Position numbers and translations under genes: made by a program | In this document: positions 1-50,885 of the stretch, in pieces | How the letters are laid out: each line of letters begins with the position of its first letter | Numbering within the stretch: the first letter of the stretch is position 1 | NCBI GenBank assembly: GCA_947464275.1 | Contig: CANHVU010000024.1 | Coordinates: 1-50,885 of the forward strand | Source: Bacteroidota bacterium | Lineage (GTDB): Bacteria > Bacteroidota > Bacteroidia > UKL13-3 | Direction: 5' to 3' | Length of the DNA: 50,885 bases | The notes under the pieces: generated by a model | The model's input: the letters and a program-made list of their open reading frames with translations, nothing else | Databases searched by the model: none | What the model was told of the DNA's origin: nothing

Positions 1-144
1 TAGCAAAAGGAAGGGTGATTAGCATGCTGCACGGTATCTAAACTACCTATGACTTGACTTAATCTTTATCCCTTCCTACTCTTTTATTTTTATTCAAATA
101 AAATATTGTATTCTTGAATTTGATTAACAGATCACAAACATAGG

Positions 145-1500
145 ATGACAATGAATTGGCAGCAGCTTTTAAAACCATACAGATTTAACCAAACTTTACA
201 AGACAATAAAACGAGCAGAACTGAGTTTGAGCGCGATTTTGACAGGGTGGTTTTTTCTGAATCGTTCAGAAAACTGCAAGATAAAACTCAAGTTATTCCA
301 TTGCCCGAAAACGATTTTGTGCATAACAGATTAACGCATAGTTTAGAAACTTCGAGCGTGGGCCGCAGTTTGGGCCGTAAAGTTTCGGAAGCATTGCTCC
401 AAAAATACCCTGATTTACAAAAAGAAATAAGCAGTTACGATATTGGTTGCATAGTAGCTGCGGCTTGTTTGGCTCACGATATTGGGAATCCGCCTTTTGG
501 CCATAGTGGAGAGGATGCCATTAGAGAATATTTTTTAAATGGAAACGGAAAAGAGTTAGAACCAAGTATTAATAATGCCAAGCAATGGGCCGATTTAATT
601 AATTTTGAAGGCAATGCCAATGGGTTTAAAATAGTATGTAATTACAGTGGAAATGATAAAGGTTTACGCTTAACTTACCCAACTTTGGCTGCATTTAGTA
701 AATACCCAAAAGAGAGTTTGCCCAAATATACCGATAAAAAAGTAAGTGAAAAAAAGTTTGGCTTTTTTCAAAGCGAGGTGGCTTATTTTAACGATATAGC
801 CCAAAAGTTAGGTTTGTTAAAAATAAGGGAAGATGAGCATTTAAATTGGTGTAGGTATCCATTGGCTTTTTTGGTGGAAGCGGCCGATGATATTTGCTAC
901 AGCATCATTGATTTTGAAGATGGGCTTAATTTAAAGTGGATTGACATAAAACATGCTGAAGATTTGTTGATTCCTTTTGTCGAAAATTTTAAAGAAGATA
1001 AATTCAATGAAATGACTTTTGAAGGGCAAATTGGTTTTTTACGTGCATCGGCCATTGATAATTTAACCAATGAGTTGTCTCAAATTTTTATGCAAAACGA
1101 AGAAGCCATTTTGAACGGAACCTTTAATAATTCGCTTATTAAATTGAGTAAAAACATTGATTTCATTGAGCAAATTAAAACCATAACTAAAGAAAAGGTT
1201 TATAAAAACAGGGTTGTACTTGAAATAGAGGCTGCCGGTTTTGAGGTAATCAGCGGATTATTGCACATTTGTATAAACGCTGTAAACCAACATTTTGAAG
1301 CACAAAACAATGCTAATCTGAAATTTTATAGAAGCGAAAAAGTTATAGAATTAATTCCTGAACAATTTATAGGTAAAGGCAAAATTCCTCATCCTGATTT
1401 GTACACTAGGGTAATGAAAATTTGCGAGTTCATTTCAGGCATGACCGATAATGCAGCCATTAGTTTTTACCGAAAATTAAATGGTATTCAGCTAGGTTAG
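145..1500 (+). CDS. dgt: Deoxyguanosinetriphosphate triphosphohydrolase (dGTPase), HD superfamily
   Basis: Cytosolic enzyme expected to hydrolyse dGTP or other dNTPs to the nucleoside plus triphosphate, so it acts on nucleotide pools. The HD metal site is visible: His65 in NRLTHS, the HD pair at 111-112 in AHDIGNPPFGHSGE, and a late Asp in VEAADDICYS near 248. The EGNANGF stretch at about 155-161 is also typical of the family. At 451 residues it is close to the normal dGTPase length. The ATG at 145 and the ATG at 151 (two codons later) are both possible; neither has a clear Shine-Dalgarno site. The methyltransferase gene follows after about 33 bases but has its own promoter-like box, so shared transcription is uncertain. 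The family call is secure; nucleotide specificity is inferred. Confidence 0.93.
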   Translation: MTMNWQQLLKPYRFNQTLQDNKTSRTEFERDFDRVVFSESFRKLQDKTQVIPLPENDFVHNRLTHSLETSSVGRSLGRKVSEALLQKYPDLQKEISSYDIGCIVAAACLAHDIGNPPFGHSGEDAIREYFLNGNGKELEPSINNAKQWADLINFEGNANGFKIVCNYSGNDKGLRLTYPTLAAFSKYPKESLPKYTDKKVSEKKFGFFQSEVAYFNDIAQKLGLLKIREDEHLNWCRYPLAFLVEAADDICYSIIDFEDGLNLKWIDIKHAEDLLIPFVENFKEDKFNEMTFEGQIGFLRASAIDNLTNELSQIFMQNEEAILNGTFNNSLIKLSKNIDFIEQIKTITKEKVYKNRVVLEIEAAGFEVISGLLHICINAVNQHFEAQNNANLKFYRSEKVIELIPEQFIGKGKIPHPDLYTRVMKICEFISGMTDNAAISFYRKLNGIQLG

Positions 1501-1519
1501 TTATATTACATATTGCCCT

Positions 1520-1527
1520 TATATTTG
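1520..1527 (+). promoter_or_regulatory. Bacteroidota -7 box (TATATTTG) before the methyltransferase gene
   Basis: TATATTTG matches the TAnnTTTG -7 consensus of Bacteroidota sigma-A promoters and lies only 6 bases before the ATG at 1534. Transcription from it would give an almost leaderless mRNA. No clear -33 element was seen. The same box spacing recurs at other genes here. Confidence 0.45.
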
Positions 1528-1533
1528 CCGCAA

Positions 1534-2709
1534 ATGAATTACGAAAAAATAATTTTAAAAAGCGGAAGAGAACGTTCATTGCTTAATCGTCATCCTTGGG
1601 TATTTAGTGGAGGTGTAAAACAAATGCCGAAAGCCCCAAACGGCTCTATTGTAGAAGTTAGAACCAATGCTGATGAATTATTGGGTTATGGTTTTTTTGC
1701 ACCAAATAGCCAAATCATGTGCAGGTTATTTGAGTTTACCAGTGAACCTATTGAAATAAATGCTAACTATTGGAAAAATAAAATTACTCGTGCTTTTGAA
1801 TTTAGAAAGCAATTTATCAATAACGACCATACCAATATTTATAGATTAATACATGCAGAAGGAGATTTTTTTCCAGGAATAATTATTGATATTTATAATC
1901 AAGCTGCTGTTTGCCAAATACTAGTAAAAGGAGTTGAGCTAATAAGCCAATATGTATTTGAAGCATTAAATAGTTTAGGTTTTAATCATATTTATTTAAA
2001 AACAAAACAAAGTACACAATTACTCGAAAATGTAACGGATGGAAATAGATGGGTAAATGATGCCATTTTACCTATGCCAATTAATGCCAAAGAATACAAT
2101 ATTCAGTTCAACATTGATGTTGAAAAAGGCCAAAAAACTGGTTTTTTTATTGACCAGCGCGAAAACAGAAGAATGCTTGGTGAGCTTAGCATGGGCAAAA
2201 CGGTATTAAATACATTTAGTTATTCTGGTGGATTTAGCCTTTCTGCACTCAAATATGGAGCCACTTGGGTTGACTCAGTTGATAGCAGTAAAGAAGCTAT
2301 TGAATTGGCCAATCAAAATGTGGCACTAAATGGATTTTCAAACCACGAAGGCATAGCAGCTGATTGTTTTGAATACTTGAAACAATGCACAAAAACGTAC
2401 GATATAATTGTACTTGATCCTCCCGCATTTGCCAAACATTCTAGGGCAGTTGCTAATGCCTCAAGAGGCTATCAAAGTTTGAATAAATTAGGAATTGAAA
2501 AGGTAAAACCAGGAGGTTTAATTTTTACATTTAGTTGTAGCCAACATATTGATAAGGATTTATTCAGAAAAATAGTTTTTAGCGCTGCTGCTGAGTGTAA
2601 GAGAAATGTTAGGATTGTTCGTCAATTGAGCCAACCCGATGATCATCCAATAAATATCTATCATCCAGAAGGAGAGTATTTAAAAGGGCTACTTTTACAC
2701 GTTGAATAA
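1534..2709 (+). CDS. Class I SAM-dependent RNA methyltransferase, RlmI/RlmL-C type with N-terminal PUA domain
   Basis: Predicted to methylate a cytosine of 23S rRNA (RlmI-like m5C methyltransferase group, COG1092). An N-terminal PUA-like RNA-binding region (about residues 1-75) precedes a Rossmann methyltransferase. The family signature KTGFFIDQREN is at about 201-211, the SAM-binding stretch NTFSYSGGFSLSALKYGA follows, and DPPAFAKH is at about 295-302, with a late FSCSQH cysteine region. I take the ATG at 1534. The frame also extends to a TTG at 1513, but the ATG has a -7 box immediately upstream and the protein then starts MNYEKIILKSGRE, as expected for the PUA domain. The family is clear; the exact target base is not. 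Confidence 0.88.
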   Translation: MNYEKIILKSGRERSLLNRHPWVFSGGVKQMPKAPNGSIVEVRTNADELLGYGFFAPNSQIMCRLFEFTSEPIEINANYWKNKITRAFEFRKQFINNDHTNIYRLIHAEGDFFPGIIIDIYNQAAVCQILVKGVELISQYVFEALNSLGFNHIYLKTKQSTQLLENVTDGNRWVNDAILPMPINAKEYNIQFNIDVEKGQKTGFFIDQRENRRMLGELSMGKTVLNTFSYSGGFSLSALKYGATWVDSVDSSKEAIELANQNVALNGFSNHEGIAADCFEYLKQCTKTYDIIVLDPPAFAKHSRAVANASRGYQSLNKLGIEKVKPGGLIFTFSCSQHIDKDLFRKIVFSAAAECKRNVRIVRQLSQPDDHPINIYHPEGEYLKGLLLHVE

Positions 2710-2786
2710 TTAAATAAAAAACCTTCAATTCAATCATTTCAAGTTAACCAATTATTTCCGGTTATTTTTTTACGTTTAAATAGTTT

Positions 2787-3545
2787 ATGAAATATCTATT
2801 TTCTTTTTTTATTTTAGCTAATTTACTAAGTTCTTGTAAATTTAATTCTAAAAATAATGATGCAGAAAGTTATCTAACTCATGATACCATTATTCATTTT
2901 TCAGGCTATTGGATAAGTGAAAATTATTTTGAGAATATAAAAAAATATAAGTCACCTAAACTTGCACAAGTTGGTAGTAAATATTTAGTGATTCCAAATA
3001 GAACTTTGAAATCAACACAACTAACAACTAACTTTAACGAAAAAGGTAGATTTTTAACCGTTTTAAAACATAATGACAAGTATGAATTATGGACAAATAA
3101 AGAAGGTGAAGCTGTTTCTTTTGTTAATCAAATAGTATTTATTAGTCCTAAAAAAATACTTATTGACACTGTAGTTTTTGACCATATTAATGCATATGCT
3201 ACAGGTAAAGAAGTCTTAATTTTAGAATCAATTCTTTTTAAAGGAAATTACCTCATCAATAAAAATGAAGAAGTGAAATTTGAAAACAATGGAACTATTA
3301 AAGGGTGGAATCAATACAAGTATTATTCCGTTCCAATTGATTATGAAAATGAAGCAATGCAAGTTGATCAAGTCAAACTAAGTAAAGACAGTATTAACTT
3401 TGAGAATTTTGGTTTTAAATTCAACAAAAATTATTTGGAACTTTACAAACTAAAATGCACTCTTTATGATAGTATTCAAAATACATGTAAGATAATAGAG
3501 AATGACAAGTTAGTTTACAGATTACAATCTATAAAAAGTAAATAA
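2787..3545 (+). CDS. Lipoprotein of unknown function
   Basis: A 252-residue protein with a type II signal peptide: a hydrophobic stretch followed by lipobox LLSSC with the acylated Cys at position 17. I do not recognise the mature domain. It is rich in Lys, Asn and aromatic residues with alternating hydrophobics, suggesting a beta-rich periplasmic or surface protein. Base composition is noticeably AT-rich. It converges with the ABC1 kinase gene, with only 8 bases between the stops, and is separated from the methyltransferase by 77 bases, so it is probably its own unit. Confidence 0.7.
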   Translation: MKYLFSFFILANLLSSCKFNSKNNDAESYLTHDTIIHFSGYWISENYFENIKKYKSPKLAQVGSKYLVIPNRTLKSTQLTTNFNEKGRFLTVLKHNDKYELWTNKEGEAVSFVNQIVFISPKKILIDTVVFDHINAYATGKEVLILESILFKGNYLINKNEEVKFENNGTIKGWNQYKYYSVPIDYENEAMQVDQVKLSKDSINFENFGFKFNKNYLELYKLKCTLYDSIQNTCKIIENDKLVYRLQSIKSK

Positions 3546-3553
3546 TACTTAAA

Positions 3554-4885
3554 TTAGTTGTTTAAATGATAATCCATCAATGGTTGTTTCCAGTTTCTTT
3601 GGCCTGTTTTTACTTTAGCTCCAAGCACGTTTAAAATACTATAAATACCAAAATAAGTACGGTTAATGTATAAGGCATGTTGCGAGCCCCTACCCTCTTT
3701 GCTTTCGCGCAATTCTTTCATATTGGTAACTTCTTCGCCTAAAGCGTAAATTTTATCAATGTAATCGTTATTGCTAAAGTCAAATTCATCGGTAACAAAT
3801 GGAGTACTCAATAAAGTAGTCATTCTAATAAACGCATCAGTAATTACATCTTGTGTGCGTTTATCATCTTTTTCGCTTACAATTTGTTGTTGCAACATAA
3901 TACGCTTAATGCTTTCTTGACTCTTTAAAATTTCGGGAACCAATAAAGCAAAATAGTTGTAATAAAAATCTTCAGGAATTTCCTTTACACAACCAAAATC
4001 AATTACGCCTAAACTACCATCTGCTTGCATCAAAAAATTACCTGGATGAGGATCGGCATGCACTGCTTTTTGTTCATGTACTTGCATGTCGTAAAAATCC
4101 CACATGGCTTGTCCAATTTGATTCTTTATTTCTTGAGTTGGATTGGTTTTTAAAAACTCTTCTAAATGTAATCCTTCCAACCAATCCATCACCAAAACTT
4201 TATTGCTTGAGTATTCAGGATAGTATTTGGTAAATTTTATATTCGGAATATCTGCACATAGCCTCGAAATTTCTTTACTGCGCTGCAATTCTAAATCGTA
4301 ATTGGTTTCTTCCAACAGTTTGCTTTCTACTTCTATGATGTATTTTTCAAACTCCTTTTCGCTTAAACCAATTAACCTAAAGGCAATAGGTTTTACCAAT
4401 TTCAAATCGCTTTTTATGCTTTCAGCAACTCCTGGATATTGAATCTTTATAGCCAATTTCTGACCATCTTTTGTTGCTTCATGAACCTGACCAATACTGG
4501 CCGCACGAGTTGATTGCATGTTAAAGGTATCAAAAATTTGCTGTGGGGTTTTGCCAAATTGTTTAACAAAAGTTTGTACAATTAGTGGACCCGAAAGCGG
4601 TGGAGCAGAATATTGCGCCAAAGCAAACTTATTGACATAAGCCCTAGGCAATACATTTTTTTCCATGCTTAACATTTGTGCCACCTTTAAAGCCGAACCT
4701 TTTAGCTCACTTAAAGCATTGTACACATCTTCCGCATTATCCTCGTGCAGTTGCTCTTTGGTCATGCTTGGGTCAAGCATTTTTTTTGAATAATGTTTGA
4801 TATAGTTTCCGCCAATTTGCGCACCTGTTTTTACAAAACGCATGGCACGCTCTACTTTGGTTGAAGGAATTGAATTTTGTTCCAT
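3554..4885 (-). CDS. ABC1/UbiB (ADCK/COQ8)-family atypical protein kinase-like protein
   Basis: Cytosolic or membrane-associated atypical kinase family that includes UbiB and COQ8, linked to quinone or lipid metabolism as an ATPase. Visible motifs: the lysine-helix motif in SALKVAQMLS (67-70, normally KxGQ; here KVAQ), the Ala-rich loop AASIGQVH (128-135), the ATP Lys in AIKIQ (147), the catalytic loop HADPHPGNF (276-284) and metal motif DFG (296-298). The length of 443 fits soluble members; no C-terminal transmembrane helices are evident. A TetR-like regulator lies upstream on the same strand, separated by a repeat-rich 204-base gap, and an NDH-2 gene lies beyond. This supports, but does not prove, a respiratory-quinone connection. 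Confidence 0.88.
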   Translation of the reverse strand: MEQNSIPSTKVERAMRFVKTGAQIGGNYIKHYSKKMLDPSMTKEQLHEDNAEDVYNALSELKGSALKVAQMLSMEKNVLPRAYVNKFALAQYSAPPLSGPLIVQTFVKQFGKTPQQIFDTFNMQSTRAASIGQVHEATKDGQKLAIKIQYPGVAESIKSDLKLVKPIAFRLIGLSEKEFEKYIIEVESKLLEETNYDLELQRSKEISRLCADIPNIKFTKYYPEYSSNKVLVMDWLEGLHLEEFLKTNPTQEIKNQIGQAMWDFYDMQVHEQKAVHADPHPGNFLMQADGSLGVIDFGCVKEIPEDFYYNYFALLVPEILKSQESIKRIMLQQQIVSEKDDKRTQDVITDAFIRMTTLLSTPFVTDEFDFSNNDYIDKIYALGEEVTNMKELRESKEGRGSQHALYINRTYFGIYSILNVLGAKVKTGQRNWKQPLMDYHLNN

Positions 4886-4911
4886 ATATGATTTAAATGA
4901 TTCTGGTTTGG

Positions 4912-5083
4912 CACAGATTTCACTGATTGATTTTTCTATGTTATCAGTTTAATTAGCGTGAATTATTTGCCACAGATTACGCTGATTTTTTATTTCTTGT
5001 TTACTGAACTTTTCTCTAATAAAGCGAAAGAGTTTACTTAAAGTACTTATAGATTTTTCTGCGTAATCTGTGCAATCTGTGGC
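4912..5083. repeat. Inverted, partly duplicated CACAGATT repeat between the TetR and ABC1 genes
   Basis: Three related stretches lie in the gap. One at 4912-4935 and one at 4969-4990 read CACAGATT followed by an ACGCTGATTTTT-like tail. One at 5051-5083 is their reverse complement with an extra CACAGATTG unit. The copies at 4969 and 5051 can pair, giving a long hairpin. This resembles the dispersed CACAGATT intergenic repeats often seen in Bacteroidota. Nothing suggests it is coding. Confidence 0.7.
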
Positions 5084-5089
5084 TATTTT

Positions 5090-5716
5090 CTATCTGTTTT
5101 GAAATAAAAATTTTCCAAAATCAAGAGCAGCATCTAAAGCCGATTTACCCATTAAATCGAACGCTAAATTAACAGAACGCTCTATTGATTCATCAGTTTT
5201 TTCAAACCCTTTGCTGCTATCGTTTAACCAAAAAGTAATTACAAACAAAAAGTTAAGCCATAAACCGCTTACATATTTTTCGTCTAAGTACTTACGTTCT
5301 TGAATTTCGTTAGTTCCAATAGCCTCTGATAAAATGGGTTTCATGTTATCAACAAACACTTCGTGAAGTTCATTTAAGTATTTAGGCCATCTTGGTAATT
5401 TTACCAAATCGCGGTTTTTTAAATACACCGCAAAACTGCGGTAGTTTTTAGCTTCTTCAATAAAAGCAAAAAATACGGCTAATACTTTTTCGCGAGCTGA
5501 ATATTGTTCCCAAGGCTCAGCATCGGCACAAGTTTTATAGGCATTTTCGAACCAAATTTTATAAATATCGGCTTCTAAACCTTCCAAACTAGAGTAATGG
5601 TTATAAAACTCTTTTTCTTCCATGTTTATTGCCTTGGCAAATAAGTAAACACTTTCGGGTGTTTTGTTATGCTCTAAAGTGTGGTTAATGTATTGTTTTA
5701 TTAAATCGTTGCTCAT
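5090..5716 (-). CDS. TetR/AcrR-like transcriptional regulator
   Basis: A 208-residue protein. Its N-terminal 55 residues look like a TetR helix-turn-helix: a first helix LIKQYINHTL, then TPESVYLFAKAINM and a recognition segment EEKEFYNHYSSLEGL with the characteristic FYNHYSS-L pattern. The rest is an all-helical domain with no recognised ligand signature. It lies upstream of the ABC1 kinase on the same strand, which suggests control of, or co-transcription with, that gene. The DNA-binding helix is somewhat degenerate compared with classical TetR proteins, so its effector and operator are unknown. Confidence 0.7.
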   Translation of the reverse strand: MSNDLIKQYINHTLEHNKTPESVYLFAKAINMEEKEFYNHYSSLEGLEADIYKIWFENAYKTCADAEPWEQYSAREKVLAVFFAFIEEAKNYRSFAVYLKNRDLVKLPRWPKYLNELHEVFVDNMKPILSEAIGTNEIQERKYLDEKYVSGLWLNFLFVITFWLNDSSKGFEKTDESIERSVNLAFDLMGKSALDAALDFGKFLFQNR

Positions 5717-5813
5717 ACTATTTAAGACAAGTGTTGGTTAATATAGTTTTGAAAGCTAATAAAAGTTTGGTAATTACTTATTAGTCAAACTATTTTAGCT
5801 TATTATTAAATCA

Positions 5814-7103
5814 TTATTGTTTGGGCACAAAAGGCCTAGTTATAATTCTAATGGCGCGTTGGTAACTCACATAATTCCACATCCAATTCAGGAACACCAC
5901 TAGCCTGTTTCTAAAGCCAACCAATAACATTAAATGTATAAACATCCAACCTAACCAAGCTATATAACCTTGCATTTTTATTCCAAATATTTCAAACACA
6001 GCTTTGTGCCTACCAATAGTGGCCATACTGCCAAGGTTAAAGTAATTATAAGGTTTGGGCTGTTGGTTATTTATTATTTTCAATAAATTATTCCCTAACA
6101 ATTTGCCTTGTTGTTGCGCCACAGTTCCCACCATTGGGTGTCCGTTTGGAAAAGCTTCATCGGTGGTCATGTAGGATATATCGCCAATTGCATATACATT
6201 GTTTAATGTTTCAATCTTATTAAATGCATCTACTTTGTATCTATTGCCACGCACCACTAAATCGGCAGAAATACCAGGTATGGTTTTACCTTTAACACCT
6301 GCACTCCAAATTACCGTATCGGTTTTTAAAATTTGGCCATTGCTTAAAGTTAAGTTTCCTGTTTTGGCATCGTAACTTTCCACTGCGGTATTGGTTTGCA
6401 CATGCACGCCTAATTCTTCTAAAAACTGTTGCGCTTTTTTCGATGAAATTTCGCTCATAGCAGCCAACACCCTTGGGGCAGCTTCAATTAAATGCACTTG
6501 CATTTTATTGGCATCTATTTCCTTATAGTCAGCAGGAATTACATTCTTTTTTATTTCGGCCAATGAACCCGCAGTTTCTACTCCCGTAGGGCCTCCACCT
6601 ACTACCACAAAGTTTAAAAAACGTTCAATATCGCCTGTTTTACTTTCGCTCAAAGCTTTTTCAAACTCTTGTAAAATATCGCTTCGTAAATCCAATGCAT
6701 CAGGAATTGATTTTAACTGCATGCAATGTTTTTCTAATTCAGCATTGCCAAAAAAATTGGTTTGCGCCCCAGTAGCTATGCATAAGTAATCGTAGGTAAA
6801 ATTGCCAATATTGGTAATTACTTCATTTTGGGCAGTGTTTACTTCTTTTACTTCGGCCATTCTAAAGGCCACATTGGGCATACTTCCAATAATTTTTCGG
6901 AGTGGATATGCTATGGCATCAGGACCTAAACCGCCCGAAGCCACTTGATACATTAAAGGTTGAAAATTGAAATAATTGTTTTTATCTAAAACGGTAATTT
7001 TTATGGGTTTGTTGTTTAACTTTTTAATCAGTTCTAACCCAGCAAAACCGCCACCTATTACTATTAAATGTGGGGTTTGCATACTTTGATAATGATGCTT
7101 CAT
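5814..7103 (-). CDS. ndh: Type II NADH:quinone oxidoreductase (NDH-2), FAD-dependent
   Basis: Single-subunit, non-proton-pumping NADH dehydrogenase expected to pass electrons from NADH to the quinone pool at the inner face of the cytoplasmic membrane. It has two dinucleotide-binding folds: FAD site VIGGGFAGLELI near the N terminus and NADH site VVVGGGPTGVETAGSLAE near residue 165. The WSAGVKG and YAIGD (FAD) motifs are present, and a hydrophobic, aromatic C-terminal tail (about 380-425) provides membrane attachment. I take the ATG at 7103; the reading frame also runs to a TTG at 7115, and an ATG at 7082 is the minimal start. The gene reads away from the envelope cluster. The call is strong; quinone type cannot be read. 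Confidence 0.9.
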   Translation of the reverse strand: MKHHYQSMQTPHLIVIGGGFAGLELIKKLNNKPIKITVLDKNNYFNFQPLMYQVASGGLGPDAIAYPLRKIIGSMPNVAFRMAEVKEVNTAQNEVITNIGNFTYDYLCIATGAQTNFFGNAELEKHCMQLKSIPDALDLRSDILQEFEKALSESKTGDIERFLNFVVVGGGPTGVETAGSLAEIKKNVIPADYKEIDANKMQVHLIEAAPRVLAAMSEISSKKAQQFLEELGVHVQTNTAVESYDAKTGNLTLSNGQILKTDTVIWSAGVKGKTIPGISADLVVRGNRYKVDAFNKIETLNNVYAIGDISYMTTDEAFPNGHPMVGTVAQQQGKLLGNNLLKIINNQQPKPYNYFNLGSMATIGRHKAVFEIFGIKMQGYIAWLGWMFIHLMLLVGFRNRLVVFLNWMWNYVSYQRAIRIITRPFVPKQ

Positions 7104-7457
7104 ATTGCTATGCAATAATTAATTGTGCGCTACAAAGGATAGTAATAAAAATGACCTTACCTATCTATTTTGATTAATATTTATCAAGTAAGACTGAATC
7201 TGTTTTTAATCAATAAAAAGGAACTTATAAGGGCTAAAAGTGTACTTAATTTTGATAGGTAAATGAGAATGTGATTTTTTGGCATTCTTTAATAAATTCA
7301 TAAAATAAAAATTATATCTACAATAAAAATTAATTGCTAGTATCTTTAAAATAAAATTAAAAAAGAATTATATTTTAGCCTAAAATATAATTAATACCCA
7401 TGTAAATGGCAGCTTATTTATTTAAGCTGTATTATTGTGATTGATAATTATTTAGAG
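7104..7457. promoter_or_regulatory. 354-base divergent intergenic region with inverted repeats
   Basis: This separates the NDH-2 gene (minus) from the envelope cluster (plus) and must hold both promoters. No clear TAnnTTTG box was found for either gene. Visible structure: a perfect 12-base inverted repeat with a 3-base loop at 7366-7392 (AATTATATTTTA and its complement), a 7-base inverted repeat CAGCTTA/TAAGCTG at 7410-7429, and distant complementary 9-mers TTACCTATC (7157) and GATAGGTAA (7254). These are candidate operators or 5'-UTR hairpins for the cluster. Confidence 0.4.
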
Positions 7458-8876
7458 ATGAAATTTATTTTCTTACGGGTTTACTTTATTTGTTTACTAT
7501 TTATTTCAATAAATGGCCTTGCCTCAGCACCAATTACTGTGGCCATTTCAAATTTTAAAACGCTAGGTGGTGGAACTGAAAAAGACTTTTTAGGGGCAAG
7601 TTGCACCGAGGCCATTTTTGAAATACTTACCAACGATCATACCGTTAGGGTGGTAGAGCGTGAATATTTAAATAAAATAATAGAAGAGGTAAAACTCCAA
7701 AACTCAGGTTTGGTTGATGAAAAAACAGCCATTGAAACTGGAAGACTTTTAGGTGTTCAATATTTTGTGTTTGGCTCTATAACGGCACTTAACGAAACTT
7801 TAAAAATTAGTACACGTACGGTAAGTGTAACCACAGGACAAGTAATTAGTAGCAATTCGGTAAATGGAAGTTTAAATAACCTATTTAATCTTCAAAGCGA
7901 ATTAGCAAAAAAAATTACTGCTTCATTTAATATTGGAAGTAGCCTTCTGCAGGCCTCCAATAATTCAAAAGCCGATTTATCTGATATTCCAATTCAAGTT
8001 TATAATAAAGTAGATAAAGTAAAAGCATTAGCTAAAACCTTTCCAATTTTTGGCCTTGACCCCGCAAGGGCACGCAAAAAAGCCGAATACCAAAATGGCA
8101 TAAATTATTGCGATGAAATAATAGAAACATCGCCTAAGCTTTATTTGGCTTATTATTACAAAGCACAATTTTTATTACAATTGGAAAACAATGAAGAAGC
8201 TGAAGCTGCCATTAAAATTGCCAAAAAACTAAAAAGTGCTGATTTAGACATTATGCTTTTAAATGCCAGTTATCATATGATAAATAATGACGACAATAAA
8301 GCATTAGATTTGCTTACTTTTTTATCAAATAAATATCCTGAAGATGCCCGTGTATGGTATGGCATAGCAAAAACTCAAGCATCGGCACTTAACAACCATG
8401 CTGCTATTGAAGCGTGCATCAATGCATTAATTTATACCCCTAAAATCCCTCAAGTTGAAAAATTATTACAAACAGTTTTAGGAGGAATGGAAGGTGTAAG
8501 TGCATCGCAGTTTTCGAGCAACGATGTGTATGTATTTGCACAGTTTTATAAAACTTTTTTTGATTTCGGAGTTAGCAAAACCACTGCCGAACTAGCCAAA
8601 CAAGTTAACCAACTTTGGCCTGCCATGTACTTGCCTTATTATGTGATGGGCAGTTACCAAGCCAATTTAAACAAAACCGAACTAGCAGAAATTTTACTGA
8701 ATGATGGTTTAAAATACAATAACACCTACCCATACTTGCACCGAGAATTAGGCAAATTATTAATAAATAATAAAAAGTGTAAAGATGGTAAAATGCATTT
8801 AACCATTTATATGCGCACTGAAACAAGTGTAGAGGATTACGATCAAATTCAAAAATATTTCAATAAGTGTAATTAA
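7458..8876 (+). CDS. CsgG/FlgO-like exported protein with C-terminal TPR-type repeats
   Basis: First gene of the envelope cluster. The signal peptide (about 24 residues, ending ASA) has no lipobox. Residues about 25-165 have the alpha/beta pattern of the CsgG/FlgO/LpoB group: ITVAISNFKTLGG, then VRVVEREYLNKIIEE, then GRLLGVQYFVFGSI and TRTVSVTTGQVI. In known members this fold forms outer-membrane-associated lipoprotein rings or activators. The C-terminal ~280 residues are helical TPR-like repeats (YLAYYYKAQFLLQLENNEEAEAA and following). I use the ATG at 7458; the frame extends to a GTG at 7437, but that would put charged residues before the signal peptide. The following lipoprotein gene starts 15 bases after the stop. 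The fold call is fairly secure; its role is unknown. Confidence 0.75.
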   Translation: MKFIFLRVYFICLLFISINGLASAPITVAISNFKTLGGGTEKDFLGASCTEAIFEILTNDHTVRVVEREYLNKIIEEVKLQNSGLVDEKTAIETGRLLGVQYFVFGSITALNETLKISTRTVSVTTGQVISSNSVNGSLNNLFNLQSELAKKITASFNIGSSLLQASNNSKADLSDIPIQVYNKVDKVKALAKTFPIFGLDPARARKKAEYQNGINYCDEIIETSPKLYLAYYYKAQFLLQLENNEEAEAAIKIAKKLKSADLDIMLLNASYHMINNDDNKALDLLTFLSNKYPEDARVWYGIAKTQASALNNHAAIEACINALIYTPKIPQVEKLLQTVLGGMEGVSASQFSSNDVYVFAQFYKTFFDFGVSKTTAELAKQVNQLWPAMYLPYYVMGSYQANLNKTELAEILLNDGLKYNNTYPYLHRELGKLLINNKKCKDGKMHLTIYMRTETSVEDYDQIQKYFNKCN

Positions 8877-8891
8877 AATGATTCAAAGCAA

Positions 8892-9287
8892 ATGAAAAAG
8901 CAAATTTTACAAATACTATTTTTAATTAGTATAATTCTATTTATGGGCTGCGAAAAATCCATTGTAGAGCCTACTTTAGCTTTAAAGCTAGTAAATGAAC
9001 CGACATCAACCAAAGGCAAAGTTGAAATTTATAATCATATTGGCAATCAAGGCGCAATAAGACTTTATATAAATGGTGATTTTGTAACTAGTTTGCCAAA
9101 TTATTTCAGCAGCACAAGTAATTTTGATTGTGGTTATTCAACCAGCACTTTAGCTGTATATACTGGCAACAATTTAGAAGAAGGTTCATATTATTATGAA
9201 ATCAGGAATTCTAATGGAGTAACGATAATTAGCAATTACTTTTATATTTCACCAGATAATTGTACACCTGTTAACCTTTTTTATTAA
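8892..9287 (+). CDS. Small lipoprotein of unknown function
   Basis: 131 residues. A hydrophobic N-terminal segment ends in lipobox FMGC with Cys at about 20, so it is probably a membrane-anchored lipoprotein. The mature part is predicted beta-rich: short alternating strands, GDFVTSLPNYF, and YYYEIRNSNGVTI near the end, like a small Ig-like or jelly-roll domain. Two cysteines (FDCGY, DNCTP) could form a disulfide. It sits 15 bases after the CsgG-like gene and 2 bases before the next gene, so it is almost certainly co-transcribed. I do not recognise a named family. Confidence 0.65.
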   Translation: MKKQILQILFLISIILFMGCEKSIVEPTLALKLVNEPTSTKGKVEIYNHIGNQGAIRLYINGDFVTSLPNYFSSTSNFDCGYSTSTLAVYTGNNLEEGSYYYEIRNSNGVTIISNYFYISPDNCTPVNLFY

Positions 9288-9289
9288 AA

Positions 9290-10615
9290 ATGAAAAAACT
9301 TGTAAAAAAGTCAATTATAACTATTGTCATAATGACAACTTTGGTTCTAGGAATTTATGCTCAAACAGAATTAATGTATAAATCTCCAAATAAAGTACCA
9401 GTAAATCAAGATTGGCGAAATGAATTAAAAAAACAAAAGGAAATGGAAAAACAATTTCAAGAACTTTGGAAAATTCGTCAGAAAACCTTAGATACTTTCT
9501 ATAATAACATTTTTAACTTACCAAAAAGAATAAAATTTGAATTTGGCTTGAATCTTGGATTTGTTTTTGGCGGACTTTATAATTATGAAACATATAAAAG
9601 TGGATTTAAATATGAGGCAAAGGAAATAAACCTAAACCCAGCGTTATGTGCAGGACTTAATTTTAATATTTATTGGCCTTTAGCAAAACGCTTAAATTTA
9701 TTAACAGGGACTTCAATAGGATTGGATATATTTGAGTTTGAAACAAAAAAACCAAATCCAAATCCTTTTTTAAAGGATGAAATAGTAAAAGATAATATGT
9801 ATACTATTAATTGGAGTGGTAATTTAGGATTAATGTATAATCCTAAAAAATTTGTGATTCATAATTATGTTCAGTTTGGTAAAGTATTTTCTCCATCTTC
9901 TGATTTCTTCAGAAATGTATTTGGTATAGGTATTAGATCACTAAATTATTTAGTTACAATTAATTATAGATATTCAGGAGGTACATTAATAAATGTAACC
10001 CAAAAGTCAGAAACGGCTGAACAAGAAAGAAGTTACAGTTCAGATGCAATTTTTCTTACATTTAGTATTATTGGTCCTAAATTAACTCCAAAGGAAAAAG
10101 AAGTAGTCAAAAAAATTAAAGCTAAATATAGTACTGAAGTAAAATTGGTAATTAATGGAAATACACCTGATTTAATAAACCAAAATTTGATACCTCAAAC
10201 AAATTACGCTGAACCACTCAAAGAGTCAATTTATAAAGATTTTTCAGATTCTACATTGAATGATTTATTGCAATTAGCATTAAAAAAAGAAGAGTTTGAA
10301 AAGGCAGACGCCATTCAAATGGAAATAAACAAAAGAATACAACAAAATAAATATGCCAAAAGCAGTAATGAAGAGTTAAAAATACTACTTGAAAATGCCT
10401 TAAAAATGGAAGATTATAAATCGGCAGAAGATATTCAACTTGAAATAGACAAAAGAGTTAAAGATAAAATAGATGTTAATAGCAAAACAAGGCAAACAAA
10501 TAAACCAACTCAAAAAACCTTAAAAGAGCTAGAAGTAGAATTGAAAAAAGCCATGGATACTGAAGATTACAAAAAAGCAGATGAAATACAGAAAGAAATT
10601 AATAAAATAAAATAA
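9290..10615 (+). CDS. Exported barrel-like protein with three C-terminal UVR-like helical repeats
   Basis: 441 residues with a signal peptide ending YAQ at about 25. A short charged coiled segment (about 42-66) is followed by a region rich in alternating Gly/aromatic strands (about 80-265: FEFGLNLGFVFGG, LCAGLNFNIYW, GNLGLMY, YRYSGG), compatible with an outer-membrane beta-barrel. Residues 321-349, 359-393 and 410-441 are three copies of a helical-hairpin motif of the form L..L..A...E.Y..A..IQ.EI.KR, which resembles the UVR motif of UvrB, UvrC and ClpC. The last repeat is nearly identical to that of the next protein. The gene starts 2 bases after the previous stop and ends 2 before the next start. 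No function is known to me. Confidence 0.6.
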   Translation: MKKLVKKSIITIVIMTTLVLGIYAQTELMYKSPNKVPVNQDWRNELKKQKEMEKQFQELWKIRQKTLDTFYNNIFNLPKRIKFEFGLNLGFVFGGLYNYETYKSGFKYEAKEINLNPALCAGLNFNIYWPLAKRLNLLTGTSIGLDIFEFETKKPNPNPFLKDEIVKDNMYTINWSGNLGLMYNPKKFVIHNYVQFGKVFSPSSDFFRNVFGIGIRSLNYLVTINYRYSGGTLINVTQKSETAEQERSYSSDAIFLTFSIIGPKLTPKEKEVVKKIKAKYSTEVKLVINGNTPDLINQNLIPQTNYAEPLKESIYKDFSDSTLNDLLQLALKKEEFEKADAIQMEINKRIQQNKYAKSSNEELKILLENALKMEDYKSAEDIQLEIDKRVKDKIDVNSKTRQTNKPTQKTLKELEVELKKAMDTEDYKKADEIQKEINKIK

Positions 10616-10617
10616 CA

Positions 10618-11679
10618 ATGAAACTAGCAACGACAATAATAATTTCTTTATTATCAATAAATGGTTTGTTAGCTCAAAACTCAGATTTGTTTTATAAAAA
10701 AACTGAGACTAAACAAGAATTAACTAGTAATATATCAAGTAAAAATAATATTTTAAAAGGTGGACAAAAATCTTTTCATGTGAATTTAGGTGATGCTCGC
10801 GCTATTGGTATTGGATATAAAATGAATATTGGTAAAGATTTTAGTTTCGGTCCAGGCATTCATTTTGGGGTCATATCCGATGGATTTGAATCAATAAACT
10901 TATTTAAGGTTTCAGGTTTGTTTAGGTACAGACCTAATAATGCATACTTAAAATTTGGTCCTTATTTTACCATGCCAATTTCAGGAGGATTTGTATATGA
11001 TTTTGAAGACATTATAGAAACACCTGGCTTTGCAATTGGAGGTGGTTACGAATTTATGAAAGGTTTTGATATTGGGCTAACCGAAAACATTGACTTATTC
11101 CTAATGGAGTTTGACGACCCATTAGCATTACTTCCAACCATTAGTTTAAGCTACCATTTTGGAGAACCAAAATATACACAAAACGCTAAACCTTTAAATA
11201 CTCAAAATCAATCAACTCCTAACTATAATTTAGTACCAATTGAGTCTAGCTCACCCGCTCCTACAACACCAACAAATGTCAAAACTGATTATTCAAAATA
11301 CAGTGATGAAGAACTTAAAAAACTTTTAGACCAAGCAACTACAGCCGAAAAATATAATGAAGCTAACGATATTCAAACTGAAATAACCAAAAGAACCGAG
11401 CAAAATAAATATACCAAACTAAGCACCGAAGAATTAAAGAAACAATTAGAGGCTGCCTTAAAATCAGAGGATTATGCCAAAGTAGAAGCCCTACAAAAGG
11501 AAATAGACAAAAGAGCCCGCCAGAAAAAAGATAAAACCACACCAGATAATAATAGCAAACAACCAAATAAAAAATCAATAAAAGATTTAGAAGAAGACCT
11601 TAAAAAAACCATGGAAGCCGAAGATTACAAGAAAGCAGATGAAATTCAAAAGGAAATAAACAAACTTAAAAAACCATAA
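10618..11679 (+). CDS. Outer-membrane beta-barrel-like protein with three C-terminal UVR-like repeats
   Basis: 353 residues, signal peptide ending LAQ at about 20. Residues about 50-185 look like a small OmpA/OMP-type barrel (FHVNLGDARAIGIGYKMNIG, FGPGIHFGVIS, YLKFGPYFTMPISGG, ending ISLSYHFG). After a Pro/Thr/Ser linker (about 186-227) come three UVR-like hairpins at 228-260, 269-302 and 320-350, built on EELKK.L..A...E.Y..A..IQ.EI.KR. The architecture parallels the preceding gene, so the two probably arose by duplication with drift in the barrel. In this topology the repeats may lie in the periplasm or on the surface. Spacing indicates co-transcription. Partners are unknown. Confidence 0.65.
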   Translation: MKLATTIIISLLSINGLLAQNSDLFYKKTETKQELTSNISSKNNILKGGQKSFHVNLGDARAIGIGYKMNIGKDFSFGPGIHFGVISDGFESINLFKVSGLFRYRPNNAYLKFGPYFTMPISGGFVYDFEDIIETPGFAIGGGYEFMKGFDIGLTENIDLFLMEFDDPLALLPTISLSYHFGEPKYTQNAKPLNTQNQSTPNYNLVPIESSSPAPTTPTNVKTDYSKYSDEELKKLLDQATTAEKYNEANDIQTEITKRTEQNKYTKLSTEELKKQLEAALKSEDYAKVEALQKEIDKRARQKKDKTTPDNNSKQPNKKSIKDLEEDLKKTMEAEDYKKADEIQKEINKLKKP

Positions 11680-11690
11680 ACTAAACTGAT

Positions 11691-12608
11691 ATGAAAATTA
11701 AATTTTACACACTTTGGTTAGTTGCAATTACAGTTGTAGCGATCAGTTCATGCCAAAGTATCACATCTACAGCTAGGCTTTATTCTGAACAAGGTATTTC
11801 AGCAGATAAAGTAAAAATGCGAACAGTGGCAATTATTCCAAATAGAATGCCAATCAGTATGCAAGACCCAGAGTATTGGAGAAATTACAATTGGCAATTA
11901 ATAGCTAATAATTTCACTGCAAAGGGTTATAGGGTAATTGATTACAATACGACCGTAAATTTATTTACACGTTCTGGGTTACCATTGGAAGATACCAAAA
12001 GCTCCCGCGATAAATACGCAGATTTTGCAAACGAAATAAATGCAGAACTTGTGGTAATTCCTTATTATGGCACCTCTTACAATATGCAAAGTGGTTTTTT
12101 GAATAATACACACAAATATTTAAGTATTGGTTCATTGCAATTTTATTATGCACCTAAGAATGATTTTTTAGCCAGAATAGATTTTGAAGGAAATTTTGAA
12201 ACGCAAACTACTGCACCGGGTGCATATGCCATAATAGGACTTTTACCTTCTTTGCTAATTGACCCAACAGATCCAGAATCTGCATCAAGTATTGGCGTTT
12301 TAACAAGTCTTTCTAGTTTATGCTTTTTAATAAATGATTTGTCGGCACCTACCAACCCAAAGAAAAATTGGGAAACTGCTTTCAATTACGGAATTTCAAA
12401 GGCTACTAGTTCTTTTTTTGATAAATATAGCCCAAGTGTAAGTAATTTCAATTACGAACCTACAAAGCCAAATGTAGCCCCAGCAACCAGTAATTACTCT
12501 AGCTTTAGCATTGAGGAATTAGAATTATTAAAGAAAAATGCGGTAGAGAAAAAAGACTTTAAAAAAGCTGCTGAATTAAAATCAGAAATTGATAGTAGAA
12601 AAAAATAA
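11691..12608 (+). CDS. Lipoprotein with CsgG/GNA1162-like alpha/beta domain and one UVR-like motif
   Basis: 305 residues. The lipobox ISSC puts the lipidated Cys at about 21. The mature part begins with a region (about 35-125) having the pattern of small alpha/beta envelope domains of the CsgG/DUF799 kind: RTVAIIPNRMP, GYRVIDYNTTVNLF, INAELVVIPYYGTSY. A hydrophobic Gly/Pro-rich stretch near 170-210 may touch the membrane. The C-terminal 34 residues (272-305, IEELELLKKNAVEKKDFKKA and on) are one UVR-like hairpin like those in the two preceding proteins. It starts 11 bases after the upstream stop and ends 4 bases before the next ATG. Domain assignment is tentative; lipoprotein status is good. 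Confidence 0.6.
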   Translation: MKIKFYTLWLVAITVVAISSCQSITSTARLYSEQGISADKVKMRTVAIIPNRMPISMQDPEYWRNYNWQLIANNFTAKGYRVIDYNTTVNLFTRSGLPLEDTKSSRDKYADFANEINAELVVIPYYGTSYNMQSGFLNNTHKYLSIGSLQFYYAPKNDFLARIDFEGNFETQTTAPGAYAIIGLLPSLLIDPTDPESASSIGVLTSLSSLCFLINDLSAPTNPKKNWETAFNYGISKATSSFFDKYSPSVSNFNYEPTKPNVAPATSNYSSFSIEELELLKKNAVEKKDFKKAAELKSEIDSRKK

Positions 12609-12612
12609 TTCC

Positions 12613-13989
12613 ATGAAAACCAATATCAAGTATTTTTTAGTTGTATGCTGGGCCTTATTTAAAATAAGTGCACAAGCCCAAACAACAACACCTGAATGGG
12701 TAACAAAATACCCTCTTAATTCAGATTATTTTATTGGCATAACCTATGCTGATAAAAAACTTGATAATTACATGGAGGCTGCAAAAAGTAAAGCATTACA
12801 AAGTTTGGCCAATGAAATTACAGTGAAAATAATTGGCCAAACTTCGCTTCAAACCATTGAAATAAATCAAAAGGTAAAACAAAGCTATATAAGTTCGGTA
12901 ACTACCGAAACCATTAAAGAACTAGAAGGCTACGAATTAGTTGATAGTTGGCAAGATAAACAACAATATTGGGTTTACTATCGACTAAGTAAAAAGGACT
13001 ATTACCAAGCAAAAAAGGATAAAGCAAATTCAGCTTTACAAATTGCAAAAAACTATGTAATGCTAGGAATGGAAAGTTTTAATGGAGCCAATTACAAACA
13101 AGGTTTAAATTATTATTTTATGGCTACCAATCAAATTCAAAACTACTTGTACTTTGAATATGATATAGAACTAAAGCAGCAAATAAATGCACTGTATCAA
13201 GATGCTTACAAAAATGTGAGTGATTTTTACGCTCAAATTAACATAAAAGCACCAAGTCAGCATATTAAGCTTAAACCCTATCAATTAAACAATTACATAC
13301 TAAGCTTAAATATTCAAAACAAACAAAGTTTAAAACCCATTGCCAATTTTCCTTTCGCTATAAAAGTAGTTAGCGGTCAAGCTAATATTGAAACTAACAA
13401 CAAATTAGTTAACGAAAATGGAAATTTAAATTTTAAAATAAACAGTTTTGGAACCAAAAGTAAAGTACACAGTTTTAAAATAAGTATTGATAAAGACGAT
13501 TTGTTTAACGAATACATTAAATCGAATAACTTATTGGCTATTGATTTATATAAAAAAATAAATTGCGAAACCACCATAGAAATAGAAAGTGAAAGTTTAT
13601 TTGTATTTATTAAATCGAACGAAAAAGCATTTAATATAAAAACCAAAGAACTGTTTCTAGCCAATGCTATAAAAAGTTATTTATTACAAAATGGAGTTAG
13701 CATTACCAATAATTTAAGTGAAGCTAACTATTGTTTAGATATTGAAGCCAATACCACCAAAGGAAATATAGCTTACGATATGCAAGTAGTTTATTTAGAT
13801 GCAATAATTATACTTAACAAATCGAAAAATACTGTTTTTACAAAAAACTTTAACGGAGTAAAAGGACTGAAAGCCACTGAAAGTGCTGCTTCTTACGAAT
13901 CGTATCAAAAGCTAATTCGTAAGTTTGAAAATGAACTTTATGCAGAGTTACTGAAAGAAATGGGGTTAATTAACAATAACGAAGAATAA
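12613..13989 (+). CDS. Exported protein with N-terminal LPP20-like domain
   Basis: 458 residues with a signal peptide ending AQAQ. The first mature ~120 residues carry the LPP20/FlgP-like layout: PEWVTKYP, then YFIGITYADK, an AKSKALQSLANEI helix, a strand-rich TSLQTIEIN segment, and LVDSWQDKQQYWVYYRL, followed by a helix rich in Lys/Ala. The long remainder alternates beta-rich stretches with a C-terminal helical end and has no family I can name. I use the ATG at 12613; the frame extends to a TTG at 12589, which would overlap the previous gene and spoil the signal peptide. LPP20-type proteins elsewhere partner with CsgG/FlgO-type ones, as here. Confidence 0.6.
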   Translation: MKTNIKYFLVVCWALFKISAQAQTTTPEWVTKYPLNSDYFIGITYADKKLDNYMEAAKSKALQSLANEITVKIIGQTSLQTIEINQKVKQSYISSVTTETIKELEGYELVDSWQDKQQYWVYYRLSKKDYYQAKKDKANSALQIAKNYVMLGMESFNGANYKQGLNYYFMATNQIQNYLYFEYDIELKQQINALYQDAYKNVSDFYAQINIKAPSQHIKLKPYQLNNYILSLNIQNKQSLKPIANFPFAIKVVSGQANIETNNKLVNENGNLNFKINSFGTKSKVHSFKISIDKDDLFNEYIKSNNLLAIDLYKKINCETTIEIESESLFVFIKSNEKAFNIKTKELFLANAIKSYLLQNGVSITNNLSEANYCLDIEANTTKGNIAYDMQVVYLDAIIILNKSKNTVFTKNFNGVKGLKATESAASYESYQKLIRKFENELYAELLKEMGLINNNEE

Positions 13990-14122
13990 AATATCAAACA
14001 AAATAAATATAAACAACAACAAATTAAGCACTTGTCAATTAAATTAAACTTATAATAAGTTTGGCACAACAATTGGAAGTGTTAAAAAAAATTTATTAAT
14101 TGCAAACAAAACAACTAAAATT

Positions 14123-14695
14123 ATGAAAAAGTTTATTTATGTATTTGCTGCCGTATTAGTAGTAGCAGCTGTATCTTGTAAATCGAAAAAAGGTGCTAAA
14201 ACCACAGTTGACAAAGACTCTGGAATGGAAGTTTTAAACTTACCATGCGATGAGTATAGAAGCTCAACAGAAACTGCTTTTAGAGCCACCCAGTCACAAA
14301 AAAGTTCTGACTTATCGTTATCTCGCGAAAAAGCTTTAGTAGTAGCAAAACAAAGATTAGCAGGTTTGGTTGAAACAAAAATCAAATCGGTAACTGATAG
14401 ATATGTAGACGAATACCAAACCAATGCCGGTTTAGAGATGAAAGGTAAATTCAATAACTTAACCCGCGAAATCATCAACCAACAATTAAATGATGTGAAA
14501 ATTCTTTGCGAAAAAACAGTTCGCGAAAAAGATGGTTCATTTACAACTTATGTAGCTGTAGAAATGAATAAAGATGCTTTAAAAACTGCTATGGAAAGCA
14601 AACTTTCTGACAAAGCTAAATTAGCAGTAGATTACGACAAAATGAAATTTGAACAAATCTATAATGAAGAAATGAAAAAATTAGACGAAAAATAA
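14123..14695 (+). CDS. LPP20-like lipoprotein
   Basis: 190 residues. The signal peptide ends at lipobox AVSC (Cys about 19). The mature part reads PCDEYRSSTETAFRATQSQKSSDLSLSR..., then EKALVVAKQRLAGLVETKIKSVTD, a helix-strand unit like LPP20 domains, then SFTTYVAVEMNKDALKTAME and a Lys/Glu-rich C terminus. It lies 133 bases after the preceding LPP20-like gene, so it may have its own promoter, but it is on the same strand and followed directly by a strong terminator that ends the cluster. Codon use here is less AT-extreme than in its neighbours, compatible with high expression. Function unknown. Confidence 0.65.
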   Translation: MKKFIYVFAAVLVVAAVSCKSKKGAKTTVDKDSGMEVLNLPCDEYRSSTETAFRATQSQKSSDLSLSREKALVVAKQRLAGLVETKIKSVTDRYVDEYQTNAGLEMKGKFNNLTREIINQQLNDVKILCEKTVREKDGSFTTYVAVEMNKDALKTAMESKLSDKAKLAVDYDKMKFEQIYNEEMKKLDEK

Positions 14696-14715
14696 GTCTA
14701 ACATTTAATAAAACT

Positions 14716-14750
14716 AAAAGCGACTACCCTTTAAAGTAGTCGCTTTTTTT
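14716..14750 (+). terminator. Rho-independent terminator ending the envelope cluster
   Basis: A perfect 12-base stem (AAAAGCGACTAC with its complement) around an 8-base loop is followed by a T run. It lies 20 bases after the stop of the last cluster gene. Confidence 0.9.
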
Positions 14751-14764
14751 ATGTAATAAAACTT

Positions 14765-14772
14765 TACTTTTG
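14765..14772 (+). promoter_or_regulatory. Bacteroidota -7 box (TACTTTTG) for aroC
   Basis: TACTTTTG matches TAnnTTTG and ends 10 bases before the aroC ATG, downstream of the cluster terminator. So aroC is probably transcribed on its own with a very short leader. Confidence 0.5.
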
Positions 14773-14782
14773 TTTTAAAATT

Positions 14783-15859
14783 ATGGCAGGAAATTCGTTT
14801 GGAAATATTTTTAAAATAACCACTTTTGGCGAAAGCCATGGAAATGCATTAGGTGTAGTAATTGATGGTGTTTTACCAAATATTGAATTTGATTACCAAT
14901 TGGTTCAAGCTGATTTGGATAAACGTAAACCAGGCCAATCCAAAATTACTACTGAAAGAATTGAAGATAATGAATTTGAAATAATCAGTGGATTATTTGA
15001 AGGAAGAACAACCGGTGCGCCATTAACCATTATTGTAAAAAATAAAAACCAACAATCATCCGATTACGAGCATTTAAAAGATGTATTTAGGCCATCCCAT
15101 GCCGATTACACTTACCAACAAAAATACGGGATACGAGATTACCGAGGCGGTGGTCGCCAATCAGCTCGCGAAACAGTATCAAGAGTATTAGCAGGTTCAG
15201 TTGCTAAAATGATTTTACAAAAAATAGGTATACAAATACATGCATTCGTAAATCAAATTCATAGCATTAAGTTGGAAACACCTATTAATGAAATAGATTT
15301 TAGCTTAATAGAACAAAATATAGTACGGTGTCCGAATCCAGAAACTGCCAATAAAATGATTGCCTTAATAGAACAAATAAAAGCCGAAGGCAATTCAGTT
15401 GGTGGCATTATTACTTGTGTTTGTAAAGGTGTTCCTGTAGGATTAGGCGAGCCTGTTTTTAATAAACTACATGCTGAACTTGGAAAAGCCATGCTCAGTA
15501 TTAATGCTTGTAAAGGTTTTGAAATAGGTAGTGGATTTGAAAGTGTATTGCTCAAAGGCAGTGAGCATAATGATGAATTTGAATTCAATAATGAACAAGT
15601 TAAAACACAAACTAATCATAGTGGAGGCATTCAAGGAGGAATCAGTAATGGCATGGATATCGTATTTAAAACAGCTTTTAAACCAGTTTCTACCATCAAA
15701 CAGAATCAAAATACCATCAATGCTACTTTTGAAAACATTGATTTTAAGGCCGAAGGCCGCCACGACCCTTGCGTAGTTCCAAGAGCAGTCCCAATTGTTG
15801 AGGCAATGGCTGCATTGGTTTTAGTCGATTTTTACCTTTTTAATAAAGTTTACCATTAA
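14783..15859 (+). CDS. aroC: Chorismate synthase
   Basis: Converts 5-enolpyruvylshikimate-3-phosphate to chorismate using reduced FMN, the last common step of aromatic amino acid and folate/menaquinone precursor synthesis in the cytosol. Family signatures: TFGESHGNALGVVIDG near the N terminus, RPSHADYTYQQKYG and RDYRGGGRQSARET near 105-130, and RHDPCVVPRAVPIVEAM near the C terminus. Length 358 is normal. Start: ATG at 14783, MAGNSFGNIFK being the typical N terminus. No other shikimate gene is adjacent. Confidence 0.97.
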   Translation: MAGNSFGNIFKITTFGESHGNALGVVIDGVLPNIEFDYQLVQADLDKRKPGQSKITTERIEDNEFEIISGLFEGRTTGAPLTIIVKNKNQQSSDYEHLKDVFRPSHADYTYQQKYGIRDYRGGGRQSARETVSRVLAGSVAKMILQKIGIQIHAFVNQIHSIKLETPINEIDFSLIEQNIVRCPNPETANKMIALIEQIKAEGNSVGGIITCVCKGVPVGLGEPVFNKLHAELGKAMLSINACKGFEIGSGFESVLLKGSEHNDEFEFNNEQVKTQTNHSGGIQGGISNGMDIVFKTAFKPVSTIKQNQNTINATFENIDFKAEGRHDPCVVPRAVPIVEAMAALVLVDFYLFNKVYH

Positions 15860-15971
15860 TAAAACTGCACTATTACTATTTAGTCTTTTTTAGAATTTTA
15901 CTCACTTCAAACAAAGCCAAGTAAATAATTCAAAAATTTATTACTTTATTTACAACCTTAAATAATTGTAA

Positions 15972-17819
15972 ATGAAGAGAATTTTAATTGCAGCCTTTTT
16001 ATTGTTTTCGATAAATAGCTTTGCTCAAACTGTAGTGCCTTGTATTACAGATGAACTTTACGTAAAATCAATACAAGAAAATCCATTATTAAAAGTTGAG
16101 GAAGAACGTGGTAATGAACTAGCACGCCAATATGCATCACAACTAAGTTTGTCAAAAAAAGGAACAGTAATTTACATTCCAGTTGTTTTTCATGTAATTC
16201 ACAAATATGGTTTTGAAAATATTTCGCAAGCTCAAGTAAATGATGCTTTGAGAGTTATGAACGAGGATTTTAGAAAAATGGCAGGTACTAAAGGAGGGGC
16301 AAGTACTGATAGCCGATCAGTAGATGCTGAAATAGAATTTAGATTAGCCCAAGTCGATCCTAACGGAAATCCAACTGATGGTGTAAATAGAATTTTTAAC
16401 ACTTCAGGAACAGATAACGGAACCGATGCAACAAAAGCATTAAGCTATTGGGATAGTAATAAATATTTTAACGTTTGGGTGGTAAATGTAATTAACAGCT
16501 CATCTGCACCATCTGGTTCTATTATTCTAGGTTATGCGCAATTCCCAACCTCTCGTCAACAAAGACCAAGTACCGATGGTATTATTGTTAGAGCTGACCA
16601 AGTTGGAAATATTGGTGTGGCGCAAACAAGCCAAGCAGGAAGAACCGTAACGCATGAAGCAGGACATTGGTGTGGTTTATACCATCCATTTCAAGGTGGT
16701 TGCGTTGGTGGTACATCAAGTAATTGTGCCTCACAAGGTGATCAAGTTTGTGACACCCCTCCTGTAGCTTCATCAACTAGCGGTTGCCCCAATAGCCAGA
16801 ATTCATGTACTAATGATGTGCCTGATTTACCAGATAATATTAAAAACTTTATGGACTATGCTGACGGAACCTGCATGGATATGTATACTGCTGGCCAATC
16901 TGTAAGAATGAAAAGCTTGATGCAAACATACAGATCAAATATTTATTCTACCAATAATTTAAGTGCAGCTGGTTTAAATGCTGATGGTACATACAAAACT
17001 TTAACTGCTTCAACCATTAAGGCTCCATTCTTAATTGATTTTAATGGCAATACACCTTATTGGATTATTGAAAACTTTATGAATGCAACTAACGGTTGGA
17101 AAGTGAATTATCAACTTGGTTCAAATGACGGTACCTGTATGTTTATAAATAGCTATGCAAATGGTGCTAACAGTATTTTAAATACTCGTGATGCATTTCA
17201 TACTAGCAATATTGATATAACTAGCTTAGCAAAACCCACTTTAAAATTTAAAATAGCACATGCAAGAAGAGTAAGTGCTGCTACCGATCAAATAAACTTA
17301 TTTGTATCAGACAATTTTGGAAGAACTGAAATTTTAGCTAAAACTTTTACCGTTACTGATATTGAAACAGCTGATGTACAAGGAACGGCAGCATTTACAC
17401 CAACAGCATCACAATGGAAAACTTTAAGTTTAGATTTATCACCTTACAAAACATATACTAATTTTAGGGCACGTTTTGAATTACAATCACGCAGAGGAAA
17501 CAATACTTATATTGATGATATACAAATTGGAGAATTCGTGAATGGGGTTGATGATATAAAAAATAAAATAAACTTATCAATTAATCCAAATCCGAGTAAC
17601 GGTTTTTCAGTATTATCATTTACAAATACTACAAAATCAAACACTTTAATTAACATTTTTGATGTAAGTGGTAAATTTGTAAAAAACATAACGGATAATG
17701 AATTGCCTGCTGGTGAGCATCAAATTGAAATTAACTCAACAGAGTTAGATAAAGGAATGTATTTTGTAAAAGTAACACAAAATGGTAATAGCTATACCAT
17801 TAAATGGTTAGTTAATTAA
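15972..17819 (+). CDS. Secreted M43-family zinc metalloprotease with T9SS sorting domain
   Basis: A 615-residue exported protease of the pappalysin/cytophagalysin family (M43B). Signal peptide ends FAQ at about 19. The catalytic zinc motif HEAGHWCGLYH is at 228-238, and the Met-turn is in the NFMDYADGTCMDMYT region. A jelly-roll or MAM-like adhesion domain follows (about 360-525). The last ~80 residues are a type A T9SS C-terminal domain: SINPNPSNG, then INIFDVSGK, and a final KGMYFVKVTQNG strand. It would be exported through the Sec and then type IX systems to the surface or medium and probably degrades proteins for nutrition. It stands alone between aroC and the helicase and ends in a strong terminator. 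Substrate not readable. Confidence 0.92.
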   Translation: MKRILIAAFLLFSINSFAQTVVPCITDELYVKSIQENPLLKVEEERGNELARQYASQLSLSKKGTVIYIPVVFHVIHKYGFENISQAQVNDALRVMNEDFRKMAGTKGGASTDSRSVDAEIEFRLAQVDPNGNPTDGVNRIFNTSGTDNGTDATKALSYWDSNKYFNVWVVNVINSSSAPSGSIILGYAQFPTSRQQRPSTDGIIVRADQVGNIGVAQTSQAGRTVTHEAGHWCGLYHPFQGGCVGGTSSNCASQGDQVCDTPPVASSTSGCPNSQNSCTNDVPDLPDNIKNFMDYADGTCMDMYTAGQSVRMKSLMQTYRSNIYSTNNLSAAGLNADGTYKTLTASTIKAPFLIDFNGNTPYWIIENFMNATNGWKVNYQLGSNDGTCMFINSYANGANSILNTRDAFHTSNIDITSLAKPTLKFKIAHARRVSAATDQINLFVSDNFGRTEILAKTFTVTDIETADVQGTAAFTPTASQWKTLSLDLSPYKTYTNFRARFELQSRRGNNTYIDDIQIGEFVNGVDDIKNKINLSINPNPSNGFSVLSFTNTTKSNTLINIFDVSGKFVKNITDNELPAGEHQIEINSTELDKGMYFVKVTQNGNSYTIKWLVN

Positions 17820-17822
17820 TTT

Positions 17823-17862
17823 AAACAAAAAAGAGGCAATAAATATTGCCTCTTTTTTGTTT
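17823..17862. terminator. Bidirectional rho-independent terminator between M43 protease and helicase
   Basis: Perfect inverted repeat: arms of about 18-19 bases (17823-17841 and 17844-17862, core GAGGCAATA) with A/T runs on both sides. It serves both convergent genes and overlaps the last base pairs of the helicase gene. Confidence 0.92.
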
Positions 17863-19003
17863 AATAACCTTTCAAATCAATTTCATTTATTTCAGTTATT
17901 TCTATTTGTTTTTTTATCTTTTTTAAAATGACACCAAAATGATGAGCCTCTTCATCACTAACTAAGCTGATAGCTTCGCCAGGATTTTCTGCCCTGCCAG
18001 TTCTGCCAATTCTATGAATATAATCCTTTGGAGAACGGGGTAGTTCGTAGTTAATTACATAAGGTAAAAACGGTATATCAATACCTCTACTCATCAAATC
18101 TGTTGCAATTAGTACATCTATACTCCCTTCTTTAAATTTTTTGAGTGCGGTTTCTCTTGCTCCTTGACTTTTTTTACTGTGAATGGCTGATGCCAAAATA
18201 CCATTAGCATTTAATTTATCAGAAACAGCATCTGCCCTATGAACAGATGAAGTAAAAACTAACACTTGTTTCATGTTGTTTTTTGTTATTAAATACCGCA
18301 AAAAAGGACCTTTCTTATCATCAGTAACATGATATGCTTTTTGAGTAATTATTTCTACATTTTGCTTGGTTTCTTCTATTATAATCCTTGTTGGATTATT
18401 AAGTAATAGTGGAATAATAGTATTTACATCTGTACTTAATGTAGCTGAGAATAAAAGATTTTGTCGTTTGAAAGGCAACAATTTTAGAATAGAATCCATT
18501 TCTTCTTTAAAACCTAAGTTTAGCAGTTTATCAGCTTCATCTACAACAAGCACTTCTATACTCGATAAAAAAACAGCATTACTTTTTACTAATTCCAATA
18601 ATCGACCTGGAGTAGCAATTAAAATTTCTACTCCTTGCAATTTAATCATTTGTGGGTTGATGGAAACGCCTCCATATACTGCTAATGTTCTAATGCTTTG
18701 TTCCGTATGTTGGTTGATAGTATTAAATACCTTTTCAACTTGAATAGCAAGTTCACGAGTAGGAACAATAACCAATGTGTTTATATGACGATTTTTACTA
18801 ATAGGTTTGGTTTGCAATAATTGTATAGTTGGCAGGGCATAACTTGCGGTTTTTCCAGACCCAGTTTGTGCCACACCAATAATATCATTGCCTTTCAAGA
18901 TTGCAGGAATAGCTAACTCTTGAATTGGTGTTGGTTTTATATAAAATAGTTTTTCTAATGCATATAAAATGTCATTACACAAACCAAGTGAAGCAAAATT
19001 CAT
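17861..19003 (-). CDS. DEAD-box ATP-dependent RNA helicase (RhlE-like)
   Basis: Unwinds short RNA duplexes in ribosome assembly, RNA decay or cold adaptation. All core motifs are present in order: Q-motif region KPTPIQELAIPAIL, Walker A AQTGSGKT, PTRELAIQ, TPGRLLEL, DEAD box VDEADKLL, SATLS, and the C-terminal-domain motifs ATDLMSRGIDIP and HRIGRTGRAE. At 380 residues it is a minimal helicase with almost no C-terminal extension, whereas many RhlE proteins have a basic tail. It has its own -7 box 24 bases upstream and a terminator shared with the protease gene. Confidence 0.93.
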   Translation of the reverse strand: MNFASLGLCNDILYALEKLFYIKPTPIQELAIPAILKGNDIIGVAQTGSGKTASYALPTIQLLQTKPISKNRHINTLVIVPTRELAIQVEKVFNTINQHTEQSIRTLAVYGGVSINPQMIKLQGVEILIATPGRLLELVKSNAVFLSSIEVLVVDEADKLLNLGFKEEMDSILKLLPFKRQNLLFSATLSTDVNTIIPLLLNNPTRIIIEETKQNVEIITQKAYHVTDDKKGPFLRYLITKNNMKQVLVFTSSVHRADAVSDKLNANGILASAIHSKKSQGARETALKKFKEGSIDVLIATDLMSRGIDIPFLPYVINYELPRSPKDYIHRIGRTGRAENPGEAISLVSDEEAHHFGVILKKIKKQIEITEINEIDLKGY

Positions 19004-19026
19004 AATTAAAATTTATTAAGTGTTGT

Positions 19027-19034
19027 CAAATATA
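19027..19034 (-). promoter_or_regulatory. Bacteroidota -7 box (TATATTTG on the minus strand) for the helicase
   Basis: The reverse complement of this site reads TATATTTG, 23-24 bases before the helicase ATG at 19003. It fits the TAnnTTTG consensus. Confidence 0.5.
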
Positions 19035-19077
19035 AGGAAACAACAATGGCTATAACTACCGAAATAACCACTATATA

Positions 19078-19108
19078 AAAAAAGCACTCCATAGTGGAGT
19101 GCTTTTTT
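19078..19108 (-). terminator. Rho-independent terminator after the DUF2911 gene
   Basis: A perfect 14-base stem (AAAAAAGCACTCCA and its complement) with TAG loop. It lies just beyond the stop of the minus-strand gene at 19110 and its A/T arms make a U tract in that direction. Confidence 0.9.
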
Positions 19109-19109
19109 C

Positions 19110-19958
19110 TTATTTTGACAAAACAATTATTTTCTCAGCTTGCTTAATATAAGCATCATCTTTATCTTCAGTAGCTAACTTTAATACTTGATTAGCTGTA
19201 ATTCCTGCACCTTTTTTATCGTTTAATTTCAATTGAATTTTGGCTTTCAATAAAATAATCCAATACGCATTGGGATAATTTTTAATTGCTTTATCTACCC
19301 ACTCATGAGCTAGTTTCAAATCTTTATTATTTTCATAGTAATAAGTAGCAGCTTGAAAATAAGAACGATTATCATTGATAACTGTATTTTCAATAGACTT
19401 CATTATTTTACTATCTATTTCGGCCAAAACAGGAATATTTACTTTTGTATTATCCCAAGCAAGTTCAATATTACATGAATTGGCAGCTAAATCAGTAAAG
19501 TTAATGGTAAAAGTTTCTACTTTATTTACTAAATTAGAGGTTGGAACTTTTACACGCAAAATTTCATTTTCAATTTTGTAATCAGCTACATTACCACCCA
19601 AGGTCAAATCCTTATAAAGCATTATTTCCCAAGTATCTTTGTTTGGAATTGTATACAACGCATAAGTTCCTGCTTTTACATCCATTCCTTGAAACTTGAT
19701 ATCTTCACCGAAAATAATTTTTGTAGAGGAATTTGCTCCAGTACGCCAAACTTTTCCAAAGGCAATAACATCTCCAAAAACAACTCTTCCTTTTACACTT
19801 GGTCTAGAATATTCAATGGTAATTTCAGACAAAGCAAATGATTGTTTAATACTCTGAAATGGGCTTGCCACCGGTATTTTTAGTTGTTGTGAAAAAACAG
19901 TTAAATTAACAATCGAAGCAATTATTAAAAGGGTAGTTTTAAGTTTTGTAAATATCAT
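19110..19958 (-). CDS. Exported DUF2911 family protein with TPR-like C terminus
   Basis: 282 residues; signal peptide ending FSQ. The N-terminal two thirds match DUF2911 as found in Bacteroidota: ITIEYSRPSVKGRVVFG, GKVWRTGANSSTKI, GTYALYTIPNKDTWEIM and a beta-rich rest. Residues about 195-282 form TPR-like helices (AATYYYENNKDLKLAHEWVDKA). The molecular function is unknown. It has its own -7 box (reverse complement of 19986-19993) and terminator, so it is a single-gene unit between the helicase and the divergent M28 gene. Confidence 0.85.
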   Translation of the reverse strand: MIFTKLKTTLLIIASIVNLTVFSQQLKIPVASPFQSIKQSFALSEITIEYSRPSVKGRVVFGDVIAFGKVWRTGANSSTKIIFGEDIKFQGMDVKAGTYALYTIPNKDTWEIMLYKDLTLGGNVADYKIENEILRVKVPTSNLVNKVETFTINFTDLAANSCNIELAWDNTKVNIPVLAEIDSKIMKSIENTVINDNRSYFQAATYYYENNKDLKLAHEWVDKAIKNYPNAYWIILLKAKIQLKLNDKKGAGITANQVLKLATEDKDDAYIKQAEKIIVLSK

Positions 19959-19985
19959 ATTTTAAAAAGATTTATTTATTAAAAG

Positions 19986-19993
19986 CAAATATA
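19986..19993 (-). promoter_or_regulatory. Bacteroidota -7 box (TATATTTG on the minus strand) for the DUF2911 gene
   Basis: The reverse complement reads TATATTTG, 28 bases upstream of the ATG at 19958. It fits the TAnnTTTG consensus; no certain -33 box. Confidence 0.45.
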
Positions 19994-20098
19994 TAGAAAT
20001 AGTAAGCACAAATAGGTATTTAAGCATGTCAAAGCGCTATTTTTATGTTTTAATTGTTATTTTGCACCTCATAATTGTGAACATAAATTAATTCATAA

Positions 20099-21091
20099 AT
20101 GAAAAATATTAAATGCTTTAACATTGCAGTTGTAGTAACCATGTTATTTATAACCAATTGTACTGATAATACCCCGCCAAAGACAAGTTCGGCAGATACA
20201 AACAACAATAGTACAAATATTTATAAGCAGGTAAGTCCTATGTTTAATGCAGATTCTGCATATTACTTCATTAAAAAACAAGTGGAATTTGGACCAAGGG
20301 TTACTGCAAGTAACGAAAGTATTAAATGTAGTAAGTGGATTGTTAATCAATTTAAAAATTATGGGGCAGATGTAATTGTGCAAGAAGGTTCAGTTACAAA
20401 TTGGGATAAACGCAAGATAAATATTATTAATATCATTGCTCAAACAAATACAAAAGCTACCAAAAGAATATTAATTACAGCGCATTGGGATAGTAGACCT
20501 TATGCAGACAATGACCCCTTGGAATCAAACAAAAACAAACCGGTTTTGGCTGCAGATGATGGAGGAAGTGGAATTGGAGTAATGCTTGAATTAGCCAGAG
20601 TAATCCAAAAAAACAAACTTGATATTGGTGTTGATTTCATTTGTTTTGATGCTGAGGACTTAGGAAAACCTGAGTATGAAGATTCTTATTGTTTAGGAAC
20701 ACAATATTGGGGTAAAAACCAATTGCCAGTTAACTATAAAGCTAGCTATGCTATTAACCTAGATATGGTAGGAGGAAAAGGAGCGAAATTTGTTTGGGAA
20801 AAAAACAGCATTGACCAAGGAGAATCTACATTACGCAAGGTATGGGAAAAAGCTGCCCTATTAGGCTATTCTGATATTTTTCAATATTTGCAATTAGGAC
20901 AAATTACTGACGACCATGTATACGTGCACAAATACACTCAAATTCCCGCCATTGATTTAATACACTTTAACCAACAAACTGGTTTTCCTATTTGGTGGCA
21001 TACTGTAAATGATGATATGACAAATATTGATAATAACACCTTGAAAAGTGTTGGTCAAACATTATTGGAAGTAATTTATAGCGAAAAATAA
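20099..21091 (+). CDS. M28-fold lipoprotein: glutaminyl-peptide cyclotransferase-like or aminopeptidase
   Basis: 330 residues. The N-terminal hydrophobic segment ends FITNC, so the Cys near 21 is probably lipidated and the enzyme faces the periplasm or outer membrane. The M28 metal-site pattern is present: AHWDSRPYADND, LAADDGGSGIGVMLELAR, CFDAEDLG, NLDMVGGKGA and PIWWHTVNDDM. HWDSRPYADND with a nearby AADDGGSG is what I associate with the type II glutaminyl cyclases of Bacteroidota, which convert N-terminal Gln exposed by signal-peptide cleavage to pyroglutamate. An aminopeptidase role remains possible. Monocistronic by context; no neighbour helps. Confidence 0.78.
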   Translation: MKNIKCFNIAVVVTMLFITNCTDNTPPKTSSADTNNNSTNIYKQVSPMFNADSAYYFIKKQVEFGPRVTASNESIKCSKWIVNQFKNYGADVIVQEGSVTNWDKRKINIINIIAQTNTKATKRILITAHWDSRPYADNDPLESNKNKPVLAADDGGSGIGVMLELARVIQKNKLDIGVDFICFDAEDLGKPEYEDSYCLGTQYWGKNQLPVNYKASYAINLDMVGGKGAKFVWEKNSIDQGESTLRKVWEKAALLGYSDIFQYLQLGQITDDHVYVHKYTQIPAIDLIHFNQQTGFPIWWHTVNDDMTNIDNNTLKSVGQTLLEVIYSEK

Positions 21092-21181
21092 TTTAGTCAA
21101 ATTACTGTCATTCTGTAATTATTTTTATGCAGTTGTATGTTTTTTATTGTCTTGCTTATAAACCAATAAAAAAATACAGCT

Positions 21182-21979
21182 ATGAACATTTTAAAACAAC
21201 CAAATAATAACTTGGATGAGTTAGTGTTTGAAAACAGAAACAAAGCCTACGGTGCTTATGTATTGCGCAGTAATTACGTCAAAAATTTAAAACGTAGTTT
21301 TTTAATCACATTTGTAACTCCTTTATTAATAATTGTTTTTTCAATTGTTTATAACAAACTTCATGGTAATGAAGTGGTAATAAAACCAACTGATAAGGAT
21401 ACCGATTCTCTTGTAATAATTGAGGTGGTATTAGAGAAAAAGAAATTTGTAGAAGAGGTAGAAAAAGCCATGACTAAGCAACCAAAAGTGGAGGGAAACA
21501 ACCAAAACTACCAGATTGAACGTAACCAAAATATTCATACTGAATTAAGCGATTCAATAATTACTCGTGCCCCATTTGATGGACCTGAAGGCCCGGCTAT
21601 TGGTGATATTTTACCAACATTGCCATCAGGCCCAGGCGGACCAAAAGGTGGAGAAGGAAATAATGAAGAATTTAGCATTGGTGATATTGAAAAAATGCCA
21701 GAGTTTAATGGCGATTTATATGAATACTTGGGCAATGAATTAAAATACCCAAGTACTGCTTTAAATAATAATGTAGAAGGAAAAGTAATGGTATCGTTTG
21801 TTATAAATAAAAACGGAGAAATATCGGATATTGAAATCCTTAAGAAAATTGGATTTGGTTGCGATGAAGAGGCTGTTAGGGTTATAAAAAATATGCCTAA
21901 ATGGAATGCTGGAGAGCAAAATAACAGAAAAGTAAATGTAAAAATGGTTCTACCAATTGTATTTGAAGTAACCAATTAA
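21182..21979 (+). CDS. TonB-family energy transducer
   Basis: 265 residues. The N terminus carries the Bacteroidota TonB signature LDELVFENRNKAYGAYVLR (11-29), then a single transmembrane helix at about 39-58 anchoring it in the inner membrane. A Pro/Gly-rich periplasmic linker (about 115-165) leads to the TonB C-terminal domain (about 180-265: GDLYEYLGNELKYPSTAL, GKVMVSFVINKNGEI). It would pass proton-motive-force energy to outer-membrane receptors, such as the one at 45 kb. No ExbB/ExbD genes are in the window. It converges with the RemB-like gene with a 9-base gap and no visible terminator. Confidence 0.9.
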   Translation: MNILKQPNNNLDELVFENRNKAYGAYVLRSNYVKNLKRSFLITFVTPLLIIVFSIVYNKLHGNEVVIKPTDKDTDSLVIIEVVLEKKKFVEEVEKAMTKQPKVEGNNQNYQIERNQNIHTELSDSIITRAPFDGPEGPAIGDILPTLPSGPGGPKGGEGNNEEFSIGDIEKMPEFNGDLYEYLGNELKYPSTALNNNVEGKVMVSFVINKNGEISDIEILKKIGFGCDEEAVRVIKNMPKWNAGEQNNRKVNVKMVLPIVFEVTN

Positions 21980-21988
21980 TTATGAAGG

Positions 21989-23665
21989 CTACCTATCATA
22001 TTCTCTGCGAGCCATATTTACCCTAATACCCAAATTTAAAAAAGTGTTTTCTGATTTCAAAGTTGTTAACTCACTATTGCAATAACGATAGGTCAAACCA
22101 CCATCAATAAACAAGTTATGTCTAAGCATATAACTTGCCATAAAATCAATAAGCAATACTTTGGTTAATTGACCTTGTGTAATGAAATTTCCGTAAATAT
22201 CAGTTGTGGTAGTTCTATAACTTTTTTGAATATTTTGTCCCACATTACCTCCTAAGGTATCGTAACCAATGGCGTAATAAACACCTTTAAGTTGCAGGTT
22301 TAGTAAGTTTGCAGGTTGATAATTTAAAACACCAATTGTTTCGTAAAAATTAGCACCTAACGGATGTGCTAATGGTTGATTATAGTTAGTAAATGTTTGC
22401 AAGGCCGAAAATGAAGTATACATATAAGGTCTGCAAACATTTAATTCAACCTGTGCATCCAAATTGTTTATTCCAAAAACATCAATGTATTTTAACCCCA
22501 ATTGATAAGCCCATTTATTGCCCCACCAACCTCTATGATTCATAATTTCAGCAAGCACCAATTCACTTAATACCAATTGACCATAAGCAGAAAAACGGTT
22601 AGCAAAATTGTATTTAAAATTTACTCCTAATACAGCCTTATCAGTACTATTCAATCCGTTTTCAATTGATTTATACATAATAATTGGATTGAGGTAATTG
22701 ATTTCAAAACCGGTATTTACATACCCACTATCGCGCTGAAAAATGATAGTTTCAAAAATACCAACATTTAACTTTTTTCCAATATTTACAGATAAATGGT
22801 GGGTGGCAGAGTAGTGCCTAGGTTGAAATAAATAAGTACCGTTGGTAAAGTCTCTATATTCATTAAATATATTTGTGTAGTTAATTTTCCAAATTCTGGT
22901 ATTTAGCCTTACATAAAAATTATCAACTGCATTATTTGAGATAATAAAACTTCTAACTCCATCTCCAATAAATTGCTTTCCATGCCCTAATTGAAAATCC
23001 ATGTATTTATTAGGTGAAATACTAACATAACCACTTGAAAGAAAATGATTATATTCTCCTTTTTCATATTTTGTAAAACCTATTCCTTGTAAAGTTCCTA
23101 TTCTTTGAGATTCTTCAACCAATGCTGGTGTTGGCCTGTAAATTTCATCGCTTATTTGGGTATAAAAACCAATTTTATCAGTTATATTTCCTCTAATTTC
23201 AACTCCCCTATTATTTATCAAAGCTTGTTTTCCTTGGTAATCAACTGTGCTTATTTGATAATTCAATACTGGATTTACCACCAAGTTAAAATCAGGAATT
23301 TGAACTGAATATAATGCCGCTTTTTGTTTATAAAATTCCTTTAAGAACGGCTTTTTAGCAAGAGTTTTGGTTGAATGTGCCCATTCAAAATTGTCGTTCA
23401 ACAAATATTGTAAATTAAATAAATCTTGCTTTGAATAATTCGAATCGGTTAGCAACAATTCATTTGCATAATCTGCCATGGCTTGTCGCCTGTAACTTTT
23501 GGTGCTGGTATGAAAATACTTATTATTTAATAGGCTATTCTTTATTTCAAACCTATCGATTAGATGGGTTGTAAAAGTATTATAAGGCAAATAGGTATGC
23601 TGCCCAAAAGCAACAAAACCTGCCAAAAACAAAATACAAAACTGAGTATATTTTTTAAAATTCAT
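21989..23665 (-). CDS. RemB/Wzi-like outer-membrane beta-barrel protein
   Basis: 558 residues, signal peptide ending FGQ. The C-terminal two thirds are a barrel with the stretch LGHGKQFIGDGVRSFIISN, followed by VRLNTRIWKINYTNIFNEYRD. I recognise the same pattern in gliding-motility protein RemB and in Wzi-type capsule-assembly barrels. RemB proteins I recall have an extra N-terminal TonB-like domain, which is absent here. I use the ATG at 23665; the frame continues 18 codons further to 23719, but the shorter form gives a good signal peptide. Its likely location is the outer membrane, with a role in surface polysaccharide or gliding. The exact role is uncertain. Confidence 0.65.
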   Translation of the reverse strand: MNFKKYTQFCILFLAGFVAFGQHTYLPYNTFTTHLIDRFEIKNSLLNNKYFHTSTKSYRRQAMADYANELLLTDSNYSKQDLFNLQYLLNDNFEWAHSTKTLAKKPFLKEFYKQKAALYSVQIPDFNLVVNPVLNYQISTVDYQGKQALINNRGVEIRGNITDKIGFYTQISDEIYRPTPALVEESQRIGTLQGIGFTKYEKGEYNHFLSSGYVSISPNKYMDFQLGHGKQFIGDGVRSFIISNNAVDNFYVRLNTRIWKINYTNIFNEYRDFTNGTYLFQPRHYSATHHLSVNIGKKLNVGIFETIIFQRDSGYVNTGFEINYLNPIIMYKSIENGLNSTDKAVLGVNFKYNFANRFSAYGQLVLSELVLAEIMNHRGWWGNKWAYQLGLKYIDVFGINNLDAQVELNVCRPYMYTSFSALQTFTNYNQPLAHPLGANFYETIGVLNYQPANLLNLQLKGVYYAIGYDTLGGNVGQNIQKSYRTTTTDIYGNFITQGQLTKVLLIDFMASYMLRHNLFIDGGLTYRYCNSELTTLKSENTFLNLGIRVNMARREYDR

Positions 23666-23703
23666 TTTGGGCAAAAATGCATCTTTTACAGTACATTTTA
23701 TAA

Positions 23704-23737
23704 CAAAAATGGCCACCATTATTTGGCAGCCATTTTT
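23704..23737 (-). terminator. Rho-independent terminator after the deiminase gene
   Basis: AAAAATGGC pairs with GCCATTTTT, with an internal mismatch and further CC/GG pairs. It lies directly beyond the stop at 23756 in the direction of minus-strand transcription. Confidence 0.75.
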
Positions 23738-23755
23738 GAATATTTTAATTAAAAG

Positions 23756-25600
23756 TTATTGTTTTAAGAATTTACGCGTATTTACTTTTTCGCCATTTAA
23801 ACTTAAAGTGTAAAAATACAATCCGCTAGCAATCGAAGATACATCAATTACATTTTCTTGCTGACCGCTGTTAGCCATAAAAATCTGTTCTGCTAATACT
23901 TTTCCAGTAATATCGGTAATTTTAATTGCAACTTCGCCTTTTTCTAATAATTGGAAAGGTATATGAATTTTATTTTGAGTTGGATTTGGATAAGCCGCAA
24001 ATAAGTAATTTTTAGGTGTTACTTTTAATTCATTTATATTGGTTCCGTTTTCAAATTGAATGCGGTAATAGCTAAAATCATTGTAAATATTAATGCCTGG
24101 TTTACGAACTTTCTTACCATTTATGGCCTCAGCAGTAATATAATATTCTACAAAATCAGTGCTAGTTAAACCAGGAACGGTTAATATTCCAATATGATAA
24201 CCGGAACTATCTGTTAAGGCAAGTGTTTGCCATGCCTCATTATTTTTGCGCCAAATACAATTTGCTGTTTTAATGCCACTGAAGTTTTGACATTTAGTAA
24301 TTATTTTAAAATTGTTCTGAAACACTTTGTTAGTTTGCACTTTTGGATGCCAAATTCTTAAAGGATTCTCTGCAGGAATTTGCATGGTAATACAATGAAT
24401 AGCACCTCCAAGTGGGCTCATTTCGCGAGAATCTATTGGAATTATTCTATAACCTGGCATGATTGATTTAAATAATTCAACTACAGAATCAGTTTGTGAT
24501 TTATTGCCATCAATTTCATCTGAATAGGATGGAAACAAAAAAGTATTATTTACCGTTATGCCATTAATAAAATTACGGGCATCATTATTAATTTGATCGC
24601 AAGTTAAACTATCATGCTTGCCATCATCACCAGTTGGATGAGGAATACGGTAAATAGTATAAGGTCTTCCATAGGTTGATTTCCAACCAGTCATTTTCTG
24701 ATAATTGTCTTCAATTGTTTGTTTATCGGAAGCAGTTACTTCATCTGGATATTTTGAAACTAATATTGTCTCTTCATCAATAAATTTGGTGTACAAATCT
24801 ATATGTCCAGTTCCTCCATCACAATTTAATGTAGGCAAATCTTGCAAATCAGGAGTAGCTAAAAAGGATTTCATCGTGGTATAAGTTTTAGTGGTAGTCC
24901 AATTTTGAATGTCATTATTAGCTGCGCGCACAACTGAACTAAAAACCATTCTTCCATATCCATCTGTCATTAAGTTACCACCTTCCGCATTTAATGAAGT
25001 AACATAGTTCTTATAACCCATTTTGTTAGCCAATAAAGCAGGAAATACATTATCCGAATCTCTTCCATCATAATATTTCATATCAGTAAAACCAATACTA
25101 TCTTTTGAACCATAATAAAACGCCATTGGACCAAAATCTCTTACCCAAAAATCATCTCCATGTTGGTAAATAAACTTATAATTACTCAAAGGCCAACCTA
25201 AGCTTTCCATAAATGTTAATACCTTTATACTATCATTTTTTTCCCAAAGTCTTATCCAAACTTCACATTCTTCTGAAATATAATGTGCCAACTGTGCAGA
25301 AATCCAACCGTAACTAGTGCTAGTATCAATTCCTAAAATTTGAGTAAAATCTGCATCATACTCGTAAGCCCAACTAATTACTACTGCCTTACTTTCTTCG
25401 AATTCTCCAGGCATGCGCATATTACTTGGAAGCACCTCTGCTTTATTTAAAAAACTATTTGATTTTTTACTATTATCAATCATTAACTGATACTCAGCTT
25501 TGGTTCTAGCAACAGGTAAATGACCATTTCTTTTTTGTTGAGCAATAGCAATATTGCTAATTAAAACGCTTAATGCGAGTATATAAAAATGCTTTATCAT
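23756..25600 (-). CDS. Secreted PPAD-like peptidylarginine deiminase / agmatine deiminase family, T9SS cargo
   Basis: 614 residues. Signal peptide ends IAQ at about 21. The deiminase domain (about 60-415) has the guanidine-modifying catalytic set: HGDDFWVRDFGP with the acidic residues near 148-155, GGTGHIDLY with His266 and Asp268, and nucleophile Cys403 in GGAIHCITMQ. An Ig-like region (about 430-520) and a T9SS type A sorting domain follow (YPNPTQNKIHIP, KITDITGKVLAEQ, ASGLYFYTLSLNG). Secretion plus an Ig-like domain is the architecture of Porphyromonas PPAD, so protein citrullination is plausible. The fold alone also fits agmatine deiminase. Start: ATG at 25600; the frame continues to a TTG at 25621. 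Confidence 0.88.
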   Translation of the reverse strand: MIKHFYILALSVLISNIAIAQQKRNGHLPVARTKAEYQLMIDNSKKSNSFLNKAEVLPSNMRMPGEFEESKAVVISWAYEYDADFTQILGIDTSTSYGWISAQLAHYISEECEVWIRLWEKNDSIKVLTFMESLGWPLSNYKFIYQHGDDFWVRDFGPMAFYYGSKDSIGFTDMKYYDGRDSDNVFPALLANKMGYKNYVTSLNAEGGNLMTDGYGRMVFSSVVRAANNDIQNWTTTKTYTTMKSFLATPDLQDLPTLNCDGGTGHIDLYTKFIDEETILVSKYPDEVTASDKQTIEDNYQKMTGWKSTYGRPYTIYRIPHPTGDDGKHDSLTCDQINNDARNFINGITVNNTFLFPSYSDEIDGNKSQTDSVVELFKSIMPGYRIIPIDSREMSPLGGAIHCITMQIPAENPLRIWHPKVQTNKVFQNNFKIITKCQNFSGIKTANCIWRKNNEAWQTLALTDSSGYHIGILTVPGLTSTDFVEYYITAEAINGKKVRKPGINIYNDFSYYRIQFENGTNINELKVTPKNYLFAAYPNPTQNKIHIPFQLLEKGEVAIKITDITGKVLAEQIFMANSGQQENVIDVSSIASGLYFYTLSLNGEKVNTRKFLKQ

Positions 25601-25707
25601 AAATAAAATTATTGGTTGCAATTATATGGAATTTAAGTATCAAGAAGGTTGGACGTAAATTAAATATTACTTAAATAGAACAATTGACTAATATTGCAAC
25701 TCGATAT

Positions 25708-26427
25708 ATGAAACACATACACAGTCTAAAGGAAATTATTATTTACGAAGACGAACATTTTATTTTCATCAATAAACCTGCGTTTTATTCTAGTTTAGAT
25801 GATAGGCATGATGATAACTTAAGCATTATTAAATTGGCCAAAAAATATAATGAAGAACTTAGGCTTTGTCATAGATTAGATAAGGAAACTAGCGGTATTT
25901 TACTATTAGCCAAAAGTGATGAAGCTTACCGAGAAATGGCAATAAAATTCGAAAAACGAGAAGTAAACAAAACTTATCATGCCATTGTAGCGGGACAATT
26001 AATGGTACAAAATCAAGAGATTGTTTTACCTTTAGGTCAAACCAGAAAAGGATTAGCATTTGTAGATAAAAAAGATGGTAAACCTTCAACCACCATTGTT
26101 TCTACTTTAAAACTATACAAGCATTTCACCTTATTAGCATGCAAACCTATTACAGGCCGCTTGCATCAAATAAGGATTCATTTAGCTTCGCAAAATTTCC
26201 CAATAGTGGCTGATGAAAGTTACGGGGGTAAAAATGTTTTTTTATCTCAATTTAAACCTAAATTCAAAGAAGGAAAATGGGAAAATGAAGAACCTATTAT
26301 TAAACGAGTTGTACTTCATGCGCGCGAGTTAAGCTTTACTGCCTTTGATAAGGCTTACGATATTGTAGCGGAATACCATAAAGATTATGCTGTATTTATT
26401 AAGCAACTTGAGAAATACGACAACTAA
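25708..26427 (+). CDS. RluA-family pseudouridine synthase
   Basis: 239 residues. Isomerises uridine to pseudouridine in rRNA or tRNA. The catalytic motif LCHRLDKETSGILLLAKS carries Asp at 58, and GRLHQIRIHLAS and the Y-G-G-K-N (PIVADESYGG) motif follow. There is no S4 domain, so it is the short RluA type. I take the ATG at 25708; a TTG at 25684 extends the frame but lacks support. A TAATATTG near-match to the -7 consensus lies at about 25689-25696. The stop overlaps the convergent histidine kinase stop by 4 bases. Target site not assignable. Confidence 0.9.
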   Translation: MKHIHSLKEIIIYEDEHFIFINKPAFYSSLDDRHDDNLSIIKLAKKYNEELRLCHRLDKETSGILLLAKSDEAYREMAIKFEKREVNKTYHAIVAGQLMVQNQEIVLPLGQTRKGLAFVDKKDGKPSTTIVSTLKLYKHFTLLACKPITGRLHQIRIHLASQNFPIVADESYGGKNVFLSQFKPKFKEGKWENEEPIIKRVVLHARELSFTAFDKAYDIVAEYHKDYAVFIKQLEKYDN

Positions 26428-27809
26428 ATAATAAAGTTATCGAAAGAATTAATGTTAGGAAAATAAATACTCATTTTGGTTCCTTTACCAATTTCAGATG
26501 TTGCAATTATTTTACCTTGATGGGTTTCTACAATTTTTTTTACCAAACTAAGCCCAATTCCATGACCTTGAATATGCCTGATGTTGTTTGAGCGGTAAAA
26601 GGATTCGAAAATATGTGAAATATCTTCTTTGCTAATACCCAAGCCCTGATCAATAACTGTAATAGTCATAAACTCATTATTACAATTAAAATTCACATTG
26701 CAAGTTGGATTTTTGTTGAATTTACATGCATTATCCATCACATTCATTAATGCGGAGCGAAGTAAAACATAATTACCTCTAAGAAATAAAGTACTTTCAT
26801 TCTCTAAAATATCGTTAATGTTAAGGATTACATTGTACTTTTTATTTTTTGCTAACTCTGTTACACAATCATCAAGTAAGTCAATTATATTAATATTTTC
26901 ATAACTAGTATTGGGGAAATTGGCATTTGCACTTGCTAAACCTGCTAAACCATTAATTAAATTAATTTGATTGTTAATATCATCAAGAAGTGATGCAAAC
27001 GTTTTAATATACGTTTCTGTTGTTCTAGGTTTTAATAATAAAACTTCTATCTGACCTTTCATAACAGTTAAAGGTGTTCTAAACTCATGCGAGGCATTTG
27101 AAACAAAAGTTTTTTGAAGTTTAAAAGAGTTTTCTAATCTATCCAATACTTGATTAAATGTAATTGCCAATTGAGCAATTTCATCTTTTCCGTTTCCCTC
27201 ACCTACTCTTTCAAACAAGTTAGTTTCTGATATTTTTTCAACTTGATTGATTACTTTTTTTATTGGATTAAGTGCTTGTTCAGCAAAATACCTGCCCAAG
27301 AAAATGGTAATTGCAATTCCAAGTGCTACTAAAGAAATTAAACTGATTCCGAGTGCCTCTATTTTAAGTCGTCCAATCTCATCAACTGCTGATGAGATTA
27401 CCGTAAAATTACTTCCTCTGTGTAAGTAATTATATGCAATATAAACAGTGTCTGATTTTACAAAGTTTATCTCATTTTTTATTATAAGTTCTTCTTTAAT
27501 ATACTTATCAATTAACGGATCAATATCTTTTGTTTTAAGAAAAACAAAACCTTTTTCATCATAAATTACTAAGACTTGCTTTGTAAAAATATTTAAATTA
27601 TGCCTAAAAATTAACTCAACAAGTTGTTTACTTACTTTATTTGAGTCTAAAATAGTAAATAAAATGTTTTGTGTAGAGGCTTTAAGCCTTTCGTTAAATG
27701 TAGTTTCTCTATATGAATTGGAGAATTTAAATATAAATACAGAAAACAATACCAATAAAACGGATATTATTCCGGTAAATTTTAATGTAATTATATTTTT
27801 TATATTCAT
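26424..27809 (-). CDS. Membrane sensor histidine kinase
   Basis: 461 residues. Two transmembrane helices (about 10-28 and 153-172) flank a 120-residue periplasmic sensor. Then come a HAMP linker, HisKA dimerisation domain with phosphoacceptor His241 in SNASHEFRTPLTV, and a C-terminal ATPase with N box (ALMNVMDNACKFNK), G1 (VIDQGLGIS) and G2 (GHGIGLSLVKKI). It partners with the response regulator immediately upstream. The signal is unknown, since the sensor domain has no motif I recognise. The gap between regulator and kinase (69 bases) contains a strong hairpin at 27826-27870, which may reduce kinase expression relative to the regulator. Confidence 0.93.
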   Translation of the reverse strand: MNIKNIITLKFTGIISVLLVLFSVFIFKFSNSYRETTFNERLKASTQNILFTILDSNKVSKQLVELIFRHNLNIFTKQVLVIYDEKGFVFLKTKDIDPLIDKYIKEELIIKNEINFVKSDTVYIAYNYLHRGSNFTVISSAVDEIGRLKIEALGISLISLVALGIAITIFLGRYFAEQALNPIKKVINQVEKISETNLFERVGEGNGKDEIAQLAITFNQVLDRLENSFKLQKTFVSNASHEFRTPLTVMKGQIEVLLLKPRTTETYIKTFASLLDDINNQINLINGLAGLASANANFPNTSYENINIIDLLDDCVTELAKNKKYNVILNINDILENESTLFLRGNYVLLRSALMNVMDNACKFNKNPTCNVNFNCNNEFMTITVIDQGLGISKEDISHIFESFYRSNNIRHIQGHGIGLSLVKKIVETHQGKIIATSEIGKGTKMSIYFPNINSFDNFII

Positions 27810-27825
27810 AAATATCTTTTGGGTA

Positions 27826-27870
27826 AAAATAATAAAAGCTACTTAGAATCTAAGCAGCTTTTATTATTTT
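27826..27870 (-). terminator. Strong hairpin between response regulator and histidine kinase (possible attenuator)
   Basis: A 15-base perfect stem (27826-27840 with 27856-27870, core AAAAGCT/AGCTTTT), a single A/C mismatch and a further 5-base stem around an AAT loop. It lies 8 bases after the regulator stop and 16 before the kinase ATG. The stem ends in A/T runs, as in a rho-independent terminator in either direction. Confidence 0.75.
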
Positions 27871-27878
27871 AATAACTT

Positions 27879-28559
27879 TTAATCAGGCTCTTTCATTATA
27901 TAACCCATACCTACCATTGTATAAATCAGTTTTAAAGAAAATTCTTTATCTACCTTTTTACGTAAAAAATTTATATATACATCTATAATATTTGTACCTG
28001 TATCAAAGTTCACATCCCAAACTTTTTCTGCAATTTCAGCACGCGAAATAACACGGTTTTTATTGCGTAATAAATATTCTAATAAACTAAATTCTTTGGC
28101 AGTTAAGTCAATACTTTTTCCACCTCTACGCACAACTTTTTTGTATAAATCTAATTCCAAGTCAGCTAATTTCAAAACTTTTTGGTCTTGTAAATTATCC
28201 GTGTACCTGTTGCAAAGTGCTCTTAATCTCGCTACAAGTTCTCTAAATTCAAATGGCTTTACCAAATAATCATCGGCCCCAGCCTCAAGTCCAAGCACCT
28301 TATCATCTGTACTTCCAAGAGCTGTTAGCATCAAAATAGGTGCTTTTAACCCTTCTGTTCTCAACTGTTTACATAAGTCAATTCCGTTAATGTATGGAAT
28401 TAATAAATCAAGTACAATTACATCGTAGTAATTATCAAGTGCCATTTTTTTGCCAAAAAATCCATCATAAGCTATTGTTACATCAAAAGCTTGTTCTTCT
28501 AATCCTTGTTTTAAAAACGAGGCAACTTTAGGTTCGTCTTCTACTATTAATACTTTCAT
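27879..28559 (-). CDS. OmpR/PhoB-family response regulator
   Basis: 226 residues. N-terminal receiver domain: acidic pocket VEDEP, phosphoacceptor Asp51 in VLDLLIP, Thr79 and Lys101 (LVKPFEF). C-terminal winged-helix DNA-binding domain: LTAKEFSLLEYLLRNKNRVISRAEIAEKVW and a final VYINFLRKKVD...TMVGMGYIM. It controls genes in response to the adjacent kinase. I use the ATG at 28559 (MKVLIVEDEP), which starts exactly at the receiver; the frame runs 13 codons further upstream. It lies 77 bases after the gene at 28637 on the same strand. Confidence 0.95.
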   Translation of the reverse strand: MKVLIVEDEPKVASFLKQGLEEQAFDVTIAYDGFFGKKMALDNYYDVIVLDLLIPYINGIDLCKQLRTEGLKAPILMLTALGSTDDKVLGLEAGADDYLVKPFEFRELVARLRALCNRYTDNLQDQKVLKLADLELDLYKKVVRRGGKSIDLTAKEFSLLEYLLRNKNRVISRAEIAEKVWDVNFDTGTNIIDVYINFLRKKVDKEFSLKLIYTMVGMGYIMKEPD

Positions 28560-28636
28560 TTTATTTTTTAATCTGATTGCTATATCAACGAGTTGCATTA
28601 TAACAGGATTAATAAGGAATTATTTTGGCGTTATTT

Positions 28637-29911
28637 TTAATCTGCTGCTTGGGTCAATGTTTTTAAATATTCTTCTGGCGAAATACCATATTTGATTACT
28701 TTTCTTCGTTTGCCCACCAAAAGTGTTTGAGGCAAACCTCTAATTCCAAGTTTTTTATTTAATATTTTATGCCCTAAAGCAATTGTATAATTAGCCTTGC
28801 TTTGGCTACCAAATATTCTTACGGTATAACTTTTATTGGCGTATAAAAACATTATTACCCTTATACTACATGAATCAATGGCTGCTATTTTCCGTAAAAT
28901 GGCAGTATCCTTTTCAAAGTTTTTTGAAGTTAAGGAGGTAAAATACATGAATATTTGATGCTTTCTTAATTTTTTTAAATTCTTTTTTTCGCCTCTGTGT
29001 GTTGTAATATTTACCTTGGGTATCTTTTTTCCAACAGCTATTTTACCAAATAATAAATCACTATTAGATAATTTTATTTTCACATAATTACCCAATGGGT
29101 CAGCTTCAATTATTTCAAATATTTTACCATTTTTTTCAAAATAGTTATTCTTTTTGTCTGAGCTTAATTTACTTGAAAACAAGTCGTTTGTTGTATCAAA
29201 AATAGAATCGTTATAATTAATTACAATCAATCTATCGGTATCATTGTCATTAAATCTACCATTAGAGTTACCGTCATGTAAAGCAATTCTAAAACTATCA
29301 TCATTTAGTTTTACTGTTCCACTTTTGGCCAAATATCGCTGTTCTCTATAGGTGTAATCAAGTCCTATAAATGTTCTGTCCTTGTAATAATAGTTATAGT
29401 ATTCATCTTTGTATTTTCTTAAATCAAGTTTTCCAAATAGCATTGTTCTTGTTAATGCTATTCTGTTTTTACCATTTTTATCATCACCTATTTCAATTTC
29501 AATTCCTTTGTTAGAAAAATAAGGAAGGGTCTTTTTTTCATCATCTGTAAAATCAAAATTTTGGTTATTATCAACCCAAAGTGTTGCTGATACAGTATTG
29601 TAATCAGCTACTAACACAGTTACAAAACCTGGATTTAGTGAATTTGAAGAACCTGTAAAGAACAAATAACCATATGCATAATTTCTATAACCTTGAGGTT
29701 TTTTAATAATTATATCTACGGAAGGTCTTAGGTCTTCAAAATCCAAACTTCTTATAGTATCGCCTTGCACTTTAAACAAGGCCAAGGTGTTTTCATACTT
29801 ATGAAACCTATCATCCTTACCCCAAGAATCTAAATTTACTGTAATCACATCGTTTTGAGCCAATAAGCCAAACGTTTTAAACAATAATAATATTAAAAAT
29901 ATTCGTTTCAT
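28637..29911 (-). CDS. Exported protein with thioredoxin-fold C terminus lacking the CxxC motif
   Basis: 424 residues; signal peptide ending LAQ at about 19. The first ~290 residues are beta-rich with several Asp/Asn-rich loops (WVDNNQNFDFTDDE, DGNSNGRFNDNDTDR), like calcium-binding or dockerin-style loops. Residues about 295-424 look like the TlpA/AhpC thioredoxin fold: IPKVNITTHRGEKKNLKKL, a strand IFMYFTS, and LGIRGLPQTLLVGKRRKV with the cis-proline. At the place of the redox CxxC stands FTSLTSKNFE, so it should not work as a disulfide oxidoreductase. It starts 6 bases after the ligA stop, so it is probably in an operon with ligA. Function unknown. Confidence 0.7.
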   Translation of the reverse strand: MKRIFLILLLFKTFGLLAQNDVITVNLDSWGKDDRFHKYENTLALFKVQGDTIRSLDFEDLRPSVDIIIKKPQGYRNYAYGYLFFTGSSNSLNPGFVTVLVADYNTVSATLWVDNNQNFDFTDDEKKTLPYFSNKGIEIEIGDDKNGKNRIALTRTMLFGKLDLRKYKDEYYNYYYKDRTFIGLDYTYREQRYLAKSGTVKLNDDSFRIALHDGNSNGRFNDNDTDRLIVINYNDSIFDTTNDLFSSKLSSDKKNNYFEKNGKIFEIIEADPLGNYVKIKLSNSDLLFGKIAVGKKIPKVNITTHRGEKKNLKKLRKHQIFMYFTSLTSKNFEKDTAILRKIAAIDSCSIRVIMFLYANKSYTVRIFGSQSKANYTIALGHKILNKKLGIRGLPQTLLVGKRRKVIKYGISPEEYLKTLTQAAD

Positions 29912-29917
29912 TTTTGC

Positions 29918-32345
<2,428 letters not shown>

Positions 32346-32347
32346 TA

Positions 32348-32545
32348 TTAAAAAACATCATTTTTAGCATCTTCCCAAGGTCTAATTTTCATTTCACCAT
32401 CGTTTAACATTTGTAGTCTTGCGTCAACTTCCTCCATTTGATAATCGGAAATGGTAGTTTCAACTGATACATAATCTAATGTATTAATAAATTCAATAAA
32501 TGTATTAAATTTATCATCTTCAATATTTAAAACTAGTTGTGTCAT
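32348..32545 (-). CDS. Antitoxin of the ParE/RelE-type pair
   Basis: 65 residues, acidic (IEDDKFN, MEEVDARLQ), with a C-terminal stretch IRPWEDAKNDVF like the toxin-wrapping tail of small antitoxins. Identification depends mainly on position, 2 bases before the toxin start. It has its own -7 box 22 bases upstream. No clear DNA-binding motif at the N terminus, so autoregulation is uncertain. Confidence 0.75.
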   Translation of the reverse strand: MTQLVLNIEDDKFNTFIEFINTLDYVSVETTISDYQMEEVDARLQMLNDGEMKIRPWEDAKNDVF

Positions 32546-32566
32546 TATTTGCGAAATTAATTATTT

Positions 32567-32574
32567 CAAAAATA
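32567..32574 (-). promoter_or_regulatory. Bacteroidota -7 box (TATTTTTG on the minus strand) for the toxin-antitoxin pair
   Basis: The reverse complement reads TATTTTTG, 22 bases before the antitoxin ATG at 32545. It fits TAnnTTTG. Confidence 0.45.
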
Positions 32575-32628
32575 GCAAAATTGAATACTAAATTTTAAAT
32601 AATATTGTTGTATTCAAAAAAAGAAAAT

Positions 32629-33525
32629 ATGAACTTTAGAATACAATCATTCTTAATTGCTACCATTTTGTGCCTAGCTGTTTGGGCATGTGCACCTTCA
32701 GCCGAAGAAAAAAGAAAAATGGTACCATCTAACTACGAAACAACTGAAGCAGACTCAATTATTTCATCATCGGCTGCAATAGAAAATAAGGCAGATACAG
32801 TTCATAAATTTATAAGAACTGCTGAGTTAAAATTTAAAGTAAAAAAAGTAACTGAAGCTACCTATTTTATAGAAGATATAACCCGCAAAATGAATGGTTT
32901 TGTAACACATACCAACCTTAGCAGCCATGTAATAAATAATGCCACAACACGCATTAGCAATGATTCCTTGGTAAATTTAACCAATTTTCAAGTTCAGAAC
33001 GATATGACTATTAGAGTTCCAAATTCAAAGCTCGACACCACTTTAAAATTGATTGCTCAAACCATTTCATTTTTAGACTATAGAATCATAAAAGCAGATG
33101 ATGTAAATATTCAATTACTAGCAAATATTTTAACACAAAAACGCGCTTCTAAAAATGAAAATAGGATAGAAAATGCTATTGATAAACGAGGTAAAAAGCT
33201 TTTAGAAACCACCCAAGCTGAAGAATTGCTAGATAAGCAACAACAGCAAGTAAATGAAGCCAAAATAAACAACCTTTCATTAATGGATCAGATAAATTAC
33301 AGCACCATTAATTTAAACATCTATCAAAATGAGGAAACTTATACCGAAACCGTAGCCAACAAAACAAATATTGAATCGTTTGAACCAAATATTTTTATTA
33401 AAATTGGCCAATCTTTAAAAACCGGTTGGAGCATTTTAGAAACCATATTTATCAATCTTTTAAAACTATGGCCGTTACTTATTTTGGGAGGCTTTGTAAT
33501 TTGGTATTTTAAAAAACGTGATTGA
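32629..33525 (+). CDS. DUF4349 domain lipoprotein
   Basis: 298 residues. Lipobox AVWAC with Cys near 21. DUF4349 region: FIRTAELKFKVKKVTEATYFIED, then TIRVPNSKLDTTLKLI, a helical coiled-coil stretch LLDKQQQQVNEAKINNLSLMDQINYS and ending INLNIYQ. A C-terminal transmembrane helix (LLKLWPLLILGGFVIWYF) is followed by KKRD, so it may be anchored at both ends in the envelope. Start: ATG at 32629; a TTG at 32605 is in frame but unneeded. Divergent from the toxin-antitoxin pair. Function of the family unknown. Confidence 0.83.
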   Translation: MNFRIQSFLIATILCLAVWACAPSAEEKRKMVPSNYETTEADSIISSSAAIENKADTVHKFIRTAELKFKVKKVTEATYFIEDITRKMNGFVTHTNLSSHVINNATTRISNDSLVNLTNFQVQNDMTIRVPNSKLDTTLKLIAQTISFLDYRIIKADDVNIQLLANILTQKRASKNENRIENAIDKRGKKLLETTQAEELLDKQQQQVNEAKINNLSLMDQINYSTINLNIYQNEETYTETVANKTNIESFEPNIFIKIGQSLKTGWSILETIFINLLKLWPLLILGGFVIWYFKKRD

Positions 33526-33575
33526 TATTTTTGGGGTTAACATTTATTTTATCCATTAAATAATGTTAAACAATT

Positions 33576-33583
33576 TACTTTTG
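33576..33583 (+). promoter_or_regulatory. Bacteroidota -7 box (TACTTTTG) for the DUF2062 gene
   Basis: TACTTTTG matches TAnnTTTG and lies 16 bases before the ATG at 33600. A second match, TATTTTTG, is at 33526-33533. Confidence 0.5.
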
Positions 33584-33599
33584 GGCTAAATTTAGCGGC

Positions 33600-34070
33600 A
33601 TGCAAAAGCTCCTCCAAAACTTTAAAACCAAATTTGTTCAAATTTTCACTTACGGATTAACGCCTTTTCAATTAGCGCTCACAATAAGTTTTGGGGTAAC
33701 TTTAGGCTTGTTTCCTTTTATTGGATTAACATCTGTTTTATGTTTTATTTTTGCATTTATTTTCAGGCTAAATATCATTGTAATTCAGCTGGTTAATTGG
33801 CTAGTTGCACCCTTACAACTAATTATGTTAGTGCCTTTTTATCAATTGGGTAACTATTTCAGTATCCATTTATTTAAAACTGATGTTATTAAATTAGAAA
33901 TTGAATTATTTGCACAAAATGCCTTCTTACAAAAAATACTTTCATTAATAAATTCACAAATTTCAGCCATTTTAGGTTGGGTGGTTATTTGTATTCCAAT
34001 TGGTTTGGTAGTTTATTTTATAAGTTTAATTGCCTACAAACAATTTTTAGCCCGCAGAAAAAAGATTTAG
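33600..34070 (+). CDS. DUF2062 family integral membrane protein
   Basis: 156 residues with three or four hydrophobic helices. Pattern of DUF2062: GLTPFQLALTISFGVTLGLFPFIGLTSVL, then IIVIQLVNWLVAPLQLIMLVPFYQLGNYF and a final transmembrane helix with a basic C terminus (KQFLARRKKI). Family function is not known to me; some Bacteroidota members are fused to glycosyltransferases, but this one is alone. Single-gene unit with its own -7 box. Confidence 0.85.
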   Translation: MQKLLQNFKTKFVQIFTYGLTPFQLALTISFGVTLGLFPFIGLTSVLCFIFAFIFRLNIIVIQLVNWLVAPLQLIMLVPFYQLGNYFSIHLFKTDVIKLEIELFAQNAFLQKILSLINSQISAILGWVVICIPIGLVVYFISLIAYKQFLARRKKI

Positions 34071-34152
34071 TTGCAATAAATTCTTCCAATCAAACAATTT
34101 TCTGTTTCATTTATTTGATATTTTATAATATTGAATTTTAATTACTACAAAA

Positions 34153-34812
34153 ATGGATTTACAAGCGCTTTTAGGTTTTTTAAATAATTTACAGCAAAAT
34201 AATAACAAAGATTGGTTTGATTTAAACAGACCTGAATACGAAAAACTGCGTAAAGATTGGCTTGAATTGGTATCGAATTTAATAACACAAACAGCAGCCT
34301 TTGACCCAGAAATGGCCGATTTAGATCCTAAAAAATGTATTTTTAGAATAAACAGGGATGTGCGTTTTTCAGCAAATAAAAATCCTTATAAAAATAACTT
34401 TGGAATAAGCTTAAGCAAAGGTGGTAAAGCAGCCGATTTTTGCGGATATTATGTTCACATACAACCAGGCGAAAGCTTTATAGCAGGTGGTTCTTACCAA
34501 CCTATGCCCGATAAACTAGCCGCCATCAGGCAAGAAATTGATTATAACTTTGAAGAGTTTAAAGGCATTATTGAACACAAAGATTTTGTAAAACATTTTG
34601 GCACTTTAACTGGTGATAAATTACAACGTCCACCAAAAGGTTATGATGCCGAAAATCCTGCCATTGAATTTATCAAGCACAAAGGTTTTTTAGCCTATTT
34701 ACCCATAAAAGACAAAGGATTAACCGAAAAAGAATTGTTGAGCCAATGCCAAAGCGCATTTAAGGCCATGAAACCTTTAAACGATTTTTTAAATAGAGCT
34801 ATTTTAGGTTAA
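34153..34812 (+). CDS. DUF2461 family protein (TIGR02453)
   Basis: 219 residues, cytosolic. Family pattern: FLNNLQQNNNKDWFDLNRPEYEKLRKDW at the start, then IFRINRDVRFSANKNPYKNNFGI, GYYVHIQPGESFIAGGSYQPMP and a C-terminal KGFLAYLPIKDKGLTEKELL. This matches DUF2461 well in length and motifs; the biochemical function of the family is uncharacterised. It precedes the photolyase gene by about 105 bases, including a GC-rich nested hairpin, so co-transcription is doubtful. Confidence 0.9.
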   Translation: MDLQALLGFLNNLQQNNNKDWFDLNRPEYEKLRKDWLELVSNLITQTAAFDPEMADLDPKKCIFRINRDVRFSANKNPYKNNFGISLSKGGKAADFCGYYVHIQPGESFIAGGSYQPMPDKLAAIRQEIDYNFEEFKGIIEHKDFVKHFGTLTGDKLQRPPKGYDAENPAIEFIKHKGFLAYLPIKDKGLTEKELLSQCQSAFKAMKPLNDFLNRAILG

Positions 34813-34819
34813 TACCACT

Positions 34820-34866
34820 TCCGTCAGTCGCTTAATAAGCCTTTGCGCTGCAAAGCGTCAGACGGA
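34820..34866 (+). repeat. GC-rich nested inverted repeat before the photolyase gene
   Basis: Outer arms at 34820-34831 and 34855-34866 are complementary at 10 of 12 positions (TCCGTC/GACGGA ends), and an inner hairpin CTTTGC-GCT-GCAAAG is at 34841-34855. It is markedly more GC-rich than its surroundings. It could be a dispersed palindromic element or a terminator-like structure without a U run. Confidence 0.6.
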
Positions 34867-34916
34867 TTGAGAAGAAAACGCCAAAACATAATCCACAAAA
34901 TTAAGTTTAAGTTTCT

Positions 34917-36452
34917 GTGAAAACACTTAAACTGATTCTTGGCGACCAGCTGAATTTAGACCATTCGTGGTTTAAAACAGTAGATGATAATACCTTTTTT
35001 TGCCTTTTTGAAATGAGGCAAGAAACCGATTATGTTACCCATCACATCCAAAAAATAGTTGGCTTTTTTGCAGCTATGCGCCACTTTGCCCAAAGTTTAG
35101 AAAAGGCAGGGCATACCGTAGTTTATTATAAAATAAATGATGTAAAAAACACGCAATCGCTCACCAATAATATTTTACAAATTATCCATGAAAATAATAT
35201 TGAACAATTTGAATACCAATTACCTGACGAATATAGATTAGATGAGCAATTAAAGGACTTTTGTAGCAAATTAACCATTCCATATTCGGTAGCTAATACT
35301 GAACATTTTTTAAGTGAACGAGACACGGTAGCGCAACTTTTTGAAGGTAAAAAACAAATTTTAATGGAAACATTTTACCGCCAAATGCGCAAGCAATACA
35401 GTATTTTATTGGAACCCGATGGCAAACCAATTGGTGGCAAATGGAACTACGATGCCGATAATAGAAATAAATGGAAAGGCACGCCCAGCGAACCAAAACA
35501 CAATGCCATTTCAAACAATTTAGAAAATATTTTTGAGGAAGTTAAAGTTAGTGGAGCCAAATATTTTGGCAATATAAACGCTAAAGAATTTAATTGGCCT
35601 ATAAACCAAGAACAAGCCAACACTATTTTAGATTATTTTATTCAGCATTCGCTACCCTATTTTGGTCAATTTCAAGATGCAATGAGTCAAAAAGCCCAAT
35701 TGCTTTTCCACTCACGGTTGTCGTTTGCTTTAAATATCAAACTCATTTCGCCTTTATATGTAGTTCAAAAATGTATTGACGCATGGTTGGCTAAACCTGC
35801 TTTAATTTCTTTATCGCAGATTGAAGGATTTGTGAGGCAAATAATTGGTTGGCGCGAGTACATGCGCGGAATTTATTGGTGGAAAATGCCTGAATACGAA
35901 ACGCTTAATTATTTTAACCACCAAACTAAACTTCCTGAATATTTTTGGACCGGTAATACCAAAATGAATTGTGTAAAAAATGCGGTTCAAAACAGTTTGG
36001 ATAATGCTTATGCGCATCATATTCAGCGATTGATGGTTACAGGCAATTTTACACTTTTGGCAGGTATAGACCCTAGTGAGGTAGATAACTGGTATTTAGG
36101 TATTTATATTGATGCTATTCAATGGGTTGAAATTACCAATACGCGCGGCATGAGTCAGTTTGCCGATGGAGGAATTGTAGGCAGCAAACCTTATATTTCA
36201 TCAGCCAATTATATTGATAAAATGAGCGATTACTGTGGCAATTGCCAATACGATAAAAAACTAAAGCACGGCAAAAATGCTTGTCCGTTTAACAGTTTGT
36301 ATTGGCATTTTTACGAACGTAATCGTCCATTGCTCGAAAAAAACAACCGCATTGGTATGATGTACAATGTGTTAAACCGAATGGCAACCGATGAAAAACA
36401 AAAAACATTAGCCCAAGCAGATTATTATTTAGCCAATTTAGAAGACTTGTAA
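34917..36452 (+). CDS. phrB: Photolyase/cryptochrome-related protein, FeS-BCP (PhrB-like) group
   Basis: 511 residues. Bacterial photolyase/cryptochrome with FAD and a [4Fe-4S] cluster, expected to be a (6-4) photolyase or photoreceptor. N terminus LKLILGDQLNLDHSW matches the DUF504-type antenna domain. FAD region: IEGFVRQIIGWREYMRGIYW, then QRLMVTGNFTLLAGIDP and TNTRGMSQFADGG. Four Cys likely bind the cluster: about residues 352, 440, 443 (YCGNCQYDK) and 456 (ACPFN). The start is GTG at 34917: there is no ATG until far inside the domain, and LKLILGDQL is the usual beginning. Gene symbol by similarity; light response not shown. Confidence 0.9.
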   Translation: MKTLKLILGDQLNLDHSWFKTVDDNTFFCLFEMRQETDYVTHHIQKIVGFFAAMRHFAQSLEKAGHTVVYYKINDVKNTQSLTNNILQIIHENNIEQFEYQLPDEYRLDEQLKDFCSKLTIPYSVANTEHFLSERDTVAQLFEGKKQILMETFYRQMRKQYSILLEPDGKPIGGKWNYDADNRNKWKGTPSEPKHNAISNNLENIFEEVKVSGAKYFGNINAKEFNWPINQEQANTILDYFIQHSLPYFGQFQDAMSQKAQLLFHSRLSFALNIKLISPLYVVQKCIDAWLAKPALISLSQIEGFVRQIIGWREYMRGIYWWKMPEYETLNYFNHQTKLPEYFWTGNTKMNCVKNAVQNSLDNAYAHHIQRLMVTGNFTLLAGIDPSEVDNWYLGIYIDAIQWVEITNTRGMSQFADGGIVGSKPYISSANYIDKMSDYCGNCQYDKKLKHGKNACPFNSLYWHFYERNRPLLEKNNRIGMMYNVLNRMATDEKQKTLAQADYYLANLEDL

Positions 36453-36587
36453 GCGCATTTTTCTAAATGTTTAAATAATTTAAAAAAGTTAAACTAAACC
36501 CGTTATTCAAAATAAACTTTCAAGCTAAATTCCTTATTTTTTGGCATATCAATTAAATTGATTTAGCTTCGCGCCAGAATTATTGCT

Positions 36588-36935
36588 ATGCAAATACAAT
36601 TATTAAAATCAAAAATACACCGCGTAAAAGTTACGCAAACAGAATTACATTACGTAGGCAGCATATCTATTGACGAAGATTTGATGGATGCAGCCAATAT
36701 GATAGAAAATGAAAAAGTTCAAGTAGTTAATGTAAACAATGGCGAACGCTTAGAAACATACATTATAAAAGGCGATCGAGGTTCGGGAATGATTTGCCTA
36801 AATGGACCTGCGGCTCGCAAAGCTGCTGTTGGTGATCCTGTTATTATTATTTCGTATTGCAGCATGGATTTTGAAGAGGCAAAAAAATACCAACCTATTG
36901 CCGTTTACACCGACCACAACAATAAATTAAACTAG
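36588..36935 (+). CDS. panD: Aspartate 1-decarboxylase
   Basis: Makes beta-alanine from aspartate for pantothenate and coenzyme A. 115 residues, full-length for PanD. The self-cleavage site Gly24-Ser25 lies in HYVGSISID, where processing creates the pyruvoyl cofactor. Other conserved parts: [45 protein letters not shown] and VIIISY. The following membrane protein starts only 4 bases after its stop, so the two are probably co-transcribed. panB and panC are not in the window. Confidence 0.96.
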
Positions 36936-36939
36936 TTAA

Positions 36940-37917
36940 ATGCTTAAAAAAGTAATTCAATATTTAGTCATTCTTTTAGTAGGTGGCGGGTTTATGTATT
37001 ACGTTTTTAAGGACCAAAATTGGGCCGAGCTTTGGCAAAAAATTGCAACTGCCAATTTATGGTGGTTAAGCGTTGGCCTATTAGTTTCTATATTTAGCCA
37101 TTGGTTGCGTGCATACCGCGCTGTATTGATGTACGATGCCATGAATTACAAAATAAAAACCAGCAACAGTTTTTATGCAGTATTAATTGGCTATATGATG
37201 AATTATTTTATTCCTAGAGCAGGTGAAGTAGCTCGCTGTGCTAGTTTAAACAAATCAGATAATTTACCAGTTGAAAAATCGTTGGGAAGTGTAGTTACCG
37301 AGCGCATTTTCGATGTAATCATCATGCTCTTTTTATTGGGTCTGGTTTTCCTAATACAATTTAATCTAATTTGGGATTTTATTCAAAAAGCTTTGGCCAA
37401 TAACCAAACACAAACTGCCACAAACTCCTTTCCAATCAAATGGATTTTATTGGGTTTAATCGTGATTATGGCTGCGGTAGCTTTTGTGCTGCGCAATAAA
37501 ATAAAATCGCATCCTATTTTCGCCAAAATACTAGGAGTGTTAAAAGGCTTTACCGATGGTTTATTAAGCATCAAAAATGTAAAAAAACCATACTTATTTG
37601 TATTTCTGTCAATTAGCATTTGGGCTTGTTACATATTAATGATGTATTTCTGCTTTTTTGCATTGCAAAGCACCGAACATTTAAACTTTGCGGCATGCTT
37701 AACTGTATTTGCTATTGGTTCTATTGGTGTGGCGCTGCCAGCACCAGGAGCAGGAGCAGGAACTTACCATTATTTTATTAGCCAAAGTTTATTGCTTTTT
37801 GGTGTAGCCTCAGCCGATGGAGTAGCATATGCCACTATGGTTCATGGCGCTCAAATGGTTTTATTAATTGCCTTAGGTTTAATAAGTAGCTTGATTTTGT
37901 TTTTGAAAAAAAAGTAA
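36940..37917 (+). CDS. Lysylphosphatidylglycerol synthetase TM-region/UPF0104 family membrane protein (flippase-like)
   Basis: 325 residues with about eight hydrophobic segments and no large soluble domain. The family pattern is clear: WLRAYRAVLMYDAMNYKI, MNYFIPRAGEVARCASLNKSD, VTERIFDVIIMLF and near the end GVALPAPGAGAGTYHYFISQSLLL. It resembles the transmembrane half of MprF and YbhN-type proteins and may move a lipid or lipid-linked molecule across the inner membrane. Starting 4 bases after panD implies co-transcription; the functional link is not evident. Confidence 0.88.
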   Translation: MLKKVIQYLVILLVGGGFMYYVFKDQNWAELWQKIATANLWWLSVGLLVSIFSHWLRAYRAVLMYDAMNYKIKTSNSFYAVLIGYMMNYFIPRAGEVARCASLNKSDNLPVEKSLGSVVTERIFDVIIMLFLLGLVFLIQFNLIWDFIQKALANNQTQTATNSFPIKWILLGLIVIMAAVAFVLRNKIKSHPIFAKILGVLKGFTDGLLSIKNVKKPYLFVFLSISIWACYILMMYFCFFALQSTEHLNFAACLTVFAIGSIGVALPAPGAGAGTYHYFISQSLLLFGVASADGVAYATMVHGAQMVLLIALGLISSLILFLKKK

Positions 37918-37982
37918 ACTAATTGGCAATTGACAATAGGCAATAAGCAAAAGATAAATAGCAATTGGCGGTTACTGAGCTT

Positions 37983-38000
37983 GTCCGATAGCTATCGGAC
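37983..38000. repeat. Perfect 18-base palindrome in a repeat-like spacer
   Basis: GTCCGATAGCTATCGGAC equals its own reverse complement. It sits in a 147-base spacer that also contains degenerate AATTGGCAATTGACAA-type repeats (37920-37970) and a TATAGCCAACGG stretch. This looks like a dispersed Bacteroidota palindromic element. A fragment CCGATAGCTAT recurs at about 49109-49120. Confidence 0.65.
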
Positions 38001-38064
38001 GAAGTATAGCCAACGGTAAAAAGAGGCAAAATAACCCGAAATAAACAACTCGCAATAACAATCC

Positions 38065-38556
38065 ATGACTCATATTGAAAGCATACACAGCAAAATTCAT
38101 ACTTGGGAAACTTTAAAAACTCAAGTAGCAACTTGGCAAGCACAAGGTAAAAAAATTGTGTTTAGTAATGGTTGTTTCGATTTGGTTCATAAAGGGCATA
38201 TTGATTATCTTAACCGTGCTGCCGACCTTGGCGATGTATTGGTGATGGGATTAAACACCGATGCTTCGGTAAGCAAACTAAAAGGACCTCACAGGCCCAT
38301 ACAAGATGAACAATCGCGTTTATTAATTATGGCTGCTTTGCAATGTGTAAGTGCAGTAGTATTATTTAACGAAGAAACGCCTTACGATTTAATAAAATTG
38401 GTTCAGCCTGATGTGTTGGTAAAAGGAAGTGATTACCAACCTGAAAATATAGTTGGTTACGATATAGTTACAACAAAAGGCGGCATGGTTAAAACCATCG
38501 ATTTTTTACCAGGTTATTCAACTAGTGCTATTGAAAAAAGAATAAAAGAGATTTAA
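38065..38556 (+). CDS. rfaE2: D-glycero-beta-D-manno-heptose 1-phosphate adenylyltransferase (RfaE2-type)
   Basis: Makes ADP-heptose for the lipopolysaccharide core. 163 residues, the separate adenylyltransferase without the kinase domain. Nucleotidyltransferase motifs: VFSNGCFDLVHKGHIDYLN (HxGH), VMGLNTDASVSKLKGPHRP, DVLVKGSDYQPENIVG and a final STSAIEKRI. Start: ATG at 38065. No other heptose genes are adjacent. Its stop abuts the stop of the convergent M23-like fragment without any gap. Confidence 0.93.
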   Translation: MTHIESIHSKIHTWETLKTQVATWQAQGKKIVFSNGCFDLVHKGHIDYLNRAADLGDVLVMGLNTDASVSKLKGPHRPIQDEQSRLLIMAALQCVSAVVLFNEETPYDLIKLVQPDVLVKGSDYQPENIVGYDIVTTKGGMVKTIDFLPGYSTSAIEKRIKEI

Positions 38557-38916
38557 TTAATTATATAAAGAGTCATTTAATCCTTCACCGCCATTTAAAA
38601 TATTAATCTTATTTTTTAAAAAAATATCTTTTTCGCGTAATGACTTTTCAATTGAATCAGTTTTATATAGTAATTCTTGAAGATTTTGCTTTGTATCATT
38701 ATCACCATAACCTGGCAGTAACTCGCGAAAAGGTGTTGAAAATACTAGTAAAATAATGGCTAGTCCAAATAATACCACAAACGAGCTAGCGCCTACAAAA
38801 ACATTCATAGGTGTTAATTTAAACGAAAACTTTTCTTCAAACGTTTCGTCATTTATGATAACTAATCGCAGCGGTAATTGTAACTTGCGTAAAAACTTTT
38901 TTCTTTTTGATTCCAA
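38557..38916 (-). CDS. Short membrane protein resembling the N-terminal part of an M23-type metallopeptidase; catalytic domain absent
   Basis: 119 residues. The pattern LRLVIINDETFEEKFSFKLTPMNVFV, one transmembrane helix (about 37-60), then TPFRELLPGYG and a short coiled segment TDSIEKSLREKDIFLKNKI is, from memory, the beginning of Bacteroidota M23-family membrane peptidases about 280-320 residues long. The LytM/M23 zinc domain (HxxxD, HxH) is missing; the frame ends where the linker should lead into it. The start is TTG at 38916 and there is no ATG in frame. It may be a decayed or deliberately short relative. It is divergent from the SprE-like gene with 11 bases between starts. Confidence 0.55.
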   Translation of the reverse strand: MESKRKKFLRKLQLPLRLVIINDETFEEKFSFKLTPMNVFVGASSFVVLFGLAIILLVFSTPFRELLPGYGDNDTKQNLQELLYKTDSIEKSLREKDIFLKNKINILNGGEGLNDSLYN

Positions 38917-38927
38917 TTTAACTGAAT

Positions 38928-41672
38928 ATGCTTAAAATTGTGAACTCATATTTTTTCCAAAAATATAAAAATAGATTGCTTTTGAAATATAAATATAATA
39001 GAAATTTTGTAAAGGGCTTGACAATACTGCTTTTAAGTATGTTAATTGTATATGCTTGTAATCCTAATAAAGAAAAATGGCTGAATAAAAAATGGCACAG
39101 TTTGGTGGGTCATTATAATATTTATTTCAATGGAGAACAAAAATTAAATGACGCTATTGAGGTATTAAACAAAGGCCATGTAAACGATTTTAATAATATA
39201 CTAGCTATTTTCCCATACGGCAATGATGCAGCTGCAAAAGGTGTCTTAAATATTTTAGATGAAGCAATGAAAAAGTTTTCAGGAACAATTCAGTTGCATA
39301 AAGTAGGATCATATACTGATGAAGCTTGGTTTGCTATAGCAAAAACACATTTTTTTAAACGGGATTATTATGCATGTCAAGAGGCAATGCAGTACATGAT
39401 TAGTAAATACCCACTTGAATATAAAAATTTAAGCACTGCTTGGATTGCTAAATCATATATGGGACTAGGAAAACCAATGGAAGCAGAAGCTGTGATTGGT
39501 TTGGTTTTATCAAGTAAGAATATTGATAAAAAAGATATAACGGAAGTATATTTAACAGCAGCTGATGTGAATATTAAACTTGAAAAATACAAATCGGCAA
39601 TTGAAAACCTGAATAAAGTATTTGCCGAAGGAAGTTTAAACAAAGACCAAAAAATAAGATACAGATTTATTTTGGGTCAATTATATTCATTAGCAAATGA
39701 TAATATCAATGCCATTTATAATTTTAATAAAGTAATTAGTTTAGTTCCTAGCTATGAATTTGCATTCAATGCCAATATTAACATTACAAGACTTTACAAT
39801 ATCAATGATAAAAAAGCTGTCAACATGGTTCGTAAGAGCTTGAAAAAAATGGCAAAAGATGATAAAAATACTGATTATTTAGGTCAAATTTATTTTGAGC
39901 TAGGTAAATTAGAATTATTACAAAAAAATTATCAACCAGCTATAATATCATTTAAAAAATCAATTCAAAATTCAGCTTCTGCTGCCAACCAAAAAGCCAA
40001 ATCATGTTACGAATTAGCCAAGTTATATTTTGATTTAAAAGAGTATAAGTTTGCTAAAGCCTACTATGATACAACGGCAAGTACTTTTGACAAGAATGAA
40101 AAAAATTATCAAATAATTATTGGTACTAAAAATGTACTTAATGATTTAATTAATAATTTAACTGTTTACGAAACAGAAGATAGTTTACAAATGCTCAGTA
40201 AATTAAGTAAAAAAGATTTAAGTAAGAAAGTTGACGAATGGATTTTAGCCGACAATAAAAAGAAAGAACTAGAAATTAAGGCTGCAAAAAACCAAAAAAT
40301 AATTGAAAATAGTATTGCTGCCAATCAAAATCAAAATGCCAATAATACAAATGCTCCTGTGGCTTTTGACAATTCTGCCAACGGCTCACAATGGTATTTT
40401 TACAACACCAATTTGAGCAACTCTGGTGCTAATGAGTTTTTTAATTCGCGTAAATGGGGAAACAGGTTAAATGAAGATTATTGGCGTTTATCACAAAAAG
40501 AAAAACCAAGTAAACCAAATTCGGAAAAGGACTCCACTGATGAAGGCGAAAATGTAAAACCGAAGGATACTCCTAAAGAAAAAAATAAGGATGAATTAGC
40601 TTCAAATAAGGATTCAGAAAAGCAAGCAGATATATTTGGAGATAAAAATAAAGATGCATGGATTAAAAATATACCTTACAGTAATCAAGCAATTGAAAAC
40701 TCTAATTTAAATATGTTGGAGGCATTACATAATATTGGTACTATATATTATAGCAAAATAAAAAATTACAAGGAAGCAATTACTTATTTTAACTTATTGC
40801 AAAGCAAATTCCCCAATAGTGAATATGAGCCAGAAACTTGGTATTATTTACATAAAAGTCATATAGAAAATAAAGAATCAAAAAATGCAAGTAAGTATAA
40901 AGATGACCTATTGAATAATTATCCAAATAACACTTATGCGCTATTACTTTTGGGGAAACCAATAAATACAGCTAGTACAGATGCAAATAAGGACCTTGTG
41001 GTTTTATATGATAGCGTTTTTAACGCATTTAAATTAGGTAATTATCAAACTGTTTTTGATTTAAAAGTTCAAGTTGATAAGAAATATCCAGGTAATTTAT
41101 TACGACCTAAATTTGAACTTATAAATGCATTAGCAATTGGCAAAACAAGTAAGATAGAAGAATATAAACTAGCCTTGTTATCAGTATCAAAAGAGTTTCC
41201 CAAAACTGATGTAGCTTTAAAAGCAGATGAAATTTTAGCCATTTTAAATAAAGCTAAAGAAGCTACGATTGCTCAGAAAAAGGATTCTATTGTAGCAGAA
41301 TATAATATGGATGCAAATGATAAATACTATTATATTTTTGCTGTTAAAGATGCTAAAGCCAATTATACTGAATTTGTTGAAAAACTATATTCTTATAATG
41401 AAGCCTACGCATCGCAAGACAACTTAAAAGTTAATGCTTTAATGGGAAATGAAGGCTATCAATATATTTTGATCAGAGAGTTTCCAAATCAGAAAAAAGC
41501 CGAAGATTACTATAAAGGAATTGTTGCCAATAATGTAATTACATCAAAACTAAAAGTTAATCAGCCTTATCTAGATTTTGTTATATCAATTACAAATTAC
41601 AAAAATGTAATGCGCGACAAACAAATGGATAAATATTACAATTTTTACAAAAAATTACAAGAGAAACATTAG
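38928..41672 (+). CDS. sprE: SprE/PorW-like TPR lipoprotein (gliding motility / type IX secretion)
   Basis: 914 residues. A signal segment (about 25-43) ends in lipobox VYAC with Cys44, and 22 extra residues precede it. The mature start NKEKWLNKKWHSLVGHYNIYFNGEQKLNDAI is what I recognise as the SprE/PorW group. Many TPR repeats follow (YLTAADVNIKLEKYKSAIENLNK, YFELGKLELLQKNYQPAII), then an Asn/Lys-rich linker (about 455-560) containing WYFYNTNLSNSGANEFFNSRKWG and a second TPR region. In Flavobacterium and Porphyromonas the family is needed for T9SS export, which fits the two T9SS cargoes here. PBP1A starts one base after its stop. Confidence 0.8.
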   Translation: MLKIVNSYFFQKYKNRLLLKYKYNRNFVKGLTILLLSMLIVYACNPNKEKWLNKKWHSLVGHYNIYFNGEQKLNDAIEVLNKGHVNDFNNILAIFPYGNDAAAKGVLNILDEAMKKFSGTIQLHKVGSYTDEAWFAIAKTHFFKRDYYACQEAMQYMISKYPLEYKNLSTAWIAKSYMGLGKPMEAEAVIGLVLSSKNIDKKDITEVYLTAADVNIKLEKYKSAIENLNKVFAEGSLNKDQKIRYRFILGQLYSLANDNINAIYNFNKVISLVPSYEFAFNANINITRLYNINDKKAVNMVRKSLKKMAKDDKNTDYLGQIYFELGKLELLQKNYQPAIISFKKSIQNSASAANQKAKSCYELAKLYFDLKEYKFAKAYYDTTASTFDKNEKNYQIIIGTKNVLNDLINNLTVYETEDSLQMLSKLSKKDLSKKVDEWILADNKKKELEIKAAKNQKIIENSIAANQNQNANNTNAPVAFDNSANGSQWYFYNTNLSNSGANEFFNSRKWGNRLNEDYWRLSQKEKPSKPNSEKDSTDEGENVKPKDTPKEKNKDELASNKDSEKQADIFGDKNKDAWIKNIPYSNQAIENSNLNMLEALHNIGTIYYSKIKNYKEAITYFNLLQSKFPNSEYEPETWYYLHKSHIENKESKNASKYKDDLLNNYPNNTYALLLLGKPINTASTDANKDLVVLYDSVFNAFKLGNYQTVFDLKVQVDKKYPGNLLRPKFELINALAIGKTSKIEEYKLALLSVSKEFPKTDVALKADEILAILNKAKEATIAQKKDSIVAEYNMDANDKYYYIFAVKDAKANYTEFVEKLYSYNEAYASQDNLKVNALMGNEGYQYILIREFPNQKKAEDYYKGIVANNVITSKLKVNQPYLDFVISITNYKNVMRDKQMDKYYNFYKKLQEKH

Positions 41673-41673
41673 A

Positions 41674-43899
41674 ATGAGTTTAATAAATCAAATATTTGAT
41701 AAGAAATATAACAAATACATTAAATGGCTTTGGATTTTTGCCTTTAGTGGTATTTTTATTTTATCACTATTAATAACAATTCTATGGAAAGACTGGGTTC
41801 CTACCTCATACAAACTTCCTCCATTGGAAGAGTTGGAAAACCCAAAAACATTACTAGCAAGCGAAGTTTATAGTAGCGATGGAGTATTAATGGGAAAGTA
41901 CTTTTTACAAAATAGAAGTAATGCAAATTTTGAAGAGTTAAGTCCACAATTATTAAATGCACTAATCGCCACCGAAGACATCCGTTTTTATGAACATAGT
42001 GGAATCGATAATAACCGTTTATTTACCATTATAGCCTATAATTTAATTGGCCGCAGGCAAGGAGGAAGTACTATTACTCAACAACTTGCTAAAAATTTAT
42101 TTCCACGCAAGCGCTTCAAGCATATCCATCAAAAAGTAATAACAAAACTACAAGAGTGGATAACGGCTATTAGAATTGAACAGCGATACACCAAACAGGA
42201 AATATTAACTATGTATTTTAATACGGTTGAGTTTGGAGGAAACGCCTTTGGTATTAGAAGCGCTTCAAAAGTTTTTTTTGGCAAAACACCAAAAGAATTA
42301 AACGCACCAGAAGCAGCTCTTTTGGTTGGTATGCTAAAAGGAATTACCAAGTTTAATCCTAATAGAAATCCTGCTAGCGCATTAAACAGAAGAAATACAG
42401 TTTTAAATCAAATGCTAAAAAATGGTTATTTAACCGAAAATGAGGCAAGAAAGTTTAAAAATGAAGCAATAAAATTAAACTATCAAGAAGATGACCACAA
42501 TGAAGGTTTAGCAACCTATTTTAGAGAGCATTTACGCATTGAATTAATGGAATGGGCGGAAGAAAATGGTTTTAATTTATACAAAGATGGATTGAAAATT
42601 TATACCACCATTAATGCAAAAATGCAAGCGCAAGCAGAATTAGCAGTAAATGAACATTTGGCAACAATGCAAAAAAAATTCTATGCACATTGGAAAGGCA
42701 GAGAGCCATGGGGCTCTCACAAAGAGCTTTTAGAAATGGCAATGAAACGTAGCGATAGATATAAGCTTTGCAAAGAACAAAATTTATCAAAAACCGAAAT
42801 TGATGAACAATTTAACACTGTTGTGAAAATGAAAGTATACAGTAGTGCACGTGGCGAAATTGATACGATGATGACCCCATTAGACAGTTTAAAATATTAC
42901 AAGTATTTTATGCAATGTGGTATGATGAGTATGGACCCGAGAACAGGCCAGGTTAAGGCTTGGGTAGGCGGAAATAATTATAAATATTTTAAATACGACC
43001 ATGTGAACCAAAATTCTAAACGTCAAGTTGGTTCTACTTTTAAACCATTTGTTTATACATTAGCAGTTGATAATGGTGTTTCACCTTGTACCATTTTTCC
43101 TAATAAACCAGTTCAATTTGAAGGTTACCCTGATTACAAACCAGGAAATGCCGATGAACAATATACTACGGGCGATATGACAATGTTCAGAGGTTTACAA
43201 TTTTCAGTAAATTTGATTGCATTGAATGTGTTAAAAAGTCTTGGCTCCGATGCCATAAAACAAGTAATTAATATTGCAAAAAAAATGGGCGTTGAAAGTC
43301 CTATGGGACCTTATCCAGCAACAGCTTTAGGAACTGCTGATATTTCGGTTTTTGAAATGACTGGAGCTTTTAGCACTTTTGCCAATAAAGGTGTTTGGAT
43401 TAAACCTAATTATTTGCTTAAAATTACCGACAAAAATGGAAATATCATATATGAACCTAAGGTAGAAAGCAGAGAAGCATTGAACGAGCAAACAAGTTAT
43501 GTAATGTGTAAAATGCTTGAAAAAGTTACTGCACATGGAACTGCAGCTAAGGTTAAATATCAATATGGTGTGCAAGGCGCTGTTGGAGGTAAAACAGGAA
43601 CTACACAAAATTATAGTGATGGTTGGTTCATAGGAATTACACCTACCTTAACCACTGGGATTTGGACAGGGTTTGAGGATAGAGCGATTCATTTTAGAAG
43701 TATGGATTTAGGAAGTGGCTCGGCAATGGCAATGCCTATTTTTGGAAATTATATGAAAGCGGTACAAGCCCAGAAACTAGCTGAAGTTGTTCCTTATTGG
43801 TCTGAACCTAAATCTGAGTTAACACTGGAGTTAGATTGTGATAAGTTTAAACCAGAAACTAAACCAGGAGGAAAAGACGACCCATTTACTGAAGAATAG
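41674..43899 (+). CDS. Penicillin-binding protein 1A, bifunctional glycosyltransferase/transpeptidase
   Basis: 741 residues. Polymerises and cross-links peptidoglycan on the outer face of the inner membrane. One transmembrane helix at 17-38. Glycosyltransferase (GT51) motifs: catalytic Glu101 in EDIRFYEHSGID, GGSTITQQLAKNLF (130-143), YFNTVEFGGNAFGI. Transpeptidase: SxxK nucleophile Ser454 in GSTFKPFVY, SVN, and KTGTT near 640. It starts one base after the SprE-like stop, so the two are co-transcribed, tying a T9SS component to wall synthesis. Full length; nothing missing. Confidence 0.95.
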   Translation: MSLINQIFDKKYNKYIKWLWIFAFSGIFILSLLITILWKDWVPTSYKLPPLEELENPKTLLASEVYSSDGVLMGKYFLQNRSNANFEELSPQLLNALIATEDIRFYEHSGIDNNRLFTIIAYNLIGRRQGGSTITQQLAKNLFPRKRFKHIHQKVITKLQEWITAIRIEQRYTKQEILTMYFNTVEFGGNAFGIRSASKVFFGKTPKELNAPEAALLVGMLKGITKFNPNRNPASALNRRNTVLNQMLKNGYLTENEARKFKNEAIKLNYQEDDHNEGLATYFREHLRIELMEWAEENGFNLYKDGLKIYTTINAKMQAQAELAVNEHLATMQKKFYAHWKGREPWGSHKELLEMAMKRSDRYKLCKEQNLSKTEIDEQFNTVVKMKVYSSARGEIDTMMTPLDSLKYYKYFMQCGMMSMDPRTGQVKAWVGGNNYKYFKYDHVNQNSKRQVGSTFKPFVYTLAVDNGVSPCTIFPNKPVQFEGYPDYKPGNADEQYTTGDMTMFRGLQFSVNLIALNVLKSLGSDAIKQVINIAKKMGVESPMGPYPATALGTADISVFEMTGAFSTFANKGVWIKPNYLLKITDKNGNIIYEPKVESREALNEQTSYVMCKMLEKVTAHGTAAKVKYQYGVQGAVGGKTGTTQNYSDGWFIGITPTLTTGIWTGFEDRAIHFRSMDLGSGSAMAMPIFGNYMKAVQAQKLAEVVPYWSEPKSELTLELDCDKFKPETKPGGKDDPFTEE

Positions 43900-43966
43900 A
43901 TAAAAGTGTTTACTATAACGTAACTGACATCAAAGTACAATTTACTTTATAGACAATAACTAAATG

Positions 43967-44554
43967 CTATCCATTTTGTTGTTTCATACCATCGTTAAAG
44001 CAAAAGCGGCATCTAGCTTCGTAAGTATCGTGTTCGCCTAACATAACCAAACTATCATTATTTATTTTTCGGTAACTATGTGTTGCTATGTCGCCACAAA
44101 CCATACAAATGGCGTGAACTTTAGTAACGTATTCGGCTATAGCCATTAATGCAGGCATTGGTCCAAATGGCTTACCTAAATAATCCATATCTAATCCTGC
44201 TACTATTACCCTTACACCTTGTTCTGCTAATTTTTCGCATACAAAAACCAATTCTTGATCAAAAAATTGTGCCTCATCAATTCCAATTACATTGGCTTCG
44301 CCACACATCAATAAAATATTAAGCGATGAAGCCACTGGAGTAGAGTGAATAGAATTTTTATTATGTGACACAACCTCTATTTCATCATAGCGTGTATCAA
44401 CCGATGGTTTAAAAATTTCAACCTGAAGGTTAGCAATTTTTGCCCTATTTAATCTACGAATTAATTCTTCGGTTTTCCCCGAGAACATAGAGCCACAAAC
44501 TACTTCAATCCAGCCTTTTCTTTTATCGGTATGCGCGCGAGGTTCAATAAACAT
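43967..44554 (-). CDS. tdk: Thymidine kinase
   Basis: 195 residues, type II thymidine kinase. Phosphorylates thymidine to dTMP in salvage. P-loop GSMFSGKTEELIRR (21-34), the Walker B-like GIDEAQFFD, the lasso GLDMDYLGKPFGPM, and zinc Cys pairs CMVCGD and CRFC. I use the ATG at 44554 (MFIEPRAHTDKRKGWIEVV, typical of Bacteroidota); the frame continues upstream to a TTG at 44602. It converges with PBP1A. Confidence 0.95.
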   Translation of the reverse strand: MFIEPRAHTDKRKGWIEVVCGSMFSGKTEELIRRLNRAKIANLQVEIFKPSVDTRYDEIEVVSHNKNSIHSTPVASSLNILLMCGEANVIGIDEAQFFDQELVFVCEKLAEQGVRVIVAGLDMDYLGKPFGPMPALMAIAEYVTKVHAICMVCGDIATHSYRKINNDSLVMLGEHDTYEARCRFCFNDGMKQQNG

Positions 44555-44986
44555 AGAGAGCGAAAGTACTAATTTAAACCTAAAATTTAAATAATGTACC
44601 AATATTTATTGTTAGGCAAAGATTTAAACTATGGCACTTTTTTGTTTATTTTAAAAGTGAAAAGTGAATAAAAATTCCTAATTGTATTTTCATTATTTAA
44701 CTTATTATGATTAAATCTAAACCTAATTCAAAAAGAATATTTCTAAGAGAATCCCTAAATTAAAGGGATAGCTTGTTAATTTATTAAATTCACCAAAGTT
44801 TCACTTTATAATTTTATTAAACCCACAAACAATTACTTATCAGCGTATTATGCAATTCAGATAATTATCAAAATTAATAGCAACTAATATTAGATTAATT
44901 TTTGATAAATATCACCCTATTTTTATTTAGACCAAATCTAAATAAAATATATTTGCCATTATTTATAACAATTCTAAATAGCAAAT
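44555..44986. promoter_or_regulatory. 432-base intergenic region upstream of the siderophore receptor, with palindromes
   Basis: AT-rich, with no coding signal. It contains a small hairpin ATCCCT-AGGGAT at 44751-44769, the palindrome GATAATTATC at 44860-44869, an inverted repeat TGATA-AA-TATCA at 44903-44914 and the -7 box at 44948. The two GATA-type palindromes upstream of an iron-receptor gene are candidate binding sites for an iron regulator such as Fur. They are not a clear match to the classical Fur box. Confidence 0.35.
44948..44955 (+). promoter_or_regulatory. Bacteroidota -7 box (TATATTTG) for the TonB-dependent receptor
   Basis: TATATTTG matches TAnnTTTG, 31 bases before the ATG at 44987. 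Confidence 0.5.
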
Positions 44987-47110
44987 ATGAGAGTAATAAT
45001 TTTACCAATTTTAGTCCTGATGTCGGTTTGTGCTTTGGCACAAAAAAACAAAAAAGATACTGCACAAAACAATGTTTTACAAGAGGTTACCATTGAAGGT
45101 TCTATTTTAAAAACACCCAAAATATCGAAAAACGGTATTACTGAAATGGATTTACCACAAGCCATTACCATTTTAGATGGAAAAACATTGCAACAGCAAC
45201 AAATTAGTAATTTAACTGATGTGCTCAAGAATGTAAATGGTGTTTATATAATGGGAAACACAGGAGGATATCAAGAGGAAATTGCATCAAGAGGTTCAAA
45301 TATTTCATCAACCAATACTTTTAAAAATGGTATCCGCTTTTTTAATGGAATGAAAATAGAAATGAGCGGAATTGATAAAATAGAAGTATTAAAAGGTAAT
45401 ACTGCTATTGAATATGGAAATGTAGCTCCTGGAGGTGTATTGAACATTATTACTAAAAAACCCAAATTTGAATTTGGCGGAAATATAGATTTTACCTACG
45501 CTAGCTTCAATAATTTCAAACCTCAAATTGATGTATTTGGACCTTTAAATAAAAGGAAAACCATTGCATTTAGGTTAAATTCATCTTACCAACAGGGTAA
45601 TAGTTTTAGAAAATATGTAGAAAGTAATTCGTTTTACATCAATCCATCGTTATTGTTTAAATTAAACCCAAAATCAACCTTATTAATTGAAGGCGATTTT
45701 ACCAAAAGTAGCACCGTTCCTGATTTTGGAGCAGGTATTATTAATTACCAAATAGTTGATTTGCCAAGAGGAAGATTTACAGGCGTAAGTTGGGGAAGGT
45801 ATAATGCTAACCAATCATTTTTATCGGCTAAATACAATATTAGTCTTAACAAAAGATGGGATTTAAGCGCTTTAGTAGGTTATAGAAATTACGACACTGA
45901 GTTATTTGCCAATGCAAGACCAAGCTCTACAACAGTATTAGCTAATGGAAATTGGAAACGTAGTATACAAAAATCGGAGGTTGGCGATGATTACACCATC
46001 CAACAAATAGATGCCAATGTATTATTTAAAACTGGCAGAATAACCCATAAAGTGTTAATAGGTACCGATGCAGAACAATTTACTACTCAAACTACTGCTT
46101 ATAACAACTTTGCCAATTACGACTCTATAAATATTTACAACGAATACAATGCCAATAATGAAACCAACGCACCTAATTTAACTAAAAACACATTGACCAA
46201 AACTCTAATCAATCGTTTTGGTGTGTATGCGCAAAACTTAATTAGTTTTCCTAAATATTTAAAAATATTTATTGGCGGCAGGTATAATTATGTTCAAAGC
46301 CAATCAGAAGTATTAACCTATTCGACTAATAAAACAGTAAATACCGAAACTTTTGACAAGCCATTTTCGCCCAAAGTTGGCATTATTTTACAACCAACCA
46401 TTAACCATACTATTTTTAGTAGTTACTCTAACTCGTTTGCTTTAAATACTGGTGTAGATATTAACGGAAATGCAATAAAACCATCCATTATAGACCAATA
46501 TGAAGTAGGTGTAAAAAACCGCTTTTTAAATGGAAAAATGCAACTAAACGCTACAGTATATTTAATTATAAATAGCAACTTGGCTCAAACATCATTATTA
46601 AATGGAAATACCAATAATAATATTAAAGAACTAGCTGGCGAAACAGAAAGTAAAGGTATTGAAATAGATGGTACATATAAACCCATAAAAGGCCTTTCTA
46701 TAATGGCAGGATACAGCTATAACCAAACTACTTATACCAAAAGCAATACTTTTATAGTTGGTAGCGAATTGCGCTATAATCCAAACCACACAGCTAATGC
46801 AAGTATTAATTACGAAATTGCCAAAGGCAAACTAAAAAACTTAAACGTTGGCTTAATTAGTCAGTATTTTGGAAAGCGCTTTGCTGGCCGCTCTACCAGA
46901 TTAACAGTAGCTAACGATATTTATAGATTAATTCCGGTAAACGATTATTTTGTATTAGATTTAGTGGCAGGTTACAAGTATAAAAATTGGAGATTGAATG
47001 GGAAATTAGCCAATGTATTAAACGAAATGAGTTATAATATTCATGACGATAACAGCTTAAATCCAATTGCCCCCATTAATTATTCAGTACAAGTAGGATT
47101 AACATTTTAA
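44987..47110 (+). CDS. TonB-dependent outer-membrane receptor, siderophore type
   Basis: 707 residues. Signal peptide ending LAQ at about 19. Plug domain: LPQAITILDGKTLQQQQISNLTDVLKNVNGV, EIASRG, and KIEVLKGNTAIEYGNVAPGGVLNIITKKP, the last characteristic of the siderophore-receptor subfamily (TIGR01783). A 22-strand barrel follows, with ...SIIDQYEVGVKNRFLNGKMQLNATVY and a C-terminal aromatic strand YSVQVGLTF. It has no carboxypeptidase-like N-terminal domain, so it is not a SusC protein. It would import a ferric siderophore using TonB. The PepSY-type membrane protein begins 9 bases after its stop. Ligand unknown. Confidence 0.92.
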   Translation: MRVIILPILVLMSVCALAQKNKKDTAQNNVLQEVTIEGSILKTPKISKNGITEMDLPQAITILDGKTLQQQQISNLTDVLKNVNGVYIMGNTGGYQEEIASRGSNISSTNTFKNGIRFFNGMKIEMSGIDKIEVLKGNTAIEYGNVAPGGVLNIITKKPKFEFGGNIDFTYASFNNFKPQIDVFGPLNKRKTIAFRLNSSYQQGNSFRKYVESNSFYINPSLLFKLNPKSTLLIEGDFTKSSTVPDFGAGIINYQIVDLPRGRFTGVSWGRYNANQSFLSAKYNISLNKRWDLSALVGYRNYDTELFANARPSSTTVLANGNWKRSIQKSEVGDDYTIQQIDANVLFKTGRITHKVLIGTDAEQFTTQTTAYNNFANYDSINIYNEYNANNETNAPNLTKNTLTKTLINRFGVYAQNLISFPKYLKIFIGGRYNYVQSQSEVLTYSTNKTVNTETFDKPFSPKVGIILQPTINHTIFSSYSNSFALNTGVDINGNAIKPSIIDQYEVGVKNRFLNGKMQLNATVYLIINSNLAQTSLLNGNTNNNIKELAGETESKGIEIDGTYKPIKGLSIMAGYSYNQTTYTKSNTFIVGSELRYNPNHTANASINYEIAKGKLKNLNVGLISQYFGKRFAGRSTRLTVANDIYRLIPVNDYFVLDLVAGYKYKNWRLNGKLANVLNEMSYNIHDDNSLNPIAPINYSVQVGLTF

Positions 47111-47119
47111 CATATAGCA

Positions 47120-47668
47120 ATGAAGTTAACAAGTAGAGCCATACACCGAGATTTAGGTTATTTTTATGTAGGACTTATTTTATCGTTTGCCTTATCGGGC
47201 ATTATGATGAACCACCGCGATAGCTGGCACCCCGAAAAATATACTTTAAACATTACCGAAATTCAAAAACAACTGCCCAAAGAAGATTCGATTACGGAAG
47301 ATTACGTAAAAAATTATTTAAATACAGAACTGGGCATTAAGGATAAAGTGAAGAAACATTTTGTACGCAAAGGCAAGCTGAAAATAATAGCCGAAAACCA
47401 TGAAGTAGAAATAGAAATGGCTAGCGGCAAAGGCGAAATAATAGCTTTTAACAAAACACCTTTAATTAGCCAAATGATGACTTTGCATAAAAATACTTCT
47501 AATTGGTGGATTTATTATTCTGATATTTTTGGATTATCGTTGGTTACTATTGCCATTACAGGTATTATTATAATTCCGAAAGGCCGATTATCGTTTAAGG
47601 AAAGAGGTTGGAAATTGGCTTTAGCAGGTATTATTTTTCCAATCTTATTCTTAATTATTTTTGCGTAA
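47120..47668 (+). CDS. PepSY-associated transmembrane protein (iron-uptake linked)
   Basis: 182 residues. N-terminal helix (RAIHRDLGYFYVGLILSFALSGIMMNH), a periplasmic PepSY-like region, then LHKNTSNWWIYYSDIFGLSLVTIAITGIIII and a final hydrophobic helix. This matches the small PepSY-TM family often placed next to TonB-dependent siderophore receptors. Its place 9 bases after the receptor stop suggests co-transcription and a role in iron-siderophore handling in the inner membrane, perhaps as a reductase partner. The role is inferred only. Confidence 0.83.
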   Translation: MKLTSRAIHRDLGYFYVGLILSFALSGIMMNHRDSWHPEKYTLNITEIQKQLPKEDSITEDYVKNYLNTELGIKDKVKKHFVRKGKLKIIAENHEVEIEMASGKGEIIAFNKTPLISQMMTLHKNTSNWWIYYSDIFGLSLVTIAITGIIIIPKGRLSFKERGWKLALAGIIFPILFLIIFA

Positions 47669-47676
47669 AAACATAT

Positions 47677-47735
47677 AAACCACATAGAAAATAGACGAAT
47701 AATTTAAAACTATTTTTCTATGTTCTATGTGGTTT
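47677..47735. repeat. Imperfect inverted repeat after the PepSY gene
   Basis: The left arm (47677-47695, AAACCACATAGAAAATAGA) is nearly complementary to the right arm (47711-47735, ending TATGTGGTTT). The shared CACATAGAA unit is typical of a dispersed Bacteroidota repeat. It may also act as a terminator for the receptor operon. Confidence 0.6.
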
Positions 47736-48190
47736 AAACTAAAGCAATATTCTACAACAATCTTCGTTAATGCATTGGTTAATTAGTAAGTATCGCCCCG
47801 AAAGGGCTTAAATCCTGATTGTATTTATTTTCATTACAATAATATCGCTCCTATGGAGCTTTTAATTTGCTTCTTTAAGTATAAATTCATTAAATTAATA
47901 TATTAGACATGAATGATAGATATTGCTAATAATTTAACAAAAGGTAGTGCCAATTATTTACTAGAATGTAAAAAATATGGCGAGCGTTGGGCTGACAATA
48001 AAGCGAGCCGTGCTTCAGGCCTTGTGGGCAGGTAGCTTTTTATTGTCTAGCGTTTTTGCATACTTTTTGGGCGATGCAAAAAGTATGAAGAAACAAATAC
48101 AATGTCAAAATGGTAAAAATGGTTTTTTCTTTAAGATCACTGATTCTAAAATAATAACTAGCACTTTAATTTAAAATATCACAAAATTTT
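47736..48190. repeat. Repeat-rich non-coding stretch with three REP-like hairpins
   Basis: Two sister hairpins both start TATCG and end GGGCTTA/GGAGCTT: TATCGCCCCGAAAGGGCTTA at 47791-47810 and TATCGCTCCTATGGAGCTTT at 47844-47863. A third, CATACTTTTTG with CAAAAAGTATG (11-base perfect arms, 48059-48069 and 48077-48087), follows. A 65-codon open frame over the last (47977-48174) is a repeat by-product rather than a gene. Confidence 0.6.
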
Positions 48191-48625
48191 TTATGATGAA
48201 TGATCGGAAACGATAACCCATTTACCTTTCATTTTTTTAAGTAATAAAGTAAAATAACCTCCTAAATTTCCTTTACCTGCCTGGCGATTTAAAAACCATT
48301 TTCCTATAACAAATGCATTGTTTTTAGCCAATACATCAATTTTAACAATTTCGAAAGTTAACTGCCCCATAGCCGAAGTATCAGGGTACGATTTTTTATA
48401 ATTATCTAAGGTGTTTTGCCAACCAAAAGTAATCCCTTTTTTACCAATAAATTGAAGACTATCGCTAAACCAATAAGGAGCCATGAAGCCTTCAATATTA
48501 CCATTATTCCAAGCAGCTTGTTGTTTTATTAATAATTGAGAAATAGCCAATTTTTCGGCTGTAAAATTTTGCGCAAATGCTTTTTGGCAAAGCAATATGG
48601 TGAGTACAAAAAGTGTTTTTTTCAT
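48191..48625 (-). CDS. Exported NTF2-like (DUF4440/SnoaL-like) protein
   Basis: 144 residues. Signal peptide ending FAQ at about 18. NTF2-like cone fold pattern: AISQLLIKQQAAWNNGNIEGFMAPYW, then ITFGWQNTLDNYKKSYPDTSAMGQLTFEIVKI, a strand AFVIGKWFLNR and GGYFTLLLKKMKGKWVIVSDHSS. This resembles DUF4440 / calcium/calmodulin-kinase-II-association-like periplasmic proteins; ligand unknown. I use the ATG at 48625; the frame reaches 48664 but the signal peptide fits the shorter form. Single gene flanked by repeats. Confidence 0.78.
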   Translation of the reverse strand: MKKTLFVLTILLCQKAFAQNFTAEKLAISQLLIKQQAAWNNGNIEGFMAPYWFSDSLQFIGKKGITFGWQNTLDNYKKSYPDTSAMGQLTFEIVKIDVLAKNNAFVIGKWFLNRQAGKGNLGGYFTLLLKKMKGKWVIVSDHSS

Positions 48626-48690
48626 ATTGGTTACAAAAGTAAAAATATTTAACGCAATCGGCATGATTACAAAAAATTTTAATTGAGAGC

Positions 48691-49081
48691 TTCATTGTAA
48701 GGCAAAGCCTGTCCAGCCAAAGCGGGAAAGCAATCTCAAGTTTAAAGTACAATTTCTCTCGCTTGAGATTGCTTCTCTTCGATCGCAATGACGTTAGTTA
48801 CAGGATATTCGTAATTGCAAGTCAGATAAATATCGGTCAGGAAAGCTTTATTTTTGAGCAAGGTGCGGAAGTATTCGTCATTGCGAGGTACGAAGCAAAC
48901 TAAGGTTATAAAATACAATTTTCTCGCTTGGGATTGCTTCTCTCCGATTGCAATGAGGTTTGTTACAAAATCTTCTTCATAGCAAGGTGCGGAAATATGC
49001 GTCATTGCGAGGTACGAAGCAATCTCAAGTTATAAAATACAATTTTCTCGCTTGAGATTGCTTCTCTTCGATCGCAATGAC
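48691..49081. repeat. Three copies of a palindromic dispersed repeat, two in tandem at 124 bases
   Basis: Each copy is an inverted repeat with GTCATTGCGAGGTACGAAGC at one end and GAGATTGCTTCTC...CGCAATGAC at the other. Copies: 48691-48792 (left arm diverged, but AAGCAATCTCAAG and CTTGAGATTGCTT perfect), 48877-48957 and 49001-49081. The last two start exactly 124 bases apart and share upstream sequence (AGCAAGGTGCGGAA). It belongs to the widespread GTCATTGCGAGG...GCAATGAC palindromic family. Small open frames on it are artefacts. Confidence 0.85.
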
Positions 49082-49135
49082 ATTTGTTACAGGATATTCA
49101 TCATAGCAAACCCGATAGCTATTCATAAAAACAAA

Positions 49136-50470
49136 TTATGCTAATAAATGCCACAAGGTATCCATGTAGGCGGCATCTTTTATTTTGTCTTCGGCTTTAT
49201 CAGCTATGATGCGGTCTATCAAAGCTTCGTTTTTCTTACCTTGGTTTAAAGCATAACTATACGATGATAAACTAAAAGTAGTTAACTCATATTGCGATTT
49301 GTATTTTTCAGGATATAAATCGCTTAAATCGTGCTCAATATGTTTTTTATGTAAAAACTCTTTATCGCCCACTTTATCGGCCATTTCGTAATAATTTTGA
49401 ACGGCTAAATCGGCTATGGCATCAGCATTTGGTTTGCGTAATTTTTGGTATTCGTCAAATACTTTTGTCCAATTAGGAAAATATTTTTCTACACACTCAT
49501 CAAAAACTACCACATCTTCAAAACTACAGTTCATACCTTGTCCATAAAACGGAACAATGGCATGAGCAGCATCGCCCATTAAAGCCAATTTATCTTCTTT
49601 TACCCAAGGATAACATTTAACAGTTACCAAACTTGAAGTTGGATTGGTAAAAAAATCTTCGGCCAAGGTTGGCATTAATGCTACTGCATCAGAGAAATTG
49701 GTATTGAAAAATTCAACCACTTTTTCCTTGGTATCTAAATTAGCAAAACCATATTCGCCTTCAAAAGGCATAAACAAAGTACACGTAAAATCGCCTGCCG
49801 GATTTGGTAAAGCTATCATCATATACGAGCCACGAGGCCAAATATGTAAGGCTTCTTTTTCCATTAAAAACTCAGCATTAGGACCCGCAGGAATAACCAA
49901 TTCTTTATAACCTACATGTAAGTAATTTTGCGAGTAATTAAACCTATCGCCCATTTGCATTTTACCACGAGTAGCTGCAAAAGCACCATCAGTTCCTATA
50001 ATTCTATCGCTCCAAACTTCTTTTTTACTGCCATCTTCCATTTCAAAAACACACAAGTTTTTGGTTAAATCTACATCCACACATTTGGCATTAAAGTAAA
50101 TGGTAATGTTTGGGTATTCATCGGCTAGTTCTACTAATTTGGTATTTAACCTGCCGCGCGATACTGAGTTAATGGCTTGTCCTTCTTTACCATAAGGCTG
50201 ATAAGTAAGTTCGCCTTTTACACTATGCATCATGCGGCCAGCCATAGGAATGGCATCGTTTAATATTTCGGTATCTAAACCAATTTTAGACAGTGCATTT
50301 AAACCACGAGTTGACAATGCCAAATTGATTGATTTACCAGCATAAATTTTGTTTTTACGCATATCGGGTCTGCGCTCAAAAAGGCTCACCTCAAAACCAC
50401 GTTTTGCCATGTATATAGCTAATAATGAACCCGAAAGACCACCACCTACAATTGTAATTTTTTCTTGCAT
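49136..50470 (-). CDS. kmo: Kynurenine 3-monooxygenase
   Basis: 444 residues. FAD- and NADPH-dependent hydroxylation of kynurenine to 3-hydroxykynurenine in tryptophan breakdown toward quinolinate and NAD. FAD-binding GGGLSGSLLAIYMAKRG at the N terminus, GINLALSTRGLNAL-like KSINLALSTRGLNAL near 55-70, the second FAD motif GDAAHAIVPFYGQGMN, and an aromatic C-terminal region. I use the ATG at 50470 (MQEKITIVGGG); the frame runs upstream to 50533. No other kynurenine-pathway gene (kynureninase, dioxygenase) is in the window, and both sides are repeat-rich non-coding DNA. Confidence 0.93.
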   Translation of the reverse strand: MQEKITIVGGGLSGSLLAIYMAKRGFEVSLFERRPDMRKNKIYAGKSINLALSTRGLNALSKIGLDTEILNDAIPMAGRMMHSVKGELTYQPYGKEGQAINSVSRGRLNTKLVELADEYPNITIYFNAKCVDVDLTKNLCVFEMEDGSKKEVWSDRIIGTDGAFAATRGKMQMGDRFNYSQNYLHVGYKELVIPAGPNAEFLMEKEALHIWPRGSYMMIALPNPAGDFTCTLFMPFEGEYGFANLDTKEKVVEFFNTNFSDAVALMPTLAEDFFTNPTSSLVTVKCYPWVKEDKLALMGDAAHAIVPFYGQGMNCSFEDVVVFDECVEKYFPNWTKVFDEYQKLRKPNADAIADLAVQNYYEMADKVGDKEFLHKKHIEHDLSDLYPEKYKSQYELTTFSLSSYSYALNQGKKNEALIDRIIADKAEDKIKDAAYMDTLWHLLA

Positions 50471-50537
50471 TTGTGTTAAATATTTTTGGTAAAAATACCT
50501 AAAAACAATTGAACTGGAGTTGATAATAATCAAATAA

Positions 50538-50593
50538 CGAAGTGCGAAATGTTAAGCTTGAAGTTCGGATTTCGGAATGTGGAGTGCGGAGTA
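50538..50593. repeat. Degenerate 7-base repeat
   Basis: Heptamer-phased units CGAAGTG, CGAAATG (50538-50551) and CGGATTT, CGGAATG, TGGAGTG, CGGAGTA (50566-50593) lie between kmo and the palindromic element. No coding signal. Confidence 0.5.
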
Positions 50594-50650
50594 AGTTGCA
50601 AAATATAAAAGCTTGATACTGGTATTTTGGAAGTCAATAACGTTTTGGGG

Positions 50651-50754
50651 CTTTGCGTTCGGGCGGGTTTCGGAGCACAAAACTGTCAACTAGCACTGAA
50701 CTTGAGTAGAAGCACAAAGCTCCAAGTTTGCACGTCACCCCGCCTAACGCAAAA
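50651..50754. repeat. GC-rich imperfect palindromic element at the end of a gene
   Basis: CTTTGCGTTCGGGCGGG (50651-50667) faces CCCCGCCTAACGCAAAA (50738-50754), an imperfect inverted repeat, with inner GGAGC/GCTCC arms at 50672 and 50719. It is more GC-rich than its surroundings. The right arm contains CGCCTAACG (complement CGTTAGGCG) and ends beside TGTTACC. It follows the 3' end of the partial minus-strand gene. Confidence 0.55.
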
Positions 50755-50773
50755 CCCGTGTTACCAGCCGTAA

Positions 50774-50885
50774 TTATTTCTTTAGTCTTATTTTCCAAGC
50801 AAAGTCAATGCTGATTAAATGTTCATATACAAATTTGTTTGTCATTGATGGTCTAAAGAAAGTCGGTCTGTATATAACTCCAATA
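50774..50885 (-). CDS. 3' end of an unidentified gene, cut by the window edge
   Basis: The minus-strand frame from the window edge to the TAA at 50774 is open for 36 codons and ends with FVYEHLISIDFAWKIRLKK. The aromatic, alternating final strand resembles the C terminus of an outer-membrane beta-barrel or similar beta-rich protein. Only the end is in the window, so the product cannot be named. The frame is short and could be chance, although the codon composition looks coding. Confidence 0.4.
   Translation of the reverse strand, partial: IGVIYRPTFFRPSMTNKFVYEHLISIDFAWKIRLKK

Follow-up and report, generated by a model that had tools for sequence, protein, structure and literature searches.

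According to one report (PMC12141448), PelC of the Pel exporter is a periplasmic ring of twelve lipoproteins, the TPRs of PelB sit inside this ring and the PelB barrel has sixteen strands. A second report (PMC12222027) describes a fold common to FlgP, Lpp20 and FlgT, and rings formed by FlgP and FlgT. The locus described here lies in a stretch of 50,885 nucleotides of Bacteroidota DNA (the window). Based on a low-confidence model, PelC, an outer-membrane lipoprotein that forms a ring, comes nearest to the fold predicted for the product of gene E in this locus, and TPRs occur in both systems. Unlike the PelC/PelB exporter, no sixteen-stranded barrel was seen in the locus, the product of gene D being modelled with eight strands; its TPRs are carried by a CsgG-domain protein and E bears a UVR-like tail. 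With the FlgO/FlgP/FlgT rings the locus shares the combination of LPP20-type domains (F and the G family), a CsgG/FlgO-type protein (A) and a predicted FlgT middle-domain fold (E), whereas no flagellar genes adjoin it by eye, and barrels and UVR-like tails are added.

A set of Bacteroidota genes, termed A'-F'-G', encodes a TPR-CsgG lipoprotein, an LPP20 protein and an LPP20-type lipoprotein, the same family types as in the locus. These genes are adjacent in G123 and G242, and copies of F', A' and G were found in all 10 genomes of the genus. The set differs in that A' has TPR followed by CsgG and looks like a lipoprotein by eye, and in that B-E are missing. The F protein of the window is ~23% identical to F' of its own genome. 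Gene A was rejected as an orthologue of A', given their opposite domain order and an alignment confined to the CsgG domain. The CsgG curli channel shares the CsgG domain with A, but the domain match of A is partial. A CsgG channel is built by membrane-inserting hairpins, and curli systems have CsgA/CsgB-type repeat subunits and CsgE/F encoded beside CsgG; by eye, no curli gene adjoins the locus. GNA1162, LpoB and the N-terminal domain of TolB resemble E in predicted fold, whereas E gave no such sequence match at E-values up to 1. As in the model of D, the eight-stranded barrel of OmpA and OprF is succeeded by another part; in D this part consists of UVR-like hairpins. Outside the locus the tails find their closest kin in UVR-tailed BFN (bifunctional nuclease) proteins; these lack an export signal by eye, while the hairpins of the locus are found on exported proteins. 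A full-text literature search revealed no system with this make-up among the matches listed, in agreement with the original prediction, which had known of none.

Seven plus-strand genes with predicted exported products, A to G, were confirmed at positions 7458-14750 (Table 1), as had been proposed from the sequence. Their N-termini resemble signal peptides, and lipoprotein cysteines were observed in B, E and G, both by eye. The spacing of 2-15 bases claimed for six of the genes was measured as 15, 2, 2, 11 and 4 bases from A to F, and the gap between F and G is 133 bases. The tight run thus consists of the six genes A-F, with G set apart. The direct neighbours of the locus are ndh, aroC and a metalloprotease. 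A penicillin-binding-protein-like gene was noted by eye at 41674-43899, 27 kb from the cassette. Scans of the window for Rfam families (gathering threshold) and tRNAs returned nothing. The strong terminator proposed at the end of the run was recovered as the longest hairpin among the five terminator-like sites of the region, located 3' of G; the number of such sites showed no excess over shuffled sequences (mean 3.7).

Table 1. Features of the locus, in positions of the window
Feature	Position	Strand	Description
Cassette holding A-F	7287..14083	+	~106 bp at this place in sister genome G004
Gene A, 472 aa	7458..8876	+	signal peptide, CsgG/FlgO-type domain (~residues 25-160), then TPR repeats
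Gene B, 131 aa	8892..9287	+	small lipoprotein; acidic/charged residues after cysteine
Gene C, 441 aa	9290..10615	+	signal peptide, strand-rich region, three UVR-like hairpins; missing in G003
C tail, UVR-like hairpin repeats	10229..10612	+	52% identical to D tail
Gene D, 353 aa	10618..11679	+	signal peptide, predicted eight-stranded barrel, three UVR-like hairpins
Predicted D barrel, residues 49-184	10762..11169	+	block pLDDT ~31-60
D tail, three UVR-like helical hairpins	11278..11676	+	block pLDDT mostly 68-86
Gene E, 305 aa	11691..12608	+	lipoprotein; predicted PelC/FlgT-M/TolB-N/GNA1162-type fold, one UVR-like hairpin tail
E tail, one UVR-like hairpin	12492..12605	+	helices 274-286 and 290-304 (model)
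Gene F, 458 aa	12613..13989	+	signal peptide, lipobox not seen by eye; LPP20 domain (residues 27-126) plus additional regions
Possible Bacteroidota-type promoter of G	14032..14063	+	TTG then TANNTTTG; weak
Gene G, 190 aa	14123..14695	+	resident lipoprotein, LPP20-type family; partner by adjacency
Terminator-like hairpin	14716-14747	.	readable on both strands; 3' of G

Window positions 3001-20000 were compared by blastn with locus L125 of the sister genome G004. The flanks aligned up to 7286 (93.1%) and from 14084 (93.8%). Because the order in G004 is ndh-G-aroC, with the short segment given in Table 1 in place of A-F, these six genes are a cassette gained or lost upstream of G, and G is the resident gene. 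A seven-gene operon inherited as a single unit was rejected, since G adjoins aroC without A-F in sister genomes. The inclusion of G in one operon unit, as originally predicted, therefore failed for this genome, where G lies outside the inserted or lost segment. The consensus used for the candidate promoter of G, which we take to be of Bacteroidota type, was matched immediately 5' of G in both the window and G003, and not in G009 or G004. A phage or plasmid origin of the cassette was rejected because E matched nothing among viral_contigs (scanned by pattern, which reaches close relatives), plasmids or phages. An imperfect inverted pair around A-F (7445-7474 and 13997-14026, 70% complementary) was given no weight, since the further AT-rich pairs listed within the region are at least as good.

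Five cassettes were found in total, three from a single genus. G642 and G736, genomes of two other families, carry related genes arranged as G-A-(B)-D-E-F, with identities to the window proteins of 34-35% for A, 45% for E and 30-33% for F. The F proteins of all five cassettes form one clade (support 100/100). Because the same order recurs in two other families, and is thus kept across three, the run is not due to chance; a chance run of exported genes, with randomly varying neighbours, had been the caveat of the original prediction and was rejected. More than chance is also indicated by purifying selection on A-F, with pairwise dN/dS of 0.04-0.45. The cassette is rare, occurring in some Bacteroidota only, with conserved order. 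Among the 58 genomes with a match to E, the main domain was matched in four (G000, G003, G642 and G736), and G766 gave a single match to E residues 130-229 (E-value 1.5e-4); the remaining matches, none of which starts before residue 235, were assigned to the tail or linker alone. In another search the match to three additional genomes was confined to the tail. Neighbourhoods were read for 7 of the 14 tail-only genomes of a further search, and 20-kb neighbourhoods for part of the 30 F homologue loci. The G003 cassette is without B and C, and no B-type gene was seen at the cassette of G736, a genome 62% complete. Gene B is the least conserved member (50% identical to the G009 copy), and a lipoprotein occupies its place in G642. 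The cassette adjoins a gene for a Reg_prop/SpoIIE sensor-type protein in G736 and one for an exported caspase-domain protein in G642.

Of the reading of A as a CsgG/FlgO-like protein with TPRs, the CsgG domain and the TPRs were upheld. Gene A matched Pfam CsgG (PF03783) with 51 bits (cut-off 20.8; 1.5e-13), spanning only positions 33-105 of the 210 in the profile, and the cut-off was also passed by its full-length relatives in G642 (41.5 bits) and G736 (43 bits). For Pfam FlgO (PF17680, cut-off 22.6) the scores were 16.5 bits in the window, 25.8 in G642 and 18.8 in G736. A PDB sequence search with A returned TPR proteins (best E-value 0.0011), unrelated chains and weak CsgG chains (E-values 0.6-1.1), and no barrel family was present among its Pfam or NCBIfam matches. 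Two LPP20-like proteins had been proposed. F matched Pfam LPP20 (PF02169) with 47.2 bits (cut-off 25.9) and LPP20 was found in all 30 F homologues (E-values up to 0.1), while no FlgT family appeared among its Pfam matches at E-values up to 1; Pfam presumably includes FlgT models. For G the proposal may hold at the level of the family: LPP20 was matched in 6/10 members (E-values up to 0.1, best 5e-5) and not in the G of the window, with which H. pylori Lpp20 aligned at a weak E-value of 0.32.

The proposal that E is a second CsgG/GNA1162-like lipoprotein survived at the level of predicted fold and not at that of sequence family. No GNA1162 or PelC family was found among its Pfam and NCBIfam matches at E-values up to 1, and the PDB sequence search gave nothing relevant. 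Comparison of E and A profiles (three sequences each) found nothing (probability 0.5%), and a recognisable relationship of E to A by profile was rejected on this result. The models of E and D were built from three closely related sequences, that of E having a mean pLDDT of 55.2 and a pTM of 0.52. Fold searches with the E model gave PelC (Z 12.8, rmsd 4.3, 151 residues), FlgT residues 98-265 (Z 12.5, rmsd 3.7, 142 residues), TolB (Z 11.3), GNA1162 (9.8) and CsgG (9.7); unrelated names, such as polymerase gamma accessory subunit and tRNA synthetases, reached Z 8.4 at most. Foldseek returned PelC at 9.2e-5 and GNA1162 at 5.2e-4. At low model confidence, E has the PelC/FlgT-M/TolB-N/GNA1162 fold, a likeness at fold level only. 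The motif EDTKSSRDKYA of E is invariant in all five cassettes.

Of the two barrel-like proteins originally predicted, D was recovered as such in a model of low confidence (AlphaFold2, pLDDT 52.8, pTM 0.28), and C by reading of its sequence, its strand-rich region being a putative barrel. The D barrel aligned with that of OprF at Z 13.4 (rmsd 2.6 over 120 residues), suggesting, with low confidence, an eight-stranded barrel of OmpA/OprF type. Because D was also matched by soluble barrels at Z 9.2-11.9 (maximum 11.1 for avidin types and 11.9 for designed barrels), we only infer that D is inserted in the membrane. No peptidoglycan-binding domain was matched by Pfam in C or D.

Against Pfam UVR (PF02151, cut-off 21.5) C, D and E scored 16.3, 14.2 and 20.6 bits, all below the cut-off, which is passed, with 32.8 bits, by a BFN tail to which their tails align. 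The tails are called UVR-like for these two reasons, and the helical repeats of the original prediction are retained in that sense. Helix pairs were modelled in the D tail at 230-266, 270-305 and 321-351, and each of the five cassettes has both the D and the E tail. The G736 open reading frame at the position of D encodes a signal peptide and hairpins without a barrel, and the hairpin tail therefore looks like the constant part of the D-position protein.

Our preferred reading, which we hold with somewhat less than even confidence, is that the products of A-F, with a G-type protein, make up a scaffold or collar at the periplasmic side of the outer membrane, as opposed to a secretion pore. It would consist of fold types that form rings, joined by docking of the hairpins. 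As we infer its assembly and function, lipoprotein E would be located at the inner leaflet of the outer membrane, where it may form a ring like PelC. D and C would be anchored in this membrane with their tails hanging into the periplasm. The tails of UvrB and UvrC pair through UVR hairpins, and those of C/D and E may pair in the same manner. From A would come a TPR arm together with a second domain of CsgG type, from F and G the LPP20/FlgP-type parts, and B may be a surface-exposed part. Candidate jobs of such a scaffold are stiffening of the envelope or mounting of a surface structure. The secretion port suggested originally is unlikely because the modelled D barrel has eight strands and the A-E interval of G736 contains only a barrel-less hairpin protein.

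The same two observations bear on an export apparatus, in which E would be a PelC-like ring lipoprotein and the TPR arm of A would guide a polymer or protein across the outer membrane. PelC is the best fold match of E, and the CsgG domain and TPRs of A recall the PelB TPRs within the PelC ring (PMC12141448). We consider this reading unlikely, given eight modelled strands against the sixteen of PelB, the interval without a barrel in G736, the limited extent of the CsgG match in A and, by eye in the list of window open reading frames, the lack of a synthase or evident cargo gene among the cassette's neighbours. A regulator of envelope maintenance or of the cell wall, akin to LpoB or TolB, in which the A and E domains would touch cell-wall synthases or the Tol system, is likewise improbable. 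A does match Pfam LpoB (30 bits, cut-off 22.3), E resembles TolB-N and LpoB in its model, and the window contains the penicillin-binding-protein-like gene, though at a distance. With the NCBIfam LpoB model, however, A reached only 31 against a cut-off of 110.55, the genes adjoining the cassette are not cell-wall genes, and a core role would not be expected of a cassette present in few species.

Acidic or charged residues after the cysteine are a surface-export signal of lipoproteins. B, with such residues and little conservation, might accordingly be the exposed, fast-evolving part of a surface adhesion or environment-sensing complex, the other members being its mount, and the sensor-type and caspase-domain neighbours in the relatives would fit. 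We judge such a complex quite unlikely, as B is missing in G003 and was not seen in G736, and the neighbours in G736 and G642 are not common to both loci. A loose run of exported proteins sharing expression without forming a complex, to which the missing B and C of G003 and the resident G could point, is very unlikely in view of the order kept in three families, the single F clade and the tails in common.

A bolder form of the scaffold reading, somewhat unlikely in our estimate, is a new outer-membrane machine in which flagellar-collar-type and PelC-type ring parts, at a non-flagellar locus, would be clamped together and to barrel anchors by exported UVR hairpins. UVR hairpins as a docking device are best known from cytoplasmic proteins. 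If this is true, the folds of flagellar collars, curli channels and Pel export would also combine into other outer-membrane assemblies, and the shared hairpin tail would be an assembly code, a simple and testable rule by which parts find each other. In one relative the protein at the position of D has hairpins and lacks a barrel, which suggests that it is the tail that is retained.

The seven consecutive plus-strand open reading frames, here named A to G, were present where the original prediction had placed them. Genes A to F are separated by gaps of 15, 2, 2, 11 and 4 bases, respectively, 133 bases lie between F and G, and 87 between G and aroC; a terminator-like hairpin was located 3' of G. 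Read by eye, all seven products carry export-signal-like N-termini, and those of B, E and G lipoprotein cysteines. Pairwise dN/dS values for A to F were 0.04-0.45.

Features of the gene cluster, of the rest of the window, and of contigs from compared genomes (L-numbers)
Feature	Contig	Positions	Strand
A	window	7458-8876	+
B	window	8892-9287	+
C	window	9290-10615	+
D	window	10618-11679	+
E	window	11691-12608	+
F	window	12613-13989	+
G	window	14123-14695	+
Terminator-like hairpin	window	14716-14747	
Metalloprotease-like protein	window	15972-17819	
Agmatine-deiminase-like protein	window	23756-25621	
PorW/SprE	window	38928-41672	
Exported caspase-domain protein	L152	1336-2844	
Exported 511-aa protein with UVR repeats	L154	7032-8567	
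Tandem CsgG-domain pair	L085	2309-5937	
Tandem CsgG-domain pair	L080	6257-9664	
Tandem CsgG-domain pair	L132	2-2761	
TPR-CsgG lipoprotein, LPP20 protein and LPP20-type lipoprotein	L090	8157-11553	
TPR-CsgG lipoprotein, LPP20 protein and LPP20-type lipoprotein	L092	6998-10435	

Gene G is a resident gene, and A to F constitute a cassette. All ten genomes of the genus possess G and a second, more distant copy of it, and aroC directly follows G in eight of them (the G009 contig stops shortly beyond G, and in G006 G adjoins an F homologue). E together with cassette-type A and F was found only in the window genome (G000), G003 and G009. The sister genome G004 aligns with the window up to position 7286 (93.1%) and again from 14084 (93.8%), with approximately 106 bp at the place of the 6.8 kb which carry A to F. 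Of the proposed seven-gene operon, the tight run A to F thus stands, while G does not belong to the same unit, being resident and present without A to F in G004. Gain of the cassette and its loss in G004 are both possible, because G003 and G009 too have it directly upstream of G; the G003 cassette is without B and C. A scan of named genomes returned the same cassettes under two more records, a pond MAG labelled Bacteroidetes bacterium (the G003 contig) and a MAG labelled Chitinophaga pinensis (the G009 contig).

The region 7458-14695 is a mosaic. The dS values of A, D and E were 0.37-0.43 to G009 versus 0.80-1.33 to G003, and those of F and G were reversed (0.32-0.36 to G003 versus 0.90-1.34 to G009). 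These opposite affinities make a recombination event close to the E/F boundary likely.

The cassette predates the genus. An E-profile search of 395 class genomes revealed the E main domain in four: G000, G003, and G642 and G736, which belong to two other families. Full-length E occurred in 3 of 64 family genomes, in one of the eight genomes of G642's family, and in one of 395 phylum genomes, the window genome itself. In G642 the order is G, A, a lipoprotein at the B position, D, E and F, with an exported caspase-domain protein directly adjoining upstream; in G736 (62% complete), where a Reg_prop/SpoIIE sensor-type gene comes first, G and A are followed by a short hairpin protein with an export signal, then by E and F. 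The neighbours are therefore non-random, as the original prediction of a system, rather than a chance run of exported proteins, implied. Identities of the G642 and G736 relatives to the window proteins were 34-35% (A), 45% (E), 30-33% (F) and approximately 29% (G), and G642 D was 24% identical overall. The five cassette F proteins formed one clade with 100/100 support in a 34-row tree, for which the program warned of long branches. The two G proteins encoded next to A, in G642 and in G736, were not grouped together in a weakly supported tree, and by eye are without a lipobox.

Protein A matched CsgG (51 bits) and LpoB (30 bits) above the Pfam cut-offs; its TPR matches were mostly below them, and TPR models exceeded them in the G736 relative. 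Fourteen of 198 class genomes matched A, spanning only the CsgG domain outside the window genome. Among related CsgG-domain proteins, some carry a fused caspase, DUF4145 or HEPN domain, and tandem pairs of CsgG-domain proteins, some with such fusions, were observed at three loci. LPP20 was present in all 30 F homologues and in six of ten G-family members, the window G itself giving no match. Searches for F gave homologues in 30 of 58 relatives and in 10 of 247 phylum genomes; in six of these ten, a G-family match lies approximately 2 kb or less from F. In two other families a TPR-CsgG lipoprotein, an LPP20 protein and an LPP20-type lipoprotein adjoin one another.

UVR-like helical hairpins terminate C (three), D (three) and E (one), with the common consensus EEL..LL..A...EDY.KA..IQ.EI.KR. 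These tails score below the Pfam UVR cut-off and align with the UVR tails of bifunctional nuclease proteins, one of which is above it. A D-tail search gave matches in 17 of 295 class genomes, among them G642. G642 D has two hairpins (by eye), and the G736 open reading frame at the D position consists of a signal peptide and hairpins with no barrel; the tail, not the barrel, is therefore the part of D and E that stays constant. In six of seven tail-only neighbourhoods read outside cassettes, bifunctional nuclease-like proteins were identified, based on similarity to two domain-scanned proteins. The seventh locus, likewise outside any cassette, encodes an exported protein with UVR repeats above the cut-off at its N-terminal end.

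Structure models of E and D, each built from three closely related sequences, were of low confidence (pLDDT 55 and 53, respectively). Foldseek matched E to PelC (9.2e-5) and GNA1162 (5.2e-4), and VIA re-alignment of the Foldseek matches gave Z scores of 12.8 (PelC), 12.5 (FlgT), 11.3 (TolB), 9.8 (GNA1162) and 9.7 (CsgG), with rows of unrelated name reaching 8.4. The D model has eight predicted strands and three hairpins; Foldseek gave no match below 0.001, its best rows being the outer-membrane barrels OmpA (2.8e-3) and OmpX (3.5e-3). VIA Z scores for D were 13.4 (OprF) and 12.2 (OmpA), with soluble designed and avidin-type barrels at 9.2-11.9.

Elsewhere in the window, a match to the T9SS lipoprotein PorW/SprE (525 bits against a cut-off of 250) makes type IX secretion in the host probable. 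The metalloprotease-like and agmatine-deiminase-like proteins carry T9SS type A sorting tails.

No paper describing this gene combination was among the matches listed in the open-licence full-text literature, in agreement with the original prediction that no described system has such a make-up. The fold types of the individual parts are known, whereas neither their combination nor hairpin tails on exported proteins were described in the literature searched.

PMC12141448 describes a periplasmic ring of twelve PelC lipoproteins in the Pel system. According to PMC12222027, FlgP forms rings in the Campylobacter motor, FlgP, Lpp20 and FlgT share a common fold, and ring formation in this fold is tied to a sequence insertion. 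A Helicobacter ring lipoprotein, whose gene adjoins flgP, is reported in PMC11756786 to aid outer-membrane barrier function. The fold types of E (PelC/FlgT-M/TolB-N), A (CsgG/FlgO-type), and F and G (LPP20/FlgP-type) occur elsewhere in proteins which build rings beneath the outer membrane or take part in them. UvrB and UvrC pair via their UVR hairpins. Based on these two analogies, the tails of D and C would dock tail-to-tail with that of E, the barrels (predicted in D, putative in C) serving as anchors. The cassette proteins would be located under the outer membrane, where they may form a ring and, together with a G-type protein, a scaffold or collar on its periplasmic face.
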